Positions 1 to 64,000 of a stretch of 64,000 nt of DNA are shown here, piece by piece; position 1 is the stretch's first letter, and each line of letters starts with the position of its first letter. The notes under the pieces were generated by a model. That model was not told the origin of the DNA, made no database searches, and saw only the letters and a list, made by a program, of their open reading frames with translations. Source of the stretch: Thraustochytrium sp. TN22 (lineage: Eukaryota > Sar > Bigyra > Thraustochytrida > Thraustochytriidae); contig JABLUY010000151.1 in NCBI GenBank assembly GCA_013306675.1, positions 1-64,000 of the forward strand, in the 5' to 3' direction. A program made the translations under genes and the position numbers.

Positions 1-1205
1 GCAGCCGCGCCTGCTCGCCGCCGCCGCCGCCGCCCTCCATGCCGCCGCCGCGCCCGCCGCCGCGCCCGCGCGCGCGCCGCCGCCAGCGACCGCCCGAGCG
101 AGCGGTGGTCGAGCTAGGTCTGCCGCGCCGCGGGCGACCCGGCCAACGAGCTGGAGGACGGCGCGGAGGTGGAGCAGGGCGCGGCGCGGCAGGGCGCCTC
201 CGAGCCCGGCCGCGCCCGCGGCGTCCAGCCCGGCATGCTCGCTGGTGGGCGCGCAAGTCCAAGGCGGCGGTGAATGGCCTTGCTTCAAGTGGTCGAGTCC
301 TTGCGGCCGTGGCTGGGGTACATGATGTGCTGGTGGTACACCTGGTCGTCCTCAAGCGCGTGCTGGAGGATGGGAGCCTGGGAGGGATGGTGGTGGGTGC
401 ATGCGTTTGAGACACCGAAGGTGAAGGTCGGTGACCTTTGCTGCTTCTTGGCGCTTCTTGAGGTTTCTTTGAGGTTCTCAGGGCGAAGGAAGTGGGGCGC
501 CCGAGGCGCCTGAGGCGCCCGAGGCGCCCGAGGGGCCTGCCGAGGCGCTCGGGACGCCCGAGGTGCCCGGCTCGTGGCTGGAGGGCACGCGCAAGGACTC
601 GTGTGCAGGAGGATGTGAAGTTGGTGATGGTTGTACAGAACATGTGTTGATGAGCTGAGGAGATTGATGCCGGTGAGCGGCGCAAGGATCTTGCAAAGGA
701 TGATGTACAGAACATGTGTTGATGAGCTGAGGAGATTGATGCCGGTGAGGATCTTGCAAGGGATGACTACCGACTGTAAGTTACCATCATAATTTCTAAC
801 CAGATAATGTAGCAGTGTCAGGCAGGCACACTGCGGAGGCGATCTCACTGCAGAGTGAATAGATTTGGCCACAGTACAAGACTGGCAGGCAAAATCAGCA
901 AAGATGAAACGGGTGGAACAGTAAAAGGTGAAACGGGAAGCAGCTCGGCGCCAAGGCATCGTCCCCAAAGCGCTGGAGCGCAGGCCAGCGCTGGAGGCAT
1001 CATCGCATTGATCACAGGGACTGGCCGTGGTGAGGCGTCATGTCATACGCGCGCAGCTGAGGCTGGGTTTTACGTCGTATTGGTCATACCGGCTCTCGAG
1101 GCGTAGCCTAGAAGTCGCAAGGTGAAGCGGGAGGCTTGATTCGGTCAAAAGGTGAGGCTCGATGAAAAACGCACTTGATGATTGGTAAGAAGGGACAAGT
1201 GAAGA
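1..1205. other. Left-edge intergenic DNA, no confident gene
   Basis: No frame here is convincing. The first 270 bases are GC-rich and encode only Pro/Arg/Ala low complexity. A stretch at about 482-560 repeats a 9-base GCGCCCGAG-like unit and reads as an Ala-Pro-Glu repeat in one frame behind a pyrimidine-rich AG, so a terminal exon is possible. A GTAAGT donor-like site lies near 777 on the plus strand. Any further exons of the minus-strand gene that ends at 1206 would also lie here. I could not connect these signals into a gene. Confidence 0.4.
632..749. repeat. Direct tandem repeat, 72-bp period
   Basis: A 46-base segment beginning TGTACAGAACATG occurs at 632-677 and again at 704-749, followed in both copies by GATCTTGCAA. 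The spacing is 72 bases, a multiple of three. The copies are identical over the 46 bases, so the duplication is recent or conserved. It is not part of a gene I can support. Confidence 0.85.
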
Positions 1206-2333
1206 TCAGAGGGGTACCTTCGTCTTGAAGAGCATGTCGGCTTCGCGAAGCAGCTCACGCGTGGTGGAGTCGACCTTGCGGAAGAAGTCAAAGACGGAGT
1301 CACGAAGCTGGCGCTTGGATTGCGGCGGACGCATGTCATCATGTTCGTACGGATCCCCTCCATTCCTGGCACGCTTGGAGCGCGCAGTGGAGTCCTTGAC
1401 TGCAGCACGAGCGGGTGACGCGGGCTGGCGCGAAGCGGCACAGCAGGACGAGGAAGCGGCGGAGGCGGGCGCGCCAGCGGGAGAAGCAAAGACTGGGTTG
1501 GACGTGGGAGCCCCGCCTTCGCAGCCGACGGCGATGGGCGGTGACTCGACGGAAGCTCCGTTGACCGAAAGGACGCGGAACTTGACCTCGTTCTCGACCG
1601 GAGTCTCAGGGTGCGCAGCAAAGACGAAGAGCACTCTGTTACGAAGGGTTCGGTGCTGAATGGCGGAGCCCGACACGAAAATCTCGAGCTGCGCGTCAGG
1701 CAGTTTGAGAAGCTTGAGCTTTCCGTGCTGCAGAGTGAGCACGAACTCCATGAGCGTGCCGCGCTTGTGGCGCGTGTCAACGACGTCAATGTGCAAGTAC
1801 GTAATGTCGCTCTTGTCCTTGGTGTCGACCCAGAGCACGTAGCGCTTGAGGCCGGGTGGGACGAGCCCTTGCGGGAGCTGGACCGCGGGCCGCGGCGCGG
1901 CCGGAAGGGGGTCTTGCTCTTGCTCAGTGGGAGGAGGTACGTCCCTGCAGGAGGATGCCGTGTTGTCCGCGGGCTCGCGCTTGCGCAAAGAAGCTTGCGC
2001 CCTTTGAGCCATGACGTTCGCCTGGTACAGGCCAGAGATGGATTCGAAGCAGGCGAAGCAGGCAGCTTCCGGATCTTCATGAGTGTGACCCTCGGGACGG
2101 CACGGCTCAATGTCGTCGTCCTGGACCTGCGAGAACGACTTAACCACTTCGTACACCATGTCCTTGTTGGGCTCGGGAGACTCGTCGAGTCTCGCCTCTT
2201 GGATTGGCGAGTGGACGTTCTCGCGATCATGGTGCTGCCGTTGCAGGTCCTTCTCCGCCTGCTGCTGCTGCTGCTGGTGGTGCGGTTGCGGTGACGAAGG
2301 ACCGGCGTTGTTGGTGGCGGAGTTCCTGTACAT
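1206..2333 (-). CDS. Lineage-specific nuclear-type protein, Gln-rich N-terminus (375 aa)
   Basis: Function unknown. The ATG at 2333 is the first true start; the open frame upstream begins only with TTG. Residues about 15-35 are a His/Gln-rich tract. Residues about 160-280 form the conserved part, rich in alternating hydrophobic residues as in a beta fold, with the segment NRVLFVF, then VKFRVLSVNG. That part aligns with the 148-residue protein at 14632-15078 (shared RYV/RFV start, SAIQH/SVIQH, KFR core), so the two are paralogues. A basic cluster (SKRAR) precedes a charged helical C-terminus and could be a nuclear signal. The last codons read through AAG|GTACCC, a good donor site, so the true 3' end may lie in another exon to the left. 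Inference: a regulatory protein of an expanded family. Confidence 0.75.
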   Translation of the reverse strand: MYRNSATNNAGPSSPQPHHQQQQQQAEKDLQRQHHDRENVHSPIQEARLDESPEPNKDMVYEVVKSFSQVQDDDIEPCRPEGHTHEDPEAACFACFESISGLYQANVMAQRAQASLRKREPADNTASSCRDVPPPTEQEQDPLPAAPRPAVQLPQGLVPPGLKRYVLWVDTKDKSDITYLHIDVVDTRHKRGTLMEFVLTLQHGKLKLLKLPDAQLEIFVSGSAIQHRTLRNRVLFVFAAHPETPVENEVKFRVLSVNGASVESPPIAVGCEGGAPTSNPVFASPAGAPASAASSSCCAASRQPASPARAAVKDSTARSKRARNGGDPYEHDDMRPPQSKRQLRDSVFDFFRKVDSTTRELLREADMLFKTKVPL

Positions 2334-3791
2334 ATTCAGGGTCAAGGCTGCGCGCTCCGGTGGTCCGAGTTCTTAAGCTTAGATGTCCTGGGCGGGCGGT
2401 GCGGGCTTGGCGCCCTCACCGCCCGGCGCCGCGGCGCACCAGGTGGTGGCGTAATACGGGCGATCCTGCTGGAGGGCAGCGACGGCAACGGAGCCTTGTT
2501 GACGCTCTGCTCGAGGTCAAGTTGCAGGACGGTGGCACTCGCAGAGAACGGGTGGGGGTTTCACGCCCCGCTCGTTCTCCTCACGGTGTATGGACGCGGC
2601 AGACCAGATGTCTTCTCCGCTCCCGTCCCTCAAGACCGGGTCGCCTGGGTCGCGGCTTTGGTTCTCCCACTTGGGCCGATTCCCCTGGGCTCTCCCGGCG
2701 CTCCTTGGCGCCTTTCCTCAGAAAAAGCAGAGAAAGCAGCAGAAGAAGAAAGAAGCTCCTTCCCTCCCTCGCTCGCTCGCTCGCTCGCCGCGGCCTCGCC
2801 GCCGCGCCCCGCGTCGGAGCGCGCCTAGCCGCGCGGCGTCCGCGCCGCCGGAGGTCGCAGCGCGCGCGGGAGCAACCCTGCCCTGCCACGCGCACGCCAC
2901 GCGCGCCGCGCCACGCCCGCGCTGGTCGATCGAGGTCTGCGCGTCTCGCGAGACGCCAGCCAGTCTCCGGGTCGCGGCTCGGGAGAACAGCCTGGATCGC
3001 TGGGGGGGAGAACAAGGCTCAACAAGCACTTCGGCAACCGCCATCAAACATGCGACAGGCTGCGCCGCTGCAGCCCACGGCGTCGGCGTTGCGGCGTTGC
3101 GCGCCGCCCGGGGACCGCCTGGCTCGGCCGGACTCCGGGCCCCACGCGCGGCCGCGCATGCCCGTGGCGCGGCGCGTGGGCTCGACGCAGCCGACTAGCA
3201 CAACCTGCGAGACGCGCGAGCTGGCGCGGCCCGCGGGGTCGCGCTCTCGTTTTCGGCGCTTGCGGTTCCTGGGCCGGGGGAGCGAAGCGAAGCGCACACA
3301 AAGGCTCGTTCAAATTGGTGGCTGCGCCGCTGACGTCAATCGCAGACGCACCAAACGCACGGCTGCCAGTGCAGCTCCTCCACGACGGCCGAGCCGAGCG
3401 ACGGCCGAGGCTGCCGAGCCGAGCGAAGCAACGAGAGGCAAGCGAGCCGGCTTCCGCTGCCAGGCGGATGAGCCAGAGCTACGCAGTGCAGACTGCGCAG
3501 GAGCCACGCGATTGCGAGCCACGCAGATTCCACTTGACGCGAGCCGGCTGACTTCTGGTTAGCTTGTAGGCACTGGCTCACTATCACTGCACTTGCAGAG
3601 GCAGAGGCTGCAAAATCTGACGAGCTTTTGGAGAACCTATTGCTACAGTCCGCTGCTTGCTGGCAGACCGGGACTCGGACAACGGGCATGATGTACAGGC
3701 GCAGCACTGCAGCCATGGCCGCAGCGGTCCGGCGACTGAGACATCTGTCGTTGCTTGTTGAACCTTGTTCTCCTCCAGCTTTAATTTTGGA
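2334..3791. other. Intergenic, GC-rich, no supported gene
   Basis: Upstream of the minus-strand gene and before the transposon. It is dominated by CG-rich low complexity, including a (GCTC)n run near 2770-2790. A long plus-strand open frame spans it but has Arg/Pro/Ala composition typical of a GC-rich shadow. A 21-base segment at about 3007 (GGAGAACAAGGCTCAACAAG) recurs in inverted orientation at about 3753-3773 with one mismatch. Confidence 0.5.
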
Positions 3792-3795
3792 ATAT

Positions 3796-6132
3796 CCCAA
3801 TCCCATCGCCCTAGACGGAGTTTAATCAGGATAGCCATATTATCCCTAGTAAATCGGCTCTCCTGCTTGCGCTCGACTGACCTGTTGCTATCATGATTCT
3901 AATCATTTTTGGAACTTTCAACTACTGGGTTTGTATGGAAGCGTAAAGTGTTGGTCACTTCCGACTGGCCTGTGCGGATGCTGAGGCCAACTTGGGCTGC
4001 ATCAAGGGCACGATGGACTCGTGCTGAGGCTGCTGCGAGAGGATCTTGAACTATGGCTTGATGGGGTGTCGGTGTAGCTGGCTTGGGCTACGTGGTCGTT
4101 CCTGCTCTGCGCTGTAGGGGTACCGGACGAGGCACTGGCGCTGCTCGAATCGACATGATCGAGGCAAATGGGCGAAGGTGTTCCGTTGACGTTTGTCTTG
4201 CGCTTCTTGAAGCCTTCGTGAGGCTCGACGCGCACGCGCGTGTGCCACTTGGAAAAGCAGGTTGTGCGTTCATTCTTTCTCATGAACACGTGCAGAGGCA
4301 CACCGCAGATGGTGCAACGGCGGTGCGTTTGCTTGCCGCAGATGACGCAGAGCCGCTTGGCGGGAATCCTCTTGTTGTTGGCGTTGAAGGATGCCTTTCC
4401 CGCTGCCTCTGAGTCATGTTGCAGTGCGGCATCGAGGCGGATGTCGCGGGCTTGGCCGTGGTTGAAGAACTTCTGCAACTCGGTGGTTCGCTTGCGCGTA
4501 CCGGCGGTCACGAGGTCCCTCGCCGCTTCCCTGGTGAGCCCAGTGGGCTTGGGCATGCTTGGCTGCATGTTGAACTCCACCTGCGCCGTATCGAGCTGCC
4601 TGCTCCTGTAGACGTGACGGACCATGTCGACAGTGAGGCGGAACGAGACAGTGCTGAGCGCTTCAGAGCGGTTCACCTTGTCGCGGAGGGCCTTTAGCCC
4701 GTCGCTGTCTTCGAGGTTGCTCTTCCTCGCAGCCTGTAAGTAGCGGTAGACCACGATGGCGTTGACAACGAGCTGCTTGTACGTGCGCAACGCGATGTTC
4801 TGGTCGCAGCTCAGATTCATGCACTGCGTGTTGGTGATCTGCTCCACGTACTGTGTGCTTCCGTCGACGCCGCCCTTTGCGACGTTGTATAGCTCCTGCG
4901 GTAAGCACTTGATGACATGCACGGGCCGCATGGGCCCCTTCAGAGCGACAAGCTTGCGCATGGCGCGCCACAGCCGGAAGTGCGAGCTCAGCACCGCCCC
5001 CTCCTCCTCGCCGAAGATGGCAGGTGGCTTGGGCGGCGCACCCGCTGTCGATGCTCTGGTGCGCCCATGTCGTGAGCTTGTCCGCCCACGGTTTCAGAGC
5101 GCGCTCCATGGCGAGCCGGGCGTCCGGAGGCACTTCAACGAGGCAGGCGTACAAACACGAACTCGTGCTGGCAGCAACGTAGAGCACGTGATCGATTTGG
5201 AGGACCACAGCTTGGTGCAAGACTTGCGCGCGGTGCTCGGCAGGTATGGCCTTCCACCAAGTCTCGTCCCCCACGTGTTCATCTGGGTGCTCACGATACG
5301 TGCGTCTACCGCGCCTCCAGGCGCGACGCGCGTCTTGATCTCGACGCTGCATAGTACTGACGATGCGTCGCACTCCGCGCCTGGAAGCCGGACGCGAGCG
5401 ACTCCATCCGGCGAGACTGCGAGCCCCGGAACGGTCTTGTGCTGAATGAGGCCGACCTCGAACATGCACTCGCACCACGCGTCGGTTCGTCGACCAACGC
5501 AAGTATGTCTTCGAAGTCTTGCTGCGCAGCGGCCTCTGCACGAGCATCCTCGTCGCCAAGCTCCTCTCCTTCTTCGTCTTCGTCCCCTGTGTCCCGCTTG
5601 TCCAGGGGCACGAACTCGCTGTCGCTGTCGCTGTCGCTGTCGTCCTCCACGCGGTGGTTAGGCCTCGCCGATGCCATGATGTCGCAGTGCGGGCCCGACT
5701 CCACGTCCAAGCGCTGCGGCAGGGGCGTGCGAGCTGAGAGCAGGCACAAGGCACCCGCCAGGGCCGCCTGCAGCCGCGCGCCGCAGCGCCTGCGGCTCCA
5801 GCGCGCTCCGCGACGAAGTCGCGCGCGAGCTCCCCCCAAAGCCGCTCTGGGCGAACTGCCGAGCTCATCTCATCCTAACCACCACGCCTTCGGCCAAAAT
5901 GAATAGGGGGCAGGAGCCTTGGGTCGCTTCGAGTGGGCCTCTTCAAGCTCGGCCCCATCGCTGCGTTTTTGATCGAATGCGGAACTAACTTCGCCAGACT
6001 CTAGGCCACTTTTTTGGAGCAAATCGGGAGTAAAGTACCCTCTTAATACGCTTTAGTGCCCCCTGTGCCGGGCGTCACCGAGGGACCCCCGCGTGGTAGG
6101 CGGATACGAGTAAGCATAGAGGTGTGATTGGG
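3796..6132 (-). mobile_element. PiggyBac-like DNA transposon, left copy (2337 bp)
   Basis: The element is bounded by CCCAATC at 3796 and its complement GATTGGG ending at 6132, and flanked by a 4-bp duplication ATAT at 3792-3795 and 6133-6136. The second copy at 58013-60349 is inverted, exactly the same length and about 99.7% identical by eye (I count seven differences). CCC-beginning short terminal repeats, an A/T-rich 4-bp target duplication and a coding region ending in a piggyBac-type cysteine domain point to the piggyBac superfamily, although canonical piggyBac duplicates TTAA. Its genes run on the minus strand, away from the centre of the window. Confidence 0.88.
4002..5839 (-). pseudogene. 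Transposon coding region in several frames (acidic N-term, YqaJ-like nuclease, piggyBac C-term)
   Basis: Three blocks lie in order but in different frames. An acidic N-terminus (about 5677-5470) has Asp-Ser repeats, as many piggyBac transposases do. A middle block (about 5465-5050) has SPDG followed by VEIK, the PD-(D/E)XK signature of YqaJ/lambda-exonuclease nucleases, and a Gln-containing helix HRAQVLHQAVV expected after that core. The C-terminal block (4994-4002, frame open further upstream) has GGVD, matching the third catalytic Asp region of piggyBac, then a C-x2-C/C-x2-C/C...H zinc-binding domain. The region carrying the first two catalytic Asp residues of a normal piggyBac transposase is not visible. 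Introns could explain the frame changes; otherwise this is a decayed, internally deleted copy. Both copies share the same arrangement. Confidence 0.6.
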
Positions 6133-6136
6133 ATAT

Positions 6137-6840
6137 TGGCAGGTTTGCTGGAAAAGTTGTGAGCCGGCCGTGACTGGCTCAAGCTGACCCGTGCCGTTCT
6201 CCAAGTAGCGCAGGTCTTTTAGCATTTCAGAAGCGCCGAGAGCCATGCAGGCTCGCTCCCTCTCCGAGCCGCTACTCCTTCTCTCTCGCTCTCGCTCGTT
6301 CCCGTTCGCCCCGGACTGTCCCCAGCGGAGAACGTGGCGGGCGTGGGTTCGTCGAGACTCCTGCGAGGCGAGCATCAGCGCCGCTGGTTGAGCGTTTAAA
6401 AACGTCACGGAGAACCGCTCGATTACGTCCTCAACGTCATGCCGTTGACGGCGCCGGAGAACACCAGAGCCGGATCTTCGACGCTCTTCGACGCGCTTCG
6501 ACGCACACGCTTCGCCGCCACGACCAGCCAGGCTTCTCCATGACGCTAACGCTAACCTTTGCCTAGTCTGAGAGCGAGCGAGCTTTGGTACCTTAGGCAT
6601 GACGCTAACGGTTGCCGAGAGCGAGTTGTTGCGCGAGCTCCACTCTCACAGTTAGTCAGTACCTCAACGTCGCCACTCCTTGTGAGTAGGCAGGTGCTCG
6701 CTGCGCCTTGCAAAGTCATCTCAAATTCAAAGATCGTTTCATGCTGCATGGGAGATGCTGCTTGGGTTTCCCTTTCGAAGGAAGGAAGGCCTAAGTTTTA
6801 ATTAAAAAACGCTAGCTTGCTCCAAGGCTCCCACCTCATG
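6137..6840. other. Intergenic between transposon and downstream gene
   Basis: About 700 bases with no supported gene. CATGACGCTAACG occurs twice near 6539 and 6599. The minus-strand gene at 6841 ends here, so its 3' untranslated region should be in this stretch. Confidence 0.5.
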
Positions 6841-8673
6841 TCACGACGTGTGAAAGTTGACGTCGTCGAGGGTTTGCTCGTTGTTGCCGGAGACGGGGGC
6901 GGGAACATGTCCAGCAGGGCCAGCACGGCCGGCAGCACCAGCCGGGTCTGCGGTCTTGGCGTCGGGATGGTTTGCGCTGGAGGAGCGATCAGGGCCTGCG
7001 GCGGTGTTGGGGTTGGCCGCGCTCGGCTGGCGAGGGGCGCCGGCAAAGGGCGCAAAGGGCAAGCCAGCGGCACCGCCCATGCTGGCCGCGGCGGCCGCGG
7101 CCGCGGCGGGGAGCGCTCCGCCGAGTGGCGAGAAGGTCCCCATGAGGCTGCCAAGGCGGGCGAGATCAGGGCAGATCTGAAAGAAGACGGCGAGCTTGCC
7201 CTGGTCATTGAGCGCGTTCCAGGCCGCGAGCGTCTGGTCCTCGAGCTCGTGCTGGCGGCGGCGGTCAGACTGGCGCATGACGGCGCCGCGCCGCGGGGCC
7301 TTGGGCGCCGGGGCCTGTGCGAGCGCCGCGGCGGAGGCGCCCGGGGCGGAGGCGCCCGAGGTGGGCGAGCGGCCGCCGACAAAGTTCGCGAGTGCCGCTG
7401 CTGGGCCCGAGACAGTGGCGCCGGGTCCCGCGGCCGGGTCCGCCGAGGGTGGGGCCGGCACCGCGGTGGCGGCTGGGTCGCGCGCGCCCGTCGCGGCGGC
7501 GGCGGCGGCGCTGCTGCTGCTGCTGCCGCTGCTGCCGTGGGCCGCGGCAGCGCCCATCATGGCGTCGTGCGAGCGCTTGGCGCCGGCACGCGCCCGCAGG
7601 CTAGCTGACGCGGGCAGCGGGAAGTTGGCGGCGGGCGGTGCAAAGGGCGCGGCGTCGCCGCGCGCTTCGTGCGCGAGCAAAAAGGCCTTGAGGTCAGAGG
7701 GCGCAAAGGGCGTGCGCATCTCGCCCGAGAGCAGAAAGTGCTCAATGGCCTGCTTGCGCTGGTCGCCGTAGCGCTTGTCGTGCTCCTTGATGAGCTCGCG
7801 GCGGCGCTCGCCGCCGCCTTTGATGAACTGGTGGTTGAATTTGCTGAGGATGCGAAAGGCGCGCGTGCGCGCGCAGTTTTCGACGCGGGCCGGCGCCTCG
7901 AGCGCGAGCGCCGCGTGCTCCTCGGCGCTCTCCAGGAGGTCGGCAGCCTGATCCGCGGCGACCATCTGGGCTTCGCGGCCGGCGGCTGTGTCGCTCATGA
8001 CCGGGCCGTCGCGGACGCGCACGACGACGCGGAACTGGTTCTCCTTGCGAGGGATGCTCGAGTCCCTGTCGCACTGCATGGTGAAGAGGATGCGCACGGG
8101 GCTGCCGGGCGTGTACGGGCCCTGGGTGCCGCTTACGAGCGAGACGGGTGTGGACTTGATGCCCTGCTTGCCAAGCTCGGCGAAGCGGATGCGCCGCTCG
8201 CCCAGCACCGGCCAGCCCTGCGTGACAAAGGTCTGAATGACGGACTTCTCGCGCACCAGGTCGACGGCCAGGCGTGACAGCACCACCTGCAGGTCCGCCT
8301 CCAGCGGCAGGATGAGCAGCGCGGAGAAGACGATCCACGACCGACCGGCCAGGCTCTTGAAGACCTCCTCAGGCGGCTCCACCTCGATGAGCAGGTCTAG
8401 CGATTGGTCTTCGGTCGGCATGGACTGCGCGATCACGCGCAGCAGCTGTCTATCCGCGGGCAGCACCGTGCTTACGTCGAAGCTCGGCTCGTCGTCCGTG
8501 GCCGTGTTCACCTCTGCGCAGTCTGTCATGTCGAGCGCCTCGGCGCTGCCCACCCCGAGCAGGCTGCGCGCAAGCGCCTCCACGCCGCCTGGCGCGCCCA
8601 CCACGTCGTTGTCCAGCTCCGTCGTGCGCGCCCGGATCGTTGGCAGAGCGTCCGCGTGCTGCTGCTGCTGAGC

Positions 8674-8706
<33 letters not shown>

Positions 8707-8841
8707 AGCATGCTGCAGGGCATGCTGCTGGGCATGCTGCTGCTGCAGCGCGTGCTGCTGCGCCGGCAGGCTGTTGCCGCCGCTGTTGACCCCGTTGTCG
8801 CCCTCCTCGGTGAACATGAGCGTGGCGGTCGCCGTTGCCAT
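6841..8841 (-). CDS. Large Gln/His- and Ala-rich protein, putative member of lineage-specific family (666 aa)
   Basis: Function unknown. I start at the ATG at 8841, which follows a GC-rich leader; the frame upstream is open but low complexity. Residues about 20-75 are a Gln/His tract encoded by CTG-rich repeats. Residues about 110-300 are the ordered part, with hydrophobic strands such as SPVRILFTMQ and FRVVVRVRDG. A helical segment follows with RILSKFNHQF and then KRYGDQRKQAIEHFL, which resembles the Y-x-D-x-R-...-F element of the proteins at 42980-50185. Basic patches (KRSHD; SDRRRQHELEDQ) could serve nuclear import. Long Ala/Gly/Pro stretches fill the C-terminal half. Family membership is by-eye inference; a regulatory role is a guess. 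Confidence 0.75.
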
Positions 8842-10946
8842 GCCGCCACCAGCCGCACCGCGGGCGCGCGAGGGCCAGCGAGCGGCCGCCGCCGCCGCCG
8901 CGCCCGCCGCGCCGCGCCGCGCCGCGCCGCCGAGCGAGCCCGCGAGCCCGCGCAAGCCCGCCGGCGAGCCCGCCGCCGCGCCGCGTTCTCAATCAACGCT
9001 CTGCGCCGCGAGGCCGCTTGTGCGAAAACGTTGACAGCGCCGCGATGGAACGGCCTTGCCGCGCGCTTGCGCCCAGAGGCGCGCAGGGGCTCGGCGGGGG
9101 GCTGCGGGCCTTTGCGGGCGCTTGCGGGGCCCGGATGCGGGGCCCGCGGACAGCTCCCAACGAGACCGGGTGGGCCAGTGCCCGCCGGTGCTGCGGGCAA
9201 GACAAGCTTCGGACCGCGAGCTGCTTGGAGATGGGACACTGGCGGCAAAAGGCGGGCTGCGGGACCGCTGAGAGGCAACCCCGCGCCGCAGTCGCCCGCA
9301 GCCGGCGGCGGAGAACGGGGTCCCGGTTAAGACCCGAGGGATGACGGCGGGATCAAGATCATGAACGAGGAAACCATGGGAGGCTCGCACGAAAGATGGG
9401 CGTGGGAGGACGGGAAGCGCCTGCTTTAAACCAAGGCGGCGCAAGGAGCTCGGCCGGAGCTGGGGGGTGGCCGCGGGCTTTTGGTATCTCGCCTTGCTCG
9501 CGCTGCTCGGCGCTCCTTTGCGGTCCCACTGGCAGAGGCGATCTTCACGCTGCGAGCGCAGTGAGCGCAGTGTGCAGTGCATCTTGCGATCGCTTACAAA
9601 GTGCCGGGAAGGGAGCACGAAAAGGGGCTCGATTCCGCTCGATGGTGACTCGGAAGATGGATGGAAGATTCTTGGACGATGCAAGTCCGCCGGACGTGCC
9701 CTTGATCGTTGCTGATGAGCAGGGGCAGCGCCGCAGCCCAGCTCGGAGGCGAAGAACTGCGCAGGTGCGAGCCGGAGAATCTGGCGGCTCGAATGCAGGA
9801 GCCTGCGTGTCCAGAAAACTCATTCGCGGCCGCGGCTGACCTCGAGGAGGAAAGGAAAGCGAAGAAAACAAAGCAGGCCACACCAGATGAAAGCAGAGTA
9901 AAACAGAGCGAAGCAGAGCTACGAATAGACGAGAACAGAAAGCCGCGCCGGCAAAGAAAAGTCTGCACTCGAAACAGGCGCGCGCGCGCGCGCGCGACGG
10001 CCCGGGCGGAACTGGGTCCTGGTCGTGGTCGCTGCAGTCGCTGCGGCCAGGGCTACGCTTTTGCCTCGGCCGCCCCTCGGCCTCGATCTGCCTGTGCAGC
10101 CTGTCTATCTGCGGCTGCTCGTCTGCGGTTCCACCCCGGGCTGGTTCGCGCGCCTCCCGTCTTTGCAGGAAGCTAGCTAGCTAGCTAGCGGCATGACACG
10201 GCACGACACGGCCAGCGTGGGCTGCAGAGCCGCAACACCCGACACAAGCTCGTCCGAATCCTGCACGAACGGAGCGGCGGCGACTCCGGCGAGAACCAGC
10301 ACGAGACGCGCCGAGACAGAGCAAGGAGAAACCTCTGCGGCACGGATCGGATCACCGCCACTGACGCGAGCGGGCGACGAAGCTGCGACGGCCCGCCTGC
10401 CTGCCTGCCTGCCTGCCTGGCAGCGGCGCCCGCCAGCGACGGTGCGGAGAGGAGGAGGCGCTGCAAGGGCAGAAAGCAGGGGTTCTCCCGGCCGAGACCT
10501 ACGTTCGCCGCAGCCGTAGACGAGCAAGGAGCGGGAAGGAATCTCTCTCGCGCGCGCTCGAGCGCGCGCGCGGCAGCCTCCGCGGGAGGCGAACGATCGC
10601 GGCGGCGGCGGTAGAGCAGCAGCAGCAGCAGCAGAGCAGCAGACCTGGTCGCGTCTCTCGCGTGCGCCGCGAGACCGACGGCGGCAGGTAGCGGCAGCGG
10701 CCCTCCATCGCATCGCAGGAAACGACCGCCGAGGCGTGGCGCGCGCGCGGTGAGCGTCCGCGCGCGGAGGTCGCGCGTGGTGGCCGGCGCTGGAGCTGCG
10801 CCCCTCCCCCCCCCGCCCCGCCCCGCCCTCGCGCGCGTAAGCGACCGCTTGCTTGGCTGCGTGACCACCCCCCCCCGCCTCGTAGACGCGCGCTGACCGC
10901 GGCTCGGGCGGCGCGCACGTGCACCTGCACGCACGTGCGCGGCACG
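8842..10946. other. Divergent intergenic region, 2.1 kb
   Basis: Shared upstream region of two divergent lineage-specific genes. Contents include CCGCG pentamers near 8905-8935, a (CG)n run at 9977-9996, a purine-rich stretch at 9850-9960, a (TAGC)n run at 10171-10189, a (CCTG)n run at about 10395-10419 and CCCCGCC tracts near 10805-10830. Several open frames overlap here on both strands, all Arg/Ala/Pro-biased, and I accept none. The long GC-rich, repeat-filled stretch presumably holds both promoters. Confidence 0.5.
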
Positions 10947-11396
10947 ATGCAGCAGCAAGCGGGCGGAGATGGAGGCGCCTGGGACGAGAAGCAGGCGTAT
11001 GACCAGGCGTATGACCAGGGGGAGATGAACTGGGGCTCCATGGCGCTCATGACGGACCAAGCTCAGCAGGAGAACCCGGAGGGGCTGGATGCCAACGTCG
11101 CGGAGGTGGACCCCGAGGTGGCTGGGGAGGGTACCGATAAGGACTTCTTCAAGATGTTCTTAAATCAAGCCGACGCCCCCGGCGGTGAAGATCTTGACGG
11201 CTCGTTTCTCGTGACCGAAGCTCACCGAACCATGTCCGAGCTGGAGCGCGAATTCCATGGCGAGCGTGACATTTGGCAGGAGGATCAGTACGGGGCCGGT
11301 GTGAAGACCTTCGCGCCGGCGCAGGCAGTTGATACGGAGCCGGAGCTCTGCCCTACTCTTTCGGGCCACATGTCGAGCGGAGCGGAGCTCTACAGC

Positions 11397-11454
<58 letters not shown>

Positions 11455-13106
11455 TGTGGGCCATCAACCAGAACAACGCGGAGCCGTACGCGGGGGGCTT
11501 CCTGAGCAACACAGCTCCGTATGAGGCCCTCCGCCCGACCACGCCCTCGGCTCCTTTTATGCAACAGCCGGTGGAGACCAAGGCGGAGCCCGTACAGCCG
11601 CTGTCGGTCGCGGTGGAGAACAACATGCCGCCTCCGCCGCCGCCGCCGCCTGCTGCGAGTACGCCCTCGGCAAGTGCGCCCTCGGAGCGCGGCCGCTCGC
11701 AGAGCCAACACACGGTGACCCCGCGCGGAGGCCCAATGCGCCCTCGCAGCTACTCGGAGCAGGAGGAGCCGACGGGCCCGGCCTGCAGGGTCTTCGAGGT
11801 GTCCCTGCCGCTGGACATGGATGCCGCCGAAAGGTGCGCGCCCGGCTGCTTCCTGCTGGAGCCCGCCGAGCAGCTCTACAACAGCATGTCGCGCAGGAAG
11901 TTCCCCTCGCTCACCTGCACGCTTTGTATATTTCGGCTCCCGGCCGGCCTCAATGTGGACGAAGTCGTCGTGGAGCTGCTGGCGCACCCCAACGAAGAGG
12001 AAGAGCGCGGCTCGACGCCGCCTCCGGCCGCGCCCTTTGACCAGCCCGCCAACGCGCAGGACCCCAACAACCCTGTGATTCTCCAGCGCTGGTCGCCCTC
12101 GGTCGTGCGCGGCATGAACCGGGATCAGGCCAAGGACACGTCCATCCTTGGACGCGGTAATGACGTCCCGTACAAGTCCTGCCTGGCCTTTTACCGTGGC
12201 GACTATGTGATGATGCGTTTCGTCGCCAGCATCCCCTTCGCCGTCACAACCATCTCCATGCGCGTTTGCCCGCGAGCGCTTGACGTGCGCGTGCCGCCCA
12301 TGCACTCGCAGCCGATCCGATTCAGGTCCAAGCTGCGCCCTGACTGGCTCAAGCAGGGCGGCCACGAGGCGGAGGTGGACCGCATCACCATGAAACAGTC
12401 GGCGCGGCTCCAAGCGGTCGAGGACTGGTTTTTCTCGCCCTCCTTCCCGGCCGTCGCGCCTCCGGATCTGCGTGGCATTCGCAAGGGCGGCTCCGACATC
12501 AAGGAAAACATCGAGGCCAGCCGCTCGCCCGCCGCGCGCAGCCCGCGCACCGCCACCACCACCAACACCACCACCACCGCCGCCGCCTCCCTCCTCGGTC
12601 CTGCGCCCGCGACCACCTCGCGCATCAGCCGCCTTCCCAGTACGTCGCCGATCCTGATGCCGGCTCAAGACGCGGCTCTTGCGCACATGCCACCGCTTCA
12701 GCTGACGCCGCCCCTTTCTTCGGTGTCGCGCCGCCCCACCAAAGTGCTCCCCGATGCGCGGCGCAATTCTTCTTACCGGGATGCCAGCCCGGTGCTCGGC
12801 CGCGAGTCCAAGCGCCGCCGCAAGCAACGCCACGACTCTACCAACTCCCTGCCGGCCGTCCTCTCGTGCCGCGACCGTGTGGGCGCCCGTCCGTGCGGCG
12901 ACTGCCCGGACTGCCGCAAGGCCGGCCTCAGCCCCCCCACGCGCCCGATCCAGCACGCCCAGAACTCCGCCGCTTTCATCGAGTGCTGTCTGGAGAATCT
13001 CTTCGGCGTCGAGCCAATTCGCCCCTACCTCGGCGCTCCCGCCAACCAGGACGCGGTGCGCGGCGCCCTCATGGCCGCCATTGAAAAGCTCAAGCCCCGC
13101 TTTTGA
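10947..13106 (+). CDS. Large Ser-tract protein with C-terminal Cys cluster, lineage-specific (719 aa)
   Basis: Function unknown. The first ATG is at 10947; a GTG four codons upstream is in frame but less likely. The acidic N-terminus carries a QAYDQAYDQ repeat. Residues about 150-169 are a pure Ser tract from (AGC)n, and a Pro run follows near residue 230. The ordered core covers about residues 275-510, with strands such as YVMMRFVAS and TTISMRVCP, then RSKLRPDWL and a charged helix with EDWFF. This resembles the WKSK-R-F plus helix segment of the proteins at 42980-50185. The tail has C641-x8-C650-x2-C653-x2-C656, a possible metal site, preceded by a basic stretch ESKRRRKQR that looks like a nuclear signal. 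Inference: a nuclear regulator. Confidence 0.78.
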
Positions 13107-14631
13107 CTTGACTCGCCACCGAGTCAAGGCCTGACGAACACCTTTTGTACACATTGCACACATACAAACTGCGCCAGAAGCAGTCATTCGCATGAACACC
13201 ATTCCTTTATCCATTTCATCGACGTTCTCTCAGGCCTTGGACTCGCTGCACTGCTGCATTTCCTACTGGTACTTCGGCTTGCTGTGGCGGGTCTGGGTGA
13301 CCCCGCGCCAGGCCGAGTGACAAAGCAGGCAACTCCACCTTGCTATGCCTCTCCGAGTCCTTGTCTCGCCATCTCGTGTCAAGCCGCCAGAGCTCGTTCT
13401 CTCACAAGAATGCGCGGAACGTGAGGCGTATGCCGCGTCGCTTCGATGGCGTCAACTTCGCAAGTTCACCCGTGCCGCTTTCAGAAGCTGTTTGTTGCGC
13501 TCTTTGCTTGCTGCAAGCTGCTTCTTGTCGTAGTCACGGAACTTGAACCTTACTGCCACCGTGAAGGAGCCCGGAGCGCGCACTTGTCGCGCTTGCTCGC
13601 TCGCCCTTGGCCCAAGCTTGGGCCGAGTCAGGATGACTCGTGGCCGACAGCCTGCAATGCGCTGCCGGGCTGGCGCTGCCGCCGGTTGTTCCAAAGTGTC
13701 TTGGGTCGCTTCATGAGCCGATTCCTGCGCATGCCGCATGCATGCATGCATGCATGCATGCATGTGTGGGACGGTGGTCCTGGTCGTCTTTGTTGGTGGC
13801 ATGGTTGCAGCCTGGGAACTGACAGTGAGAACAAATTGGTTTGGCTGGCGCCGCTCCTCTGCCGGAGCACCTCGTGGCTCTGGAGATCAGCACTTCTCTT
13901 GGAGCATTGAAGTGAATGATTGGCCAGTTTGGTGCACATTGCTGGTCGTCATCACATGAGACTGTCCGCAGGCCGGGCATCGAGTTCTTGCTCGGGATGG
14001 TCCTCCGCCCTCGGGACCTCGTTGCAAACCATCCCTCAGGCCGAATAAAAAGGCAAGCGGAGGGGCATACCGACGCGAGAAACGCAGCCCATGCTGCAGC
14101 TCCAGCTGCTCAAACGGCCCGGCATGGCTTTGGCTATGCGAAAAACTAGCTCGTCATCTTCACTTCACGTTTTAAAAGAATGCACCTACGGTGCGCGCTT
14201 GTCGTCCATCATGGCCGTCCGTGAAGTTCGCTTCCTGGTCTCGCCGCAACCTTCGTCAGGTGGACCGTCTGCTCATCTCGCCCAAGCCGTCGTCGGCTGT
14301 GGCCTTGAACAACTCTGTACATGTGCACTGCGCGGTCCCATCGCGCGATGCGAAGCGATGCAACGCAGTTCGATGCGATGCAATGTCGTGTGATGTCTTG
14401 TGTTGTGGTGCGATGCGCTGCGATGTGCGAAGCGCTGCGATGTGCGCTGCGATGCGATGCGATGCGACGCGATGCGATGTGCGATGTGCTGCGCTGCGAT
14501 GTGCACTGCGCTGCGATGTGCGATGGGCTGCGATGCGATGTGCAATGCGCTGCGCTGCGATGCGATGTGCGATGCGATGCGCTGCGACGCGACGCTTTGC
14601 GCAATTCGATGCACAACTGCATGCAGCATTT
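13107..14631. other. Intergenic with simple repeats, convergent 3' ends
   Basis: The genes on both sides end into this stretch. It holds an (ATGC)n run at 13736-13764 and a pentamer-based minisatellite at 14340-14600. Overlapping open frames near 13446-13940 occur on both strands with no consistent coding signal. Confidence 0.55.
14340..14600. repeat. TGCGA/TGCGC pentanucleotide minisatellite
   Basis: About 260 bases made of degenerate five-base units, chiefly TGCGA, TGCGC and TGTGC, keeping a period of five (with ten-base higher order) throughout. All frames stay open because the units lack stops, which creates spurious open frames on both strands. It lies just beyond the stop codon of the minus-strand gene at 14632. 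Confidence 0.85.
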
Positions 14632-15078
14632 TTAAGATGAAGAGGACTGGACGGTCGGGTCCTGGAGCAGGTCATTGACGGCCTGCATGGAGGTGGAAAC
14701 CAGGTCCGAGTCGACAAAGGATCCGTCGGCAGTGATGCGGAACTTGTAGCGACCCTGCAGGTCGTTGCGCTTGCTGGTGAAGAGGAAGATGAGCTTGCTC
14801 TTGTTTTGGTGATGCTGAATGACCGAGGCCGTGGTGAAGACTATGCCTCTGACAAGCCCGGGTAACTCTCGCAGAAGAAGCTGATTGTTCTGATTGCGCG
14901 AGACGAGAAACTGCTGCACGACGGCCTTCTGCTCCTCGTCCAGCACATTCACCAGTGCGTTCTGCATCGGCCTATACCCCTTCGCGTTCACCACCACGAC
15001 GAAGCGGTTCCCCTCCTCGGCATCGGCCACCGCGGCGGCGCCTGCGCCCGCGGCGCCCGGCGCGCCTGCCGCCGCCAT
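14632..15078 (-). CDS. Small single-domain paralogue of the 1206-2333 protein (148 aa)
   Basis: Function unknown. Starts at the ATG at 15078 and opens with an Ala/Gly run of about 20 residues. The rest is one compact domain: NRFVVVVNAKG, a helix with DEEQKAVVQQFL, then SVIQHHQ, LIFLFTSKR and YKFRITADGSF. The order and spacing match residues about 160-280 of the protein at 1206-2333, which shows this domain can stand alone without Gln tracts or basic tails. The coding sequence stops 31 bases before the pentamer minisatellite. Confidence that it is a gene rests on the paralogy. Confidence 0.75.
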   Translation of the reverse strand: MAAAGAPGAAGAGAAAVADAEEGNRFVVVVNAKGYRPMQNALVNVLDEEQKAVVQQFLVSRNQNNQLLLRELPGLVRGIVFTTASVIQHHQNKSKLIFLFTSKRNDLQGRYKFRITADGSFVDSDLVSTSMQAVNDLLQDPTVQSSSS

Positions 15079-16204
15079 CTCCGCGGCACGTGTGCGCCGC
15101 GCTGGCGCCCTCGCCCGTCGCCCGCCCGCCCGCCCGCCCGCCCGCCGCGCTCCGCCCGCGCCGCCGCCGCCGCCGCGCGCGCCGCGCTCCGCCGCGCGCC
15201 GCCCGCGCGCCGCCGCCGCCCGCGCGCCTGCCGCCCGCGCCGCCGCCCTTGCGCGTCTGCCGGCGCGGCTCGGCGCAGGCCGGGCCGTTCACGACAGGGC
15301 CGCGGTGACGGCGGCCAGCCTCACTGACAGGCTCTGGCCGAGCAGCGCGGCGGCCGGCCAGCGCGGCGCCTCGGGCGCGAGGACCGAGGCCGAGGCCGAG
15401 GCCGAGCCGAGCGCGAGCTGAGCTCGAGCTCGAGGCGAGGACCCGCCGGAGCCGCGGCGCCTGCGGCGGTACGGCGCTCGAGTGCTAAAGCCCTGGCGAG
15501 AGGCGGCCAAGTCAGCGGGGATCAGGGAAGCGACTACGACGACCTACGCGGCGTAATTCGGATGGAGCCGCGGCGGGACTCGGAGGAGGCCGACTCGGAG
15601 ATGCTCGAGAAAGACGGCCAGCGCGTTGAGGACGAGCAGAAGGGAGAGTGGAGAGCGGAGGAGAGCGACGCGTGGAGCGGGCCGGCGGGGACGGGGAAGT
15701 AAATGGCAAGGCGCTGGGGAAGCGCTGGGAACCGCAGGACGCTCCAGAAGGGCCAGAAAGACGAGAAGGATGGCGCGAGGCACGACCAAGAGAAACTGGC
15801 GTGGCGGAGGACGAGGACGAGGACGAGGACGAGGATAGAACAGGACGAGGGTGTGAAACGACCCGGGCGTGGGTTTGTGGGAGCGCTGGTGTGGAAGGTG
15901 CCGCATGGCGAATGAGGGAAAGTAGCCGGTCATAGGCAGCGCGTGCAGTGCGAAACCTGCAACCGTAAAGATGTGGATTGGTGAACCGTAGGCCGGGCGG
16001 GTTGCGAGCGATAGGAAAAGTGGCTGCTGATTATGATCCGTGTGCTGCAGGGAAGGTTCCCCGCTGGATCTCCGCTGGACAGTGTGGCACCCGTAAGAAA
16101 CAAATCTGGTACTGACAAAGAGTTTGGTAGCTCTGGTTGAATCAAAAATTAAAAAGCATGGCCAGCTAGCTAGCTGCATGGCCAGATAGCTAGCTAGCTA
16201 ATGC
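15079..16204. other. Intergenic, repeat-rich
   Basis: Upstream of the minus-strand gene ending at 14632 and downstream of the transporter. Contains (CCCG)n at about 15116-15147, CCGCG-rich DNA to 15280, a (GAGGCC)-like run near 15385-15410, (GACGAG)n at 15807-15835, and paired CATGGCCAG/TAGC motifs at 16158-16200 next to the transporter stop. No supported gene. Confidence 0.5.
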
Positions 16205-17644
16205 CTACTTGGACAGGATGTTGATGGTTGTCACCACAACACCAAGCACACCGCTCAGGACGGCCCAGGTGAAAAAGGCAAAGCTGACGCGCGTCCAAAA
16301 GGTCTTGTCGAAGTTCGTGGCGTTTCCAGCACGGCGGCCGCCGGCGTCCGAGTCCAAAAGGGCGTCTTGAAGGCCAGAGCGCGCGTGGGGCTTGACGCAG
16401 CACCAGGTGACGGCGCTCGGGTTGCAGCGCGCGAGGTAAATCCAGGCGGGAAAGGCGAACCCAATGCAGCCGCCGAGGATGGCGCCCTTGTAGTCGAGGA
16501 CAACGCCGATGTCGGTGAGGAGCGAGCCCGGGATGAAGGTGAGGCCGACGAGTGCAAATGTGAGGGCCTGGAAGTTGCGCGGCGAGAGGAAATCGAGCGC
16601 GGGCGCGTAGAGCCCGAGGAGCGCGATGGCCGAGGCGCGCAGCGAATTGAAGGCCAGTGGATAGGTGAAGAGCACGACGGCGGCCATGGCAACACGGCCA
16701 ATTGTGGCCTTGAGCGAATTCTTGTCAAAATTGCGGAGGACATCGCTCTGCGTGCTGTCGCCAAAGCGCAAGTAGCCAAAGGTGGCGACGGCGAGGTAGA
16801 CGCAGCCGCAGAGCGAGAGAGAAATAGCAACGGCAATGGCGAACTTGCGCACGGAGCGGTCGCGCATCTCTTGGTAGAAGCGCGGCACGTTGTAGTGCGC
16901 GATGAAGGCGACGTTGACGACGGGCGCCGCCTTGAAGACGCCCCAGGAGGGCCGGACGAGGTTGAGCTCGCTGGCGGGCGGGAGGTCGCCGCGCTTGGCG
17001 GCGTTGGCATACTCAGAGACGAGGAGATAGAGGAGGTAAAACATGCCGCCCATGGACAGCAGGCTGGTAAAGCGCAGCGCGTTCAGGTTGCGGAGGCTGC
17101 TGAGGGGAGCCAGCACAATGACGGTGAGGAGCGCGACCGAGTCAAAGCGAGAGAAGAACATGCGCGTCTCCCAGCTCTCGCAGCTCGCGCCTGAGCAGAG
17201 CCCTTGCGGGATGCCGTCCGGTCCGCTGAAGAAGTCGCCCGCGAGGATCATGAAGCTGATGCAGCTCACGAAGGTGTACACGAGCATGATGGACTGGATG
17301 GCGACGCCAAAGCCTGGACCGAGCGCGCGTTCGCCCATGCCGCGAAACGAAAAGCATTGGGTGGTTTCGCAGCACACCGCCAGCAGCACGAGCGACAGTC
17401 CGCTCAAGGTGCCGACCATGGTGATGAGAATCGACCCCTCCATCACGCTGGCCTCCTTGAAGCACAACGGCAACGTGAGGATCCCGGCGCCGACGATGTT
17501 GTTGGACAGGTTAAAGACTGTGGACATGATGGTGGCGTCATGCTCCGCGTCGTCTTCAGCGGCCTGCGCTGCCTGCGAGCTAACCGGGTCCTCAAGGGTC
17601 TCCTGCTCATCCTCCTCGTGGCGGCCCTCCTCCATGGTGGCCAT
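16205..17644 (-). CDS. SLC38/AVT-type amino-acid transporter (479 aa)
   Basis: An integral membrane amino-acid transporter of the Aa_trans family (APC superfamily), which moves neutral amino acids with H+ or Na+ across the plasma or vacuolar membrane. The acidic cytosolic N-terminus of about 38 residues precedes the hallmark first helix: FNLSNNIVGAGILTLP, where the broken-helix substrate site lies. About ten further hydrophobic helices follow, including MLVYTFVSCISFMILAG, VNVAFIAHYNVPRFYQEM and the last pair near the C-terminus. Length is typical for the family. A hydrophilic loop (about residues 415-440) precedes the final helix. The start at 17644 precedes the acidic tail; MATMEEG gives a second Met at position 4. 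Substrate and compartment cannot be read from the sequence. Confidence 0.9.
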   Translation of the reverse strand: MATMEEGRHEEDEQETLEDPVSSQAAQAAEDDAEHDATIMSTVFNLSNNIVGAGILTLPLCFKEASVMEGSILITMVGTLSGLSLVLLAVCCETTQCFSFRGMGERALGPGFGVAIQSIMLVYTFVSCISFMILAGDFFSGPDGIPQGLCSGASCESWETRMFFSRFDSVALLTVIVLAPLSSLRNLNALRFTSLLSMGGMFYLLYLLVSEYANAAKRGDLPPASELNLVRPSWGVFKAAPVVNVAFIAHYNVPRFYQEMRDRSVRKFAIAVAISLSLCGCVYLAVATFGYLRFGDSTQSDVLRNFDKNSLKATIGRVAMAAVVLFTYPLAFNSLRASAIALLGLYAPALDFLSPRNFQALTFALVGLTFIPGSLLTDIGVVLDYKGAILGGCIGFAFPAWIYLARCNPSAVTWCCVKPHARSGLQDALLDSDAGGRRAGNATNFDKTFWTRVSFAFFTWAVLSGVLGVVVTTINILSK

Positions 17645-18171
17645 CTGGCTGCCTGGCCGTCTGCCCGGCTGCCTGGCTGCTTGGCGAGTGATCGCGCGTG
17701 TGCACTGATCGCGCGCGCAGCTGCTCGCCCACTCGCTCGCTCGCTCGCTGGCCCTCGCGTGCGCTTGGCGCCCTCGGCGGCGAAGCGGGTCTGGTGAGCT
17801 TTGTTTGACCGGTCGTGAAGCTCGAGCCGACCGGATTCCGGCGAGTCGCTAGCTAGCTAGCTAGCCACTGCAAGAAAGACACAGCAGCCAGCAGCCATTT
17901 CGAAGAGCGACCAGAGAGAGCAAGCGTGCAAAGCCCGGATCGTCTCTGTGCTGCGGTGGGAGACATCCGACATCGGTCAGTTCTGGTCGCGGGAGGGACC
18001 GTGGTGGTCGAAGATGTCTTTCCTACTTCTTCTTGTTCTTCTTCTTGCGTCCAAGCCATTTGTTGCCCGCCTCGGCTTCAACAAGTCTTCTTTCGCAAAG
18101 GCACGCACAGAGATTCATTGCATCAATTTCTCGCGAAGGGTAACGGGGCAAGCGAAGTGTAGCTTCGCAAC
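17645..18171. other. Intergenic between Hsp110 and transporter genes
   Basis: Both neighbours read leftwards, so this holds the Hsp110 3' end and the transporter promoter. A (TAGC)n run lies at about 17848-17865 and a TTCTTC-rich stretch at 18020-18045. No gene seen. Confidence 0.55.
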
Positions 18172-20625
18172 TTAGTCGACATCCATGCCATTCTCCTCCT
18201 CGGACTTGGCCTCGCCCTTCTTGGCCTCATCATCGGCGGCGTCGCCGGTCTTCTCGTCCATGTTGGCATCGCCATCGGCGTCGGCAGACTTGGTCTCGGA
18301 GGGCTGAGCAGCGGGCTTAGGCGGCTTGCGCTTGTTGACAATGGGGCCGCAGGTGGAGTTGAGGTCGGCGATCTTGGTGTCAATCTCGACGGAGCGGAGC
18401 ACAGGGTCTTCGTAGTCGTTCTTGGTGGCCTGCTTCTCAGAGAGGTCCTTGAGCCAGTCCTCGGCGCTCTTGCAGGCGTCGCGGACCTTCTGGCGCTCGT
18501 CCTCATCAATGTGCTCATACTTGGCGTCGGAGGAGTTGACGACCTTCAGCAGCTGGCCGATCTTCTCCTGGAAGCGCGCGATGGCAGCCGGGCGGGCCTC
18601 GGACTCGGAGCTGCGCATGACGAACTTGTTGCCGAGCTCCTGGAGCTCCTCAAGCTTGGAGGCGTAGGCCTCGCGGGTCTCATCGTAGCCCTCGTCGTAG
18701 ATCCAGGCCTCGGCGGCCTCGAGCGCCTTTTGCAGCTCAGAGCGCTCCTCCTCGGTGCCGAAGGCGCGGAGCTCGCCAACAATCTTGTCGCGGAACGAGT
18801 AGACGTAGGCCTCCAGCTTGTTCTTGGTCTCGGCGGTCTCGCGCAGGATGCGGTCCTGGCGCTCAAAGTCCTGCTCGCGGGCGCCGGCATTCTCGACGTC
18901 GGTCTCAGACAGCGCGCGCGCGAAGGTGGAGTTGACGGTGACCGAGACAGCCTTGAACTTCTTCTTCTTGGGCTTGTCCTCTTCGTCGGCGCCCTCCTTC
19001 TTGGCCTCCTTGCCCTCCTCGTCGGCCTCCGGGATGGGGTCCATGTACTTGGCGGCAGCGACCTTGAAGAGGCCAAACTCGTCCTGGCGGAAGTCGACGC
19101 GGATGCGCGGCACCGAGCCGTCCGAGACGGTGGACGGCATGCCGGAGAACTTAAAGGTGGCCAGCTCGGTCTGCGGGCCGTCGCCCTCGGGCGTCTCGTA
19201 GACCGCGCGCACCTCAAAGGGCTGGCCGCGGCGGAAGGTGATGCGGCGCGTGCGCGGCGTCTTGTTGCCGAGCTCAAAGATGAGGATGTCGTTCTTGCCG
19301 GCCGCGGCGGTGCCACCCTCCTCTTCCTCGTCCTCCTCCTCGGCGTCGGCAGGTACCGAGGCCGCTGCTTCCCACTCAAGCTTGATGGGGTGCGTGACGG
19401 TGTCCTCGACGAGGAACTCCTTGACGCGGAAGGCGGGGCTCAGCATGGCGCAGTGGAGCGCGCAGCCGCGGCTGGTGGCCTCGTCGGCGTTGAGCGTGGT
19501 GGAAAGGCCGTAGTTCTGCGCGGACTGGTCCGTGTTCATGATATCGGCGATGCAGCGCTTGATGGCGCGCACGCGCGTCGAGCCGCCCACGATCTCGACG
19601 CTCTTGATCTGCTCAACCTTGAGGCCGCTGCGCTCGAGCGCGGCCTCGATGGGCGCCGAGACGCCTTCCACGACCGGCTTGATGAGCTCCTCGAAGGTTT
19701 CGAGCTCCAGCTTGGTGCTGAAGTCGGTCTCGTCGAGCAGGTACTCGATGTGGACGTTGGCGAAGGCCACGCCCTCCGGCGTCAAGGTCTGCTTGGCCTT
19801 GCTGCAAGCGTCGAGCAGCTTGATGACGGCCTTGGGGTTGGCCAGGACATCGCCGCCGTGCTTCTTCTTGAACTCCTCGGCAAAGTGCGTGCAGAGCGCC
19901 CAGTCAATGTCGCGGCCGCCCAGGTTCGGGTCCGAGGCCGACGAAATGATCTCCAGGCGGCCCTGGTAAAAGGCAGCGATGGTGACCTGCAGCGAGGCGT
20001 AGCCCATGTCCACGAACATGTGGTACTCGGCCTCCTCAGCGGCGAACTGGTTGCTGGCGCTCTTCCAGATGCCGTAGCTCAGCGCCGTGGCCGTGCCGTC
20101 GTTGATGAGGCCGAGCACATTGACCTTGGCGATGCGCGCGGCATCCAGAAAGGCGCGCCGCTGGCGGTCCTGCCAGAACGCGGGCACCGAGAACACCATG
20201 TCCGCCACCGGGCGGCCCTCATTCGAGAACTCCGCCGTGCGCTTGAGCGAGGCGATCATCATGCCGCAGATCTCCTCCAGCGACAGCTCAAGCTTCTCGT
20301 CGTTGTACATGACCTCCACGCCGATGCGGTCGCCCTCCAGCTCCACAAAGCTCTTGGCGTTCGGGCAGCGCTTGATGTCCTTCTGCACCTGCTCGTCGCT
20401 CCAGTCCTTGCCCACGAACCGCTTCAGGTCCACCACGGTGTTCTTGTAGTTGCTCTTGGCAAGGCCGACCGCCGGCACGCCCATGAAGCGCTCCTTGCCC
20501 TGGAACGAGACCATGGCCGGCGTCTGCCGCTTGCTCGCCTCGTTCAGCATCGTCTCAATGCCGCCGCGCTTCGCCTGGCTGATGGTGCAGTTGAGCGTGC
20601 CGAAGTCCACGCCGACGACCGCCAT
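18172..20625 (-). CDS. Hsp110-family molecular chaperone (817 aa)
   Basis: A cytosolic/nuclear Hsp110 (Sse1/HSPH type), the large Hsp70 relative that acts as nucleotide-exchange factor for Hsp70 and holds unfolded proteins. The nucleotide-binding domain (residues 1 to about 385) starts VVGVDFGTLNCTISQAKRGG and contains INDGTATALSYGIWK and IVGGSTRVRAIK. The beta substrate domain follows, interrupted by an acidic loop (EEEDEEEEGG, about residues 450-460) that is longer than in Hsp70 and typical of Hsp110. The alpha-helical lid region is extended, with a lysine/acid insertion near residues 560-580. The C-terminus is acidic and ends MDVD; there is no ER-retention signal and no signal peptide, so this is not the ER Grp170. 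Single open frame, no introns. Confidence 0.95.
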   Translation of the reverse strand: MAVVGVDFGTLNCTISQAKRGGIETMLNEASKRQTPAMVSFQGKERFMGVPAVGLAKSNYKNTVVDLKRFVGKDWSDEQVQKDIKRCPNAKSFVELEGDRIGVEVMYNDEKLELSLEEICGMMIASLKRTAEFSNEGRPVADMVFSVPAFWQDRQRRAFLDAARIAKVNVLGLINDGTATALSYGIWKSASNQFAAEEAEYHMFVDMGYASLQVTIAAFYQGRLEIISSASDPNLGGRDIDWALCTHFAEEFKKKHGGDVLANPKAVIKLLDACSKAKQTLTPEGVAFANVHIEYLLDETDFSTKLELETFEELIKPVVEGVSAPIEAALERSGLKVEQIKSVEIVGGSTRVRAIKRCIADIMNTDQSAQNYGLSTTLNADEATSRGCALHCAMLSPAFRVKEFLVEDTVTHPIKLEWEAAASVPADAEEEDEEEEGGTAAAGKNDILIFELGNKTPRTRRITFRRGQPFEVRAVYETPEGDGPQTELATFKFSGMPSTVSDGSVPRIRVDFRQDEFGLFKVAAAKYMDPIPEADEEGKEAKKEGADEEDKPKKKKFKAVSVTVNSTFARALSETDVENAGAREQDFERQDRILRETAETKNKLEAYVYSFRDKIVGELRAFGTEEERSELQKALEAAEAWIYDEGYDETREAYASKLEELQELGNKFVMRSSESEARPAAIARFQEKIGQLLKVVNSSDAKYEHIDEDERQKVRDACKSAEDWLKDLSEKQATKNDYEDPVLRSVEIDTKIADLNSTCGPIVNKRKPPKPAAQPSETKSADADGDANMDEKTGDAADDEAKKGEAKSEEENGMDVD

Positions 20626-21299
20626 GGTGCTGGCCGAGGTGCGCCTGCTCCCGCCCCGCTGCGACCGACCCTAGCGCGACCACGAAAACCAAACAGCGCA
20701 CGAGGACCGCGCCGCGCGACGCCGCCCCGCAACCGCCGCCGCCGCCGCCCGCAACCGCAACCGCGCCGCCGGAGCGAGCGTTGTCTGTTTGCCTCGCTCT
20801 GGCTGGCTGCGCTGGCCTGGCAGCGCCTCCACCGTCATCGGCATCATCGCCGCAGCATTCCAGAAAATCTTGCCTGGGGAGGGTCAGAGAACGGGCCGGA
20901 ACCGTCGCTCGCCGGCCAGCGACGCAAGCCGCGGCGCCGCGGCCGCCGCCTGGCTGACAGACAGAGATCAACTTATCAAAGGCGAAGCCGAGCCGTCGGC
21001 GCCGAGATCATTCGTCCAGGGCGCCTGGCTGCTGTGCATTGCCAGAGCAGAGAATATGTGAAGGCTGCAGCCGCTGGCCAGCTGGCCGGCACGGATGGCG
21101 GTAGCCGGAGAGGCTGATTTCTTTGGTGAAAAGGTACCGTAGGTGGTGGTGGGACGCTGATGAAGATTACCTGGCTGCAGTGCAGGACAAAGCAAAGCCT
21201 GTAGCCTGGGGTGGCCATGGGCGTTTGAGTTTGTCTTCTCGTTTTACCTTAACTTAGCTAGAAGCGAGCTAGCAGCTCCTTAGACTAGCTCAGAGTTAG
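20626..21299. other. Intergenic, Hsp110 upstream region
   Basis: About 670 bases between the IFT57 stop and the Hsp110 start, both reading leftwards. GC-rich next to the Hsp110 start, then more balanced. I see no clear heat-shock element array and no gene. Confidence 0.5.
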
Positions 21300-22601
21300 T
21301 TAGGGCGAAAGGTCAATGGGTCTTGGAGAGCGGGGCGTCGCAGAGGGATCGACGTGAGGGGCGCCGCCAGCGGCGTGGGCAGCGGCGCCGTCGACGGCAA
21401 CGCCGCGGAGGCTGGCCTGGAGAAGGGAATGACCGACGACTCCAATGCGCAGCTCCATGTGCTTGACCTCCGCCTTGAGCTTGGACAAGGCCTTGCGGAT
21501 CTTCTGCAGCGGAGAGGTGTCGACCATGGAGTTGCCGCGCGAGTCCATGTTGTCCTTGAGCTCGTCGAGCGCCTCGGAGACGGCACTCAGCTCGTTGGAG
21601 AGCTTCTCCACCGTGGTGTTGGACGTCTCGTACTTGGCGGTGATGAGCTTGAGCGTCTCCTGAATGCCCTTGTACTCGCGCGCAATGGCCTCGAAGGAGC
21701 CCGCCAGGGCAGCCTCCTTGGTCTGGATGCGCTCCAGCGACGCCGTCAAGTCCTCGTTGATGCGTGTCAGGTGCTTGGTGCAGCTCGGCAGTACCTCCTG
21801 AATCGTCTTGTTGTGCTGCTGCGTCTGCTCCAAGTGCGCACGCCACTCGTTCGCGCCGCCGTGCACGCCGGCGCGCTTCAGCCGAGGCCCGACCCGCTCC
21901 AGCTCTGCGCGCCATGCGGCCTGGAACTCCGGGCTAGCCTCGCCCTGCATGATGCCCAGCGTCTCGTCCGCCGCTGGCGCCGCGGACGCCGACGAGGACG
22001 CCTCCCCTTCGCGCACCTGCTCGCTAAAGAGCACGTCCTCCTCATCGTCCTCATCCGCGCTCTCCACCGCCTCGTCCACGATGTCCGTCTGGTGGCCCAG
22101 GTCCGCATCCTCGTCCACCTCCGCCTCCTCGAAGCCGTCCGTCTCCGGGTAGGCGGGCTCGCGGAACTTGAAGCCGCGCTTCTTGAGCGCCTTATCCGAC
22201 AAGAAGTGCAGCACCTCGCACACCGACTCGCCATACGCCTGCTTGAGCCGGGACACCGGGAAGTCCGGCTCGAATCCCTGCTGCTTGAGCGCCAGCATCA
22301 GCTTGTTCGCGCTCGTGTTTGGATCGTCGTACTTGTCCACTGCGAACTCCCCGCCACACGCCGTCATGAGCCAGCTCACCAGCGTCAGAAAGGTCACCCA
22401 CTGCCCGTTTGCATTGGACGCCGGCTCCGCGAAGTACGTCCGCGTCACCAGCGTCTGGCTCTTGCGGTATGCCACGTCCACGTCATAGTCCAGCAGCTTC
22501 AGTTTCTCCACCACGTTCTCCGCCTGCAGCAGCACCCCGCCACTCGACGCGTTACGCGGAAGCGCCGCCGTCGCCGCGCTGCTGCTCGAGGACGACGACA
22601 T
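21300..22601 (-). CDS. Intraflagellar transport protein 57 (433 aa)
   Basis: IFT57 (Hippi) is an IFT-B peripheral subunit needed to assemble cilia; it pairs with IFT20 and IFT38. I use the ATG at 22601; the longer open frame begins with TTG. The N-terminal divergent calponin-homology domain (about residues 25-165) carries the family signature WVTFLTLVSWLMTACGGEF, then DDPNTSANKLMLALK and DFPVSRLKQAYGESVCEVL. An acidic Ser/Glu linker (about 165-215) leads to a long coiled coil (about 235-395). The C-terminus ends in an Ala/Pro-rich tail absent from many homologues. This gene is the best evidence in the window that the organism makes a flagellum. Confidence 0.95.
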   Translation of the reverse strand: MSSSSSSSAATAALPRNASSGGVLLQAENVVEKLKLLDYDVDVAYRKSQTLVTRTYFAEPASNANGQWVTFLTLVSWLMTACGGEFAVDKYDDPNTSANKLMLALKQQGFEPDFPVSRLKQAYGESVCEVLHFLSDKALKKRGFKFREPAYPETDGFEEAEVDEDADLGHQTDIVDEAVESADEDDEEDVLFSEQVREGEASSSASAAPAADETLGIMQGEASPEFQAAWRAELERVGPRLKRAGVHGGANEWRAHLEQTQQHNKTIQEVLPSCTKHLTRINEDLTASLERIQTKEAALAGSFEAIAREYKGIQETLKLITAKYETSNTTVEKLSNELSAVSEALDELKDNMDSRGNSMVDTSPLQKIRKALSKLKAEVKHMELRIGVVGHSLLQASLRGVAVDGAAAHAAGGAPHVDPSATPRSPRPIDLSP

Positions 22602-23118
22602 CCCGCCCGCGCGCGACTGCGCGACTGCGAGCGCCAAGTGCCAAGCGCCGACCAGGTGGGCGACCGACGACCCGGAGCAAGCGAGCGGACTCGAGCCGCG
22701 CGTGTGTCAAGACAAGGCCCGCTGCAATGCATGCAGTGCGGAGAAGACGAGACATGATGCAATGCGTGCGCAGAAGACCGTTGGTCCGGCACCCGCGCAA
22801 GGCCACTTATTTGGACCCTTTTGCTCAAGGCGCATTGGGCGCAAGGCGCAAGGTGAAGGAGTCAGCTGTCACCGCGCTTCGGAGATCAGCAAGCGCTGCG
22901 CTGCGAGGGGCCCAAAGCGCGAAGAAAGAGCGAGAAGCGCCCGTAGAGATGTTTGATTGAAGCAGTTATTTGAAAGGCTGTAAAAGGTGCCACAGCAGCC
23001 TGGTAATGCAGCGCCATCAACCACCAGTGCCCGCCCACTGCGCCCTGCCCCTCCCGGACAGCTTGAAACAGGTAATAAATTTAATTAAAACAAGCGCTGA
23101 CTTACAACAAGCGCTGAC
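22602..23118. other. Intergenic with half of a direct-repeat pair
   Basis: The IFT57 upstream region. 22813-23070 is one copy of a repeat that recurs at 25031-25333. Next to the stop of the kinase-like gene, a 17-base segment (ACAAGCGCTGACTTACA) is tandemly doubled at about 23090-23122, and an A/T-rich TTTAATTAAAA lies just before it. Confidence 0.6.
22813..23070 (+). repeat. Direct repeat flanking the Crinkler-like gene, copy 1
   Basis: Begins near GGACCCTTTTGCTCAAGG and ends near CGGACAGCTTGAAA. It matches 25031-25333 in the same orientation with blocks of identity, for example GATCAGCAAGCGCTGCGCTG and CCACCAGTGCCCGCCCACTG, separated by small insertions and substitutions. It lies downstream of the minus-strand gene at 23119-24867. 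No terminal inverted repeats and no coding capacity seen. Confidence 0.8.
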
Positions 23119-24867
23119 TTACAGTTCGTCGACGAGCCGCCGGAGCTGGTCCATCTCGTCGGCGAACAACTGGGCGTTCTCGGACTTGCGGGAGCGACCA
23201 AGATCGATGAGCTTGACCGATCCGTCCGACTTCTTGAAGACGATGTTGCGCAGGGCGACGTCGCCGTGAAGGACGCCCTGCGCGTGGATGAGCTGCAGCG
23301 CACGCCGAGCGCCCTCTTGGATGCTCGAGCTGAATGGCATGGCTGCGGTGGACTCCAATGACAACGCCTCGCCCTCGGCCGATACGACAATCATGCGCCC
23401 GCCAAAGGTGTCCTCGCCTCCAAAGATGAGGACTGGGATGGCAACGCCCTGGAGCTGCTTGAGGTGGTCGTAGAGACGGATCTCGTTGTCAAACGCCTCA
23501 ATCGCATCGCGGTTGTTGTAGTCCGCACGGCCAGACTCATTCCACACCATCGTCTTGACGAAGGCTTCTAGACCCATCACATCATCCACGCGGTGCACCA
23601 GCGTGAAGGCGTTGCTGTGCCGGGACGATCCATAGTCCAGCGGCGTCGGCATGATGAAGGTGTCCGATGGAATGGGAAAGAGGCTCTCAACCGAGGAAGA
23701 GGAAGAGGACGAGGACGAGGCATGCGCATCCACGAAGCGAGTGAAATTTCTCCGAATGAGCGGACGGACGGCTCGGAGCTGCTGACGGGTCATCAACTCA
23801 CCAGCCAGCGCGCCAGCCAGGCTTGAGTTCCTTGCGTTTAGCTGCATGTACAATGGTGATCCACTTGTGATGCCCATACCAATGGAATCCTGGTCACGGA
23901 GCGCCATTCGGACCATGGCGAAGTATGCCCGACGGACAGACCTTGGCCCGCCAATATCACCCGCGTATGGATCTGACACGTAGAGAGTGCCAACTCCATC
24001 CCGGCGAAGAAACCATGTGTACTTGGACGTTGAAATGATGCCGAAACGCAAGGCATACTGGACCATGCACGTGAAAATCTGACACAATGGCGCCTTGTCG
24101 ACATTTGAACCGACATCGAAACGGGACCACCAATCCACCAGATCTGGAATCTCACGGATGACGAGCGCACCATCCTCCTGCACGCGGTGGAATGGGAAGG
24201 CCATTGCAGCCTTGTGCTCGTGGACCAGAAACACCTTGCGATCGCTCTTGACGGTGGACGTGGCATAACGAGAGAATATCCCCGCCAGACGCGCTTGAAG
24301 TTCAGGTTCCTGCTCTGCCTCGAAGTCGCTCGATGCGCTCCCAATCAATTCGTCATCGCCCGAGACAACCCACACACCGTCCGACCGTACACCCATCAGG
24401 CTTGGCCCTTCCACTGCAAAACGGAAGCGGCTCTGAGCACCAGACGTCCTTCGGGCGATCGGCGCCGGGAGCGCATGTTTGATCAAAATATTGACAACTT
24501 TTGTGACGAACCAGACGAAGAGCTCCGATTCGGAAGAACCAGCGTCCAGAGTGCCGTCTGTATCAATTGCCGACACCTCGATGCCGTGCTCACGACAGAG
24601 CACCGGGCCATTGAGTTCCGCGTCCGTCTCGAAGGTTGCCCAACGACGTACCGTAGTCGGTGTCAAGTATCGAGGACGTGGCTCATCAGCACTACCTTGG
24701 GGTTGAGACGCGGATGCGCCCGTCGACCTCAGGTTTCCGCCAGGCTGCCGCGATGACTCGGACTCCCCGCCTTGGAGAAGCACGTTGTATGTAGGCACCT
24801 GAAGCAAGTCCCATACTCTCGCCCCGGGTAAAATCATTTGCACTGTCGGAATCTGGAAGCCGGACAT
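23119..24867 (-). CDS. Crinkler-like protein: REase-fold nuclease plus protein kinase (582 aa)
   Basis: The architecture matches the nuclease-kinase class of eukaryotic CR (Crinkler-type) effector-like proteins. Residues about 105-225 look like a PD-(D/E)XK fold: an ESELFVWFV helix, SDGVWVV with the metal-binding Asp, and HEHK (about residue 217) as the E-x-K motif. The C-terminal 170 residues are a compact protein kinase: the probable ATP-binding Lys in EAFVKTMVW, HGDVALRNIVF (about residue 535) as catalytic loop, and IDLGRS in place of DFG. Between them is a middle region ending in a Ser tract. I do not see the N-terminal header domain of classical secreted Crinklers and no signal peptide. 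The frame is intact. Related proteins occur in oomycetes, chytrids and other protists; whether this one acts in the cell or outside it is unknown. Confidence 0.8.
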   Translation of the reverse strand: MSGFQIPTVQMILPGARVWDLLQVPTYNVLLQGGESESSRQPGGNLRSTGASASQPQGSADEPRPRYLTPTTVRRWATFETDAELNGPVLCREHGIEVSAIDTDGTLDAGSSESELFVWFVTKVVNILIKHALPAPIARRTSGAQSRFRFAVEGPSLMGVRSDGVWVVSGDDELIGSASSDFEAEQEPELQARLAGIFSRYATSTVKSDRKVFLVHEHKAAMAFPFHRVQEDGALVIREIPDLVDWWSRFDVGSNVDKAPLCQIFTCMVQYALRFGIISTSKYTWFLRRDGVGTLYVSDPYAGDIGGPRSVRRAYFAMVRMALRDQDSIGMGITSGSPLYMQLNARNSSLAGALAGELMTRQQLRAVRPLIRRNFTRFVDAHASSSSSSSSSVESLFPIPSDTFIMPTPLDYGSSRHSNAFTLVHRVDDVMGLEAFVKTMVWNESGRADYNNRDAIEAFDNEIRLYDHLKQLQGVAIPVLIFGGEDTFGGRMIVVSAEGEALSLESTAAMPFSSSIQEGARRALQLIHAQGVLHGDVALRNIVFKKSDGSVKLIDLGRSRKSENAQLFADEMDQLRRLVDEL

Positions 24868-26373
24868 GGTGGCGCCCGGCGCCCCGGCGCCCCGCCCCCG
24901 CCCCCGCCGACGCCGACGCCCACGCCCACGCCCGCGCCCGGCGCCCGCTGCTGATTGTTCGCCTTTGCTTCGTCACCACACCGACAAGGAACCGGCCAGG
25001 TTCCGGCACCCGAGAAGGCCTCTTCTTTGAACCCTTTTCCTCAAAGTGCATTGGGCGCATTGGGCGCAAGGCCCAAGGTACAGCAGCCAGCTGTCACGGT
25101 GCTTCGGAGACACTCAACCTGAGATCAGCAAGCGCTGCGCTGCGACTGTGAGAAGGGGCTCGAAGCGCGAAGAAATAGCGAATAGCGTCCATAGAGACTC
25201 GGCTGCCATGATCGACTGGACCAGTAACTTGGAAGGCCTAACTAAAGGTTGCCACAGGTGATGCAGTGCCAATGTGCCATCCACCACCAGTGCCCGCCCA
25301 CTGCGGCCTGCCCCTCCCGGACAGCTTGAAAAACTTGAAAAACGCGACTCACTCGTTCGCAACTTCGCACTCATCATTCGCACGGCGTTGGCCGCGCCCG
25401 TCAGCCGCCAGACGGGCCGGTGCAGGCTGGTGAAGGTAGCGCTGAGGTCAAGCCGCTCCAGCTGGCTCCATGCAAGGCATCTTGGCCTCGGACAAAAGCG
25501 GCTTCGGACCGAAACTGATCCACGTCAGGCCGACGAATTTCTTCTGTACGACGTTCGTCGCAAAAAGCACATGCGGGGACCCCGTGACCCCGCCACCACC
25601 TGGGTCTATTTTGGTATACTTACCTTCAAATTTACCAAGACACTCTGCACGCGCGATCGGTGGCTGGCTGAAAGGCATGCCATCATATGTTGGCCGGACT
25701 GTCGTCCGGTTCCCTGCTGCGTAACCTGTCCGGGAACCCGCGTTGGCAACCGCAAGCGCCCGCAAGAAACGTGCGTCACGGCGCCCGCGGCCGGGTTGGG
25801 CGTCGGCCTGACGTTGCAGCATGTCCTTGGGATGCCGCGTTTCCGCAATCCGTCGATTGTCCAACGCAAGCATGACCCTGGAGTCCAACGACATGATCTC
25901 CAGCGGCAGCGAGGGAACCCGCGAGCTCGTGCAAGGTCAGGTGGTGGGCGCCGAGCGATCAGGCAGCCAAACTCGTGCAGGTGATGCTATTGATGCGCGT
26001 CGCAGCCGTCGCTGGAGCAGGCTGGCCGGCTCAGGCCGGCTAAGCCAGCCGCAACGCCGCGTGGACCCCTTGCTCGTGCGCCATTCGGTGGCGACTCGTG
26101 AGCGCTCGAGCGGGTGACGGAGGGCTCCAGTGGCAAAGGGGGACCCACAGACTGGCCCAGCTGGCGACTGCGGCTATACAATTCGCAGGCAACGCAATAC
26201 AACACCGTGACGCCAGCGGTGACGGCCCGGCCGCGGTGGCTGGGTGGCTGGAAGCAGTCGACACGCGCGACTGGCCGGGCCCCAAGATGATGTTGAGGGC
26301 GCGCGAAACTGCAAACCAGCAACCCAGGCAGGCGTGCAAAGAGGGTTGCAAGACACAGATGCAGAGCAAGACC
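24868..26373. other. Intergenic, 1.5 kb, with repeat copy and one donor-like site
   Basis: Contains CCCACGCC-type low complexity near 24880-24945, the second direct-repeat copy, and A/T-richer DNA around 25600-25650. On the minus strand TTTGAAG|GTAAGTATACC near 25635 is a near-perfect donor site inside an open frame (25448-25894), so a small spliced gene or relic may exist there, but I cannot find a convincing product. No other gene seen up to the start at 26374. Confidence 0.45.
25031..25333 (+). repeat. Direct repeat flanking the Crinkler-like gene, copy 2
   Basis: Same orientation as 22813-23070, slightly longer because of insertions of about 10-30 bases. It lies about 160 bases upstream of the start codon at 24867. 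The pair therefore encloses the whole gene in a unit of about 2.2 kb. Confidence 0.8.
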
Positions 26374-27480
26374 ATGGCGCGCCTGATGAGCGTCTTGATG
26401 ACGCTCATGGCTGTGCTGGCGACCGCGAACGCTGCGAAGGATACCAGGCCCAAGGGTATCAAGAAGCTCGAGCGGTCCATGCGCATCAGTGCCAAGGTCG
26501 TCCCGGGTGGGCGCTATGAGGCGGAGGTCTCGTACAAGATCATGAGCCCCGAGGAGCTCGTGCTGCCGGAGGACGCGACCGAGCTGCGCTACCCGGCCTA
26601 CCTCGAGGTGCCCAAGTTCATCCAGAGCTTGACTGGCGTACGTAGCCCAGGGAAGTGGCATGGGTCGGGCGAGAGCTGACTGTAGAGCGGACACAGATCG
26701 TCTATTGCGAGACCAACTACGTCCCGAATGGTCATCGTAAGTTCGCATGCTTTCTTTGGGTGATGGGTTGGTCTTGGCCGCCGCTCCAGGCGCCGCAGTG
26801 CTCACGCCAGGTGGCTGACTCGCTAGATTGATGCAGCTCCGATGGGCGACTTCAATATCACCCACTGGGACGTACGTGAAGCGCACTCATACGCAGGGCG
26901 GCGAATCAGGATGCTAACCTTGAATGGGCCGGCCCGCGCGTGACCACCGCAGATGCACTTCTACATCAAGGATCCGCGTGAGACAGAGTGGCCCTGCGCC
27001 ATCACGCCGGACGTGCCCATGCTGAAGGGCACCATCTGCCTTGACGACGAGTACTTCGTGCCGGCGCCCGAGGACAACATCGATCCCTCCCTCGGTAAGT
27101 CAGAATGCAGAATGCGGACCTTGACATGCACCAAGGCCTTGGCGCTGACAGGCCATGCTTGGCTCGAACCTGAAACATGAACAGAGATGGACATTCACGA
27201 TGGTGGCATCTATGCTATGGGCATGCACTACATCCCCAAGGAGCGCCAGTCCTGGGATGAGTGGGACAAGATCTCCTACCTCATGGGCAGCTTCGACGGC
27301 GAGATCAACTTCCATGAGCTCATGTTCTCGTACAAGGCCATGGACGAGGTCGGCGAGTTCTTTAGCATCGTGCCGAACTACCCGAACCGCACCATCAACT
27401 ACCTGCCCGACCTCTACACCGTCTGGAACGACGGTAACCGTATCTACTTCAAGATGTACGGCCAGCAGAAGGAGGAGTAA
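26374..27480 (+). CDS. Secreted protein of unknown function, spliced (about 5 exons)
   Basis: I do not recognise the product. The ATG at 26374 lies in ACCATGG and starts a signal peptide (MARLMSVLMTLMAVLATANA) followed by a mature domain with many aromatic and charged residues. Exons that I can place: 26374-26637, a short second exon near 26686-26736, 26827-26871, 26953-27094 and 27185-27480. Introns begin GTACGT or GTAAGT and end AG; the last (27095-27184) joins cleanly in phase 1. The frame through the second exon is unclear: the reading ERTQIVYCETNYVPNGH looks better coded but does not fit the simplest splice sites. The last exon has GGIYAMGMHYIP and a Trp/Asp-rich stretch. Downstream 3' DNA carries tandem repeats. 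Confidence 0.65.
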
Positions 27481-28174
27481 TCTTCGGACAACAATGTTCT
27501 GCCTTGCGTTACCTGCCTTCAGGGCCTTTCTTGCAGCCAGCCATGCTTGCAGCCTTTGCTTGCTCGAAGCGGCCCTTGCCGCTAGCCTGCAGTGCCAGTG
27601 GCGGTCTTTTTTCCTCAATTTCAAGCACGGAGGCGGGCGGCGCTGCGAGCAAGACGACTGCGACAAGAGCATTGCCAACGGCGGTCTTCCTGTTTTGTTT
27701 CAAGCACGGAGGCGGGCGGCGCTGTGAGCAAGAAGGCGGCTACAAACCCACTGCAAGCGGTGATCTTCCAAGAAGCACGGTGGCGGGCGTCGCTGCGAGG
27801 AACAACTGCGACAGGGCCAGCATGGACGGCGACCTTCCCTTGTGCCCCTTTTCCTGTAGCACGCACAAGCGCCAGCGCTTGTCCGCGCAGTTGGTAAGAG
27901 TTGAGCTTCATCTTTGGGCCCGCAAAGGGACTCAAGAAGCGGCATACCTTGCCAGATAACAAGCGCTGTTGCTTGATTCGCCTTGCCGTGCGCGGTGCAT
28001 GTGGTTCTGACAGCTGCGCCTGGCTGCCGCCAGCACGCCGGGAGCTTCTTGGAAAAAAAAGTGAGCTCATCAGCCAACGGTGTACACAGAAGAATTGGCT
28101 GATGCAATGAAATGACAAAAAAGGGGGGGCACGTGGCGTGGGTGGTGGAGGGCAGGTCGGTGCGCCAAGCAGCG
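27481..28174. other. Intergenic between convergent genes
   Basis: About 690 bases between two 3' ends. It contains the tandem repeat at 27590-27860. No gene accepted, although repeat-borne open frames run through it on both strands. Confidence 0.6.
27590..27860. repeat. Degenerate tandem repeat, about 71-79 bp units
   Basis: The block AAGCACGGAGGCGGGCGGCG begins at 27623 and 27702, and a diverged copy begins at 27773, so spacings are 79 and 71 bases. Each unit also has a GGCGGTCTT-like and a GCGACA/GAGCAA-like segment. About three units are visible. Confidence 0.8.
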
Positions 28175-30427
28175 TCAGGTTTGGTGCTGGAGGAGGAAGG
28201 CCTTGGTGTCTGAGTTCTTGGTCCAGACGTGCTGCCTAGCCTGAAGCGCGGTGAGCCTGGCGGAGGGCTCCTTGCGGAGGAGTCCGACGAGAAGGCTTTT
28301 GGCGTCTCTGGAGATGTTGCCGAAGACAGGCTTGGGGAAAATGAGCGGGGCGGTGAGGCAGTCCTTGTATGGCACAAAGGGTCGGATGCCGCCGAGCATC
28401 TCGTACATGATGATGCCGGCTGCCCATAGGTCGACGGCGACGGTGTATGCCTCGTGGCGGAGGATCTCGGGGGCGACGTAGCCCATGGTGCCGACGAGAT
28501 CGGTATAGGGTACCTTGTGCACGTCGCCGGTATACTTGTAATACTTGACATCGGGCACCTTGCGGGAGAGGCCAAAGTCGCAAATCTTGAGCGTGACCCC
28601 GGCGGCTGGGGTCCGCGTGACGGGAGCGTGCCGCGGCGGCAGGAGAAGGAGGTTGGCCGGCTTGAGGTCGCCCTGGAGGACGCCGGCCTGATGCAGGTAG
28701 GCGATGGCGTCGAGGAGCTGGCCAGCGATGTGACAGCAGTCGGACTCGGGCAGGCGGCCGCCATTTTGGATGAGCATCTGCTCGAGGGAGCCGCCGTCGA
28801 CCTTCTCAAGCACGAGGAAGAGGCGCTTGGGGTCCTCGAAGATCTCAAAGAGGCGAATGACGTTGCGGTGGCGGAGGACCTGGTGCAGGCCGACCTCGCG
28901 CTTGATCATCTGCTTCTCGCCCTCGGACACGAGGAGGCGCTTGCGCACGATCTTGACGGCGAAGCAGGCGCCGCTGACGCGGTTCTCGCAGACCTTGACG
29001 ACCGAATAGGCGCCCTTGCCCAGAGAGCCGGCCTTGGACATGTCGAGCTTGTACTTGGAGGTGAACTCGACCTTGCGGTTGATGACCCACGGGTTGGTGT
29101 CGCCAGAGGCGAGGTCCTCGAGGTCGTCCGAGAGCTGGTCCTCGTCGGAGGCGCTGCTGTTGCTGCGGCTGCTGGTCTCGTCCACGAGGCGGCGGAACAT
29201 GTGCGACGTGAGGCCCGTGGCGGCGCGCGGGCGCCCGTTGGGGAGAACGCCGCGGAACTGGGGCGCGGACCGCGGGCTGCGGGGCGCCGCAGCCGCGGTC
29301 AGCGCCGCGGCGGCGGCCGCGGGCGCCACCTCGGGCAAGAGCGTGGGCGACGTCTCCGAGGACTTGCAGCGGCGGCGCAGCGTGAGCGGCGCGGGCTTCG
29401 CGAGCGCGTCGGCGGCGAGCGAGCGCGTGCTGGCGTCGTGCGGCGAGCGCGCCAAGCCGGGCGGCTCGGAGTTCGCCGGCATGGAGAAGGAGGTCGCGTT
29501 GTCTGGGAGCTCGAGCTCGTCGAGGAGCATGCTGGTCTTGGCGACCGAGAAGGAGGTCGCGTTGAGGCGCGGCGACTCCTGCAGCGGTGGTGGCGGCGTG
29601 GAGCGCGAGGCCGGCAGGATCGGGTTGCCGCTGCCGCTGCCAACGGAGGAGGAGAGCGCCACGAGCGAGTTTGTGGACCCGAGTCCGAAAGACGACACCT
29701 CGCGTGCCGCGACGGATGGGTCAATATCCTCCTCCTCCTCCTCCTTTCCTGACCCTTCCTGGTAATAATCGTCGTCGCTCGACATGGAGCCCAGCGCCGG
29801 GTTGCGCGGGCGCGAGTCGAGGTCCTCTACGGTGGCCAGCTCCGCAGGCAGCATGAAGAGCGACGATGTTCTATACATGTTTGACTCGGAGTCGCTGAGG
29901 TGGCCGTCCCACTCATGGTCCGGCGCCGACACCGTGCCTTCGCTAGCCGCGTCCGGCAGCTCAATATGGAAGCGCCGCAGCAGGCCGAGGTCTAGCAGGC
30001 CAAAGGCGCCCGCAGCGCCGCCGTCCTCGGACGAGGACTCCTCGTCGCGCAGACGGTCCAGAGCCGCAGCCGTGGCGTCGTCCAGGACGGGCGCCGACAC
30101 GGTCCGCGCGTGGTGCACGCCCTCGAGCAGGGCGTCGGCGCTGTTGTTCCTGCTCACGCCGTCGGCCAGGCTGTTGCTCTGCGTCTTGCGGAGCCGCGCG
30201 AAGCGGTGCAGCCCGTGCAGGCTCGAGTACACTTGCGGCGCGTAGTGGAACTGGCCCGTGTACGGGTTCTGCCGCCACAGTTTGCGCGCCGCGTGCTCCT
30301 CCTCGCTCACCACGTCCTGCTGGAACGCCCTGCTGCTCGCGCTGGGCGCGTGCTGAAAGCTGCCCACGAGCGGGTTGTTGCGCGGCATGAACCCATGTAT
30401 TCTAAACCCTGGCTCCGGCGCCGTCAT
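28175..30427 (-). CDS. Ser/Thr protein kinase, CAMK-like, long N-terminal region (750 aa)
   Basis: Phosphorylates Ser/Thr substrates; cytosolic by lack of signals. I start at the ATG at 30427 because the 142 residues upstream in frame are Arg/Ala/Pro low complexity. Residues 1 to about 450 are mostly disordered, rich in Ser and acidic runs, with two short conserved-looking blocks near the start (PRNNPLVGSFQHAP; QNPYTGQFHYAP), possibly docking repeats. The kinase domain fills the last 290 residues: GKGAYSVVK loop (about 467), AVKIVRK Lys (about 490), LQGDLKPANLL catalytic loop (about 586), CDFGLS (about 617) and APEIL (about 652). In the catalytic loop HRD is replaced by LQGD, keeping the Asp but losing the Arg, as in non-RD kinases. 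A Pro/Thr insertion lies between catalytic loop and DFG. Confidence 0.9.
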   Translation of the reverse strand: MTAPEPGFRIHGFMPRNNPLVGSFQHAPSASSRAFQQDVVSEEEHAARKLWRQNPYTGQFHYAPQVYSSLHGLHRFARLRKTQSNSLADGVSRNNSADALLEGVHHARTVSAPVLDDATAAALDRLRDEESSSEDGGAAGAFGLLDLGLLRRFHIELPDAASEGTVSAPDHEWDGHLSDSESNMYRTSSLFMLPAELATVEDLDSRPRNPALGSMSSDDDYYQEGSGKEEEEEDIDPSVAAREVSSFGLGSTNSLVALSSSVGSGSGNPILPASRSTPPPPLQESPRLNATSFSVAKTSMLLDELELPDNATSFSMPANSEPPGLARSPHDASTRSLAADALAKPAPLTLRRRCKSSETSPTLLPEVAPAAAAAALTAAAAPRSPRSAPQFRGVLPNGRPRAATGLTSHMFRRLVDETSSRSNSSASDEDQLSDDLEDLASGDTNPWVINRKVEFTSKYKLDMSKAGSLGKGAYSVVKVCENRVSGACFAVKIVRKRLLVSEGEKQMIKREVGLHQVLRHRNVIRLFEIFEDPKRLFLVLEKVDGGSLEQMLIQNGGRLPESDCCHIAGQLLDAIAYLHQAGVLQGDLKPANLLLLPPRHAPVTRTPAAGVTLKICDFGLSRKVPDVKYYKYTGDVHKVPYTDLVGTMGYVAPEILRHEAYTVAVDLWAAGIIMYEMLGGIRPFVPYKDCLTAPLIFPKPVFGNISRDAKSLLVGLLRKEPSARLTALQARQHVWTKNSDTKAFLLQHQT

Positions 30428-31894
30428 GCTCGCCGAGCCCGCGCCGCGCCGCGCCGCGCCGCGCCGCGCTGAGGCCGCCGCGCTGCGCCTCCGCCTCCTC
30501 CGCCTCCTCCTCCACCCCTGCTGCTTGCGGTCAGGAGCCGCGCTCCTCTCTCGCCAAGCGAGCAGGCGGCGCGCGCCCGGCGCCCGGGCCGCAGCGCGAG
30601 CGCGAGTCGCGAGCGCCCGCGGCGGCGGCGGCGGCGGCCGCGGTGAGGTAGTGCTAGTAGTTTGCCGCCGCGGCGCCGCCGCGCTTCGTTCGATCGATCG
30701 GAGCGGGCGCCGTGGGGCCCGGCCCGGCCCTCCCTCCCCGCCGCGCAGTGCGGGAACTCGGCCGCGGCCGCGCGCGTGCTGCCCCCTCGTTCGCGCCCGT
30801 TCCGCGCGCCAGCGCTGCCGCAGCCCGCGCGCGCCGCCGCCTCCGGGGGGCACCGCGCGCGCGCCGCCGCGTGAAATGCCGCGGGGCTGCTTCCGCGACG
30901 CCGCCGTGACGTCGCGCCCGTGCCGGCGCGCCCGCCTCGCCCCGCCTCGCCTCGCCTGGCCTCGCCTCGCCTGGCCGCGTCCGCGCGCGCCGCGCCTGCG
31001 CTGCGCGAGCCTGCGCGATCGCGCTCGCCGGAGCGCGCGGCGGCAAGGTGGATTTGGATTTGGATTTGATTTGGATTTGAATTTGAATTTGAATTCGCGC
31101 CGAGGTCGGCGGCCAACTTGAACATCAATTCGCTTTCTTTCGTGGCTGACGCACGGTGACGTGATGAAGGCAGGCTGATTGCTCGGCTCGCTCGCGACGC
31201 GAGCTTCGCTCAGGCTCGAGCTCGCCTGCTTGCTCGGCGCTCAGCCTGCGAGCTCGCGAGCTTCGCCGGTGACGGACGGCTGGCGGGCTGGCTGGCTCTG
31301 GCCGCCCGCCGACTCGCTTGCCTGCGAGGCGGAGACGAATGACGCTCGGCGCGCGGGGCGAGGAGAGCGTCGCGCACAGCGTCGGGGCGACGCCCGCGCG
31401 CGTGGCCACGGCTGGTACCACCTCACCGCCGGTGGTGACCCCCGAGGCAAGCTGGCTGCCTGCAGGCTACGGCTGCTCAGCCGCTGCTGCCAGTGGCAAC
31501 GAACGCAGTGCAGCGCGCGCAGTGCAGCGCAGTGCAGCGCAGTGCAGCGCGGTGCAGCGCGGTGCAGCTCGGGTTGCCGCGGGGCGCGCGTGGCTGGACG
31601 CGCGCCGCGCGGAGGCGTGGGCGGTGTCAGCTCGTCAGTCGAGGAAGGTCGAGGCAAGTCGAGGCAGCGGAGGCTCGCGAGTCGCGACGGGCTCACCACG
31701 AGAAGCGTTGAACAGGCTCGCGCGGCGACGCCGACTCGGACGGCCCACGGCCTGGCCGCTGGCGTCCGTCGGCCGGACTCGGACGGCCGGACGGGCGGGC
31801 AGCCAAGCTGAGCCAGCCAGGCTGAAGTGAGCCGCACCGCAGTCGCCGCCGTGCAGCCTAGGCTGTGCAGGCTTGCGGCCACGGCGGCGCCGCG
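30428..31894. other. Intergenic upstream of the kinase, repeat-rich
   Basis: Contains CCGCG pentamers at 30440-30470 and (GCCTC)n-like pentamers at 30930-30975. A (GATTTG)n tract at 31050-31096 is unusually A/T-rich for the area, and an AGTGCAGCGC array lies at about 31505-31565. Open frames on both strands are compositional artefacts. No gene supported. Confidence 0.55.
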
Positions 31895-32815
31895 TCATAA
31901 CGGCCGGGCGCGCGCGACGACGCGCAGGCCGAAGGGGTGGCCGCGGTCCAAGTACTCGCAGGTGGTGAGCAGCCAGGGCTGCACGGTGCCGGAGCCGGAG
32001 GCCGCGACGCGGGCCTGCATGCGCGTGAGCTGGCCGTGGAGGTGGGAGGAAGCGAGCTCGGAAATGTCTTCCGCGACGAGGATCTCGAAGCCCGCCGCCT
32101 CGAGGTCCCGGACGTATTGATCCGCGTGGACCATGTCCGAGCCGGACTCGGCGCAGTACGCCTCAAGAGTCGAAGCGTCCCAGCCACGGCCGGGGATCCA
32201 ATGGTGGTGAAAGGCAAAGATACCGCCCGGCCGCAGCGTGCGCAGCGTCTCGCGAAAGCAGGCCGGCCGCTGGGGCAGCGACAGCGCGTCCGGGTCTTGC
32301 CCGTACACGATGTGAAATGAGTCGTCCGCAAAGGGCAGCTTGAAGGCAGACCCGACCACGAAAGTGGCCGTCTCCTGCACGCCGGCCTTGTCCGCCGCGC
32401 GCCGCGCCGCCTCGATGGCCGTCGCCGAGATGTCGATGCCCACGTTCGCCCACCCGCGCTTCTTCGCGTAGTACACGGGCGTCGAGCCCTCGCCGCAGCA
32501 CAGGTCCAGCATGCGCGCCTCCTCCTTGCCCACCTTCATGTCCGCGAGCCAGGTGTCCATGTCCTGCAGCAGTTTCTCCGTCATGGCCCACCCGCCCGAG
32601 TGCAGCTGGTCGCCGTCCTCCGGCCAGTCCTGCCGCAGCCTGTCGTGGAAGCCCGGGTCCTTGTACTGGGCGAGGCTCGCGTGCTCCTCCTCCTCCTCCT
32701 CGCCCTCCTGCTGCAGCTGCTGCTGCTTTGGCTGCTGCGCATCCATCTTGCTTGCGCTCATCCCGCTGCCCCTACGCCCCAGCACGCCCGCCACCACGCT
32801 CTCCAGCTGGCCCAT
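31895..32815 (-). CDS. Class I SAM-dependent methyltransferase (306 aa)
   Basis: A soluble small-molecule methyltransferase of the Methyltransf_11/UbiE-like group; the substrate is not evident. Start at the ATG at 32815, since the frame upstream begins with TTG. After a Gln/Glu-rich leader of about 40 residues comes HSGGWAMTEKLLQDM, a segment common before this fold in glycine/sarcosine and phosphoethanolamine-type enzymes. Motif I is MLDLCCGEGSTP, motif II VGIDIS, the third region ATFVVGSAFKLPFADDSF, and the post-III strand LRPGGIFAFHHHW. The methyltransferase core ends with a Leu/Arg-rich C-terminus. Its start faces the divergent gene at 33077 across only 261 bases. Confidence 0.88.
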   Translation of the reverse strand: MGQLESVVAGVLGRRGSGMSASKMDAQQPKQQQLQQEGEEEEEEHASLAQYKDPGFHDRLRQDWPEDGDQLHSGGWAMTEKLLQDMDTWLADMKVGKEEARMLDLCCGEGSTPVYYAKKRGWANVGIDISATAIEAARRAADKAGVQETATFVVGSAFKLPFADDSFHIVYGQDPDALSLPQRPACFRETLRTLRPGGIFAFHHHWIPGRGWDASTLEAYCAESGSDMVHADQYVRDLEAAGFEILVAEDISELASSHLHGQLTRMQARVAASGSGTVQPWLLTTCEYLDRGHPFGLRVVARARPL

Positions 32816-33076
32816 GCCGCCAGACCCGGTCACCGCGCCGCCCGCCAACTTCGAGTTGTACCCGTACTGGCCGGCGCCACGAAAGAAGGCGGCGGCGGCG
32901 GCGGCAGCAGCTTGGCGGGCGAGCGAGGGAACGGCGCGCGCGCGGGGTTGCCGCCGGCGGCGTTCGAGCTTTTGGCATTAACCTCCCTGAGCTCCGGTGC
33001 CGGGCCCCGTCCGTATCCATCCACTCCATCCGTGGCCTGGCCGCTCAGTCAGGCTGCTTGCGAAGCAGATTCCGCC
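32816..33076. promoter_or_regulatory. Compact bidirectional promoter region
   Basis: Only 261 bases separate the divergent starts at 32815 (minus) and 33077 (plus), far less than other gaps here. A GGC-repeat lies near 32885-32910. The arrangement suggests shared control, but no specific site can be named. Confidence 0.5.
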
Positions 33077-33482
33077 ATGGTCTGGGTCCTCGCGCGCCGC
33101 GGCGACCTCGAGGCCGCCGCCGGCGACGACGATGATGCGCCGGCGGACGGCGGCCTCCTCGTCGCCGCCGCCGAGCCGCAGGACGTGCGCTGCCTTGTTC
33201 TCGCCGAGAAGGACGACCAGGGCCGCCGCCGTCAGCACGTCGTGCTTGGTGGTAAGCTCAAGGCAGCACGTGCGGGGGCGTCTTTCGCACTCGTGGTCCC
33301 GCTGCCCGTGCCGGCCGCGCCGCACGCCGCTGCCGTGCCTGGCGTGGACGCAGCAGACGACCGCGCGCAGCACACGCTCCTCGAAAATCTCAAGCTCTGC
33401 TATCCGCAGGTCGTGCGCGAGACGCTCCTCGCCAGCATGCTCATGGACGAGGACGAGGACGAGGACGAGAGCAACGAGAGCA

Positions 33483-33522
<40 letters not shown>

Positions 33523-34147
33523 TGATGACCGCGGCAAGGCGCGCATGGAGGCGCTCGCCGCCAAGTACCTGAGCGATCACGCCGCCAAAGACGTCCGCAT
33601 GGTCGACGTGCACTCGCGCGCCATCCTTTCGCTGGCCCAAGCCAAGGAGCGCCTCGGCCCCGACGCCGCCGGTGCGCTCGAAGCCAACGAGTACGGCGAC
33701 CAAGACGCCGCCCTCCTTGTCGTGGAGGCCTCCGCCGCCTCCCCCGGCGACGTCTACTTCGCTCTGCGCTACTGGTTCACGCCCGCGCGCCCAGATCAGC
33801 TCATCGTGCCGCTGTCCACGCGCCCCTTTTTGCCCGCGCTCGCCGCCGAGTCCGTGCTGGAGCCCGTCACGCGCCGCATGGATCACTCCATCTTCACCAT
33901 CGGTGCCGCCAGGCGCGCTGGCGAGGCCAACGGCGCCGGCAAGACGCCCTCCGAGAACCTTCACGACATGAAGCTCCGCCACGCCTCCGGCTCGTGCACC
34001 GTCTTGGTGCGCCCCAAACTCACGCTGCCCGAAGCCCTCGAGGGCTCTGCCCTCGAGCCTTTTGCCGCTAACGGCGACCTCCGCATGCGCCGCATCGTTG
34101 GTCCATGGAACACCATTCAAGACCTCAGGATGGGCGTAGCAGAATGA
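33077..34147 (+). CDS. Unknown protein with long Asp tract (356 aa)
   Basis: Not recognised. The ATG at 33077 is in GCCATGG. Residues 1-115 form an alpha/beta-looking region (MVWVLARRGDLE..., CLVLAEKDD, ASFALVVPLPV). Then come an acidic stretch and about 15 consecutive Asp codons at about 33487-33528, a (GAC)n expansion. The C-terminal half looks ordered, with AALLVVEASA, DVYFALRYWFTPARP and a final GPWNTIQDLRMGV. Strong GC bias at third positions and a clean frame support it as a real gene. No membrane segment or signal peptide. It is divergent from the methyltransferase. Function unknown. Confidence 0.75.
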
Positions 34148-36001
34148 ATGTGTACACTACAACGTTTTGCGACGCATGCCAATGAGCAACGCAATGCGAA
34201 AAGCGCGATGCAAGCGGCCAACCTTGTGGGTCAAGCTTTGAGTCGAGAGTGAGACCTTCTTCGGCGCACAGGGCGCGTATGGCCGGCAGGAGTTCGCGGG
34301 GACGAAGCTCTTGATCGGCACAGGCGCCGGCGGAGAGCCAGCCAGGCGCGCAGGCCACTCACTGCCTCCGACCGACCGACCGACCGACCGACCGACCGAC
34401 CGACCACCAGCTCGAGGTAATCAGAGTCTTGAAAGGCGGAGGTCGGAGTCATGTGCAGACCTTGGTCTTGCACGCGGGTCAGCTGCACCTCTACGGAGGA
34501 GCAGTCCCAAGAGACTTCGCAGAGATGCCGGTCATGGCAAGGATGGCATTCGTGTCGTTGGTGTACACCAACACCAGCGCACCGGGCCGAAAATGCGCCA
34601 TGCGTGTCGTCCACCAGGCTCGAGGTTAAAGATCCAGATAACCTGTTGAGAATTGCCTGTGCCGCTGAGGGGCAACAGGGCTTGGCAAGCCCAAGACACC
34701 GACAACCGACCAGACTTGGCGTCAAAGATGCCGCCCAGTCCACCTCGGAAAACCACCGTCCAACCGACGAAATCTGGCGTCAAAACTGCCGCCAAGTTGC
34801 CGAGCCGTCAAGTTCGACTCGGTCCACCTCTACTACAGACTACTACAACAAAAAATCAACAGGAAGGTGGTACTGTGATGTCGAAGCAAAGTCAGTGCTC
34901 TTGTTCATGTCCAACGCGCCAACGCATCATCCCACTTCTCTCTTGTTCTCTCCAACACACACACTCTCTCTCTCTCCTTTTGTCCCATGGAAAAGATGGC
35001 AAAAATGGCGAACGACCAATGCGAATGTCCGTGGGGCGAACCATTGACGCGGCGACGGGCACGAGGCCCCGCCGGACAACGAAAATTTCCCATCCTCGGG
35101 CTGACGCCCCGTGTGTCGGCCGCAATCGGTGTCGGCAGGGCGTGGACAGCGCCGGCTGCCAACTAACGTGCAAAACTCGCGGCCTTGGGACCCTCGCATC
35201 GCATGCCACCTTGCCACCATCCTCCCTTTCGCACTCCAACGCACACACGCCCACCCAGACCTCTCAGACTAACGAGATTCCAAATGTGCTATCTCTCTCA
35301 CGGTGTTTCCTCGGTCGCATGTTGACAAATCCTCACCGAGGTCGCCGTTCTTCCTCCCTCGCTCTCCCTCTCTCTCTCTCTCTCCCTCCTTCCCTTCTCT
35401 CCGGTCATGAGCGCAAGCGCATGCGTGAGTGAGCGGGTGGACCTTGAGCTTGAGGCGTCAGACAGCCAAGGGATATTTTCTTCACGATGATATTTTGAAG
35501 ATCAGAAACTCTAGTCTGTTGGTAGCATCTCTCGCGCTCGCTCAAGGTCCTCCCCACCCTCGCCGCGCGCCATGCCCTGCGCCACGCCCATCTCCCCGCG
35601 CACCACCGCATCGAATTCACGTACCAAGCCTGAGGCGCCTGCAACGCCCGCCAAGACGTGCTCGTCGGCTCCGCAGCGCCGATGCAGCCGGGCACCGCGG
35701 CCGCGGCGAGCGCCAGGCGCGCCGCGACTGGCCAGCCAGTCAGCCGGCTGGCACCCGCATGCGACCGAGGGGTCGAGGTTTGCAGTATGCTGTTTGATCT
35801 TGCCGCGCAGCGCAGCGCAGCGCAGCGCGCTCACGGCCACCCGATGCTGCGCCCTCCGGCACAACGGATAGCAACCCGAAGGGCGGTAGTTGGGCGCCAA
35901 GGCGCCCCGAAATTTGGCAGGGTGGAGCGGCGCGATGCGGCAATCAATTCGCTCGGGCGTCGAGGACGGCCGGCGGGCGAGGCGCGAGCCTTTGAGACGC
36001 G
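34148..36001. other. Intergenic, 1.85 kb, simple repeats
   Basis: Contains (GACC)n at 34370-34406, two imperfect copies of a GGCGTCAAA..TGCCGCC segment near 34720 and 34773, a (TC)n pyrimidine run at about 35352-35402 and a CAGCG pentamer run near 35805-35830. Short open frames here overlap on both strands. No supported gene. Confidence 0.5.
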
Positions 36002-36424
36002 ATGGTGGACCTGGTGGAGCTGGCCGTGACGTGCGGGCTGCTGGTGGTCTTCACGTACCTGGCGGAGGTGTCGTCGGCCCTGGCGGCGGCGCTGGCCACG
36101 GCGCCGGTGACGACGACGCTGGCGCTGCTCATGTACGAGCGGCAGAGGCAGCGGCAAAAGCAGGGCGAGGCGGCGACGGCGATGGCGGACCCGATGGAGC
36201 GAGATACCTTCGTGACGAGCGCGACGGCGTCAGCGGGCGCGGCGGCCGGCGAGATGGACCTCGTGCTGGCTGGCTTCACGTGGCAGATTGTCAAGGGCGT
36301 CGGCGCGAGCCTGTGCTTTGCCATTACCCTGCACATGTGCGTGACGCGCTTGAGGTGGTCGTTATTTCCATCGCTCGGTGCCGGATACGCGTGCTGGACG
36401 TGTCTGTGGGTGCTTTTGTTTTGA
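36002..36424 (+). CDS. Small membrane protein, DUF3147-like (140 aa)
   Basis: Four hydrophobic segments: about residues 4-22, 24-44, 93-110 and 118-139, separated by a polar Gln/Arg loop (YERQRQRQKQGEA) and a Ser/Thr/Ala segment. The order (helix pair with ALATAPVTTTLALL, loop, then a Trp-containing helix pair with R-W-x-L-F-P-S-L-G-A-G) resembles bacterial DUF3147 membrane proteins of about 110-140 residues, whose function is unknown. The match is by pattern memory only. If right, it may derive from an organelle or from bacteria. It converges on the formate dehydrogenase gene, 273 bases away. Confidence 0.6.
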   Translation: MVDLVELAVTCGLLVVFTYLAEVSSALAAALATAPVTTTLALLMYERQRQRQKQGEAATAMADPMERDTFVTSATASAGAAAGEMDLVLAGFTWQIVKGVGASLCFAITLHMCVTRLRWSLFPSLGAGYACWTCLWVLLF

Positions 36425-36697
36425 CCTGGGAAGCCTTCTTCCTTGGTGGTACCATGTCAGCGCAAGCCATGCGGCGCAGCTGACTGTGAGAATAGAATCT
36501 CCATGATGCCCATGCGCAAACGGTTGGGGTTTTGCCACTGTTCCGTGGCTCGATGCCAGTGAGTGACGCCTCTGTTCAGATTTGCTGGCTGGGGTGGACT
36601 GCGGGCATGGCTTTGTTGCAGAGCTGAGTAAGAAATTCTGTAAATATCTTCATTGTCGATGACTGTGTGCCTAGAGCGCTATCTTCTTCAGACGGCC

Positions 36698-37990
36698 TTA
36701 CTTCTTGGCGTTCTTGAACTTGACGGCCTCGTCGGAGCCGCCAGTGGCGTTGCCCGGGCTGTAGGAGTGGGCGCCAACGCCGGCGAGCTTGCCGTTCTGG
36801 GCAATGAGGTACTCGTCGCGGATGGGCTTGTTGTCGAAGATGCACTCGAGGGTCTCCACGACACCAGCGGCGTAGCGGTGCTGGGCGGAGAGCGAGGTGC
36901 CGGAGATGTGCGGGGTCATGGCGTGGTTGGGCATGGAGCGCCACGGGTGGTCGCGGGGCGGGGGCTGGGGGAACCAGACATCGCCGGCGTAGCCAGCGAG
37001 CTGGCCGGACTCGAGCGCGCGCACGATGGCGTCGCGGTCGCAGATCTTGCCGCGAGCAGTGTTGATGAGGTAGGCGCCGCGCTTGAACTTGGAGAGCATC
37101 TCGTCGTTCATCATGTTCTCGGTCTCCGGGTGGAGCGGGCAGTTGATGGTGACGACGTCGCAGACCTTGACCATGTCCTCGACCGAGGCGTGGTAGGTGA
37201 GGTTGAGCTCCTTCTCGACCTCCGGCGACAGGCGGTGGCGGTCGGTGTAGTGGAGCTTGCAGTCGAAGGGCGCCATGCGGCGGAGGACGGCGAGGCCGAT
37301 GCGGCCGGCGGCGATGGTGCCGACGTTCATGCCCTCGACGTCGTAGCTGCGCGAGACGGCGTCGGCGATGTTCCAGCCGCCGTCGCAGATGATCTTGTAC
37401 GAAGGCACGAAGTTGCGCACGAGCGTGAGGATGTGCATGCAGACATGCTCAGCGACACTGATGGAGTTGCAAAAGGTCACCTCGGTCACGGTGATGTTGT
37501 TCTTGCAGGCGGCCTCCAGGTCGACGTGGTCCGAGCCGATGCCGGCGGTGAGGCAGGCCTTGAGGTTCTTGGCCTTGGCGATGCGCTCGGCCGTCATGTA
37601 GGCGGGCCAGAACGGCTGCGAGATGACAATGTCGGCATCCTCGAGGTGCTTCTCGAACTCCGAGTCGGGGCCGTCCTTGTCCGAGGTCACCACCAGGGTG
37701 TGGCCGCGGTCCTCGAGGAACTTGCGCAGGCCCAGCTCGCCCGAGACGCAGCCCAGGAGCTCACCAGGCTGGAACGGCAGCTCCGACTTGGGCGTCGGCG
37801 TGGTCTGGCCGTCCGGGTACACGGAGATCTCCGGGATGCTGTCACGCGCGTACTTGGGCGGGTAGCCGGTCTCGGGGTCGTCGTACAGGGCCACCAGCAC
37901 CTTCATGTTCTGGCGGGCAGACGCATGCAGGCCACGCGTGGCGCTGCGCACGCGCGTCGCAGCGCCACCGAAGCGCGCCGCCATCATCAT
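36698..37990 (-). CDS. NAD-dependent formate dehydrogenase, mitochondrial type (430 aa)
   Basis: Oxidises formate to CO2 with NAD+. The N-terminus (MMMAARFGGAATRVRSATRG) is Arg/Ala/Ser-rich without acids, as in a mitochondrial presequence; the mature enzyme starts near VLVALYDDPETGYPP. Formate-site residues lie in SQPFWPAYMTAERI and in CNSISVAEHV. The NAD fold has GTIAAGRIGLAVLRRM, and the following YTDRHRL has the Asp that selects NAD over NADP. Catalytic Arg is in INTARGKI, and the catalytic Gln/His pair in PQPPPRDHPW and TPHISGTSLSAQHRY. Length agrees with plant and oomycete enzymes. No introns. A (GCCTC)n pentamer array lies about 100 bases upstream of the start. Confidence 0.95.
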   Translation of the reverse strand: MMMAARFGGAATRVRSATRGLHASARQNMKVLVALYDDPETGYPPKYARDSIPEISVYPDGQTTPTPKSELPFQPGELLGCVSGELGLRKFLEDRGHTLVVTSDKDGPDSEFEKHLEDADIVISQPFWPAYMTAERIAKAKNLKACLTAGIGSDHVDLEAACKNNITVTEVTFCNSISVAEHVCMHILTLVRNFVPSYKIICDGGWNIADAVSRSYDVEGMNVGTIAAGRIGLAVLRRMAPFDCKLHYTDRHRLSPEVEKELNLTYHASVEDMVKVCDVVTINCPLHPETENMMNDEMLSKFKRGAYLINTARGKICDRDAIVRALESGQLAGYAGDVWFPQPPPRDHPWRSMPNHAMTPHISGTSLSAQHRYAAGVVETLECIFDNKPIRDEYLIAQNGKLAGVGAHSYSPGNATGGSDEAVKFKNAKK

Positions 37991-38777
37991 CTTGCTTGTT
38001 GCTCGGCTCGCTTGGCCTTGGCTTGTTGCTTGTCTTGTTGCTTTGGGCTTTGGTGATTGCGGGTCTGCTGGTCGGCCTCGCTCGCCTTGCCTCGCCTCGC
38101 CTCGCCTCGCCTCGCCCCGCTCGCTCCGGCCACCGCGCAGGCACGCCAGGCTGCAGAGAGATCTGATTCAGAATCAGAGAGCGGAGCAGAGCAGAGAGCA
38201 GAGCTGAGCTGAGCCAAGGTAGCTTGCGCAACTTCGTCCGCAATTCGACCCGCCGCCGAGTCCTGCCGCCGACGATCCGCAAGGCTTTCTGTTGTTGTGA
38301 GACGCTCTCGAGGAAGCTCTGTTCGCTCTCGTGCGGCGCCAAGGCCAAGGCCGACGGCTTCAGCGGCGCAGCCGCCTGCGGCCTGGCCGACACCCCGAGC
38401 GACCCGCCGACCGTCTTGCGCGTTGCGTGCGCTCCGCGTCGGACAGGGTCGTCCTCTGGATCTTGCCCTGCGCAAGGCAAGGCTAAGCCAAGGCCACGCC
38501 ACGCGTCCGTAGGACATGCGTGAGCGAGACCATCTTGACGGCAACTTGACACACAAGCTCGCTCATCATCACTCGCCATGATCGCTGCTCGCACACCCGC
38601 CCGTAGAGGCTGCAGTCGCTCTCGAGCCTCTCGTACACGAGCAGGAAGACCGCCGCGTGGTGTGGATCCCACGGATCTGATCATTCATCTTCAAGTTGGT
38701 TCCTGCAGCGCCTCGCAGTGCCTTGCGGTGCCTTGCGGTGCTCTGCAGTGCCTTGCACCAGCAGTGCCTTGCGTTTC

Positions 38778-38936
38778 GGGAGAAGGTAGGTCAGCACTAA
38801 GTTAGCTGGCAGCTGCCATTGCGCGAGCGCGGCGCGAACCCTGCTGTGTTTTCAGCAGGGAGAAGGTAGGTCAGCACTAAGTTAGCTGGCAGCTGCCATT
38901 GCGCGAGCGCGGCGCGAACCCTGCTGTGTTTTCAGC
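38778..38936 (+). repeat. Tandem duplication of an intron-like 80-bp unit
   Basis: The 80-base unit 38778-38857 is repeated at 38858-38936 without visible differences until the last bases. Each copy contains AGAAG|GTAGGTCAGC and ends GTGTTTTCAG|C, a good donor and a pyrimidine-rich acceptor about 70 bases apart, with a CACTAAG branch-like site. If transcribed on the plus strand, each copy could be removed as an intron with a ten-base exon left between them. Confidence 0.85.
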
Positions 38937-40347
38937 GTCAGCTCCCCCACCGGCCGACACCGAGCTCGCTTGCGTCGACCCCATCCTGCGCCTCGAGAAG
39001 AACCACGAGGACTCGCGCTCGCGCTTGGCGCGGGCTCGCGCTGCACTGCTCGGTCGCAAAGAAAAGGCGCACGGGCTCGCCGACGCGCGCGCCTGGCCTT
39101 TGTGCGCGCCGAGGCGGGATTCGCGCCGCATGGCCGCGCCCTCGCCGTTCTGCCCGCCGCGGTGACGCGAGACCACCGCGGTATCCTGGAACCCGCCGCC
39201 GCCGCCGCGCGCGCCGCGCGCCGCCGCTCCGAGTCACGCTGCGCGCCGCCGCCACGGCGTTTCTGGCCTGCCGCCGCCGCTGCGCGCCCTCGCGCCGCGG
39301 CTCCGAGTCCGGGTCCGAGTCCGGCTGCTCCAGGTTCTTCGAGCCGCTGCCGCAGGCTGTGACGGGCGAGATACAGCCCGGCGAGCGGTACCAGTACTGC
39401 CCGGTCACGGCCGTGGCCGGCGCTGGGCCGCGCCCCGCTGGCCGCGCGGCGCCGACGCCGTCGTCGCGAAGGGAACCGCGACGCGGCCTCGTACCCGGGC
39501 GCCGACGACGCCGTCCAGCGCGCGCAGGGCGCCATCGCCGCGCGCTGGACGGACTCCGGGCGCGCCGCCGCCGGCGGACTCCGATCTTGGCCGGGTCGAC
39601 TTGCGGAAGCTGACGCAAGGCGTGTGCGACCATGCGCGGGTGTGCGGCGGTGCGCGGGGACCTGCCATTGCACCTCGGTACGCCTCGTTACTGTCAGGGC
39701 CTGTCAGGTTGATGATCAAGACCCTGGGACTCACCTTGGAGGGCGTGCCGTCGTCCTTGGCGTGGTCCTTGCTGGGCTCCGGGCGGCTCGAGTTCCAGAC
39801 GCTTTGTGGACGCAGTCACTGGGAGGGACACTGTCCCCGGCTGCCATGGCCACTGCACTGCCGTGACCGGCGCTGCAGTGTTGCTTTCCCACGGCACATC
39901 GACGAGTCCGAGTCATGGTTCAAAGTGCGGGTCTGAGTCGGAGTCCCAGTCGTGAAGCAAGCTAGTGATCCGTGACGATCGTGACGATCCGGGTCGTTCA
40001 AGTTCACAACAAGCTCGTGCTCGAAACTTGAGGCCGAGCCTCTCTAGCTAGCCAACCGCTGGCGCCAACCTGAACCTGATGAGCCAGCCACGAGCGTCGT
40101 GGCCGCCGTGGTGCCGCTGCACTGAATCGCGACCTGCCAGTGGTGATGGCTGGCGAGAATCGACTTGGCTGCTGTAAAGTGGCTTGGCCTCATCATCAGG
40201 CTCGGAGCGAGACGGCAAGTTGTGCACGGCGCGACAAGGTTTGCCCGGAACTGCCTCTGCCGGTGCTGCGACCGTGATCATCGTGATGACAGGGCTTGCT
40301 CGACGCGGCGCCGGTCGACGACCTGGCTGACGCGGCGCAGGCCAATC

Positions 40348-40413
40348 TGCAGTGCAGTGCAGTGCAGTGCAGTGCAGTGCAGTGCAGTGCAGTGCCAGTG
40401 CCAGTGCAGTGCC
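40348..40413. repeat. GTGCA pentanucleotide array
   Basis: About thirteen near-perfect five-base units, located some 210 bases upstream of the prolyl hydroxylase start codon. Confidence 0.9.
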
Positions 40414-40619
40414 GCGCTCGCTCAAGGTCACCGTCAGCGCGACCGCGACCGCCGCGACGACCTACCCGCCGCCAGCTCGCTCCCTCCAACCGCAAGCGCG
40501 AGGCCGCCGCAAACCCGAGCGGCGGCGGCGCGGCGGGCGGCAGTGCAGAGCGGCTCGGCGCGCGGCGCGGCGGCGGCTCGGGCGGCGGCTCGGTCGGCGG
40601 CCCGGCCCCCGCGCGCAGG

Positions 40620-42281
40620 ATGGCGACCAAGGAGAAGAAGGCCGCGGCGGACGCGGCGGCCAAGGACGCGGCGGCCCAGCCCGCGGCGGCAGGCGAGCAG
40701 AAGAAGGGCGGCGGCGGCGGCGGCGGCGCAGGCCTGGCGGCCGTGACGGCGCTGGTGGTGGCGCTGGTGGCGGCGGGCGCGGCGCTGGCGGCCAGCGACC
40801 CCAAGGTCAAGGCGGCCGTGGTGGACTTCTTCCCCGAGGAGGCGGTGACGGCCGTGGAGGAGCTGACGGGGCTGTCGCTGCTGACGCGCGGCGGCTTCCG
40901 CAGGCCGGCGAGCGAGCTGCACACGCAGGACGAGGCGCCGGAGCGGCCAGTGAGCTTCTCGGTGCACTTCAACGGCGACGGCCTGAGCGAGGGCATTGCG
41001 GTGTCATCGGCGGACTTCGAGGGCCTTGACGCGCTCATCCGCGAGACGTGCAGCGAGCTGCCCGAGGTGCTGGAGCTGCTGGCGGACGATGATGAAGACG
41101 AGCTGCCGCGGCTGTGCGACCCGGAACAGGGCGCGCGCCTGTACACGCAGCGCGGGCGCCGTGTGCGGTCCTTCTTCGACGTGGAGGAGGGCCAGCGCAC
41201 GTACGTGGTGCCGCAGGGCGTGCACTTTGTGTGGCCCATGGGCAAGGTGGGCAGCGTGCTGGAGCCGGACAGCGTGGAGAGCCCGGTGCCGGAGAAGCCG
41301 ATCCGGCTGCGGCAGCTGAGCATGTCGCCGCGCGTCTTCACGGTGGAGAACTTCATGTCGCCCGAGGAGATGAACGCCATTCTGGAGCACAACCGCGAGC
41401 TCCTCAAGCCCAGCGAGGTCGGCTTCGCCGGCTGGCGCGACAAGACGCGCACCAGCAGCACCGCCTGGGACTTTCACTCCTGGGCCGCGCGCAAGGTGCA
41501 GCGCCGCAGCTTCGACCTGCTCGGCATGGACTTTGACTCCAGCATGGCCGACGCCGTCCAGGTGCTGCGCTATAACCTGACCGAGTGGTACAAGCCGCAC
41601 ACGGACTGGTTCGACAAGAAGGCCTACGAGGGTCACGATCCCAAGGTCGGCAACGGCACCAACCGTTTCGCCACCGTCTTCCTCTACCTGACCGACGTCG
41701 ACGAGGGCGGCCACACCGTCTTTCCGCTTTCCACCACGCACGAGGGCTACAACGGCGAGCAGCTCGTGCACCCGGGCACTGAGAAGACCCCGGGCTACAT
41801 CGCGCAGCGCGATGCGGAGTGGGTCTGCAACACCTCCTCCACCGCGCTGCGCTCCGACCCGGTCGCCGGCAACGCCGTCCTCTTCTACAGCCAGGGCCCC
41901 GACGGCGAGCTCGACAAGTACAGCCTGCACGGCGGCTGTCCGGTGATCAAGGGCGTCAAGTACTCGGCCAACGTCTGGATCTGGAACCGCCCAAAGCCCA
42001 GCAAGGACCAGGCCAAGGACGGCAAGCCCTCCAAGGCTGAGTCCAAGGGGATCGAGATGCAGTTCCACAACAAGCGCGCCGAGCCCATCGAGCTCTTCTG
42101 GGACAACGGCTCCGATGACGGCGTCTTTCAGACCGAGATCGCGCCCGGCCACTCCTCTCCCATGACCACCTACCACGGCCACAGCTTCTTTGCGCGGACC
42201 AAGGGCTCCACCGAGCGCATTTTCCGCTTCACCGCCCACGATGACCTCAAGGGCAAGGAGCACGTTGCTGTGATCGAGTAA
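40620..42281 (+). CDS. Prolyl 4-hydroxylase with C-terminal VHL-like domain (553 aa)
   Basis: A 2-oxoglutarate/Fe(II) dioxygenase that hydroxylates proline in proteins. The ATG at 40620 follows a GC-rich leader. A Lys/Ala-rich N-terminus is followed by a hydrophobic segment (about residues 38-58), a probable signal anchor placing the enzyme in the ER/Golgi lumen. An acidic middle leads to the catalytic domain (about 235-460): iron ligands His327 and Asp329 in KPHTDWFDKK, distal His437 in YSLHGGCPV, and Lys447 ten residues on, the 2-oxoglutarate anchor spacing seen in animal P4H. Residues about 478-550 resemble the beta domain of VHL: an EPIELFW strand, a turn, IAPGHSS, then TYHGHSFFA and a final strand. 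VHL binds hydroxyproline in animals, so the fusion is notable. The 3' end is duplicated downstream. Confidence 0.9.
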   Translation: MATKEKKAAADAAAKDAAAQPAAAGEQKKGGGGGGGAGLAAVTALVVALVAAGAALAASDPKVKAAVVDFFPEEAVTAVEELTGLSLLTRGGFRRPASELHTQDEAPERPVSFSVHFNGDGLSEGIAVSSADFEGLDALIRETCSELPEVLELLADDDEDELPRLCDPEQGARLYTQRGRRVRSFFDVEEGQRTYVVPQGVHFVWPMGKVGSVLEPDSVESPVPEKPIRLRQLSMSPRVFTVENFMSPEEMNAILEHNRELLKPSEVGFAGWRDKTRTSSTAWDFHSWAARKVQRRSFDLLGMDFDSSMADAVQVLRYNLTEWYKPHTDWFDKKAYEGHDPKVGNGTNRFATVFLYLTDVDEGGHTVFPLSTTHEGYNGEQLVHPGTEKTPGYIAQRDAEWVCNTSSTALRSDPVAGNAVLFYSQGPDGELDKYSLHGGCPVIKGVKYSANVWIWNRPKPSKDQAKDGKPSKAESKGIEMQFHNKRAEPIELFWDNGSDDGVFQTEIAPGHSSPMTTYHGHSFFARTKGSTERIFRFTAHDDLKGKEHVAVIE

Positions 42282-42718
42282 GCTGCCCTCGCGAGCGGAG
42301 CAAAAACATGAATGCAGTGTGAAGTTGTCCTTGCGTTCAAGAGGCGCTGTTCGGCGCTGTACGACGCCACGACCCAACCTCCGCGGCCCACGCGCCATCG
42401 ACGTGGCTGCGCGGCCGCTCCTGCTTCGCCGCATGATCGAGGGCGAGTGCGCGGCCCGATGGCCACATGCTCAAGCGACCTCCATCTCTCGTCACACGTT
42501 GCTGTGATCGAGTAAGCTGCCCTCGCGAGAGGAGCAAAAACATGAGTGCAGTGTGAAGTTGTCCTTGCGTTCAAGAGGCGCTGTACGACGCCACGACCCA
42601 ACCTCCGCGGCCCACGCGCCGTCGACGTGGCTGCGCGGCCGCTCCTGCTTCGCCGCATGATCGAGGGCGAGTGCGCGGCCCGATGGCCACATGCTCAAGC
42701 GACCTCCATCTCTCATCA
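42261..42718 (+). repeat. Tandem duplication of the prolyl hydroxylase 3' end
   Basis: Unit 1 (42261-42494) starts inside the last codons (CACGTTGCTGTGATCGAGTA) and covers the stop and following DNA. Unit 2 (42495-42718) repeats it with an approximately 10-base deletion and a handful of substitutions. Unit 2 therefore carries a copy of the last six codons and stop outside the gene. Homology is high, so the event is recent. Confidence 0.92.
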
Positions 42719-42979
42719 CCCGGACACGGCAAGTCTTCGTGGTGGTGGAATCAAATGTCCTTGCAAGCAAGCACCTGTTCTGTGTTCCGATCCTTTTCCT
42801 TTGGTGACCTCGCTCGCTGGCGATTTGGGTGTGCGTGAGCCCTGTTTTCCATCTTTTTTCTCGTTTTATACATTTTGCCATTGTCTTGCCGTTCATGTTG
42901 GCGGCCTTTTGCGGCGCAAGGAGGAGCCTCAGTCAGATCAGAGACAATGCAGGATAGCCGCGCTTGCTCGCAGTGCTTG

Positions 42980-43975
42980 TCACAGTCCGAAGTCGTCGTC
43001 CACTTCCATGACGGCATTCTTGAGGTCAAACTCGTCAAGACTGGCAGCGCCGGCCTGGAGAAAGCCCTCGTCGTTCGGAGTCTTGGTCGCATGGCTCACA
43101 TCGGGGTCGTGCAGCAGCGAAGAAGCTTGGGACGTGGCAGCACCGGCCTCGAGGGTATTGGCTGCATCGTTGGCCGCGAAGCTCTCCATCCCAGCCACTT
43201 CCAGGTTCTCGTCCACAAAAGCCACACCCGGGGTGATCACTGCGGCGAGCGCAGTCGCAAAGACCTGGTCAGCCGACGTCACGACGGGGAAGATCTGCAT
43301 GAACTGCTGCTTCAGGCTGCTGGCGTGGTTCCCAAAGTCGATTTCTTCAGCTGGGACACTCTCGTCGAGTGCGCCGCGCATGAAAAAGTACTGCAATTGG
43401 TGGGCAGTGCGGCGGTCGTGGTAGTCGCAGGCGTACCTCTGCATGTCGCGACGCATCCACAGCTTGTCAGGACCCTCCAGATGCGCCGGGAAGCGCACCT
43501 TGCTCTTCCATTGGAGCTCCCTGCAGAAAATCTGCACGGGCACATCCAGGCCGAAGTAGTTGGCCTCCATCGTGAAGCAAATCTTGTCGCCCCGGAGCAC
43601 GTTCTTCTCGCTGCGATGCAGCCCGCCACCGTGCATGAATGCACGGACGCTGCCGCCCACGTACTTCAGGCCGAGCGCGAGGACAGCCACGCCGCCCTTT
43701 TTCTGTGGGAAGCTCCTGTACCCGTCCAACTGGAAGGGGTCCAGCCACAGCGTCTGGGTATCGACGGCAACCCACCCGTTGTCGCCGAGCAAGTGGATGC
43801 TGGCTGTGAGACCCTGCACGAACATGGCTTGGGGAGGCAGCTGGAACTGCGTGACCACGCTGCCGGTGTTGAGGCCGCCCAGCGTGCTTGATTGGTTGGG
43901 CTCCACGCGGAAGATGGTGGGGGAGAGCGGGATGGCGAGCGCGACCTGCGCGACCTGGGCCGTGGGGACGGCCAT
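42980..43975 (-). CDS. Lineage-specific GGLN/HGGG-family protein (331 aa)
   Basis: Function unknown. Start at the ATG at 43975; a GTG five codons upstream is in frame. The core has LGGLNTGSVV (about residues 32-41), a strand LTASIHLL, then GVAVLALGLKYV and MHGGGLHRSEK (114-123), WKSKVRF, and a helix YACDYHDRRTAHQLQYFFMR. These occur in the same order in the proteins at 46159, 49133 and 56708. Strands before the HGGG motif suggest a beta sandwich. The C-terminal 90 residues are unstructured and end in an acidic stretch with Phe (LDEFDLKNAVMEVDDDFGL), like a transcription activation domain. Inference: a nuclear regulator. First of three tandem, same-strand relatives about 2 kb apart. Confidence 0.8.
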   Translation of the reverse strand: MAVPTAQVAQVALAIPLSPTIFRVEPNQSSTLGGLNTGSVVTQFQLPPQAMFVQGLTASIHLLGDNGWVAVDTQTLWLDPFQLDGYRSFPQKKGGVAVLALGLKYVGGSVRAFMHGGGLHRSEKNVLRGDKICFTMEANYFGLDVPVQIFCRELQWKSKVRFPAHLEGPDKLWMRRDMQRYACDYHDRRTAHQLQYFFMRGALDESVPAEEIDFGNHASSLKQQFMQIFPVVTSADQVFATALAAVITPGVAFVDENLEVAGMESFAANDAANTLEAGAATSQASSLLHDPDVSHATKTPNDEGFLQAGAASLDEFDLKNAVMEVDDDFGL

Positions 43976-46158
43976 GGTGGTGACGAGCACGAAGCGCGAG
44001 GTTAGCTAGGAGAAGGCAAAGGCAGGTGACGAGCGCGCGTGAGCGCGGCGGCCAGCGCACGCCGCACGTGCGCAGGCAGCCGGGTCCCGGAACGGGGCAG
44101 GCGAGAGCGTCAGCGCGCCGCTGCAAGCGCGGCGGCTAGCGCGCGGCGTCCCGCGCGCGGCGGCCAGCGCGCGCGGTACAGGCACAGGACAGGCAGCAGG
44201 GCGGGGGAGGTCGCGCTTCCGTGGTGGCTTAGGAATCTTCGTCTCGTTGATTGCTGGTCTGCTCGAGCGCTCCCCTGCCCGAGCGCGGCCTTGTCAAACC
44301 TTTCACTTTGGGGGCGAGGTTCCCCTATTCGTAAGCGCAGCGACGACTGCGAAACAACCGGCCAGCGGCGGGACGGTGATGCCCACGCGACGCTGCTCGG
44401 CTTCCTCTGTGCTGTGCTCTGTTGCCTTGCCGTGCCTTGCCGGGCTTTGCCGCACGGCGCGGCGCGGCGCGGCGCCGCCTCGCTCTCGCGCTTTCCAATG
44501 CAAGAACTCTCCGCGTTGCGATCGCGGGGCCGCGCGCGCCTTTGGGCTGCGTGAGCCTGCGTCTAGCCAGACTCGGGCCAGCATGCCGCCCTCCGCCTCC
44601 ATCCTCCATGCCGCTGAGTTCGTCCATGCCCCCTGCGCGGCTCGCGAGCCTCCTCGCGAGCCGCCTCGCCTCGCACCTGCGCCTGCCGTGCACCGGCTGC
44701 GCCGGCCTGCGCCGCGCGCTCGAGCTCTGGCGTCGCGCGGCGCCGCCGTCGCAGGGCTCCCGGACACTGGGCCATGCCGCATGCGGCGCCACGGCGTGCG
44801 GCACGCGGGAGAGGAAGGCGCGGCGTCTCGAGGCTGCGACGCAGCAACCTTGCGCCGTTTGAGCTTCCGCGTGGCAAGCCCGGATCTCGCTAGACTCGAG
44901 CTCCAGCAGCCGCCCGGCCGCCGCGAGCGCCAGCCGGGCTACTCACCGGCAGCAGCGTCGCCGAGCTGTGGCCTGAGTGGGGCGGCGAAGATCCGGCCAG
45001 GCAGGCTCTGCAGGGAGAGGACAGAAGTTATCCGCCACCTCGCTGTCATCATCAATGCGGTGCAGTGGCAGTCGCAGTCCGAGGCTCCGTCCAGCTGGAC
45101 TCCAGCTAGCTTGGGCTCTTCGAAGTTCGGGGCGGGTTCGTGGAATCCCAGGCGCAGGAGCGGGTTGCGCAGCGCGACAGACACAGGTAGTAGCGAGCAG
45201 CCAAGCTTGTGCTCATGGAAACAGGTCGGGTGGAAGGGCCGGGCTCGCTCACCCCGTCTGGCGCCCCAATGCATCTTGACAGAGGAGCGAAACGCGCTCA
45301 CGGCTCTCCCAAACGAGGGCCCCGAGCAAACGCCACTTGCAGGCAGCTCTGCAAGTGGTACCAGAAAGATACCAAGGATTGGTCCGGCACTGGCAGGCGA
45401 GCGCTTCGGATCCGTCACCCGTGTGCGTCTCGTACGAGCGTCCGTGAGCGGGCTGTGAAAAGCGTGCGTCGGTGATGGAGGGGAAAACAACGGAGCCGGC
45501 TCTGGTGCGGCGGTGGATCTCTCGGCATGCGTGAGAGATGGGGTCGGCGATGCACTGTTCGTGTGAGCTACTGCCCTTTTGCGTGGGGTAGGAAACGAGG
45601 GCGGGAACCAGTGGCTGGCACTTGGTTGAGGCTCGCACTCTTCGAGGGCAGCCTGGTTGAGCATTCACACGCGCATCAGGCAGGACACTGTGCTGCACTC
45701 TTGGCCGTGCGCTCGGGGCTGTGGTTGATGATCCTCAAGTGGATCAGCATCGCTGGTCCACAATTCTCAATCTCATTGGCGCCGCGTGACAAATACGTTG
45801 GATGGATGCGTGCGCAACGAGTAGGCTCAAGTGGCGGCGGCAGCGGCAGCCGTCCAGCCGTCAAGCAAGCCCAGGTTGTTCTCGCATCAGCAAACTACCT
45901 TGCACAGAATAAATTCGTTCATTCGAGCGCAAGGTCGTACTCGAAGTTGAGCCCCGGCTTGAGCTGAGCACCTTGATGAATCTTGCCGCACCGTCGCCGG
46001 CCACGATGGTTGCAACTTTCAGGCCGGCGTCGCAGGCGACATGGACGCCAGGACGAAGTTGCCTCGTGAAGGAGCCAGGATCAACATCATCACCATCCAG
46101 ACAGCGTTACACCACATGCACCTCCTCAACCTTAGAGAAAACCATGACAGCCCAGTCA
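43976..46158. other. Intergenic between tandem family members, 2.2 kb
   Basis: Upstream of one family member and downstream of the next, both on the minus strand. GC-rich, with CTTGC/GCGGC pentamers at 44400-44475. Several open frames overlap on both strands between 44240 and 45460 without consistent coding bias. No gene supported. Confidence 0.5.
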
Positions 46159-47106
46159 TCAGTGGCGCTCCTCGTCACAGTCGTCCTTGCTCGTGAGGTT
46201 CTCCTTTGCACAGGCGGCGTCGTCGGCGCAGGGCTCGAGAGGCGGGCTGACCGGCAGGGGTACCGTCCCGAAGTCGGTATCTGCAGCAGGAACGGCGTTG
46301 GTCGTGCCAGCGCCCAGGTCCTCGTTCGCTGCGAGCACAGAATCGGGAAGAGGCAGAGGCTGTCCGATCGGAGCCACCGGAATCATCACAGCAACCATGG
46401 CCTCCTGAAGGCTCGTCGCGCCCTGGTAGCGCTCCATAAAGTGATTGTGCTCGGTGCATGTCGTGTCCTCGAAGTTGATCCCGGCAGCTGGCACGGCCTC
46501 GTCCAGCGCGCCGTACATCATAAAGTGTCGCAACTGATACTCGGTGCGAAGGTCATGGTAGCGGCGGGCATAATTCAGCATGTTGACCCGAGTCTCACGT
46601 GGTATGTGCGTCGAGAAGCGCGCCTTGGACTTCCAGAGGAATGTTGTGGAGAAGATCGGCAGGGGCTGGCCCGTGCCAAAGTCGGCATCAAGCGAGAAGC
46701 GCAGCTTGTCACCGTTGACGATCGTTCTCTCGCTTCGGTGCATGCCACCTCCGTGCATGACAACGCGGGCCCTGCGGCCTTTATCCACGTACGCCAGCGC
46801 GAGCGCGAGGACGCAGGCTCCGCCCTTTTTGCTGAAGGGCTCATTGCACGTCAAAAATAAGGGCACATCCCACTCCTTCTCGTCGGCGGTGACCCATTTG
46901 TCGTCTCTAGTGTGCACGTGTATGCGTGCCGTCAGTTTCTCGACGCAGAAAACACCGCTCGGCAGCTCGAACTCCGCCACCACGCTGCCGGTGTTGAGGC
47001 CACCAAACGGCCCCGCCGACTGGTGCAGCTCAACGCGGTAGATGACCGAGGAGAGCGCGCGAAAGGTATGTACGAGCGACGAGACACCCGATGCGCCGGT
47101 GGACAT
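46159..47106 (-). CDS. Lineage-specific GGLN/HGGG-family protein (315 aa)
   Basis: Function unknown. The ATG at 47106 is the natural start. The core is colinear with its neighbours: FGGLNTGSVVAEFELP (about residues 34-49), KLTARIHV, CVLALALAYV, VMHGGGMHRSER (116-127), DKLRFSLDADFG, FLWKSKARF, and the helix ARRYHDLRTEYQLRHFMM. It is closest by eye to the protein at 49133, sharing the RYHDLRTEYQL helix almost exactly. The C-terminal 90 residues are Ala/Asp/Pro-rich and end DDCDEERH; here the acidic tail is weaker than in its relatives. A relic with the same FSLDADF segment lies at 48440-48560. Confidence 0.8.
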   Translation of the reverse strand: MSTGASGVSSLVHTFRALSSVIYRVELHQSAGPFGGLNTGSVVAEFELPSGVFCVEKLTARIHVHTRDDKWVTADEKEWDVPLFLTCNEPFSKKGGACVLALALAYVDKGRRARVVMHGGGMHRSERTIVNGDKLRFSLDADFGTGQPLPIFSTTFLWKSKARFSTHIPRETRVNMLNYARRYHDLRTEYQLRHFMMYGALDEAVPAAGINFEDTTCTEHNHFMERYQGATSLQEAMVAVMIPVAPIGQPLPLPDSVLAANEDLGAGTTNAVPAADTDFGTVPLPVSPPLEPCADDAACAKENLTSKDDCDEERH

Positions 47107-49132
47107 GATCTGATAGCACCGGGCAGCAAAGACCAGCTTGTTGGCTTGATTGCTGGCAGGCAGACAGGCAGGCAGGCCGCGAGCGCGCGATGTCAGAGAG
47201 GTTGCTTGGCTGGCATGAGTACAGGCAGCGCTTGATGGCGTTTTGCTTTGCTACGCCAGCCTGCACGCTCCCCCGAGGCAACGCCGGCTCGCTCGCCAGC
47301 TTGTGCAGCAGCGTGTGGCCTCCGCCCTAATCCGTTCTGCTCGCTCAGCTGCCCATCGCGGACCAGGCCAGCGCTGGGAACCGGCGACATGAAGCTGCGC
47401 TGCTGCTCCACTGGCTCGTGGCCGAGGCGTTCCCGCGGGCCGTCTCGAAGGCGGCGCGCGCTCTGCCCGCGCGTCTTGCCTGACTTGGTGTCATGGCGTG
47501 TGACGCATGCCCTTGCCCCGTCCGGCGTGCTCATGGCTTTACGAGCCACACGAGCCACGCTGCGACTGATTCGTGGCGGGGCGGGGTTGACGGCGCGCAG
47601 CTGACGCCCGCGCGCCCGCGCCGCCAGCCCGCCAGCCAGCGCCCTCGCGCCCGCGGGCCGTTCTGGACTGCGATGATGATCGTGGGCAAGATTTCGTTCT
47701 CCAAGCCACACCGCTGGCACTGCATGCATTGTGTGGGGGCCCTCAGGCTGGCGGAGAATCGCAGGGAGCCTCAGGCTGGCCGTGGCTGCGGCCGAGAGAA
47801 GGCAGAACAGGAAGGAGATCGGTGCTCTGCCTGCCTGCGCGCCAGCGAGGGCGGCTACGTCGCCACAACACGCTCGTCGCGGAACTTGCAACTTCACGAA
47901 CCATGATGCTGGTCATGGTCATGGCCAGGCCAACGTGGAGATCGCGGGCTGAGAACCACCGAGAACCCCAGAGAATATCGCGGAGAACGGGTTAGCGCGG
48001 TGCGCCCATCATGTCGTCTCAGAGGCTCGTCGTCGCGCTTCGCAGGGAGACTGAGTCTCTCTTCACGCGGGTTTCGAGCGTGAACTGGCCCAGCAGAGCT
48101 GGCTTCGGCTGTGCGCTGCGGCGAAAGCATCGATCGCATCATGGGCCTCGTGGAGGGCCTGACGAGCTCTGACGACGCCATTCACGCGGTTGTAGTGGTC
48201 TGCGGCCGTGTGGGTTCTGCAAGAGCGCAGTTTGAGTTCGATGCCGCCCGCCAAGCGCTTGCACTGTGGACCGGCCAGCAGCCGCGTCCTCAGGACGAGC
48301 AATACCTGTCGTGAAGATCCGGTCCAGCGTGCCGTGCCTGGGCCTACTTTTTCAAAGACACGTGAACGAGAATGCACGGTGGAGAACTCGTGCCAGCGAC
48401 GCGCAGAGATCGGGAGGTGTTACGGCGTAGTCGGAGGTCCCAGGGCCCGTCAAGTGGCACAGGAAGCGCAATTAAGACCTCCATGCTGAAGATCAGCACC
48501 GACTGACTGGGTAGGGTGGAAGTCCGCATCCAAGGAGAAGCGAAGGCATTTTGGGCTTGGCTTCATTGCATTATGTGCCGCTCTGCAGTGTACGTCGCAC
48601 GCACCCAGTCTGCTCGCGCGCCTAGCCTGCACAAGAGGCGACCGCGTCAAGGCTCGAATCAGCTTGACATGTCGCGTCACGGTCACTTGCGAAGCAGTCA
48701 CCGCAGCCACCGCCGCCGCGCTCGACGCGGACCCATCATTCACGCTGGGGCCCTGTCAGCTGCGCGAGCTGGTGGGCAAAGAGCGATCGCGCCGGGCAGG
48801 TTTGCAAAACTGTGGCCGTCTTGTCTGCCAAGCACTGATCGGGAGCACAACGGCGGCGCACGTCAGAGGTGCCCTCAGGCTGAGGCCTGCGACGCGGATG
48901 GCCGCGCCTTTGATGCAGCCCACCCGCACCATCCGCTTTGGGACTTCACTCCCTGCATACGACGTGGCTTGAGAGTGAGGCACCTCCAGCTAGTCTCAAT
49001 CGACCGCGTGAAACTGAAGAAAACATGTTTACAGGAAGGAGTGCTTGTGCGTACTTGCGTGCTGCGGGGCATTGATCATTGCAGAGTATCTCGATCACCA
49101 GCATGTCGCGGCGTGCTGGGTTGGCTCAAAGC
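47107..49132. other. Intergenic containing a family relic
   Basis: Between two family members. GCCTGC and GGCAG repeats occur near 47160-47180, and a stretch of balanced composition follows to 48400. The relic at 48440-48560 is the only coding trace I can support. Confidence 0.5.
48440..48560 (-). pseudogene. Relic of a GGLN/HGGG-family gene
   Basis: The minus strand reads KCLRFSLDADFHPTQS, matching DKLRFSLDADFG of the intact protein at 46159, and then continues in a second frame with VLIFSMEVL, matching the PIFSTTFLW strand that follows there. The frame changes between the two pieces and stops follow. The GGLN and HGGG parts and the helix are not recognisable. It lies between the two intact family members at 46159 and 49133, as expected of a dead tandem duplicate. 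Confidence 0.6.
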
Positions 49133-50185
49133 CTATTGGTCATTCGAAAGCAACTCTGCGATCTCCTTCAGCGCCTCGATGTCGTCGTTGTCGATTTCCA
49201 TTGGATGAGTTGGATTGAAGACGTCGGTCGGCTCAAACGGTTCGAGGTTCATGATATTGAAGTCCTCGGGGATGCTCTGGCTGGCGTCGAAGAGGGGCTC
49301 GAGCACGTTAAGGCCAATGTCTGGGCCGTCCGGCGTGTTCGTGTGGGGGGCAACGTCCATTTCATCGTCTGCAACCTCCGCGCAGGGGTTGATAATCGCG
49401 GCGAGGACCACGCTTAGAGCGCGCGTCGGGTTCTGCACGCCAGGAAAGCACGCCAGAAACTCATCGTGCAGAACGCAAGCCGTGTCCTGAATATTGATGT
49501 CGTCGCCGGGTGGGACTTTCTCGTCCAGGAAGCCATGGGCCATGAAGTACTGCAGCTGGTACTCGGTGCGAAGGTCGTGGTAGCGGCGGGCATAGACCCG
49601 CATCTTCTTCCGGGTCTCCTTGAGCTCCCCGCCTCCCAGATGCCTTTTGAAGCGCAGCTTGGACTTCCACGGGAAGTTCTCGGTGAAGATCGGCACGAAG
49701 CCCCCGCCGAAGGATGCCTCCAGCGAGAAGTACAGCCTGTCGCTGCTGTACGAGGTTGACTTCTTGAGATGCATGCCGCCACCGTGCATGGCTACCCGTG
49801 CGGTGTTGTCGTCCACGTACTTGACGATCATTCCCAAGACCGTTGCCCCAATGCGCTTGGGAAAGTCCTGCGAGCACGCCTGGCCCGGTCCGGGTGCCCA
49901 CCTTCTCTCATCAGCGATCGTCGGCGTGGGCACCGTGCCGTCCTGCCAGGGCCTCTCCGCCGTCACGACCGGCGTTTCCTTTGGGAAGCTGTAGATGCGC
50001 GCGATCAGCTCCTTGATACGCTGAGGCCGTCCGTCCGGGCCGCGCGGCAACGCCACCTGGGCCGCGACCGATGTGCTGTTCAAGCCGCCCAAGACGTGCA
50101 CCTGGTTCGTCTCGTCGCTGTATAAGTGCCGCGAGAGCGGGACGACGTGCGCATGGAGTACTGGAGCCACTTCGGCAGCGCTCAT
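49133..50185 (-). CDS. Lineage-specific GGLN/HGGG-family protein with strong acidic tail (350 aa)
   Basis: Function unknown. ATG at 50185. The core has LGGLNSTSVAAQVALP (about residues 32-47), KELIARIYS, an insertion of about 25 residues absent from its neighbours (about 78-105), VLGMIVKYV, MHGGGMHLKKS (133-143; the usual HRS is HLKK), FSLEASFG, WKSKLRF, and the helix ARRYHDLRTEYQLQYFMA. The last 80 residues are strikingly acidic with spaced Phe/Leu/Met (PEDFNIMNLEPFEPTDVF; IDNDDIEALKEIAELL), the composition of acidic activation domains. A transcriptional role is inference. Promoter DNA would lie above 50185. Confidence 0.82.
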   Translation of the reverse strand: MSAAEVAPVLHAHVVPLSRHLYSDETNQVHVLGGLNSTSVAAQVALPRGPDGRPQRIKELIARIYSFPKETPVVTAERPWQDGTVPTPTIADERRWAPGPGQACSQDFPKRIGATVLGMIVKYVDDNTARVAMHGGGMHLKKSTSYSSDRLYFSLEASFGGGFVPIFTENFPWKSKLRFKRHLGGGELKETRKKMRVYARRYHDLRTEYQLQYFMAHGFLDEKVPPGDDINIQDTACVLHDEFLACFPGVQNPTRALSVVLAAIINPCAEVADDEMDVAPHTNTPDGPDIGLNVLEPLFDASQSIPEDFNIMNLEPFEPTDVFNPTHPMEIDNDDIEALKEIAELLSNDQ

Positions 50186-52358
50186 GATGGCGTGCGGCAG
50201 CGAGACGAGCTACTCGGGCAGCTAGGCTTAGCGAGGCTTGTTTTCCGTGCGAGACAAGGCTTGGTCACCGCGCGAGACGAAGGCTTAGCGAGGCTTGTTT
50301 CCCGTGTGAGACGAAGGCTTGCTCGCCGCGCGAGACGAGGATTGCTTCACGAGGCTTTGCTTCACGAGGCAGACTCGCGCGCCAGGTGGCTCGCGGTGGG
50401 AGTCGCGAGCGTGCCTGTCGCCCCGCCACGGGCCGGGGTCGCGCGCCTCCAGCTCCGCCTCAGGCCGGGGTCGCGCGCCTCGCTCGACTGGACGTGCGCT
50501 TGGTCGCGGCTGCGGAGAGTTCGGGTTCTGCGGTCTGGCCTTGCCGCGCCCACGGAATGCGCGCGGTGAAGAAGAGCGGCGGTCTTTCATCGCTCGCTCG
50601 ATCAGGATCGCTCGCCCTCGTCGTCCCGGCCAGCTGGACGGAGGGATTCCTGCGCAGGCGGGCGTCTCACTGGCGACTTGCTGTTCTCGTCGGTAGCTCG
50701 TACTACCTCGAAGCGCTAGCCGCCACGCCTCGCGCCAGCGCGGCGGCAGGCACGGGCCAGCAGGCCGGCAGGCGTAGCGCCCGCCCCTGCGCGGGCGTCA
50801 GGCTCGGCGCGGCGCGGCGAGGCGCTCGCCTCCTCCTGTCCTGCGCAGCCTGCCCGCGCTCGCTCCTCATCCGCGGAAATCGCATCCCGCGCGCCGCCGC
50901 GCCGCCGCCGCCGCCGCCGCAGAGGAGACTCTGCGCGCGCGTCCTGTCCTGCGCGCGCGCGCGCCAACACTGCCGCCCGCGGCCGACTCCCGCGCGCGCG
51001 CTGGGCCGGGCCGCCGCGGCCGCAGCCGGCAGCCCGGCCAGGTTTGGTTGGACTCACAACAACTGTTGGCTGCGACTCGACTCGGCTCCAACGGCAGGAA
51101 GAGCGCCGCGCCGCGACCAAGAGGGAAAAATCCGCACGTGCGCGGGCCATGCATCAGGCATGAACTGTGGCCCGGCCCGTGAGGGCCAGAGTCGAGAGCC
51201 CCGCGGCTGGGAGCCGAGCCGCCGAGCCCGCGCGGCGGCGAAGGGCTTGCGCTAGGAGGGACACCGAGGGAGGCGTGGGTTGGAAGACTGGGCCGCGGGT
51301 CGCCAGCCTGCGCGACGGCAGGACGTCACGCACGGCCGCACCGCCGAGGGCTTGCAAAATCGCGCCTCGTGGAGCTGGCATGAGGTCCGGCGGGCGGCCT
51401 GGGGCAAGCTCAGGCTGGCTGGGCCGAAGCAGGCTGGATCGAGCGGTCGGAGTCACGCGTGATCGACGCGGCGACCTGAGCTGCGCTCGTCAACCCGGCT
51501 GCGCGGTCCCATCAGCCTGTTTAGCTGAGGCTTTGCGATCCATGCCACAGCGCCGTCATGAACGAAGCTCGCATCGCCCGAGCCGCGCGAGCGAGCGCAC
51601 CGGCGTGGGTCCGGATGGGTCCGGATGGGTCCGGATGGGTCCGGCGGCCACGGAGCCGATCAGTCGCGGCTGCGCTGGGCCAGCAAAACCCCAGCTTGAC
51701 TCATGACAGTGAAGGACTAACGTTAGGCCTAGGACGGCGCGTTGGCGCTCGAATGGACCAAACTTACAGCGCGTGGAGAGTTGGCCGCTGGCCAGTGGGC
51801 CGCCCTGGCGTGTCCTGGCCGGCAGTAACGAGCGGCACTGGCAGCAGCCAGCTTCAGCGCGCTCCAGCTGTAGCTGGTAGCCGGCTAGAGCTAGCTAGCG
51901 ATCGACGAAGCAAGACAAGCCCAACAAGCCGCAGATGGGCCGGCCCTGGCGGCCTGGCCCAGCAAACACTCTGCCGTGGCCGCACGATCGATCCAAGCGC
52001 GCTGGAACTTGCTGGTGGCAGGCAGCAGGTTGATTGACAGCGAGCGGGCGTCGCGCGAGCGAGCGGGCGGGCGGGCGGGCGGGCGGGCGGGCGGGCGGGC
52101 GGGCGAGCGGGCGGGCGAGCGGGCGGGCGAGACGCAAGCGAGCAGGCGTTGGAACGACGGACCTACCGCAGAATGCTGTGCGCCAGAGTGGTGCCAGGAG
52201 TCATGATGTGGCCAGTCGCCACCTCCGTTGTCTCTCGACATTTCTGCGCGTTTTGTCTTTCACGCCGTCGCGCGCGCCTCGTCCGAAAGCGCGCAGCGTG
52301 AGGGCGACAAGACCGGGCCTGACTCCCCTATCCACCCCGAGAAGTTCGCGAGAACACC
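50186..52358. other. Intergenic, 2.2 kb, GC-rich with tandem repeats
   Basis: Two imperfect copies of GAGGCTTGTTT..GTGAGACAAGGCTT-like DNA lie at about 50225-50310. GCC- and CG-rich DNA covers 50900-51010. A ten-base unit (GGGTCCGGAT) is repeated four times at 51605-51644, and a (GCGG)n tract fills 52058-52132. No gene supported; the long plus-strand frame at 50386-51255 has artefactual composition. Confidence 0.5.
52058..52132. repeat. GCGG tetranucleotide array
   Basis: About 75 bases of GCGG units with a few GCGA variants. The G-rich strand could form quadruplex-type structures. Confidence 0.9.
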
Positions 52359-53008
52359 ATGGCTCTCTCTACCTCGCTCTACCTCAGAAGGTGGTGGGGG
52401 TACCGGGTGAGTGCCCGTTGTAGAACCGGCGCGGAAAGGCTTCAACGCGCCTCGACAGCGTTGCGTCAAGTTGCCCAATCGGCACTTGGGCCGAAAAAGC
52501 AGGGTAACCCGCGACGGACAGGCCGCTCACCACTTGCAGCTCGCCCGCCTCGAGGCTCGCGATGGCTCGTCACCAATACCACTTCGTGGGCCGGCCGCGA
52601 GGCGCTCCCGCCGCGCTCCCGCCGCCGGATTTCGCCGCTCAGGCGCAAACAATCCGCCAAGCGCTTGGCCGCCAAGCAGCAGGCTAGCCCGGCCCGGCCC
52701 GGCCCGGCCCGGCCCGACCCGGCGCGGCGCGACGCGGCGCGGCGCGGCGCGGCGCGCCTCGGAGCAGCCACCACGCGCCCGTCGCCGCGCGCTCTCGGTA
52801 CCCTGGTACCCCGGCCTTGCCCACCTTCTCGCTGCCCGTGGAGGACGGCGCTGCGGCGCTGCCCGTACCGGTGGAGGACAGGACCACTCTGCTGCGGCAT
52901 CGGGTAGTCCTGCCCCTGCGGTGACGGCGACTACTACGACACGCACACGGTGTGTCCGCTTCCACCCGTTCGGTCCTGCCGAGCAGTGTCATCCAAGTCT
53001 TCAGCATC
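52359..53008 (+). other. Possible 5' exons of a spliced gene
   Basis: Three pieces look coding and lie in order before the frame at 53009. The first (52359) reads MALSTSLYLRRWWGYR up to a perfect donor G|GTGAGT near 52407. The second begins at an ATG at 52562 (MARHQYHFVGRPRGAP) and runs 41 codons. The third, around 52800-52900, reads LPTFSLPVEDGAAALPVPVE. A pyrimidine-rich acceptor (GTCTTCAG) lies just before 53009. A GC pentamer array (52687-52756) interrupts the stretch. I cannot tell which pieces belong together. Confidence 0.35.
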
Positions 53009-53323
53009 ATGCCCCGTACGAAAGACTCGGACTGGAAGAACTCGGACGCGGACTCTGGTCGCGCCTCGAGCCCGGACACGTGGATTGTCGCCGTCGCATC
53101 GGGAAGGGCGGCGGCCATGCCCGCGGCGCAGCTGGCTCTGAATCAGGGCTCGCTTAGCGAAGCGCTGTCCTTGGCGACAGCGCCCGACACCAACATCACG
53201 ACGGCCTCGTCCGACGAGCTGGCGATCCTTTTGCAGGTGCAGCTCCACGCCGACATCGTCTCCGCCGCCGAGCTACGCTCAATCCTCCTGCGCCACCTTC
53301 TGCCCTTTCTTTCCAAGCACTGA
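53009..53323 (+). CDS. Small unknown protein or last exon (104 aa)
   Basis: Not recognised. From the ATG at 53009 the frame is short but has strong GC3 bias and a plausible protein: MPRTKDSDWKNSD at the start, an Ala/Leu-rich middle, then a helical C-terminus with SSDELAILLQVQLHADIVSA and LRSILLRHLLPFL. It may be complete, or the last exon of a gene beginning upstream, because an acceptor-like site (TCTTCAG) immediately precedes the ATG. Confidence 0.5.
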   Translation: MPRTKDSDWKNSDADSGRASSPDTWIVAVASGRAAAMPAAQLALNQGSLSEALSLATAPDTNITTASSDELAILLQVQLHADIVSAAELRSILLRHLLPFLSKH

Positions 53324-55477
53324 CGAGAACGGGCGTGTCGAGCGTAGTGCTACCTGTCGCCGACGGGACGTCTGAAACACGAAGTTTGCTATGACTCACT
53401 GTCGGAGCGTCACGGTCCAGCACTGCCAGCTGCACTGGGAATGCCGAAGCCGCGTTCCACTGTTCCGTATGTAGGTGTTCCAAAGAGCAGCTACTACCCA
53501 GGCTCGGGATACTGAACTTGCGGAGTTAGCCCGTATTGTATCGTGTAAATTGATGAGTTTCGATGGGCGTGTAGGATGGGTGGCTAGGTGCGCCCGCGAC
53601 AGCCTGGCGCGCGTGACGGCGGCGTCGGCGGCAAAGCCAGCGATAGTCGGGAGAGGAGAATCGAAGCTGCGCGCGGGCGAGAGGTAGCGTGCGCGTGCGG
53701 GTGCGCGTGCGCGTGCGGGCAGGCCGGGACGCAGCGGTGCGGCTGCGTGTACGTGCACAGCGGCAGCGACAGCGGCGGCAGCAGCAGTAGCGATAGCGGA
53801 AGCGGCAGCGGCAGCGACAGCGGCCAAGGCCAAGGCAACGCCAACCGCAGAGGCAGCACCCGTGGCGGCATCACCCCTTGCCTGGGTCGAGGCGCGCTGA
53901 CCGTGAGGCGTTCCGGAGTTTAGCTTGTGGCTTCGTGGACTTCGTCCCAGCGTCGGCGTCGGCAACCAAGCGCACGACGAAACCATTCACGCCCTTGGAG
54001 CTCTGGCGCGCGACCCGAAGCAGAAATTGCCTGCGCGCGCACGAGCGCGCGGAGGCCCGTGGCTATTTCCCGTTGCCCAAGTCACGGTACGCAGCGGTAG
54101 CAACAGCGACAGCAGCATTGGTATCCTCGGCGCTTTGGTGCGCGCGCAACTGAGTTGCAAGTGGCGCAAGCGTGTTGCATGCGCGGTTGTTTGCGTCTGC
54201 GAGTCCTCCATCCTATGGAATGCGCAGCGAGCTGTGGTGCAATTACCACTGCCCCAACAACTGCTACTGCTAGAGCCGACGTCAGCACCAACTTGAGCGC
54301 CAACTTTTACGCGAATCACAGCAGTGGGCCACGGCTTGCATCGAGAATGCTGGCTCATGACAGCGACGGCTTTGATCTCGCCGTCGGGGCAGACATGGTG
54401 CCCTGTAATCTCGAGCTGACCGTGAACAATGTCCAAGAGCTGGACTTCTGGTCATCCTACGACGTGCAGAGATGCGAGATTGCAACGACCCCGCACACGG
54501 TCGCGCGGGATCCCGCACCAAGTGGCCAGGTAGAAGTTTTGGACGCCGCAGGGTAGGGCGCGCAAAGTGCGGCAGAGATCGTGGAAACCGCAGGGCGCGC
54601 TCGGCTGTGCTCCTGCGGCGCCCAGGTCGCAGAAACCCTCCCTCAGCGCGCAAGACGACAAGCATACTCGCCGTGCGTGTAGAGCGCCGCAGCCGCGTGG
54701 TGCCCCAACAATAGAAATACTTTTACCAAGGCGTCTTCACCAGCCGACACCGCTTGCCCAGTGGCTTGCCGCCGCCCACGGACGCGTGGCTGTTGCGACC
54801 GTGCGGCTTTCCGCCTCAAGCCGCTCTCGCGCGCCGGCACGGAGAGCGGCTCGAGCCAGCGCAAGAGGCTGCACTGCTCGTCTCCGACTCGCACCGCGGC
54901 CCCGTCGCACGACTCCGACTCGGCAGCACGCTGGCTGCTTCGCACTGCACTGGCAGTGCCTCCGACACACTTGCCAGCCTGACGAGCAAGCCAGCCGCCT
55001 GAGCTGGCTGGCAGTCTTGACAGCTCGCGGTGGCAGCGGTGCCTCAAAGTGGGCGACGGTCCCAGGGCCGGACGCAACTGCGCAGACACAGTGCAGTGCC
55101 AGTGCAACTGGAACTTGAACAAACATGAAAGAGAGTCAAGGTCGACTGAGTCGAGTCATCCTTGATTTCAAGTTGTGCCAGTCTGAGTCTCACTCAGCGA
55201 GCCGGAGGCTGACTCCGGTTGCGGACCGGGGCTCAAGTGCTCATCAGAGTCAGAGTCAGCCTGGGCCGAGGCTCGCTGCTGCAAGGGGGCCACAGCGCCA
55301 CTGTAAGCACGCTCTTGTAGTTGGCCACAGCTGGCCTATCTCGCGGTTCGCTGGTTCCCGCCGCGCCTCTCCAACTTTTTGTCCTGCAAACCGGCCCGGC
55401 CGTGGCCGGCCAGGCCGCTGGACAAGGCGAGGCGTCGTCGTCATCCTCTCCTTGTAGCTACTGTACGCAGACACTAC
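53324..55477. other. Intergenic, no confident gene
   Basis: Includes GCGTGC repeats at 53690-53720 and an AGCGGC/AGCGAC repeat at 53758-53830. At 54150-54560 both strands stay open and both look weakly protein-like (plus: GFDLAVGADMVPCNLELTV; minus: QLEITGHHVCPDGEIKAV), so a gene may exist there, but I cannot choose a strand. Confidence 0.45.
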
Positions 55478-55963
55478 ATGGATCTTTGGCCATTTCGAGC
55501 CCCAGCTTCCGGGCCGCCGGGCCAACTGCAGCCCGCCTGCCAGCGCGCCACACGCCAGCGCCCCACGCGCCCGCCCGGCGCGCAGACTGCGCAGGCGCAC
55601 GCAGCTGTCTCGAAGACAGTCCCGGAGCCTGGGCCTGCCAGTGCTGTGACGAGCTTGGCCGGGCTTGACAGTGACGCCGCGCTCGCGCGAGCTGCTGCCG
55701 CCGAGCGCCGCGAGCCTGGTCTGCCAGATTTCCAGGCCGCGAGGTTCGCCAGGACGTTGAGCAGGAACTTCAAGTCGAACCGGACGCTGGCGGCGCCGGT
55801 GGCTTCCTTCTTCAAGTTCCTCGGCTTCCTGCCCAGCTGGCTCCGGCGGGGCTCGGACGTCCGCCGGATCTCGTTTGACTTCGCTAACTTACAGTTAGTT
55901 TTAAAAACTCAGACTCCTCAAGCCGAAGAGTCGAAGACCGAGCCCAGGCCTAGTAGGCCCTAG
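55478..55963 (+). CDS. Possible small protein, unknown (161 aa)
   Basis: The ATG at 55478 opens a frame with a Pro/Gln/Ala-rich first half and a more ordered second half (FQAARFARTLSRNFKSNRTL; ASFFKFLGFLPSWLRRGSDV), including an amphipathic or membrane-associated stretch. The coding composition is weaker than in the certain genes and the last 20 codons are A-rich. It might be a real small gene or a chance frame. Confidence 0.35.
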   Translation: MDLWPFRAPASGPPGQLQPACQRATRQRPTRPPGAQTAQAHAAVSKTVPEPGPASAVTSLAGLDSDAALARAAAAERREPGLPDFQAARFARTLSRNFKSNRTLAAPVASFFKFLGFLPSWLRRGSDVRRISFDFANLQLVLKTQTPQAEESKTEPRPSRP

Positions 55964-56707
55964 TTGCAGAGTGGCACGCGCCGCGAGAGGGATCTTTTTC
56001 TTTTATAATTCGCTCCGAGTCGCGCCCGTGGTTGCGGCCGTCCGTGGCCGGAGCGCGCTTGCGGTTCGCGCGGCAGAGAAAGCTCGAGGACTGATTGCGC
56101 GCTCGAGCTTCCAGCCTGGCCTTACGCAATCGATCTACGGAATGGGCCTCGCGTCGAGGTTGACGCGAGCTGGCTGGGCCAGTTCGTCGCCATCCCGCAG
56201 CGCGCCCGCAGCGTCCCCCTGAGCGCGGACGAGGGCTCCCGCAGCGCAGGGGGCGCGCCAGGCCAGGACCCCAGTGGGGTCTGGGGCCAAGTGGGCTTTG
56301 GCGCGCGCAAGTGGCCGCTCCGCGCTGGCGCCAGTGGCCGCTCGCCAGCGGCAAGTGGGGGAGCGCTCGCGGGAGAGCGGAACCCAATTTTGCTGTGGGC
56401 GCGGCGCCCTCGGGAGCCCGACTTCAGGAGCTTTGCGACGGCAAGGAGCACGTCGGAGTGCAGCAAACCCGAATCGATAGAGACTCAGGCCTCAGACGGT
56501 GCTCGAGTCGAGCAAGACATCCATCGCAACGAACCAGCGGCAGCAACCGGTCCTGGTCCCGGTCTCGGTCGGTCGGCGTCGTGTGTGCGCCGGGCATCGT
56601 GCAGCCGCGTGTTCGGATCTTGACTGTGAGTGAGAGAGAAGCCCTACTAGGTCCTAGCCTGAGCTACTACTAGCGTGCGTGCCGGCGTCTCCTACGAATC
56701 GAAGATC
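55964..56707. other. Upstream region of the next family gene
   Basis: About 740 bases with repeated GGCGCGC..AAGTGG(C/G) segments near 56285-56360. CCTAGTAGGCCCTAG near 55950 and CTACTAGGTCCTAG near 56645 look alike. No gene seen. Confidence 0.5.
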
Positions 56708-57880
56708 ATGGCGCTCGCGATGCCGGTCACCGAGGACGAGACCTTCAAGACGCGGCCGCCGATCCGCGCGATGGCGGCGGCGCGGCGCAGTTACGGGGTG
56801 CGCTACCAGCGCACGCTGGCGCCGGCGCAGTACCGCGAAGAGAACCACCAGGCGACGCGTGGCGGCCTGGGCGGGCTCAACGCGAACGGACTGGTGTGCG
56901 AGGCGATCGTGCCCGAGGATGCAAGCGGCATGCCGCTGCGCATCCACAAGCTGACGGCTCGGCTGAGCGCGCGCCAGGACGACGGCGAGGTGCGCTTCCT
57001 GCATGAAGTGTCGCTCAACGCGTACACCAAGATGCGGGAGTACCCCAAGCACAATCGCCACGCGGTCATCATGGCCTTCGCCTGGAGGTACGTGGACAGC
57101 TACCGCCGTCGCGTGCGTATCGTTCTGCACGAGGGCGGTCTGCACCGCTCGGGCGTGAATGAGTTCACGGGCCACACGCTGGTCATCGAGGTCTTCGCGG
57201 ATCACAACGATGGCCGCGGGCCCATCCCGGTCTGCACGCAGGACATCCGCTGGGAGTCCAAGAAGAACTTCAGCAGGGCGTTCAAGCCGCTGGCCAAGAG
57301 CTGGCAGAAGCTCGCGCAGCGCTGCGCTGACCAGCGTGCTCTGCAACAGTACGCCTACTTCATGAACCACGGCACCATGGACCCGGCCAACAGCGTGCCA
57401 GACTTCAGGTACATCCAGGACCACTACGAGGACCTCCTCGCCGCCATCCCCCCCGAGGGCCAGGACTCAGCCAATACCTTTGTTAGCGTGCTCGCTGCGG
57501 TGGCTGGTGGCGCGGCCCAAGCTGACACCGACGAGGTGGCGGCCGTCGACGACACGGACGCACCCACCGACCCTGACATCGTCGTCGGCGGCAAGCGCCC
57601 CTTGCCCAAAAACTGTATCGACCTCGGGCCTCGGCGCACGCCCAAGCCTGCCTCGAACCCGACCGTCTCGCGCTTTGGTACTACCATGCCGCATCGCTGG
57701 TTTGACGACCTGTTCGGCGACCTCGAAATGATGGACGATCCTGCCGACTGGGACTTGTCGCCCGGCGAACTGCCCCAGACGAGTGGCCCCGATAGCTACT
57801 TCAACATCGGTGGACTGACTGCCATCAGTGACGCTGAGCGCGACAGCTGTGGCACTGACAGCGCGTCCGACATTTTTTAA
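56708..57880 (+). CDS. Lineage-specific GGLN/HGGG-family protein, VP16-like tail (390 aa)
   Basis: Function unknown. Start at the ATG at 56708; a GTG eleven codons upstream is in frame. This is the only plus-strand member and is more diverged: LGGLNANGLVCEAIVP (about residues 54-69), HKLTARLSA, VIMAFAWRYVD, LHEGGLHRSG (140-149, HEGG for HGGG), DIRWESKKNF, then the helix with QYAYFMNHG. The N-terminus is longer and basic (RAMAAARRSYGVRYQR). A KRPLPK segment near residue 297 could be a nuclear signal. The tail is acidic with aromatic residues (HRWFDDLFGDLEMMDDPADW), very like known acidic activation domains. The second transposon copy begins 133 bases downstream of the stop. Confidence 0.8.
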   Translation: MALAMPVTEDETFKTRPPIRAMAAARRSYGVRYQRTLAPAQYREENHQATRGGLGGLNANGLVCEAIVPEDASGMPLRIHKLTARLSARQDDGEVRFLHEVSLNAYTKMREYPKHNRHAVIMAFAWRYVDSYRRRVRIVLHEGGLHRSGVNEFTGHTLVIEVFADHNDGRGPIPVCTQDIRWESKKNFSRAFKPLAKSWQKLAQRCADQRALQQYAYFMNHGTMDPANSVPDFRYIQDHYEDLLAAIPPEGQDSANTFVSVLAAVAGGAAQADTDEVAAVDDTDAPTDPDIVVGGKRPLPKNCIDLGPRRTPKPASNPTVSRFGTTMPHRWFDDLFGDLEMMDDPADWDLSPGELPQTSGPDSYFNIGGLTAISDAERDSCGTDSASDIF

Positions 57881-58012
57881 GCTCGCGGGCGCGGCCTTCT
57901 TCTCCGGGCGCCACGTCCCATCCTGTAAATACACCATGTAAACAACGGGCTTGACCGTAGAAGAATGAATAGCGACCATACAACAAAACCAACAAATCTT
58001 TATTTCCTTTAT

Positions 58013-60349
58013 CCCAATCACACCTCTATGCTTACTCGTATCCGCCTACCACGCGGGGGTCCCTCGGTGACGCCCGGCACAGGGGGCACTAAAGCGTATT
58101 AAGAGGGTACTTTACTCCCGATTTGCTCCAAAAAAGTGGCCTAGAGTCTGGCGAAGTTAGTTCCGCATTCGATCAAAAACGCAGCGATGGGGCCGAGCTT
58201 GAAGAGGCCCACTCGAAGCGACCCAAGGCTCCTGCCCCCTATTCATTTTGGCCGAAGGCGTGGTGGTTAGGATGAGATGAGCTCGGCAGTTCGCCCAGAG
58301 CGGCTTTGGGGGGAGCTCGCGCGCGACTTCGTCGCGGAGCGCGCTGGAGCCGCAGGCGCTGCGGCGCGCGGCTGCAGGCGGCCCTGGCGGGTGCCTTGTG
58401 CCTGCTCTCAGCTCGCACGCCCCTGCCGCAGCGCTTGGACGTGGAGTCGGGCCCGCACTGCGACATCATGGCATCGGCGAGGCCTAACCACCGCGTGGAG
58501 GACGACAGCGACAGCGACAGCGACAGCGAGTTCGTGCCCCTGGACAAGCGGGACACAGGGGACGAAGACGAAGAAGGAGAGGAGCTTGGCGACGAGGATG
58601 CTCGTGCTGAGGCCGCTGCGCAGCAAGACTTCGAAGACATACTTGCGTTGGTCGACGAACCGACGCGTGGTGCGAGTGCATGTTCGAGGTCGGCCTCATT
58701 CAGCACAAGACCGTTCCGGGGCTCGCAGTCTCGCCGGATGGAGTCGCTCGCGTCCGGCTTCCAGGCGCGGAGTGCGACGCATCGTCAGTACTATGCAGCG
58801 TCGAGATCAAGACGCGCGTCGCGCCTGGAGGCGCGGTAGACGCACGTATCGTGAGCACCCAGATGAACACGTGGGGGACGAGACTTGGTGGAAGGCCATA
58901 CCTGCCGAGCACCGCGCGCAAGTCTTGCACCAAGCTGTGGTCCTCCAAATCGATCACGTGCTCTACGTTGCTGCCAGCACGAGTTCGTGTTTGTACGCCT
59001 GCCTCGTTGAAGTGCCTCCGGACGCCCGGCTCGCCATGGAGCGCGCTCTGAAACCGTGGGCGGACAAGCTCACGACATGGGCGCACCAGAGCATCGACAG
59101 CGGGTGCGCCGCCCAAGCCACCTGCCATCTTCGGCGAGGAGGAGGGGGCGGTGCTGAGCTCGCACTTCCGGCTGTGGCGCGCCATGCGCAAGCTTGTCGC
59201 TCTGAAGGGGCCCATGCGGCCCGTGCATGTCATCAAGTGCTTACCGCAGGAGCTATACAACGTCGCAAAGGGCGGCGTCGACGGAAGCACACAGTACGTG
59301 GAGCAGATCACCAACACGCAGTGCATGAATCTGAGCTGCGACCAGAACATCGCGTTGCGCACGTACAAGCAGCTCGTTGTCAACGCCATCGTGGTCTACC
59401 GCTACTTACAGGCTGCGAGGAAGAGCAACCTCGAAGACAGCGACGGGCTAAAGGCCCTCCGCGACAAGGTGAACCGCTCTGAAGCGCTCAGCACTGTCTC
59501 GTTCCGCCTCACTGTCGACATGGTCCGTCACGTCTACAGGAGCAGGCAGCTCGATACGGCGCAGGTGGAGTTCAACATGCAGCCAAGCATGCCCAAGCCC
59601 ACTGGGCTCACCAGGGAAGCGGCGAGGGACCTCGTGACCGCCGGTAAGCGCAAGCGAACCCCCGAGTTGCAGAAGTTCTTCAACCACGGCCATGCCCGCG
59701 ACATCCGCCTCGATGCCGCGCTGCACCATGACTCAGAGGCAGCGGGAAAGGCATCCTTCAACGCCAACAACAAGAGGATTCCCGCCAAGCGGCTCTGCGT
59801 CATCTGCGGCAAGCAAACGCACCGTCGTTGCACCATCTGCGGTGTGCCTCTGCACGTGTTCATGAGAAAGAATGAACGCACAACCTGCTTTTCCAAGTGG
59901 CACACGCGCGTGCGCGTCGAGCCTCACGAAGGCTTCAAGAAGCGCAAGACAAACGTCAACGGAACACCTTCGCCCATTTGCCTCGATCATGTCGATTCGA
60001 GCAGCGCCAGTGCCTCGTCCGGTACCCCTACAGCGCAGAGCAGGAACGACCACGTAGCCCAAGCCAGCTACACCGACACCCCATCAAGCCATAGTTCAAG
60101 ATCCTCTCGCAGCAGCCTCAGCACGAGTCCATCGTGCCCTTGATGCAGCCCAAGTTGGCCTCAGCATCCGCACAGGCCAGTCGGAAGTGACCAACACTTT
60201 ACGCTTCCATACAAACCCAGTAGTTGAAAGTTCCAAAAATGATTAGAATCATGATAGCAACAGGTCAGTCGAGCGCAAGCAGGAGAGCCGATTTACTAGG
60301 GATAATATGGCTATCCTGATTAAACTCCGTCTAGGGCGATGGGATTGGG
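58013..60349 (+). mobile_element. PiggyBac-like DNA transposon, right copy (2337 bp)
   Basis: Same element as 3796-6132 in opposite orientation. It begins CCCAATCACACC and ends GATTGGG, with a TTAT duplication at 58009-58012 and 60350-60353. The length equals the left copy to the base. Of the seven differences I find, six fall within about 59640-59830. Identical ends, intact duplications and high identity mean both insertions are recent or the family is kept homogeneous. Confidence 0.9.
58306..60143 (+). pseudogene. Transposon coding region in several frames, right copy
   Basis: Content and order are as in the left copy: acidic Asp-Ser N-terminus (about 58468-58670), YqaJ-like SPDG...VEIK block (58680-58830) and its helical continuation (58840-59110), GGVD segment (about 59270) and C-terminal zinc-binding domain (about 59795-59905). 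Frame changes occur at the same places as in the left copy. The C-terminal differences include Thr to Lys and Gln to His changes near the end of the helical segment, none in the cysteine ligands. Confidence 0.6.
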
Positions 60350-60575
60350 TTATTGCCCATGGCTCAAGGTGTGCGCGGCCGGCGGGCTTGCTTGCAGTCG
60401 TGGTGTCGATGGCCCTGCCTGCCTGGCTGTGCTTGAAAAGAAAGAAAAAAAACAATAGACGCCTCCTCCTGATAGTGGGGGTCTTTGGCTCCTGCCTCGG
60501 CGAGTCGGTCGTTCAGGCCGTTTTGTTCGTCCCGTCCAGGGACGCCGAGTCGCCGAATCACTGTCATGAATCGGG

Positions 60576-61778
60576 CTAGGGGCTTCGCAGAAAGAAGTCG
60601 AGCAGCTCGCCATCCTTGCTGCTGAAGTGGACGGCGACGTTGTCGGCCAGCGGCTCCAAGGGGGGGGACGTGGCGGAGTTGCTCGACTCGAGAGTCATAT
60701 AAGAAAGGCGCATATCGGAGGGGGGTGGTGCGTCCTCGCAGTTGGCCACCTCAGGGTTGGCGGGCAGAGTCACCGTGCCCTGGTTCGTAATGAGCCCGTT
60801 CACGTCGGTGCGACCTGCCGCGGTGCCCTGGCCAGAAGCGCTCACGAGATGATGTTCGCCATCCATGCCACCCGTGCCATTCTGCGCGAACTCGTTGAGA
60901 AAACGGTTGCACAGGTCTTCGAGGTGATCGTTGGGGTTGGGTACGTTCTCGCAAATGTCCTTCTTCTTGTCCAACCACGCTGCCTTGATGCAATCGTACT
61001 TGCGAAGGTCGCTCGTCGACTCCTTGTACGCGGGGCCTTGGGCAAGAAACTTCTCCATCTCCTTTGAAGCGTGGCTGTCGTGAAGCTTGCGCAGTTGCTC
61101 CTGGTAATCTTTGGCGGACTTGCCTTCGATCTTGCCCGCGAACCTGCGGTCGTTGTGCTTGCCATGCCAGTCTACAACATCCTCTGCGGTGACGCTGGGA
61201 AATCCCATGACGGCGACCTGAAGGCAGACCCTGAGCTTCTTGGCGATTATGTCCACCGGGTGGGACCGGTCCTCGGCGGCAGCCTCGCCGACCTCACTGT
61301 CCGGGCACTTCCGCTTGCGCTTCCCGGGACAGGCCGTCCTGGGCTTGCGCGTGTTGCCCTGCCGGATAATCATCCACAGCTGATTCTGGACCAGACGGCA
61401 CAGGATCGCCAGCGTCTGCACGTGAGGTCCGAGCGAACCGCGCGCCGGCTCCGCAAAGGTTTTGAACATGATGTCGCTCTCGAAGCGCAGGTCGTCCAGG
61501 CCCAACTCAGCGATATGCAGGTTGTCCTCGGAGTCGCCGGCCCGCAGCATCACGGTCACCGAGTCAAGCACGCGGCCCGCCGGCACGTCCACGACGGCGA
61601 AGTGCGAGTTCACGTTGGTCCCGCTCGTCTTGCGCGCCTCGCACCGCTGGTTCACCTCTTGCTGGCACTGATACTCGCTCGTCTTGCCCACGAACTTCAC
61701 CTTGACCGCCTGGTCCGCCGCGCCGCGCGTCTCACGGTCGACCGGCGTCTCGTCGCGCAGCGCCAGGGTCTCGGCCAT
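60576..61778 (-). CDS. Diverged member of the GGLN/HGGG family with basic insertion (400 aa)
   Basis: Function unknown. ATG at 61778; the frame continues upstream only from a GTG. Motif identity to the other members is low but the order is kept: VVDVPAGRVLDSVTVML for the LP-x-G-x3-x-L-T strand pair, LAILCRLV and LWMIIRQGN where the others have VLALALAYV and RVVMHGGG, KKLRVCLQVAVMGF for the DKLRFSLDADF strand, then a helix YQEQLRKLHDSHASKEMEKF for RYHDLRTEYQLRHF. Between the QGN site and the KLR strand is an insertion of about 35 residues containing GKRKRKCPDSE, a likely nuclear signal. The C-terminus is mixed and only mildly acidic. The gene starts a few hundred bases beyond the transposon, 226 bases from its right duplication to the stop codon. 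Confidence 0.75.
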   Translation of the reverse strand: MAETLALRDETPVDRETRGAADQAVKVKFVGKTSEYQCQQEVNQRCEARKTSGTNVNSHFAVVDVPAGRVLDSVTVMLRAGDSEDNLHIAELGLDDLRFESDIMFKTFAEPARGSLGPHVQTLAILCRLVQNQLWMIIRQGNTRKPRTACPGKRKRKCPDSEVGEAAAEDRSHPVDIIAKKLRVCLQVAVMGFPSVTAEDVVDWHGKHNDRRFAGKIEGKSAKDYQEQLRKLHDSHASKEMEKFLAQGPAYKESTSDLRKYDCIKAAWLDKKKDICENVPNPNDHLEDLCNRFLNEFAQNGTGGMDGEHHLVSASGQGTAAGRTDVNGLITNQGTVTLPANPEVANCEDAPPPSDMRLSYMTLESSNSATSPPLEPLADNVAVHFSSKDGELLDFFLRSP

Positions 61779-63314
61779 GACGCCCGCTGGTGGTGGCGCC
61801 GGGCTCCCGGTTCCTGCCGCGTGTGTCCTCGCCGCGCGGCGCCGCTTCCGCAGCCCTTCTCCGCGCGCTGTGACTTCAACCACCGCGGCGCGCTGGCCGC
61901 GCTAGGCCGAGCGGCGCTGCTGCGCTCCTGCGCGCGGCGCGGCGGGGGCTCCTGCGCGCGCGCGCGCGCGCCCGCCCGCTCGCTCGGGCGCGCGAGCAGC
62001 GCGACGTTGCCGCGCGAGGCCAGCGCGGCGCGATGCGCGATGCCACGGGCCGCGCTGGGCCGCGCGGCGCTCCTCCGCTCTGCGCGCGGCGCGGCGCTCC
62101 TGCTCGCGCGCGGCGCGCGCGCGGCGCGCGCGGCGCGCGCGCGGCGCGCGCGCGCGGGCGGGCGCGGCGGCTCGCTCGCTCGCTCGCTCGCCGACGCGAC
62201 CCTGTCTGCTGGGCGAGGGATGCTCTCTATCTTTGGGGCTGCTTCGTGTAGTTCGAGGTTTGTTTGTTCGAATCTCTGCTTGCGCCGCAAGTTGCGCGCG
62301 CGCCGGAGTTTGTTCGATTCTCTACTTGCGGCGCCTTGCGCCCGGCGCGCCGCAAGTTGCGCGCGCGCCGGAGAAGCGAAACTTCTGACTGCTGCCAGTG
62401 GCGGAGAACAACAATGTCGCTTGGGCGGCTGGGCACCGGCGGCGACGGCGCGCGGCCTCGCGCGGCGGCAGCGCGCGCGGAGGCGGCCGCGCTCGGGCGC
62501 CCCGGGGCAGCGCGCGTTGACCGCGATTGCGAGGGGATGCACTGGCAGCGTGCGGGTCGGAAAACCTGACGTTAGCTAGCTAGCTAGCTAGCTCTAGCGA
62601 GCGAGCGAGCGAGCGAGCCTGAGTCAGCGGGCCGGAGCGGCGTCTCTGGAGACCCGCCCGACCTGGTCCGGTGACGAATCGCGCGGCGCCTGCTTGCGCC
62701 CCTTTTGCGCGCCCGGCCGCGCGTGTGCACGAAGCGGGAGGCGCCAAGGGCTCGCGCGAGCGCAGCAGGGCAGGGCAGCACGCCGCGAGTGGTGCGGGAA
62801 GGTGCAGAGTCAGCCAGAGGACTTTGATTTTTTTTTTGTTGTAGGTCAAAATCGAGCCACCGCAGCAAGCCGCGCACCGGGGGCGCGGTGAACCTGCGGT
62901 CTTCTAGCAGCGCGCGTCCGCTTCCTGCGCCGGGTTGCTCAGCGAAGCGAGCAGGCTCGGGCGGTACCTCACAGAGGCTCACAGGAGGCCCCGAGGGCCC
63001 CGATGGTGGTAGGGTACCCCTTGGCGAGCCGAGGGTGCTCGTTGTGGAGACCCGAGGATGCCCGTCGTGGAGAGCCCTTCGGAAGGTGCCCGTCGTGCGC
63101 ATGTCCGAGTCGCGGCGAGTCCATGCCGAGGATGCAGGCTGGGCCGTTCCACAGGCTGCCCATGGCGGGGGATGGCGGGGACTAGCAGCACTGGCAGGTG
63201 CTCTGTATCCCCTTATCCGAGTCGCTCGATGGGTGAGCACAGCTGTGCCGTGCATTGCCGCGCCGCAGAGGCTTCGTGAGCGGCACCAGGGCCGGGCGAA
63301 GCTTGGCAGTCAGT
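61779..63314. other. Intergenic, 1.5 kb, CG-rich and repeat-filled
   Basis: (CG)n and GCGCGCGG-type DNA at 61950-62160, a tandem pair at 62259-62373, (TAGC)n at 62572-62593 directly followed by (GCGA)n at 62597-62617, a (T)9 run near 62828, and degenerate GAGGATGCCCGTCGTGGAGA-like units at 63030-63100. No gene supported. Confidence 0.55.
62259..62373. repeat. Tandem pair of about 55-60 bp
   Basis: TTTGTTCGA(A/T)TCTCT(G/A)CTTGCG occurs twice, each copy ending CCGCAAGTTGCGCGCGCGCC. The second copy has an insertion of about 19 bases. Confidence 0.8.
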
Positions 63315-64000
63315 TCAGAGCACGGCGTGGCCTGGGCCACCCGGCGAGGATGCGACGGCCTGCGCGTCCGCGGAGCAGTAGCGCCCGGGGTCTGCGTCAA
63401 GACTGGCGAGGAAGGCGCTGATGTTGGCCTGGATCGGGCTAGGGAGCGGCGCGGCGCCGGGCAGCGACAAGACGCCGCCGGCTCGGTTGACGTCGTCGAG
63501 CGTGTTGATCAGGTTGTATATGCGGGTGGCGTAGGCGTTCGGATCGGCGCGCATGCTGGCCGAGTCTCCGTGGCGGCGGACCTCGCGAGTGAGGCCGTCG
63601 ATGTCGCCCCAAAAGGGCTCGCAGGTCGCGGCCGTGGCCGCGTGCTGCGCCCACCTGGCTGGATCAAGAAAGAGTTGACGGCGCGTGTCGCGGTGATAGC
63701 TGTTGAGGAGGGCGGCGATGCGCAGCGAGTCCGGGTCGTGGCCGCCTCTGTAGTCGATGCAGCGGACCGTGCTGTCCTCGCCAGCCACACAGGCCGCGGC
63801 GGCGTCTGCAGCGAGGCGTGCGGCGCAGTCCTCTCCCTCGCAGCGCACCTTGACGGAGAGGTGCAGGCGGCGGCTGGACATGGCGGCGGCGTCAGCAGCT
63901 CTGGTGTCGCCATTGTTGACAGCGGCGACAGCAGCGGCGGTGGGTAAGCCCCGGCCCTGCACGTCGGCAAAGGACGCGTCGCCAAGCCCGCGCTCACCCG
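63315..64000 (-). CDS. Partial unknown protein at right edge (at least 228 codons)
   Basis: The minus-strand frame is open from the window edge to the stop at 63315, so the 5' end is missing; a Met (MSSRRLHL) lies inside at about residue 42 of the visible part and could be the true start. The visible part has a strand-like RRLHLSVKVRCEGED, six Cys in all, a helix with LLNSYHRDTRRQLF, and a loop-helix AYATRIYNLINTLDDVN. Ala/Asp-rich composition and GC3 bias fit a real gene. The YHRDTRRQLF helix recalls the family helix of the neighbouring genes, but the HGGG and GGLN motifs are not visible. Function unknown. Confidence 0.6.
   Translation of the reverse strand, partial: GERGLGDASFADVQGRGLPTAAAVAAVNNGDTRAADAAAMSSRRLHLSVKVRCEGEDCAARLAADAAAACVAGEDSTVRCIDYRGGHDPDSLRIAALLNSYHRDTRRQLFLDPARWAQHAATAATCEPFWGDIDGLTREVRRHGDSASMRADPNAYATRIYNLINTLDDVNRAGGVLSLPGAAPLPSPIQANISAFLASLDADPGRYCSADAQAVASSPGGPGHAVL

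Follow-up and report, generated by a model that had tools for sequence, protein, structure and literature searches.

Four paralogous genes and a probable distant fifth at one thraustochytrid locus: an apparently unnamed protein family with a predicted immunoglobulin-like core

We analyzed a window of 64,000 nucleotides (the whole stretch of Thraustochytrium sp. TN22 DNA given above), in which a sequence-only reading had described five genes as an expanded protein family with a common set of motifs. Open reading frames were found at or beside all five positions (42980, 46159, 49133, 56708 and 60576), and we refer to them as genes A to E (Table 1). The tandem same-strand arrangement proposed for them applies to A, B and C, and E is likewise on the minus strand; however, D lies on the opposite strand. 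GC3 values of A–D (0.76–0.85) were near those of three conserved neighboring genes (0.85–0.92). No signal peptide was evident by eye in A–E, and the tails of these proteins are net acidic (K+R/D+E: A 3/18, B 4/19, C 2/27, D 9/29 and E 11/22), in contrast to their near-neutral or basic cores. Genes A–D are flanked on both sides by a 2,345-bp high-copy repeat in inverted orientation, and a tandem repeat (42261–42498 and 42495–42722) lies at and just past the end of the neighboring 2OG-oxygenase gene.

Table 1. Genes and motif positions within the window
Feature	Positions	Strand	Description
Gene A	42980..43990	−	336 aa; core family member; open frame, GC3 0.82
Gene B	46159..47106	−	315 aa; core family member; residues 1–250 modelled
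Gene C	49133..50185	−	350 aa; core family member; acidic tail
Gene D	56675..57880	+	401 aa; first ATG 56708; diverged member; blastp to B 2e-14
Gene E	60576..61883	−	435 aa, counted from GTG; probable but distant member; basic insert; tail resembling that of B
Gene G	6841..8955	−	704 aa, counted from TTG; conserved in Hondaea; possible distant relative
HGGGLHRS of A	43610..43633	−	A–D alignment
HGGGMHRS of B	46732..46755	−	Alignment on predicted strands; predicted E–F loop
HGGGMHLK of C	49763..49786	−	A–D alignment
HEGGLHRS of D	57128..57151	+	A–D alignment
WKSKVRF of A	43490..43510	−	DNA motif scan
WKSKARF of B	46615..46635	−	DNA motif scan and model; directly after last predicted strand
WKSKLRF of C	49649..49669	−	DNA motif scan
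WESKKNF of D	57251..57271	+	DNA motif scan

Judged by their protein sequences, A, B, C and D are clear paralogues of common descent, with a kinship far beyond chance (blastp E-values: A–B 7e-55, B–C 1e-51, A–C 6e-43, B–D 2e-14, A–D 3e-13 and C–D 7e-11). The earlier impression that overall identity is low was not true of A–C, which are 36–44% identical to one another (blastp). In the alignment of A–D, GGLN is invariant and W(K/E)SK is kept in all four proteins; HGGG(M/L)H occurs in A–C with HEGGLH as its counterpart in D, and YxDxR occurs in A–C with CADQR at the corresponding position of D. None of the residues H118, G120, G121 and H123 (B numbering) varies across this alignment, which contains no invariant cysteine. 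The motif set ascribed to all five genes is present fully in A, B and C and mostly in D, whereas E shows SGTN, RQGN, WHGK and LHDSH at the motif positions of the profile alignment.

Gene E is probably a distant member of the family. It was the best match to the A–D profile among 647 ORFs, apart from A–D themselves (E = 0.0071), and hhalign aligned it with A–D over 188 columns (E = 9.9e-5); its hhalign score was reached by 0 of 200 shuffles, with an unrelated ORF close behind (26.5 versus 25.6). Single residues such as E26, Q29, N38, W158, K161, F164 and D185 (B numbering) are kept in E, and its tail weakly matches that of B. What had been counted as five genes is better described as four clear paralogues and one distant, probable member without most of the motifs.

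Protein searches of the genome with B, C, D and E as queries (A was not used) returned A–E on this contig and weak matches elsewhere; these searches and a motif scan yielded no further copy of A–D beyond this contig. The four loci of these weak matches, and one more from a query with ORF H (see below), had translations that were unrelated by eye. When the DNA was scanned with the pattern W(K/E)SKx(R/N)F, there were nine matches, compared with six for the backwards control; four of the nine belonged to A–D, and the frames of the remaining five were unrelated by eye. Query E retrieved none of A–D, and queries B, C and D missed E; equally distant members elsewhere would therefore be missed. The family may be called expanded in that it has four to five copies, but they occupy a single locus, with no further copy found in the genome. 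The proposal of a relic copy and of ongoing birth and death was not borne out; tblastn of the family proteins over the window (E ≤ 5) revealed no relic.

For A–E, Pfam gave no match near the curated cut-off and nothing credible at E ≤ 1 or E ≤ 10; the three weak matches obtained up to E = 10, in a scan where HMMER's filters discard the majority of those above about 0.1, included neither an Ig-fold transcription factor family nor a hydrolase. There was no NCBIfam match at E ≤ 1 and nothing credible among PDB sequences at E ≤ 10, where 13 matches (E = 0.94–1.2) were set aside, 12 to one FMN-binding protein through the HGGG stretch only and one to poxin. A search of 5.8 billion proteins found no relative at E ≤ 1 among the scored candidates (7,997 for A–D and 7,995 for E), an absence that is no proof because the search requires shared 5-residue words; the Hondaea relative of neighboring gene G was retrieved from the same database. 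On viral contigs, 82 stretches fit the A–D pattern and none was confirmed, and no paper about this family was among the literature matches listed. These results agree with the earlier statements that no named domain has this motif set and that the family is restricted to one lineage; A–E look like an unnamed family so far seen only in one thraustochytrid.

Gene G is 61% identical over residues 160–430 to protein FCC1311_080072 of Hondaea fermentalgiana. The succession SK...F...YxDxR...F...G is present in G as in A–C, and the segment is almost invariant among G and two relatives. Profile–profile comparison of G with A–D gave E = 0.056, and the score of G against the A–D profile was reached by 1 of 200 shuffles; among ORFs outside A–D, G ranked fourth, below E and two unrelated ORFs. 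The strict A–C pattern misses G, and a widened pattern found in it was matched by 0 of 200,000 shuffles, a statistic that is suggestive only, because the widening followed inspection of G. Neither the Pfam scan nor the PDB sequence scan of G gave anything useful, and none of the 21 viral-contig stretches fitting its pattern was confirmed. Since G carries the same succession as A–C, A–E may form a rapidly evolving branch within an older superfamily of thraustochytrids that includes G, for which the sequence comparisons are only suggestive. Three other ORFs were rejected as relatives: H (10935–13106) and F (1206–2345), whose scores were reached by 14 and 160 of 200 shuffles, respectively, and I (14632–15078), for which hhalign found nothing.

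The core of B was predicted to be all-beta, forming an Ig-like beta-sandwich with a long helix (pLDDT 64 and pTM 0.65 for a model from four sequences), and most strand blocks had pLDDT values of 75–88. Seven predicted strands (39–47, 57–65, 71–80, 97–107, 112–120, 134–142 and 149–157) make up the sandwich at residues 39–157, followed by a helix of 29 residues (170–198) and then by the acidic tail; of two well-conserved stretches, one sits where the fifth main strand ends and the other immediately follows the seventh. On this model, an immunoglobulin-like sandwich is predicted for the core of A–D, and Foldseek and VIA-align each aligned Ig-like folds to it. Foldseek matches to the PDB at E ≤ 0.001 numbered 91, and the best 50 of these were all p53, p63 or p73 DNA-binding domains (E = 1.9e-4 to 6e-4), which represent a single family many times over and do not count as 50 independent matches; the TM-scores of the p53-family alignments were at most 0.39 among the matches listed. 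A model of E was of low confidence and was discarded (its top fold matches were an oxygenase and picornavirus capsids, with probability ≤0.10 among the matches listed), and an alignment of cut halves, made to improve it, was worse and was left unused.

We tentatively read A–D, and more distantly E, as intracellular, lineage-specific and sequence-specific Ig-fold transcription factors, like the p53, Rel and Runt domains, and give this somewhat less than an even chance. If the seven strands correspond to strands A to G with alternating direction, HGGG(M/L)HRS would form the E–F loop, WKSKxRF would be the tail that follows strand G, and the two would then share one end of the sandwich, namely the one that Ig-fold transcription factors present to DNA via loops. 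Such factors are described as contacting DNA mainly through loops (PMC10340346). The YxDxR helix may pack behind the DNA-facing end or may itself contact DNA or a partner. The acidic tail may recruit the transcription machinery, and rapid divergence of the proteins after tandem duplication would yield paralogues with different targets or partners. Counted for this reading were the paralogy of A–D, the all-beta core, the p53-family Foldseek matches, the placement of the motifs and the acidic tails; further points were a GKRKRK run in E, within a predicted loop of its low-confidence model, and the SK...YxDxR segment of the Hondaea-conserved gene G.

Alternatively, the Ig-like domain might be a protein- or ligand-binding module of an adaptor or scaffold, in which the partner face is built from HGGG and WKSK, with the acidic tail serving as a flexible region for interactions. 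No named DNA-binding family was matched, the viral structures found by Foldseek were mostly unnamed or membrane proteins among the matches listed, and ordinary Ig domains led the VIA-align ranking, all of which favor such a module; p53 appeared in 0 of 50 VIA-align rows, which excludes nothing because VIA-align re-aligns only Foldseek's top chains. However, the best 50 of the 91 PDB matches being DNA-binding domains, the basic and conserved motif after the last predicted strand and the similar segment in G, whatever the role of G itself, argue against this explanation, which we regard as doubtful. HGGG also occurs as an oxyanion motif in alpha/beta hydrolases, but the all-beta predicted core and the lack of any hydrolase among Pfam matches to E = 10 speak against such a domain here. 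A catalytic or metal-binding HGGGxHRS site in enzymes of a new all-beta class would accord with the four invariant residues of A–D; we nevertheless consider it quite improbable, as no enzyme family was matched and E does not keep the motif (RQGN) yet keeps W and K, although one would expect a catalytic motif to persist longer than these residues. Capture of A–D by the host from a mobile element or virus, to which the inverted repeats and the lineage-restricted, fast evolution of the family might point, is very improbable given the single locus at which copies were found, the neighbor-like GC3 and the lack of any confirmed relative on viral contigs.

The transcription factor reading may be widened to a thraustochytrid-own Ig-fold superfamily with a conserved branch (G and FCC1311_080072) and a fast tandem branch (A–E), in which the S-K-x-F strand-end motif and the Y-x-D-x-R helix would read DNA in the style of p53 and Rel, whether independently evolved or extremely diverged; in this full form we think it unlikely. 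If DNA binding is true, the locus would give a group of stramenopiles cultivated for omega-3 oils an Ig-fold regulator family of its own, and would be a compact example of new regulators arising from tandem duplication. If it is false, the family is still an orphan for which a fold is predicted, and G may serve as a conserved anchor in tracing where the family came from.

Among known systems, G and FCC1311_080072 resemble A–C in the common SK...F...YxDxR...F...G succession; however, the N-terminal half of G is longer and distinct, and GGLN and HGGG are absent from it by eye. Ig V-set domains such as CTLA-4 and nanobodies show at most 11% identity, with middling VIA-align Z-scores that, according to the tool, possibly reflect just a common arrangement; moreover, V-set domains are cell-surface or secreted, whereas A–E have no evident signal peptide. 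The zinc ligands of p53 are three cysteines and one histidine, a set that A–D, without an invariant cysteine, do not provide. The predicted helix of the A–D family is longer than that of p53, and the p53/p63/p73 DNA-binding domains show no sequence match to A–E and the low TM-scores given above. As in these domains, the last strand of the beta-sandwich predicted for B is followed by a conserved basic stretch and then by a helix.

Open frames are present at all five positions (genes A to E; see the table) for which the sequence-only reading had claimed a family sharing the motifs GGLN, HGGGxHRS, W(K/E)SK and YxDxR. When compared using blastp, A–D are true paralogues, with pairs being 25–44% identical across 190–281 residues (E = 7e-55 to 7e-11). 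In the four-way alignment, GGLN, R114, H118, G120, G121, H123, W158, S160 and K161 are invariant, as are D185, R187, F195 and G199 (B numbering). The dN/dS values of the six A–D pairs (~0.45 to 0.99 at dS 0.76–1.18, Nei-Gojobori) suggest that these proteins are diverging rapidly, with dS being unreliable at the GC content here. GC3 is equal or slightly lower in A–E (0.76–0.85), compared with three conserved neighbours (0.85–0.92). The tandem duplication at and just past the end of the oxygenase gene is perhaps the relic reported previously.

The shared motif set did not extend to E, which contains no complete GGLN, HGGG, WKSK or YxDxR; however, E is still probably a distant member of the A–D family. 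The full-length A–D profile aligned with E over 188 columns (E = 9.9e-5, probability 58%), and the core-only profile gave E = 0.0075; HMMER gave 0.0057–0.0071. Among 281 ORFs (≥150 aa), E scored best after A–D (26.5; the runner-up, an unrelated ORF, 25.6), and 0 of 200 shuffles of E reached this score (top shuffle, 25.3). The C-terminal tails of E and B are also alike (38% over 39 residues, 55% over 22 residues), with tblastn E values of 0.007 for query E versus 0.37–0.43 for query B and blastp E values of 0.05–0.06.

We searched the genome (37.9 Mb, 453 contigs) with proteins B, E, D and C, and located the family only on the present contig (93,424 bases, 65.7% GC), where the 29 kb beyond the window yielded no additional member (ORFs ≥100 aa). 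Query E recovered none of A–D, and E was missed by queries B, C and D; equally distant members elsewhere would therefore escape detection. The motif W(K/E)SKx(R/N)F, sought at the DNA level, occurred at nine sites, compared with six for the backwards control; four were A–D, and five lay in frames unrelated by eye. A search of 5.8 billion proteins yielded no relative at E ≤ 1 in the scored candidates, which numbered 7,997 for A–D and 7,995 for E. No relative was confirmed in viral contigs, and A–E were not detected in Hondaea by a protein search requiring shared 5-residue words.

Sequence comparison marks gene G as a possible relative of A–D. A segment of G aligned with W-K-S-K ... Y-H-D-L-R of A–D (single-sequence hhalign, E = 0.0064), and profile–profile comparison gave E = 0.056. 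Its score against the A–D profile (24.9) was reached by 1 of 200 shuffles and was exceeded by E and two unrelated contig ORFs (25.6, 25.4). Of 521 contig ORFs, four (A, B, C and G) contain the pattern SK-x(1,5)-F-x(10,26)-YxDxR-x(5,9)-F-x(2,4)-G, which was absent from all shuffles (0/200,000 for G, 0/104,200 for all ORFs); because the pattern was widened after G was seen, its real significance is below what these counts suggest. G has no credible Pfam domain. It is 49% identical over its full length to both a JGI protein and FCC1311_080072 of the thraustochytrid Hondaea fermentalgiana (same protein database), rising to 64% and 61%, respectively, for residues 160–430, and the three share a near-invariant F-(K/R)-I-L-S-K-F-N-H-Q-F ... 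H-D-K-R-Y-x-D-Q-R, the segment of G that aligned with A–D. Given the Hondaea match, a thraustochytrid is the most likely host. As further candidate relatives, H and F were rejected by the shuffle test, and hhalign showed nothing for I. F and I contain domains related to each other (blastp, 2e-7, 111 residues, single comparison), and neither has a credible Pfam family.

Genes and other features on the contig
Feature	Position	Strand	Remark
F	1206-2345	-	
2,345-bp element	3791-6135	+	inverted copies, 99.66% identical, flanking A-D
G	6841-8955	-	
H	10935-13106		
I	14632-15078	-	148-aa open frame
2OG-Fe(II) oxygenase gene	40296-42281		
Tandem duplication	42261-42722		93.7% over 238 columns
A	42980-43990	-	
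B	46159-47106	-	
C	49133-50185	-	
D	56675-57880	+	
2,345-bp element	58010-60354	-	
E	60576-61883	-	
Glutamine/serine-rich open frame	81821-83377	+	downstream of window (L018 7821-9377); one AP2-like segment at C-terminus (by eye)

The 2,345-bp element appears to be a mobile element that is abundant and very young. It has at least 60 matches genome-wide (40 of 108 candidates were scored), of which 51 cover 2,299 bases or more at 99–100% identity. Numerous contigs carry copies, in places arranged head to tail (three on contig C79) or as inverted pairs (contig C177). The element carries TATCCCAATC at both ends, the left one offset by 2 bases, and encodes a CxxC-rich ORF and an SPDG...VEIK piece that resembles a nuclease by eye; neither coding part gave a credible match in Pfam.

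The A–E family has no name in the libraries searched, nor was there literature on it among the matches listed. Since protists that have been poorly sampled often carry orphan families, its interest hangs on putative DNA binding and the possible link to G. The seven main predicted strands of the B core were taken as A to G, alternating in direction; HGGG(M/L)HRS would then follow strand E and WKSKxRF strand G, which would place both at the same end of the sandwich. Ig-fold factors use the E–F loop and the tail behind strand G for DNA contact. We tentatively read A–E as a lineage-specific family of Ig-fold transcription factors. All five proteins have an acidic tail after the helix, and E contains a GKRKRK run; however, by a simple score the acidic-hydrophobic windows are not stronger than in several unrelated neighbours, which weakens the acidic-tail argument. 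An adaptor role instead, the main rival, is somewhat less likely. Ig-fold factors contact DNA mainly via loops (PMC10340346), and the folds of p53 and Rel are permuted versions of an Ig-like one (PMC12051499).
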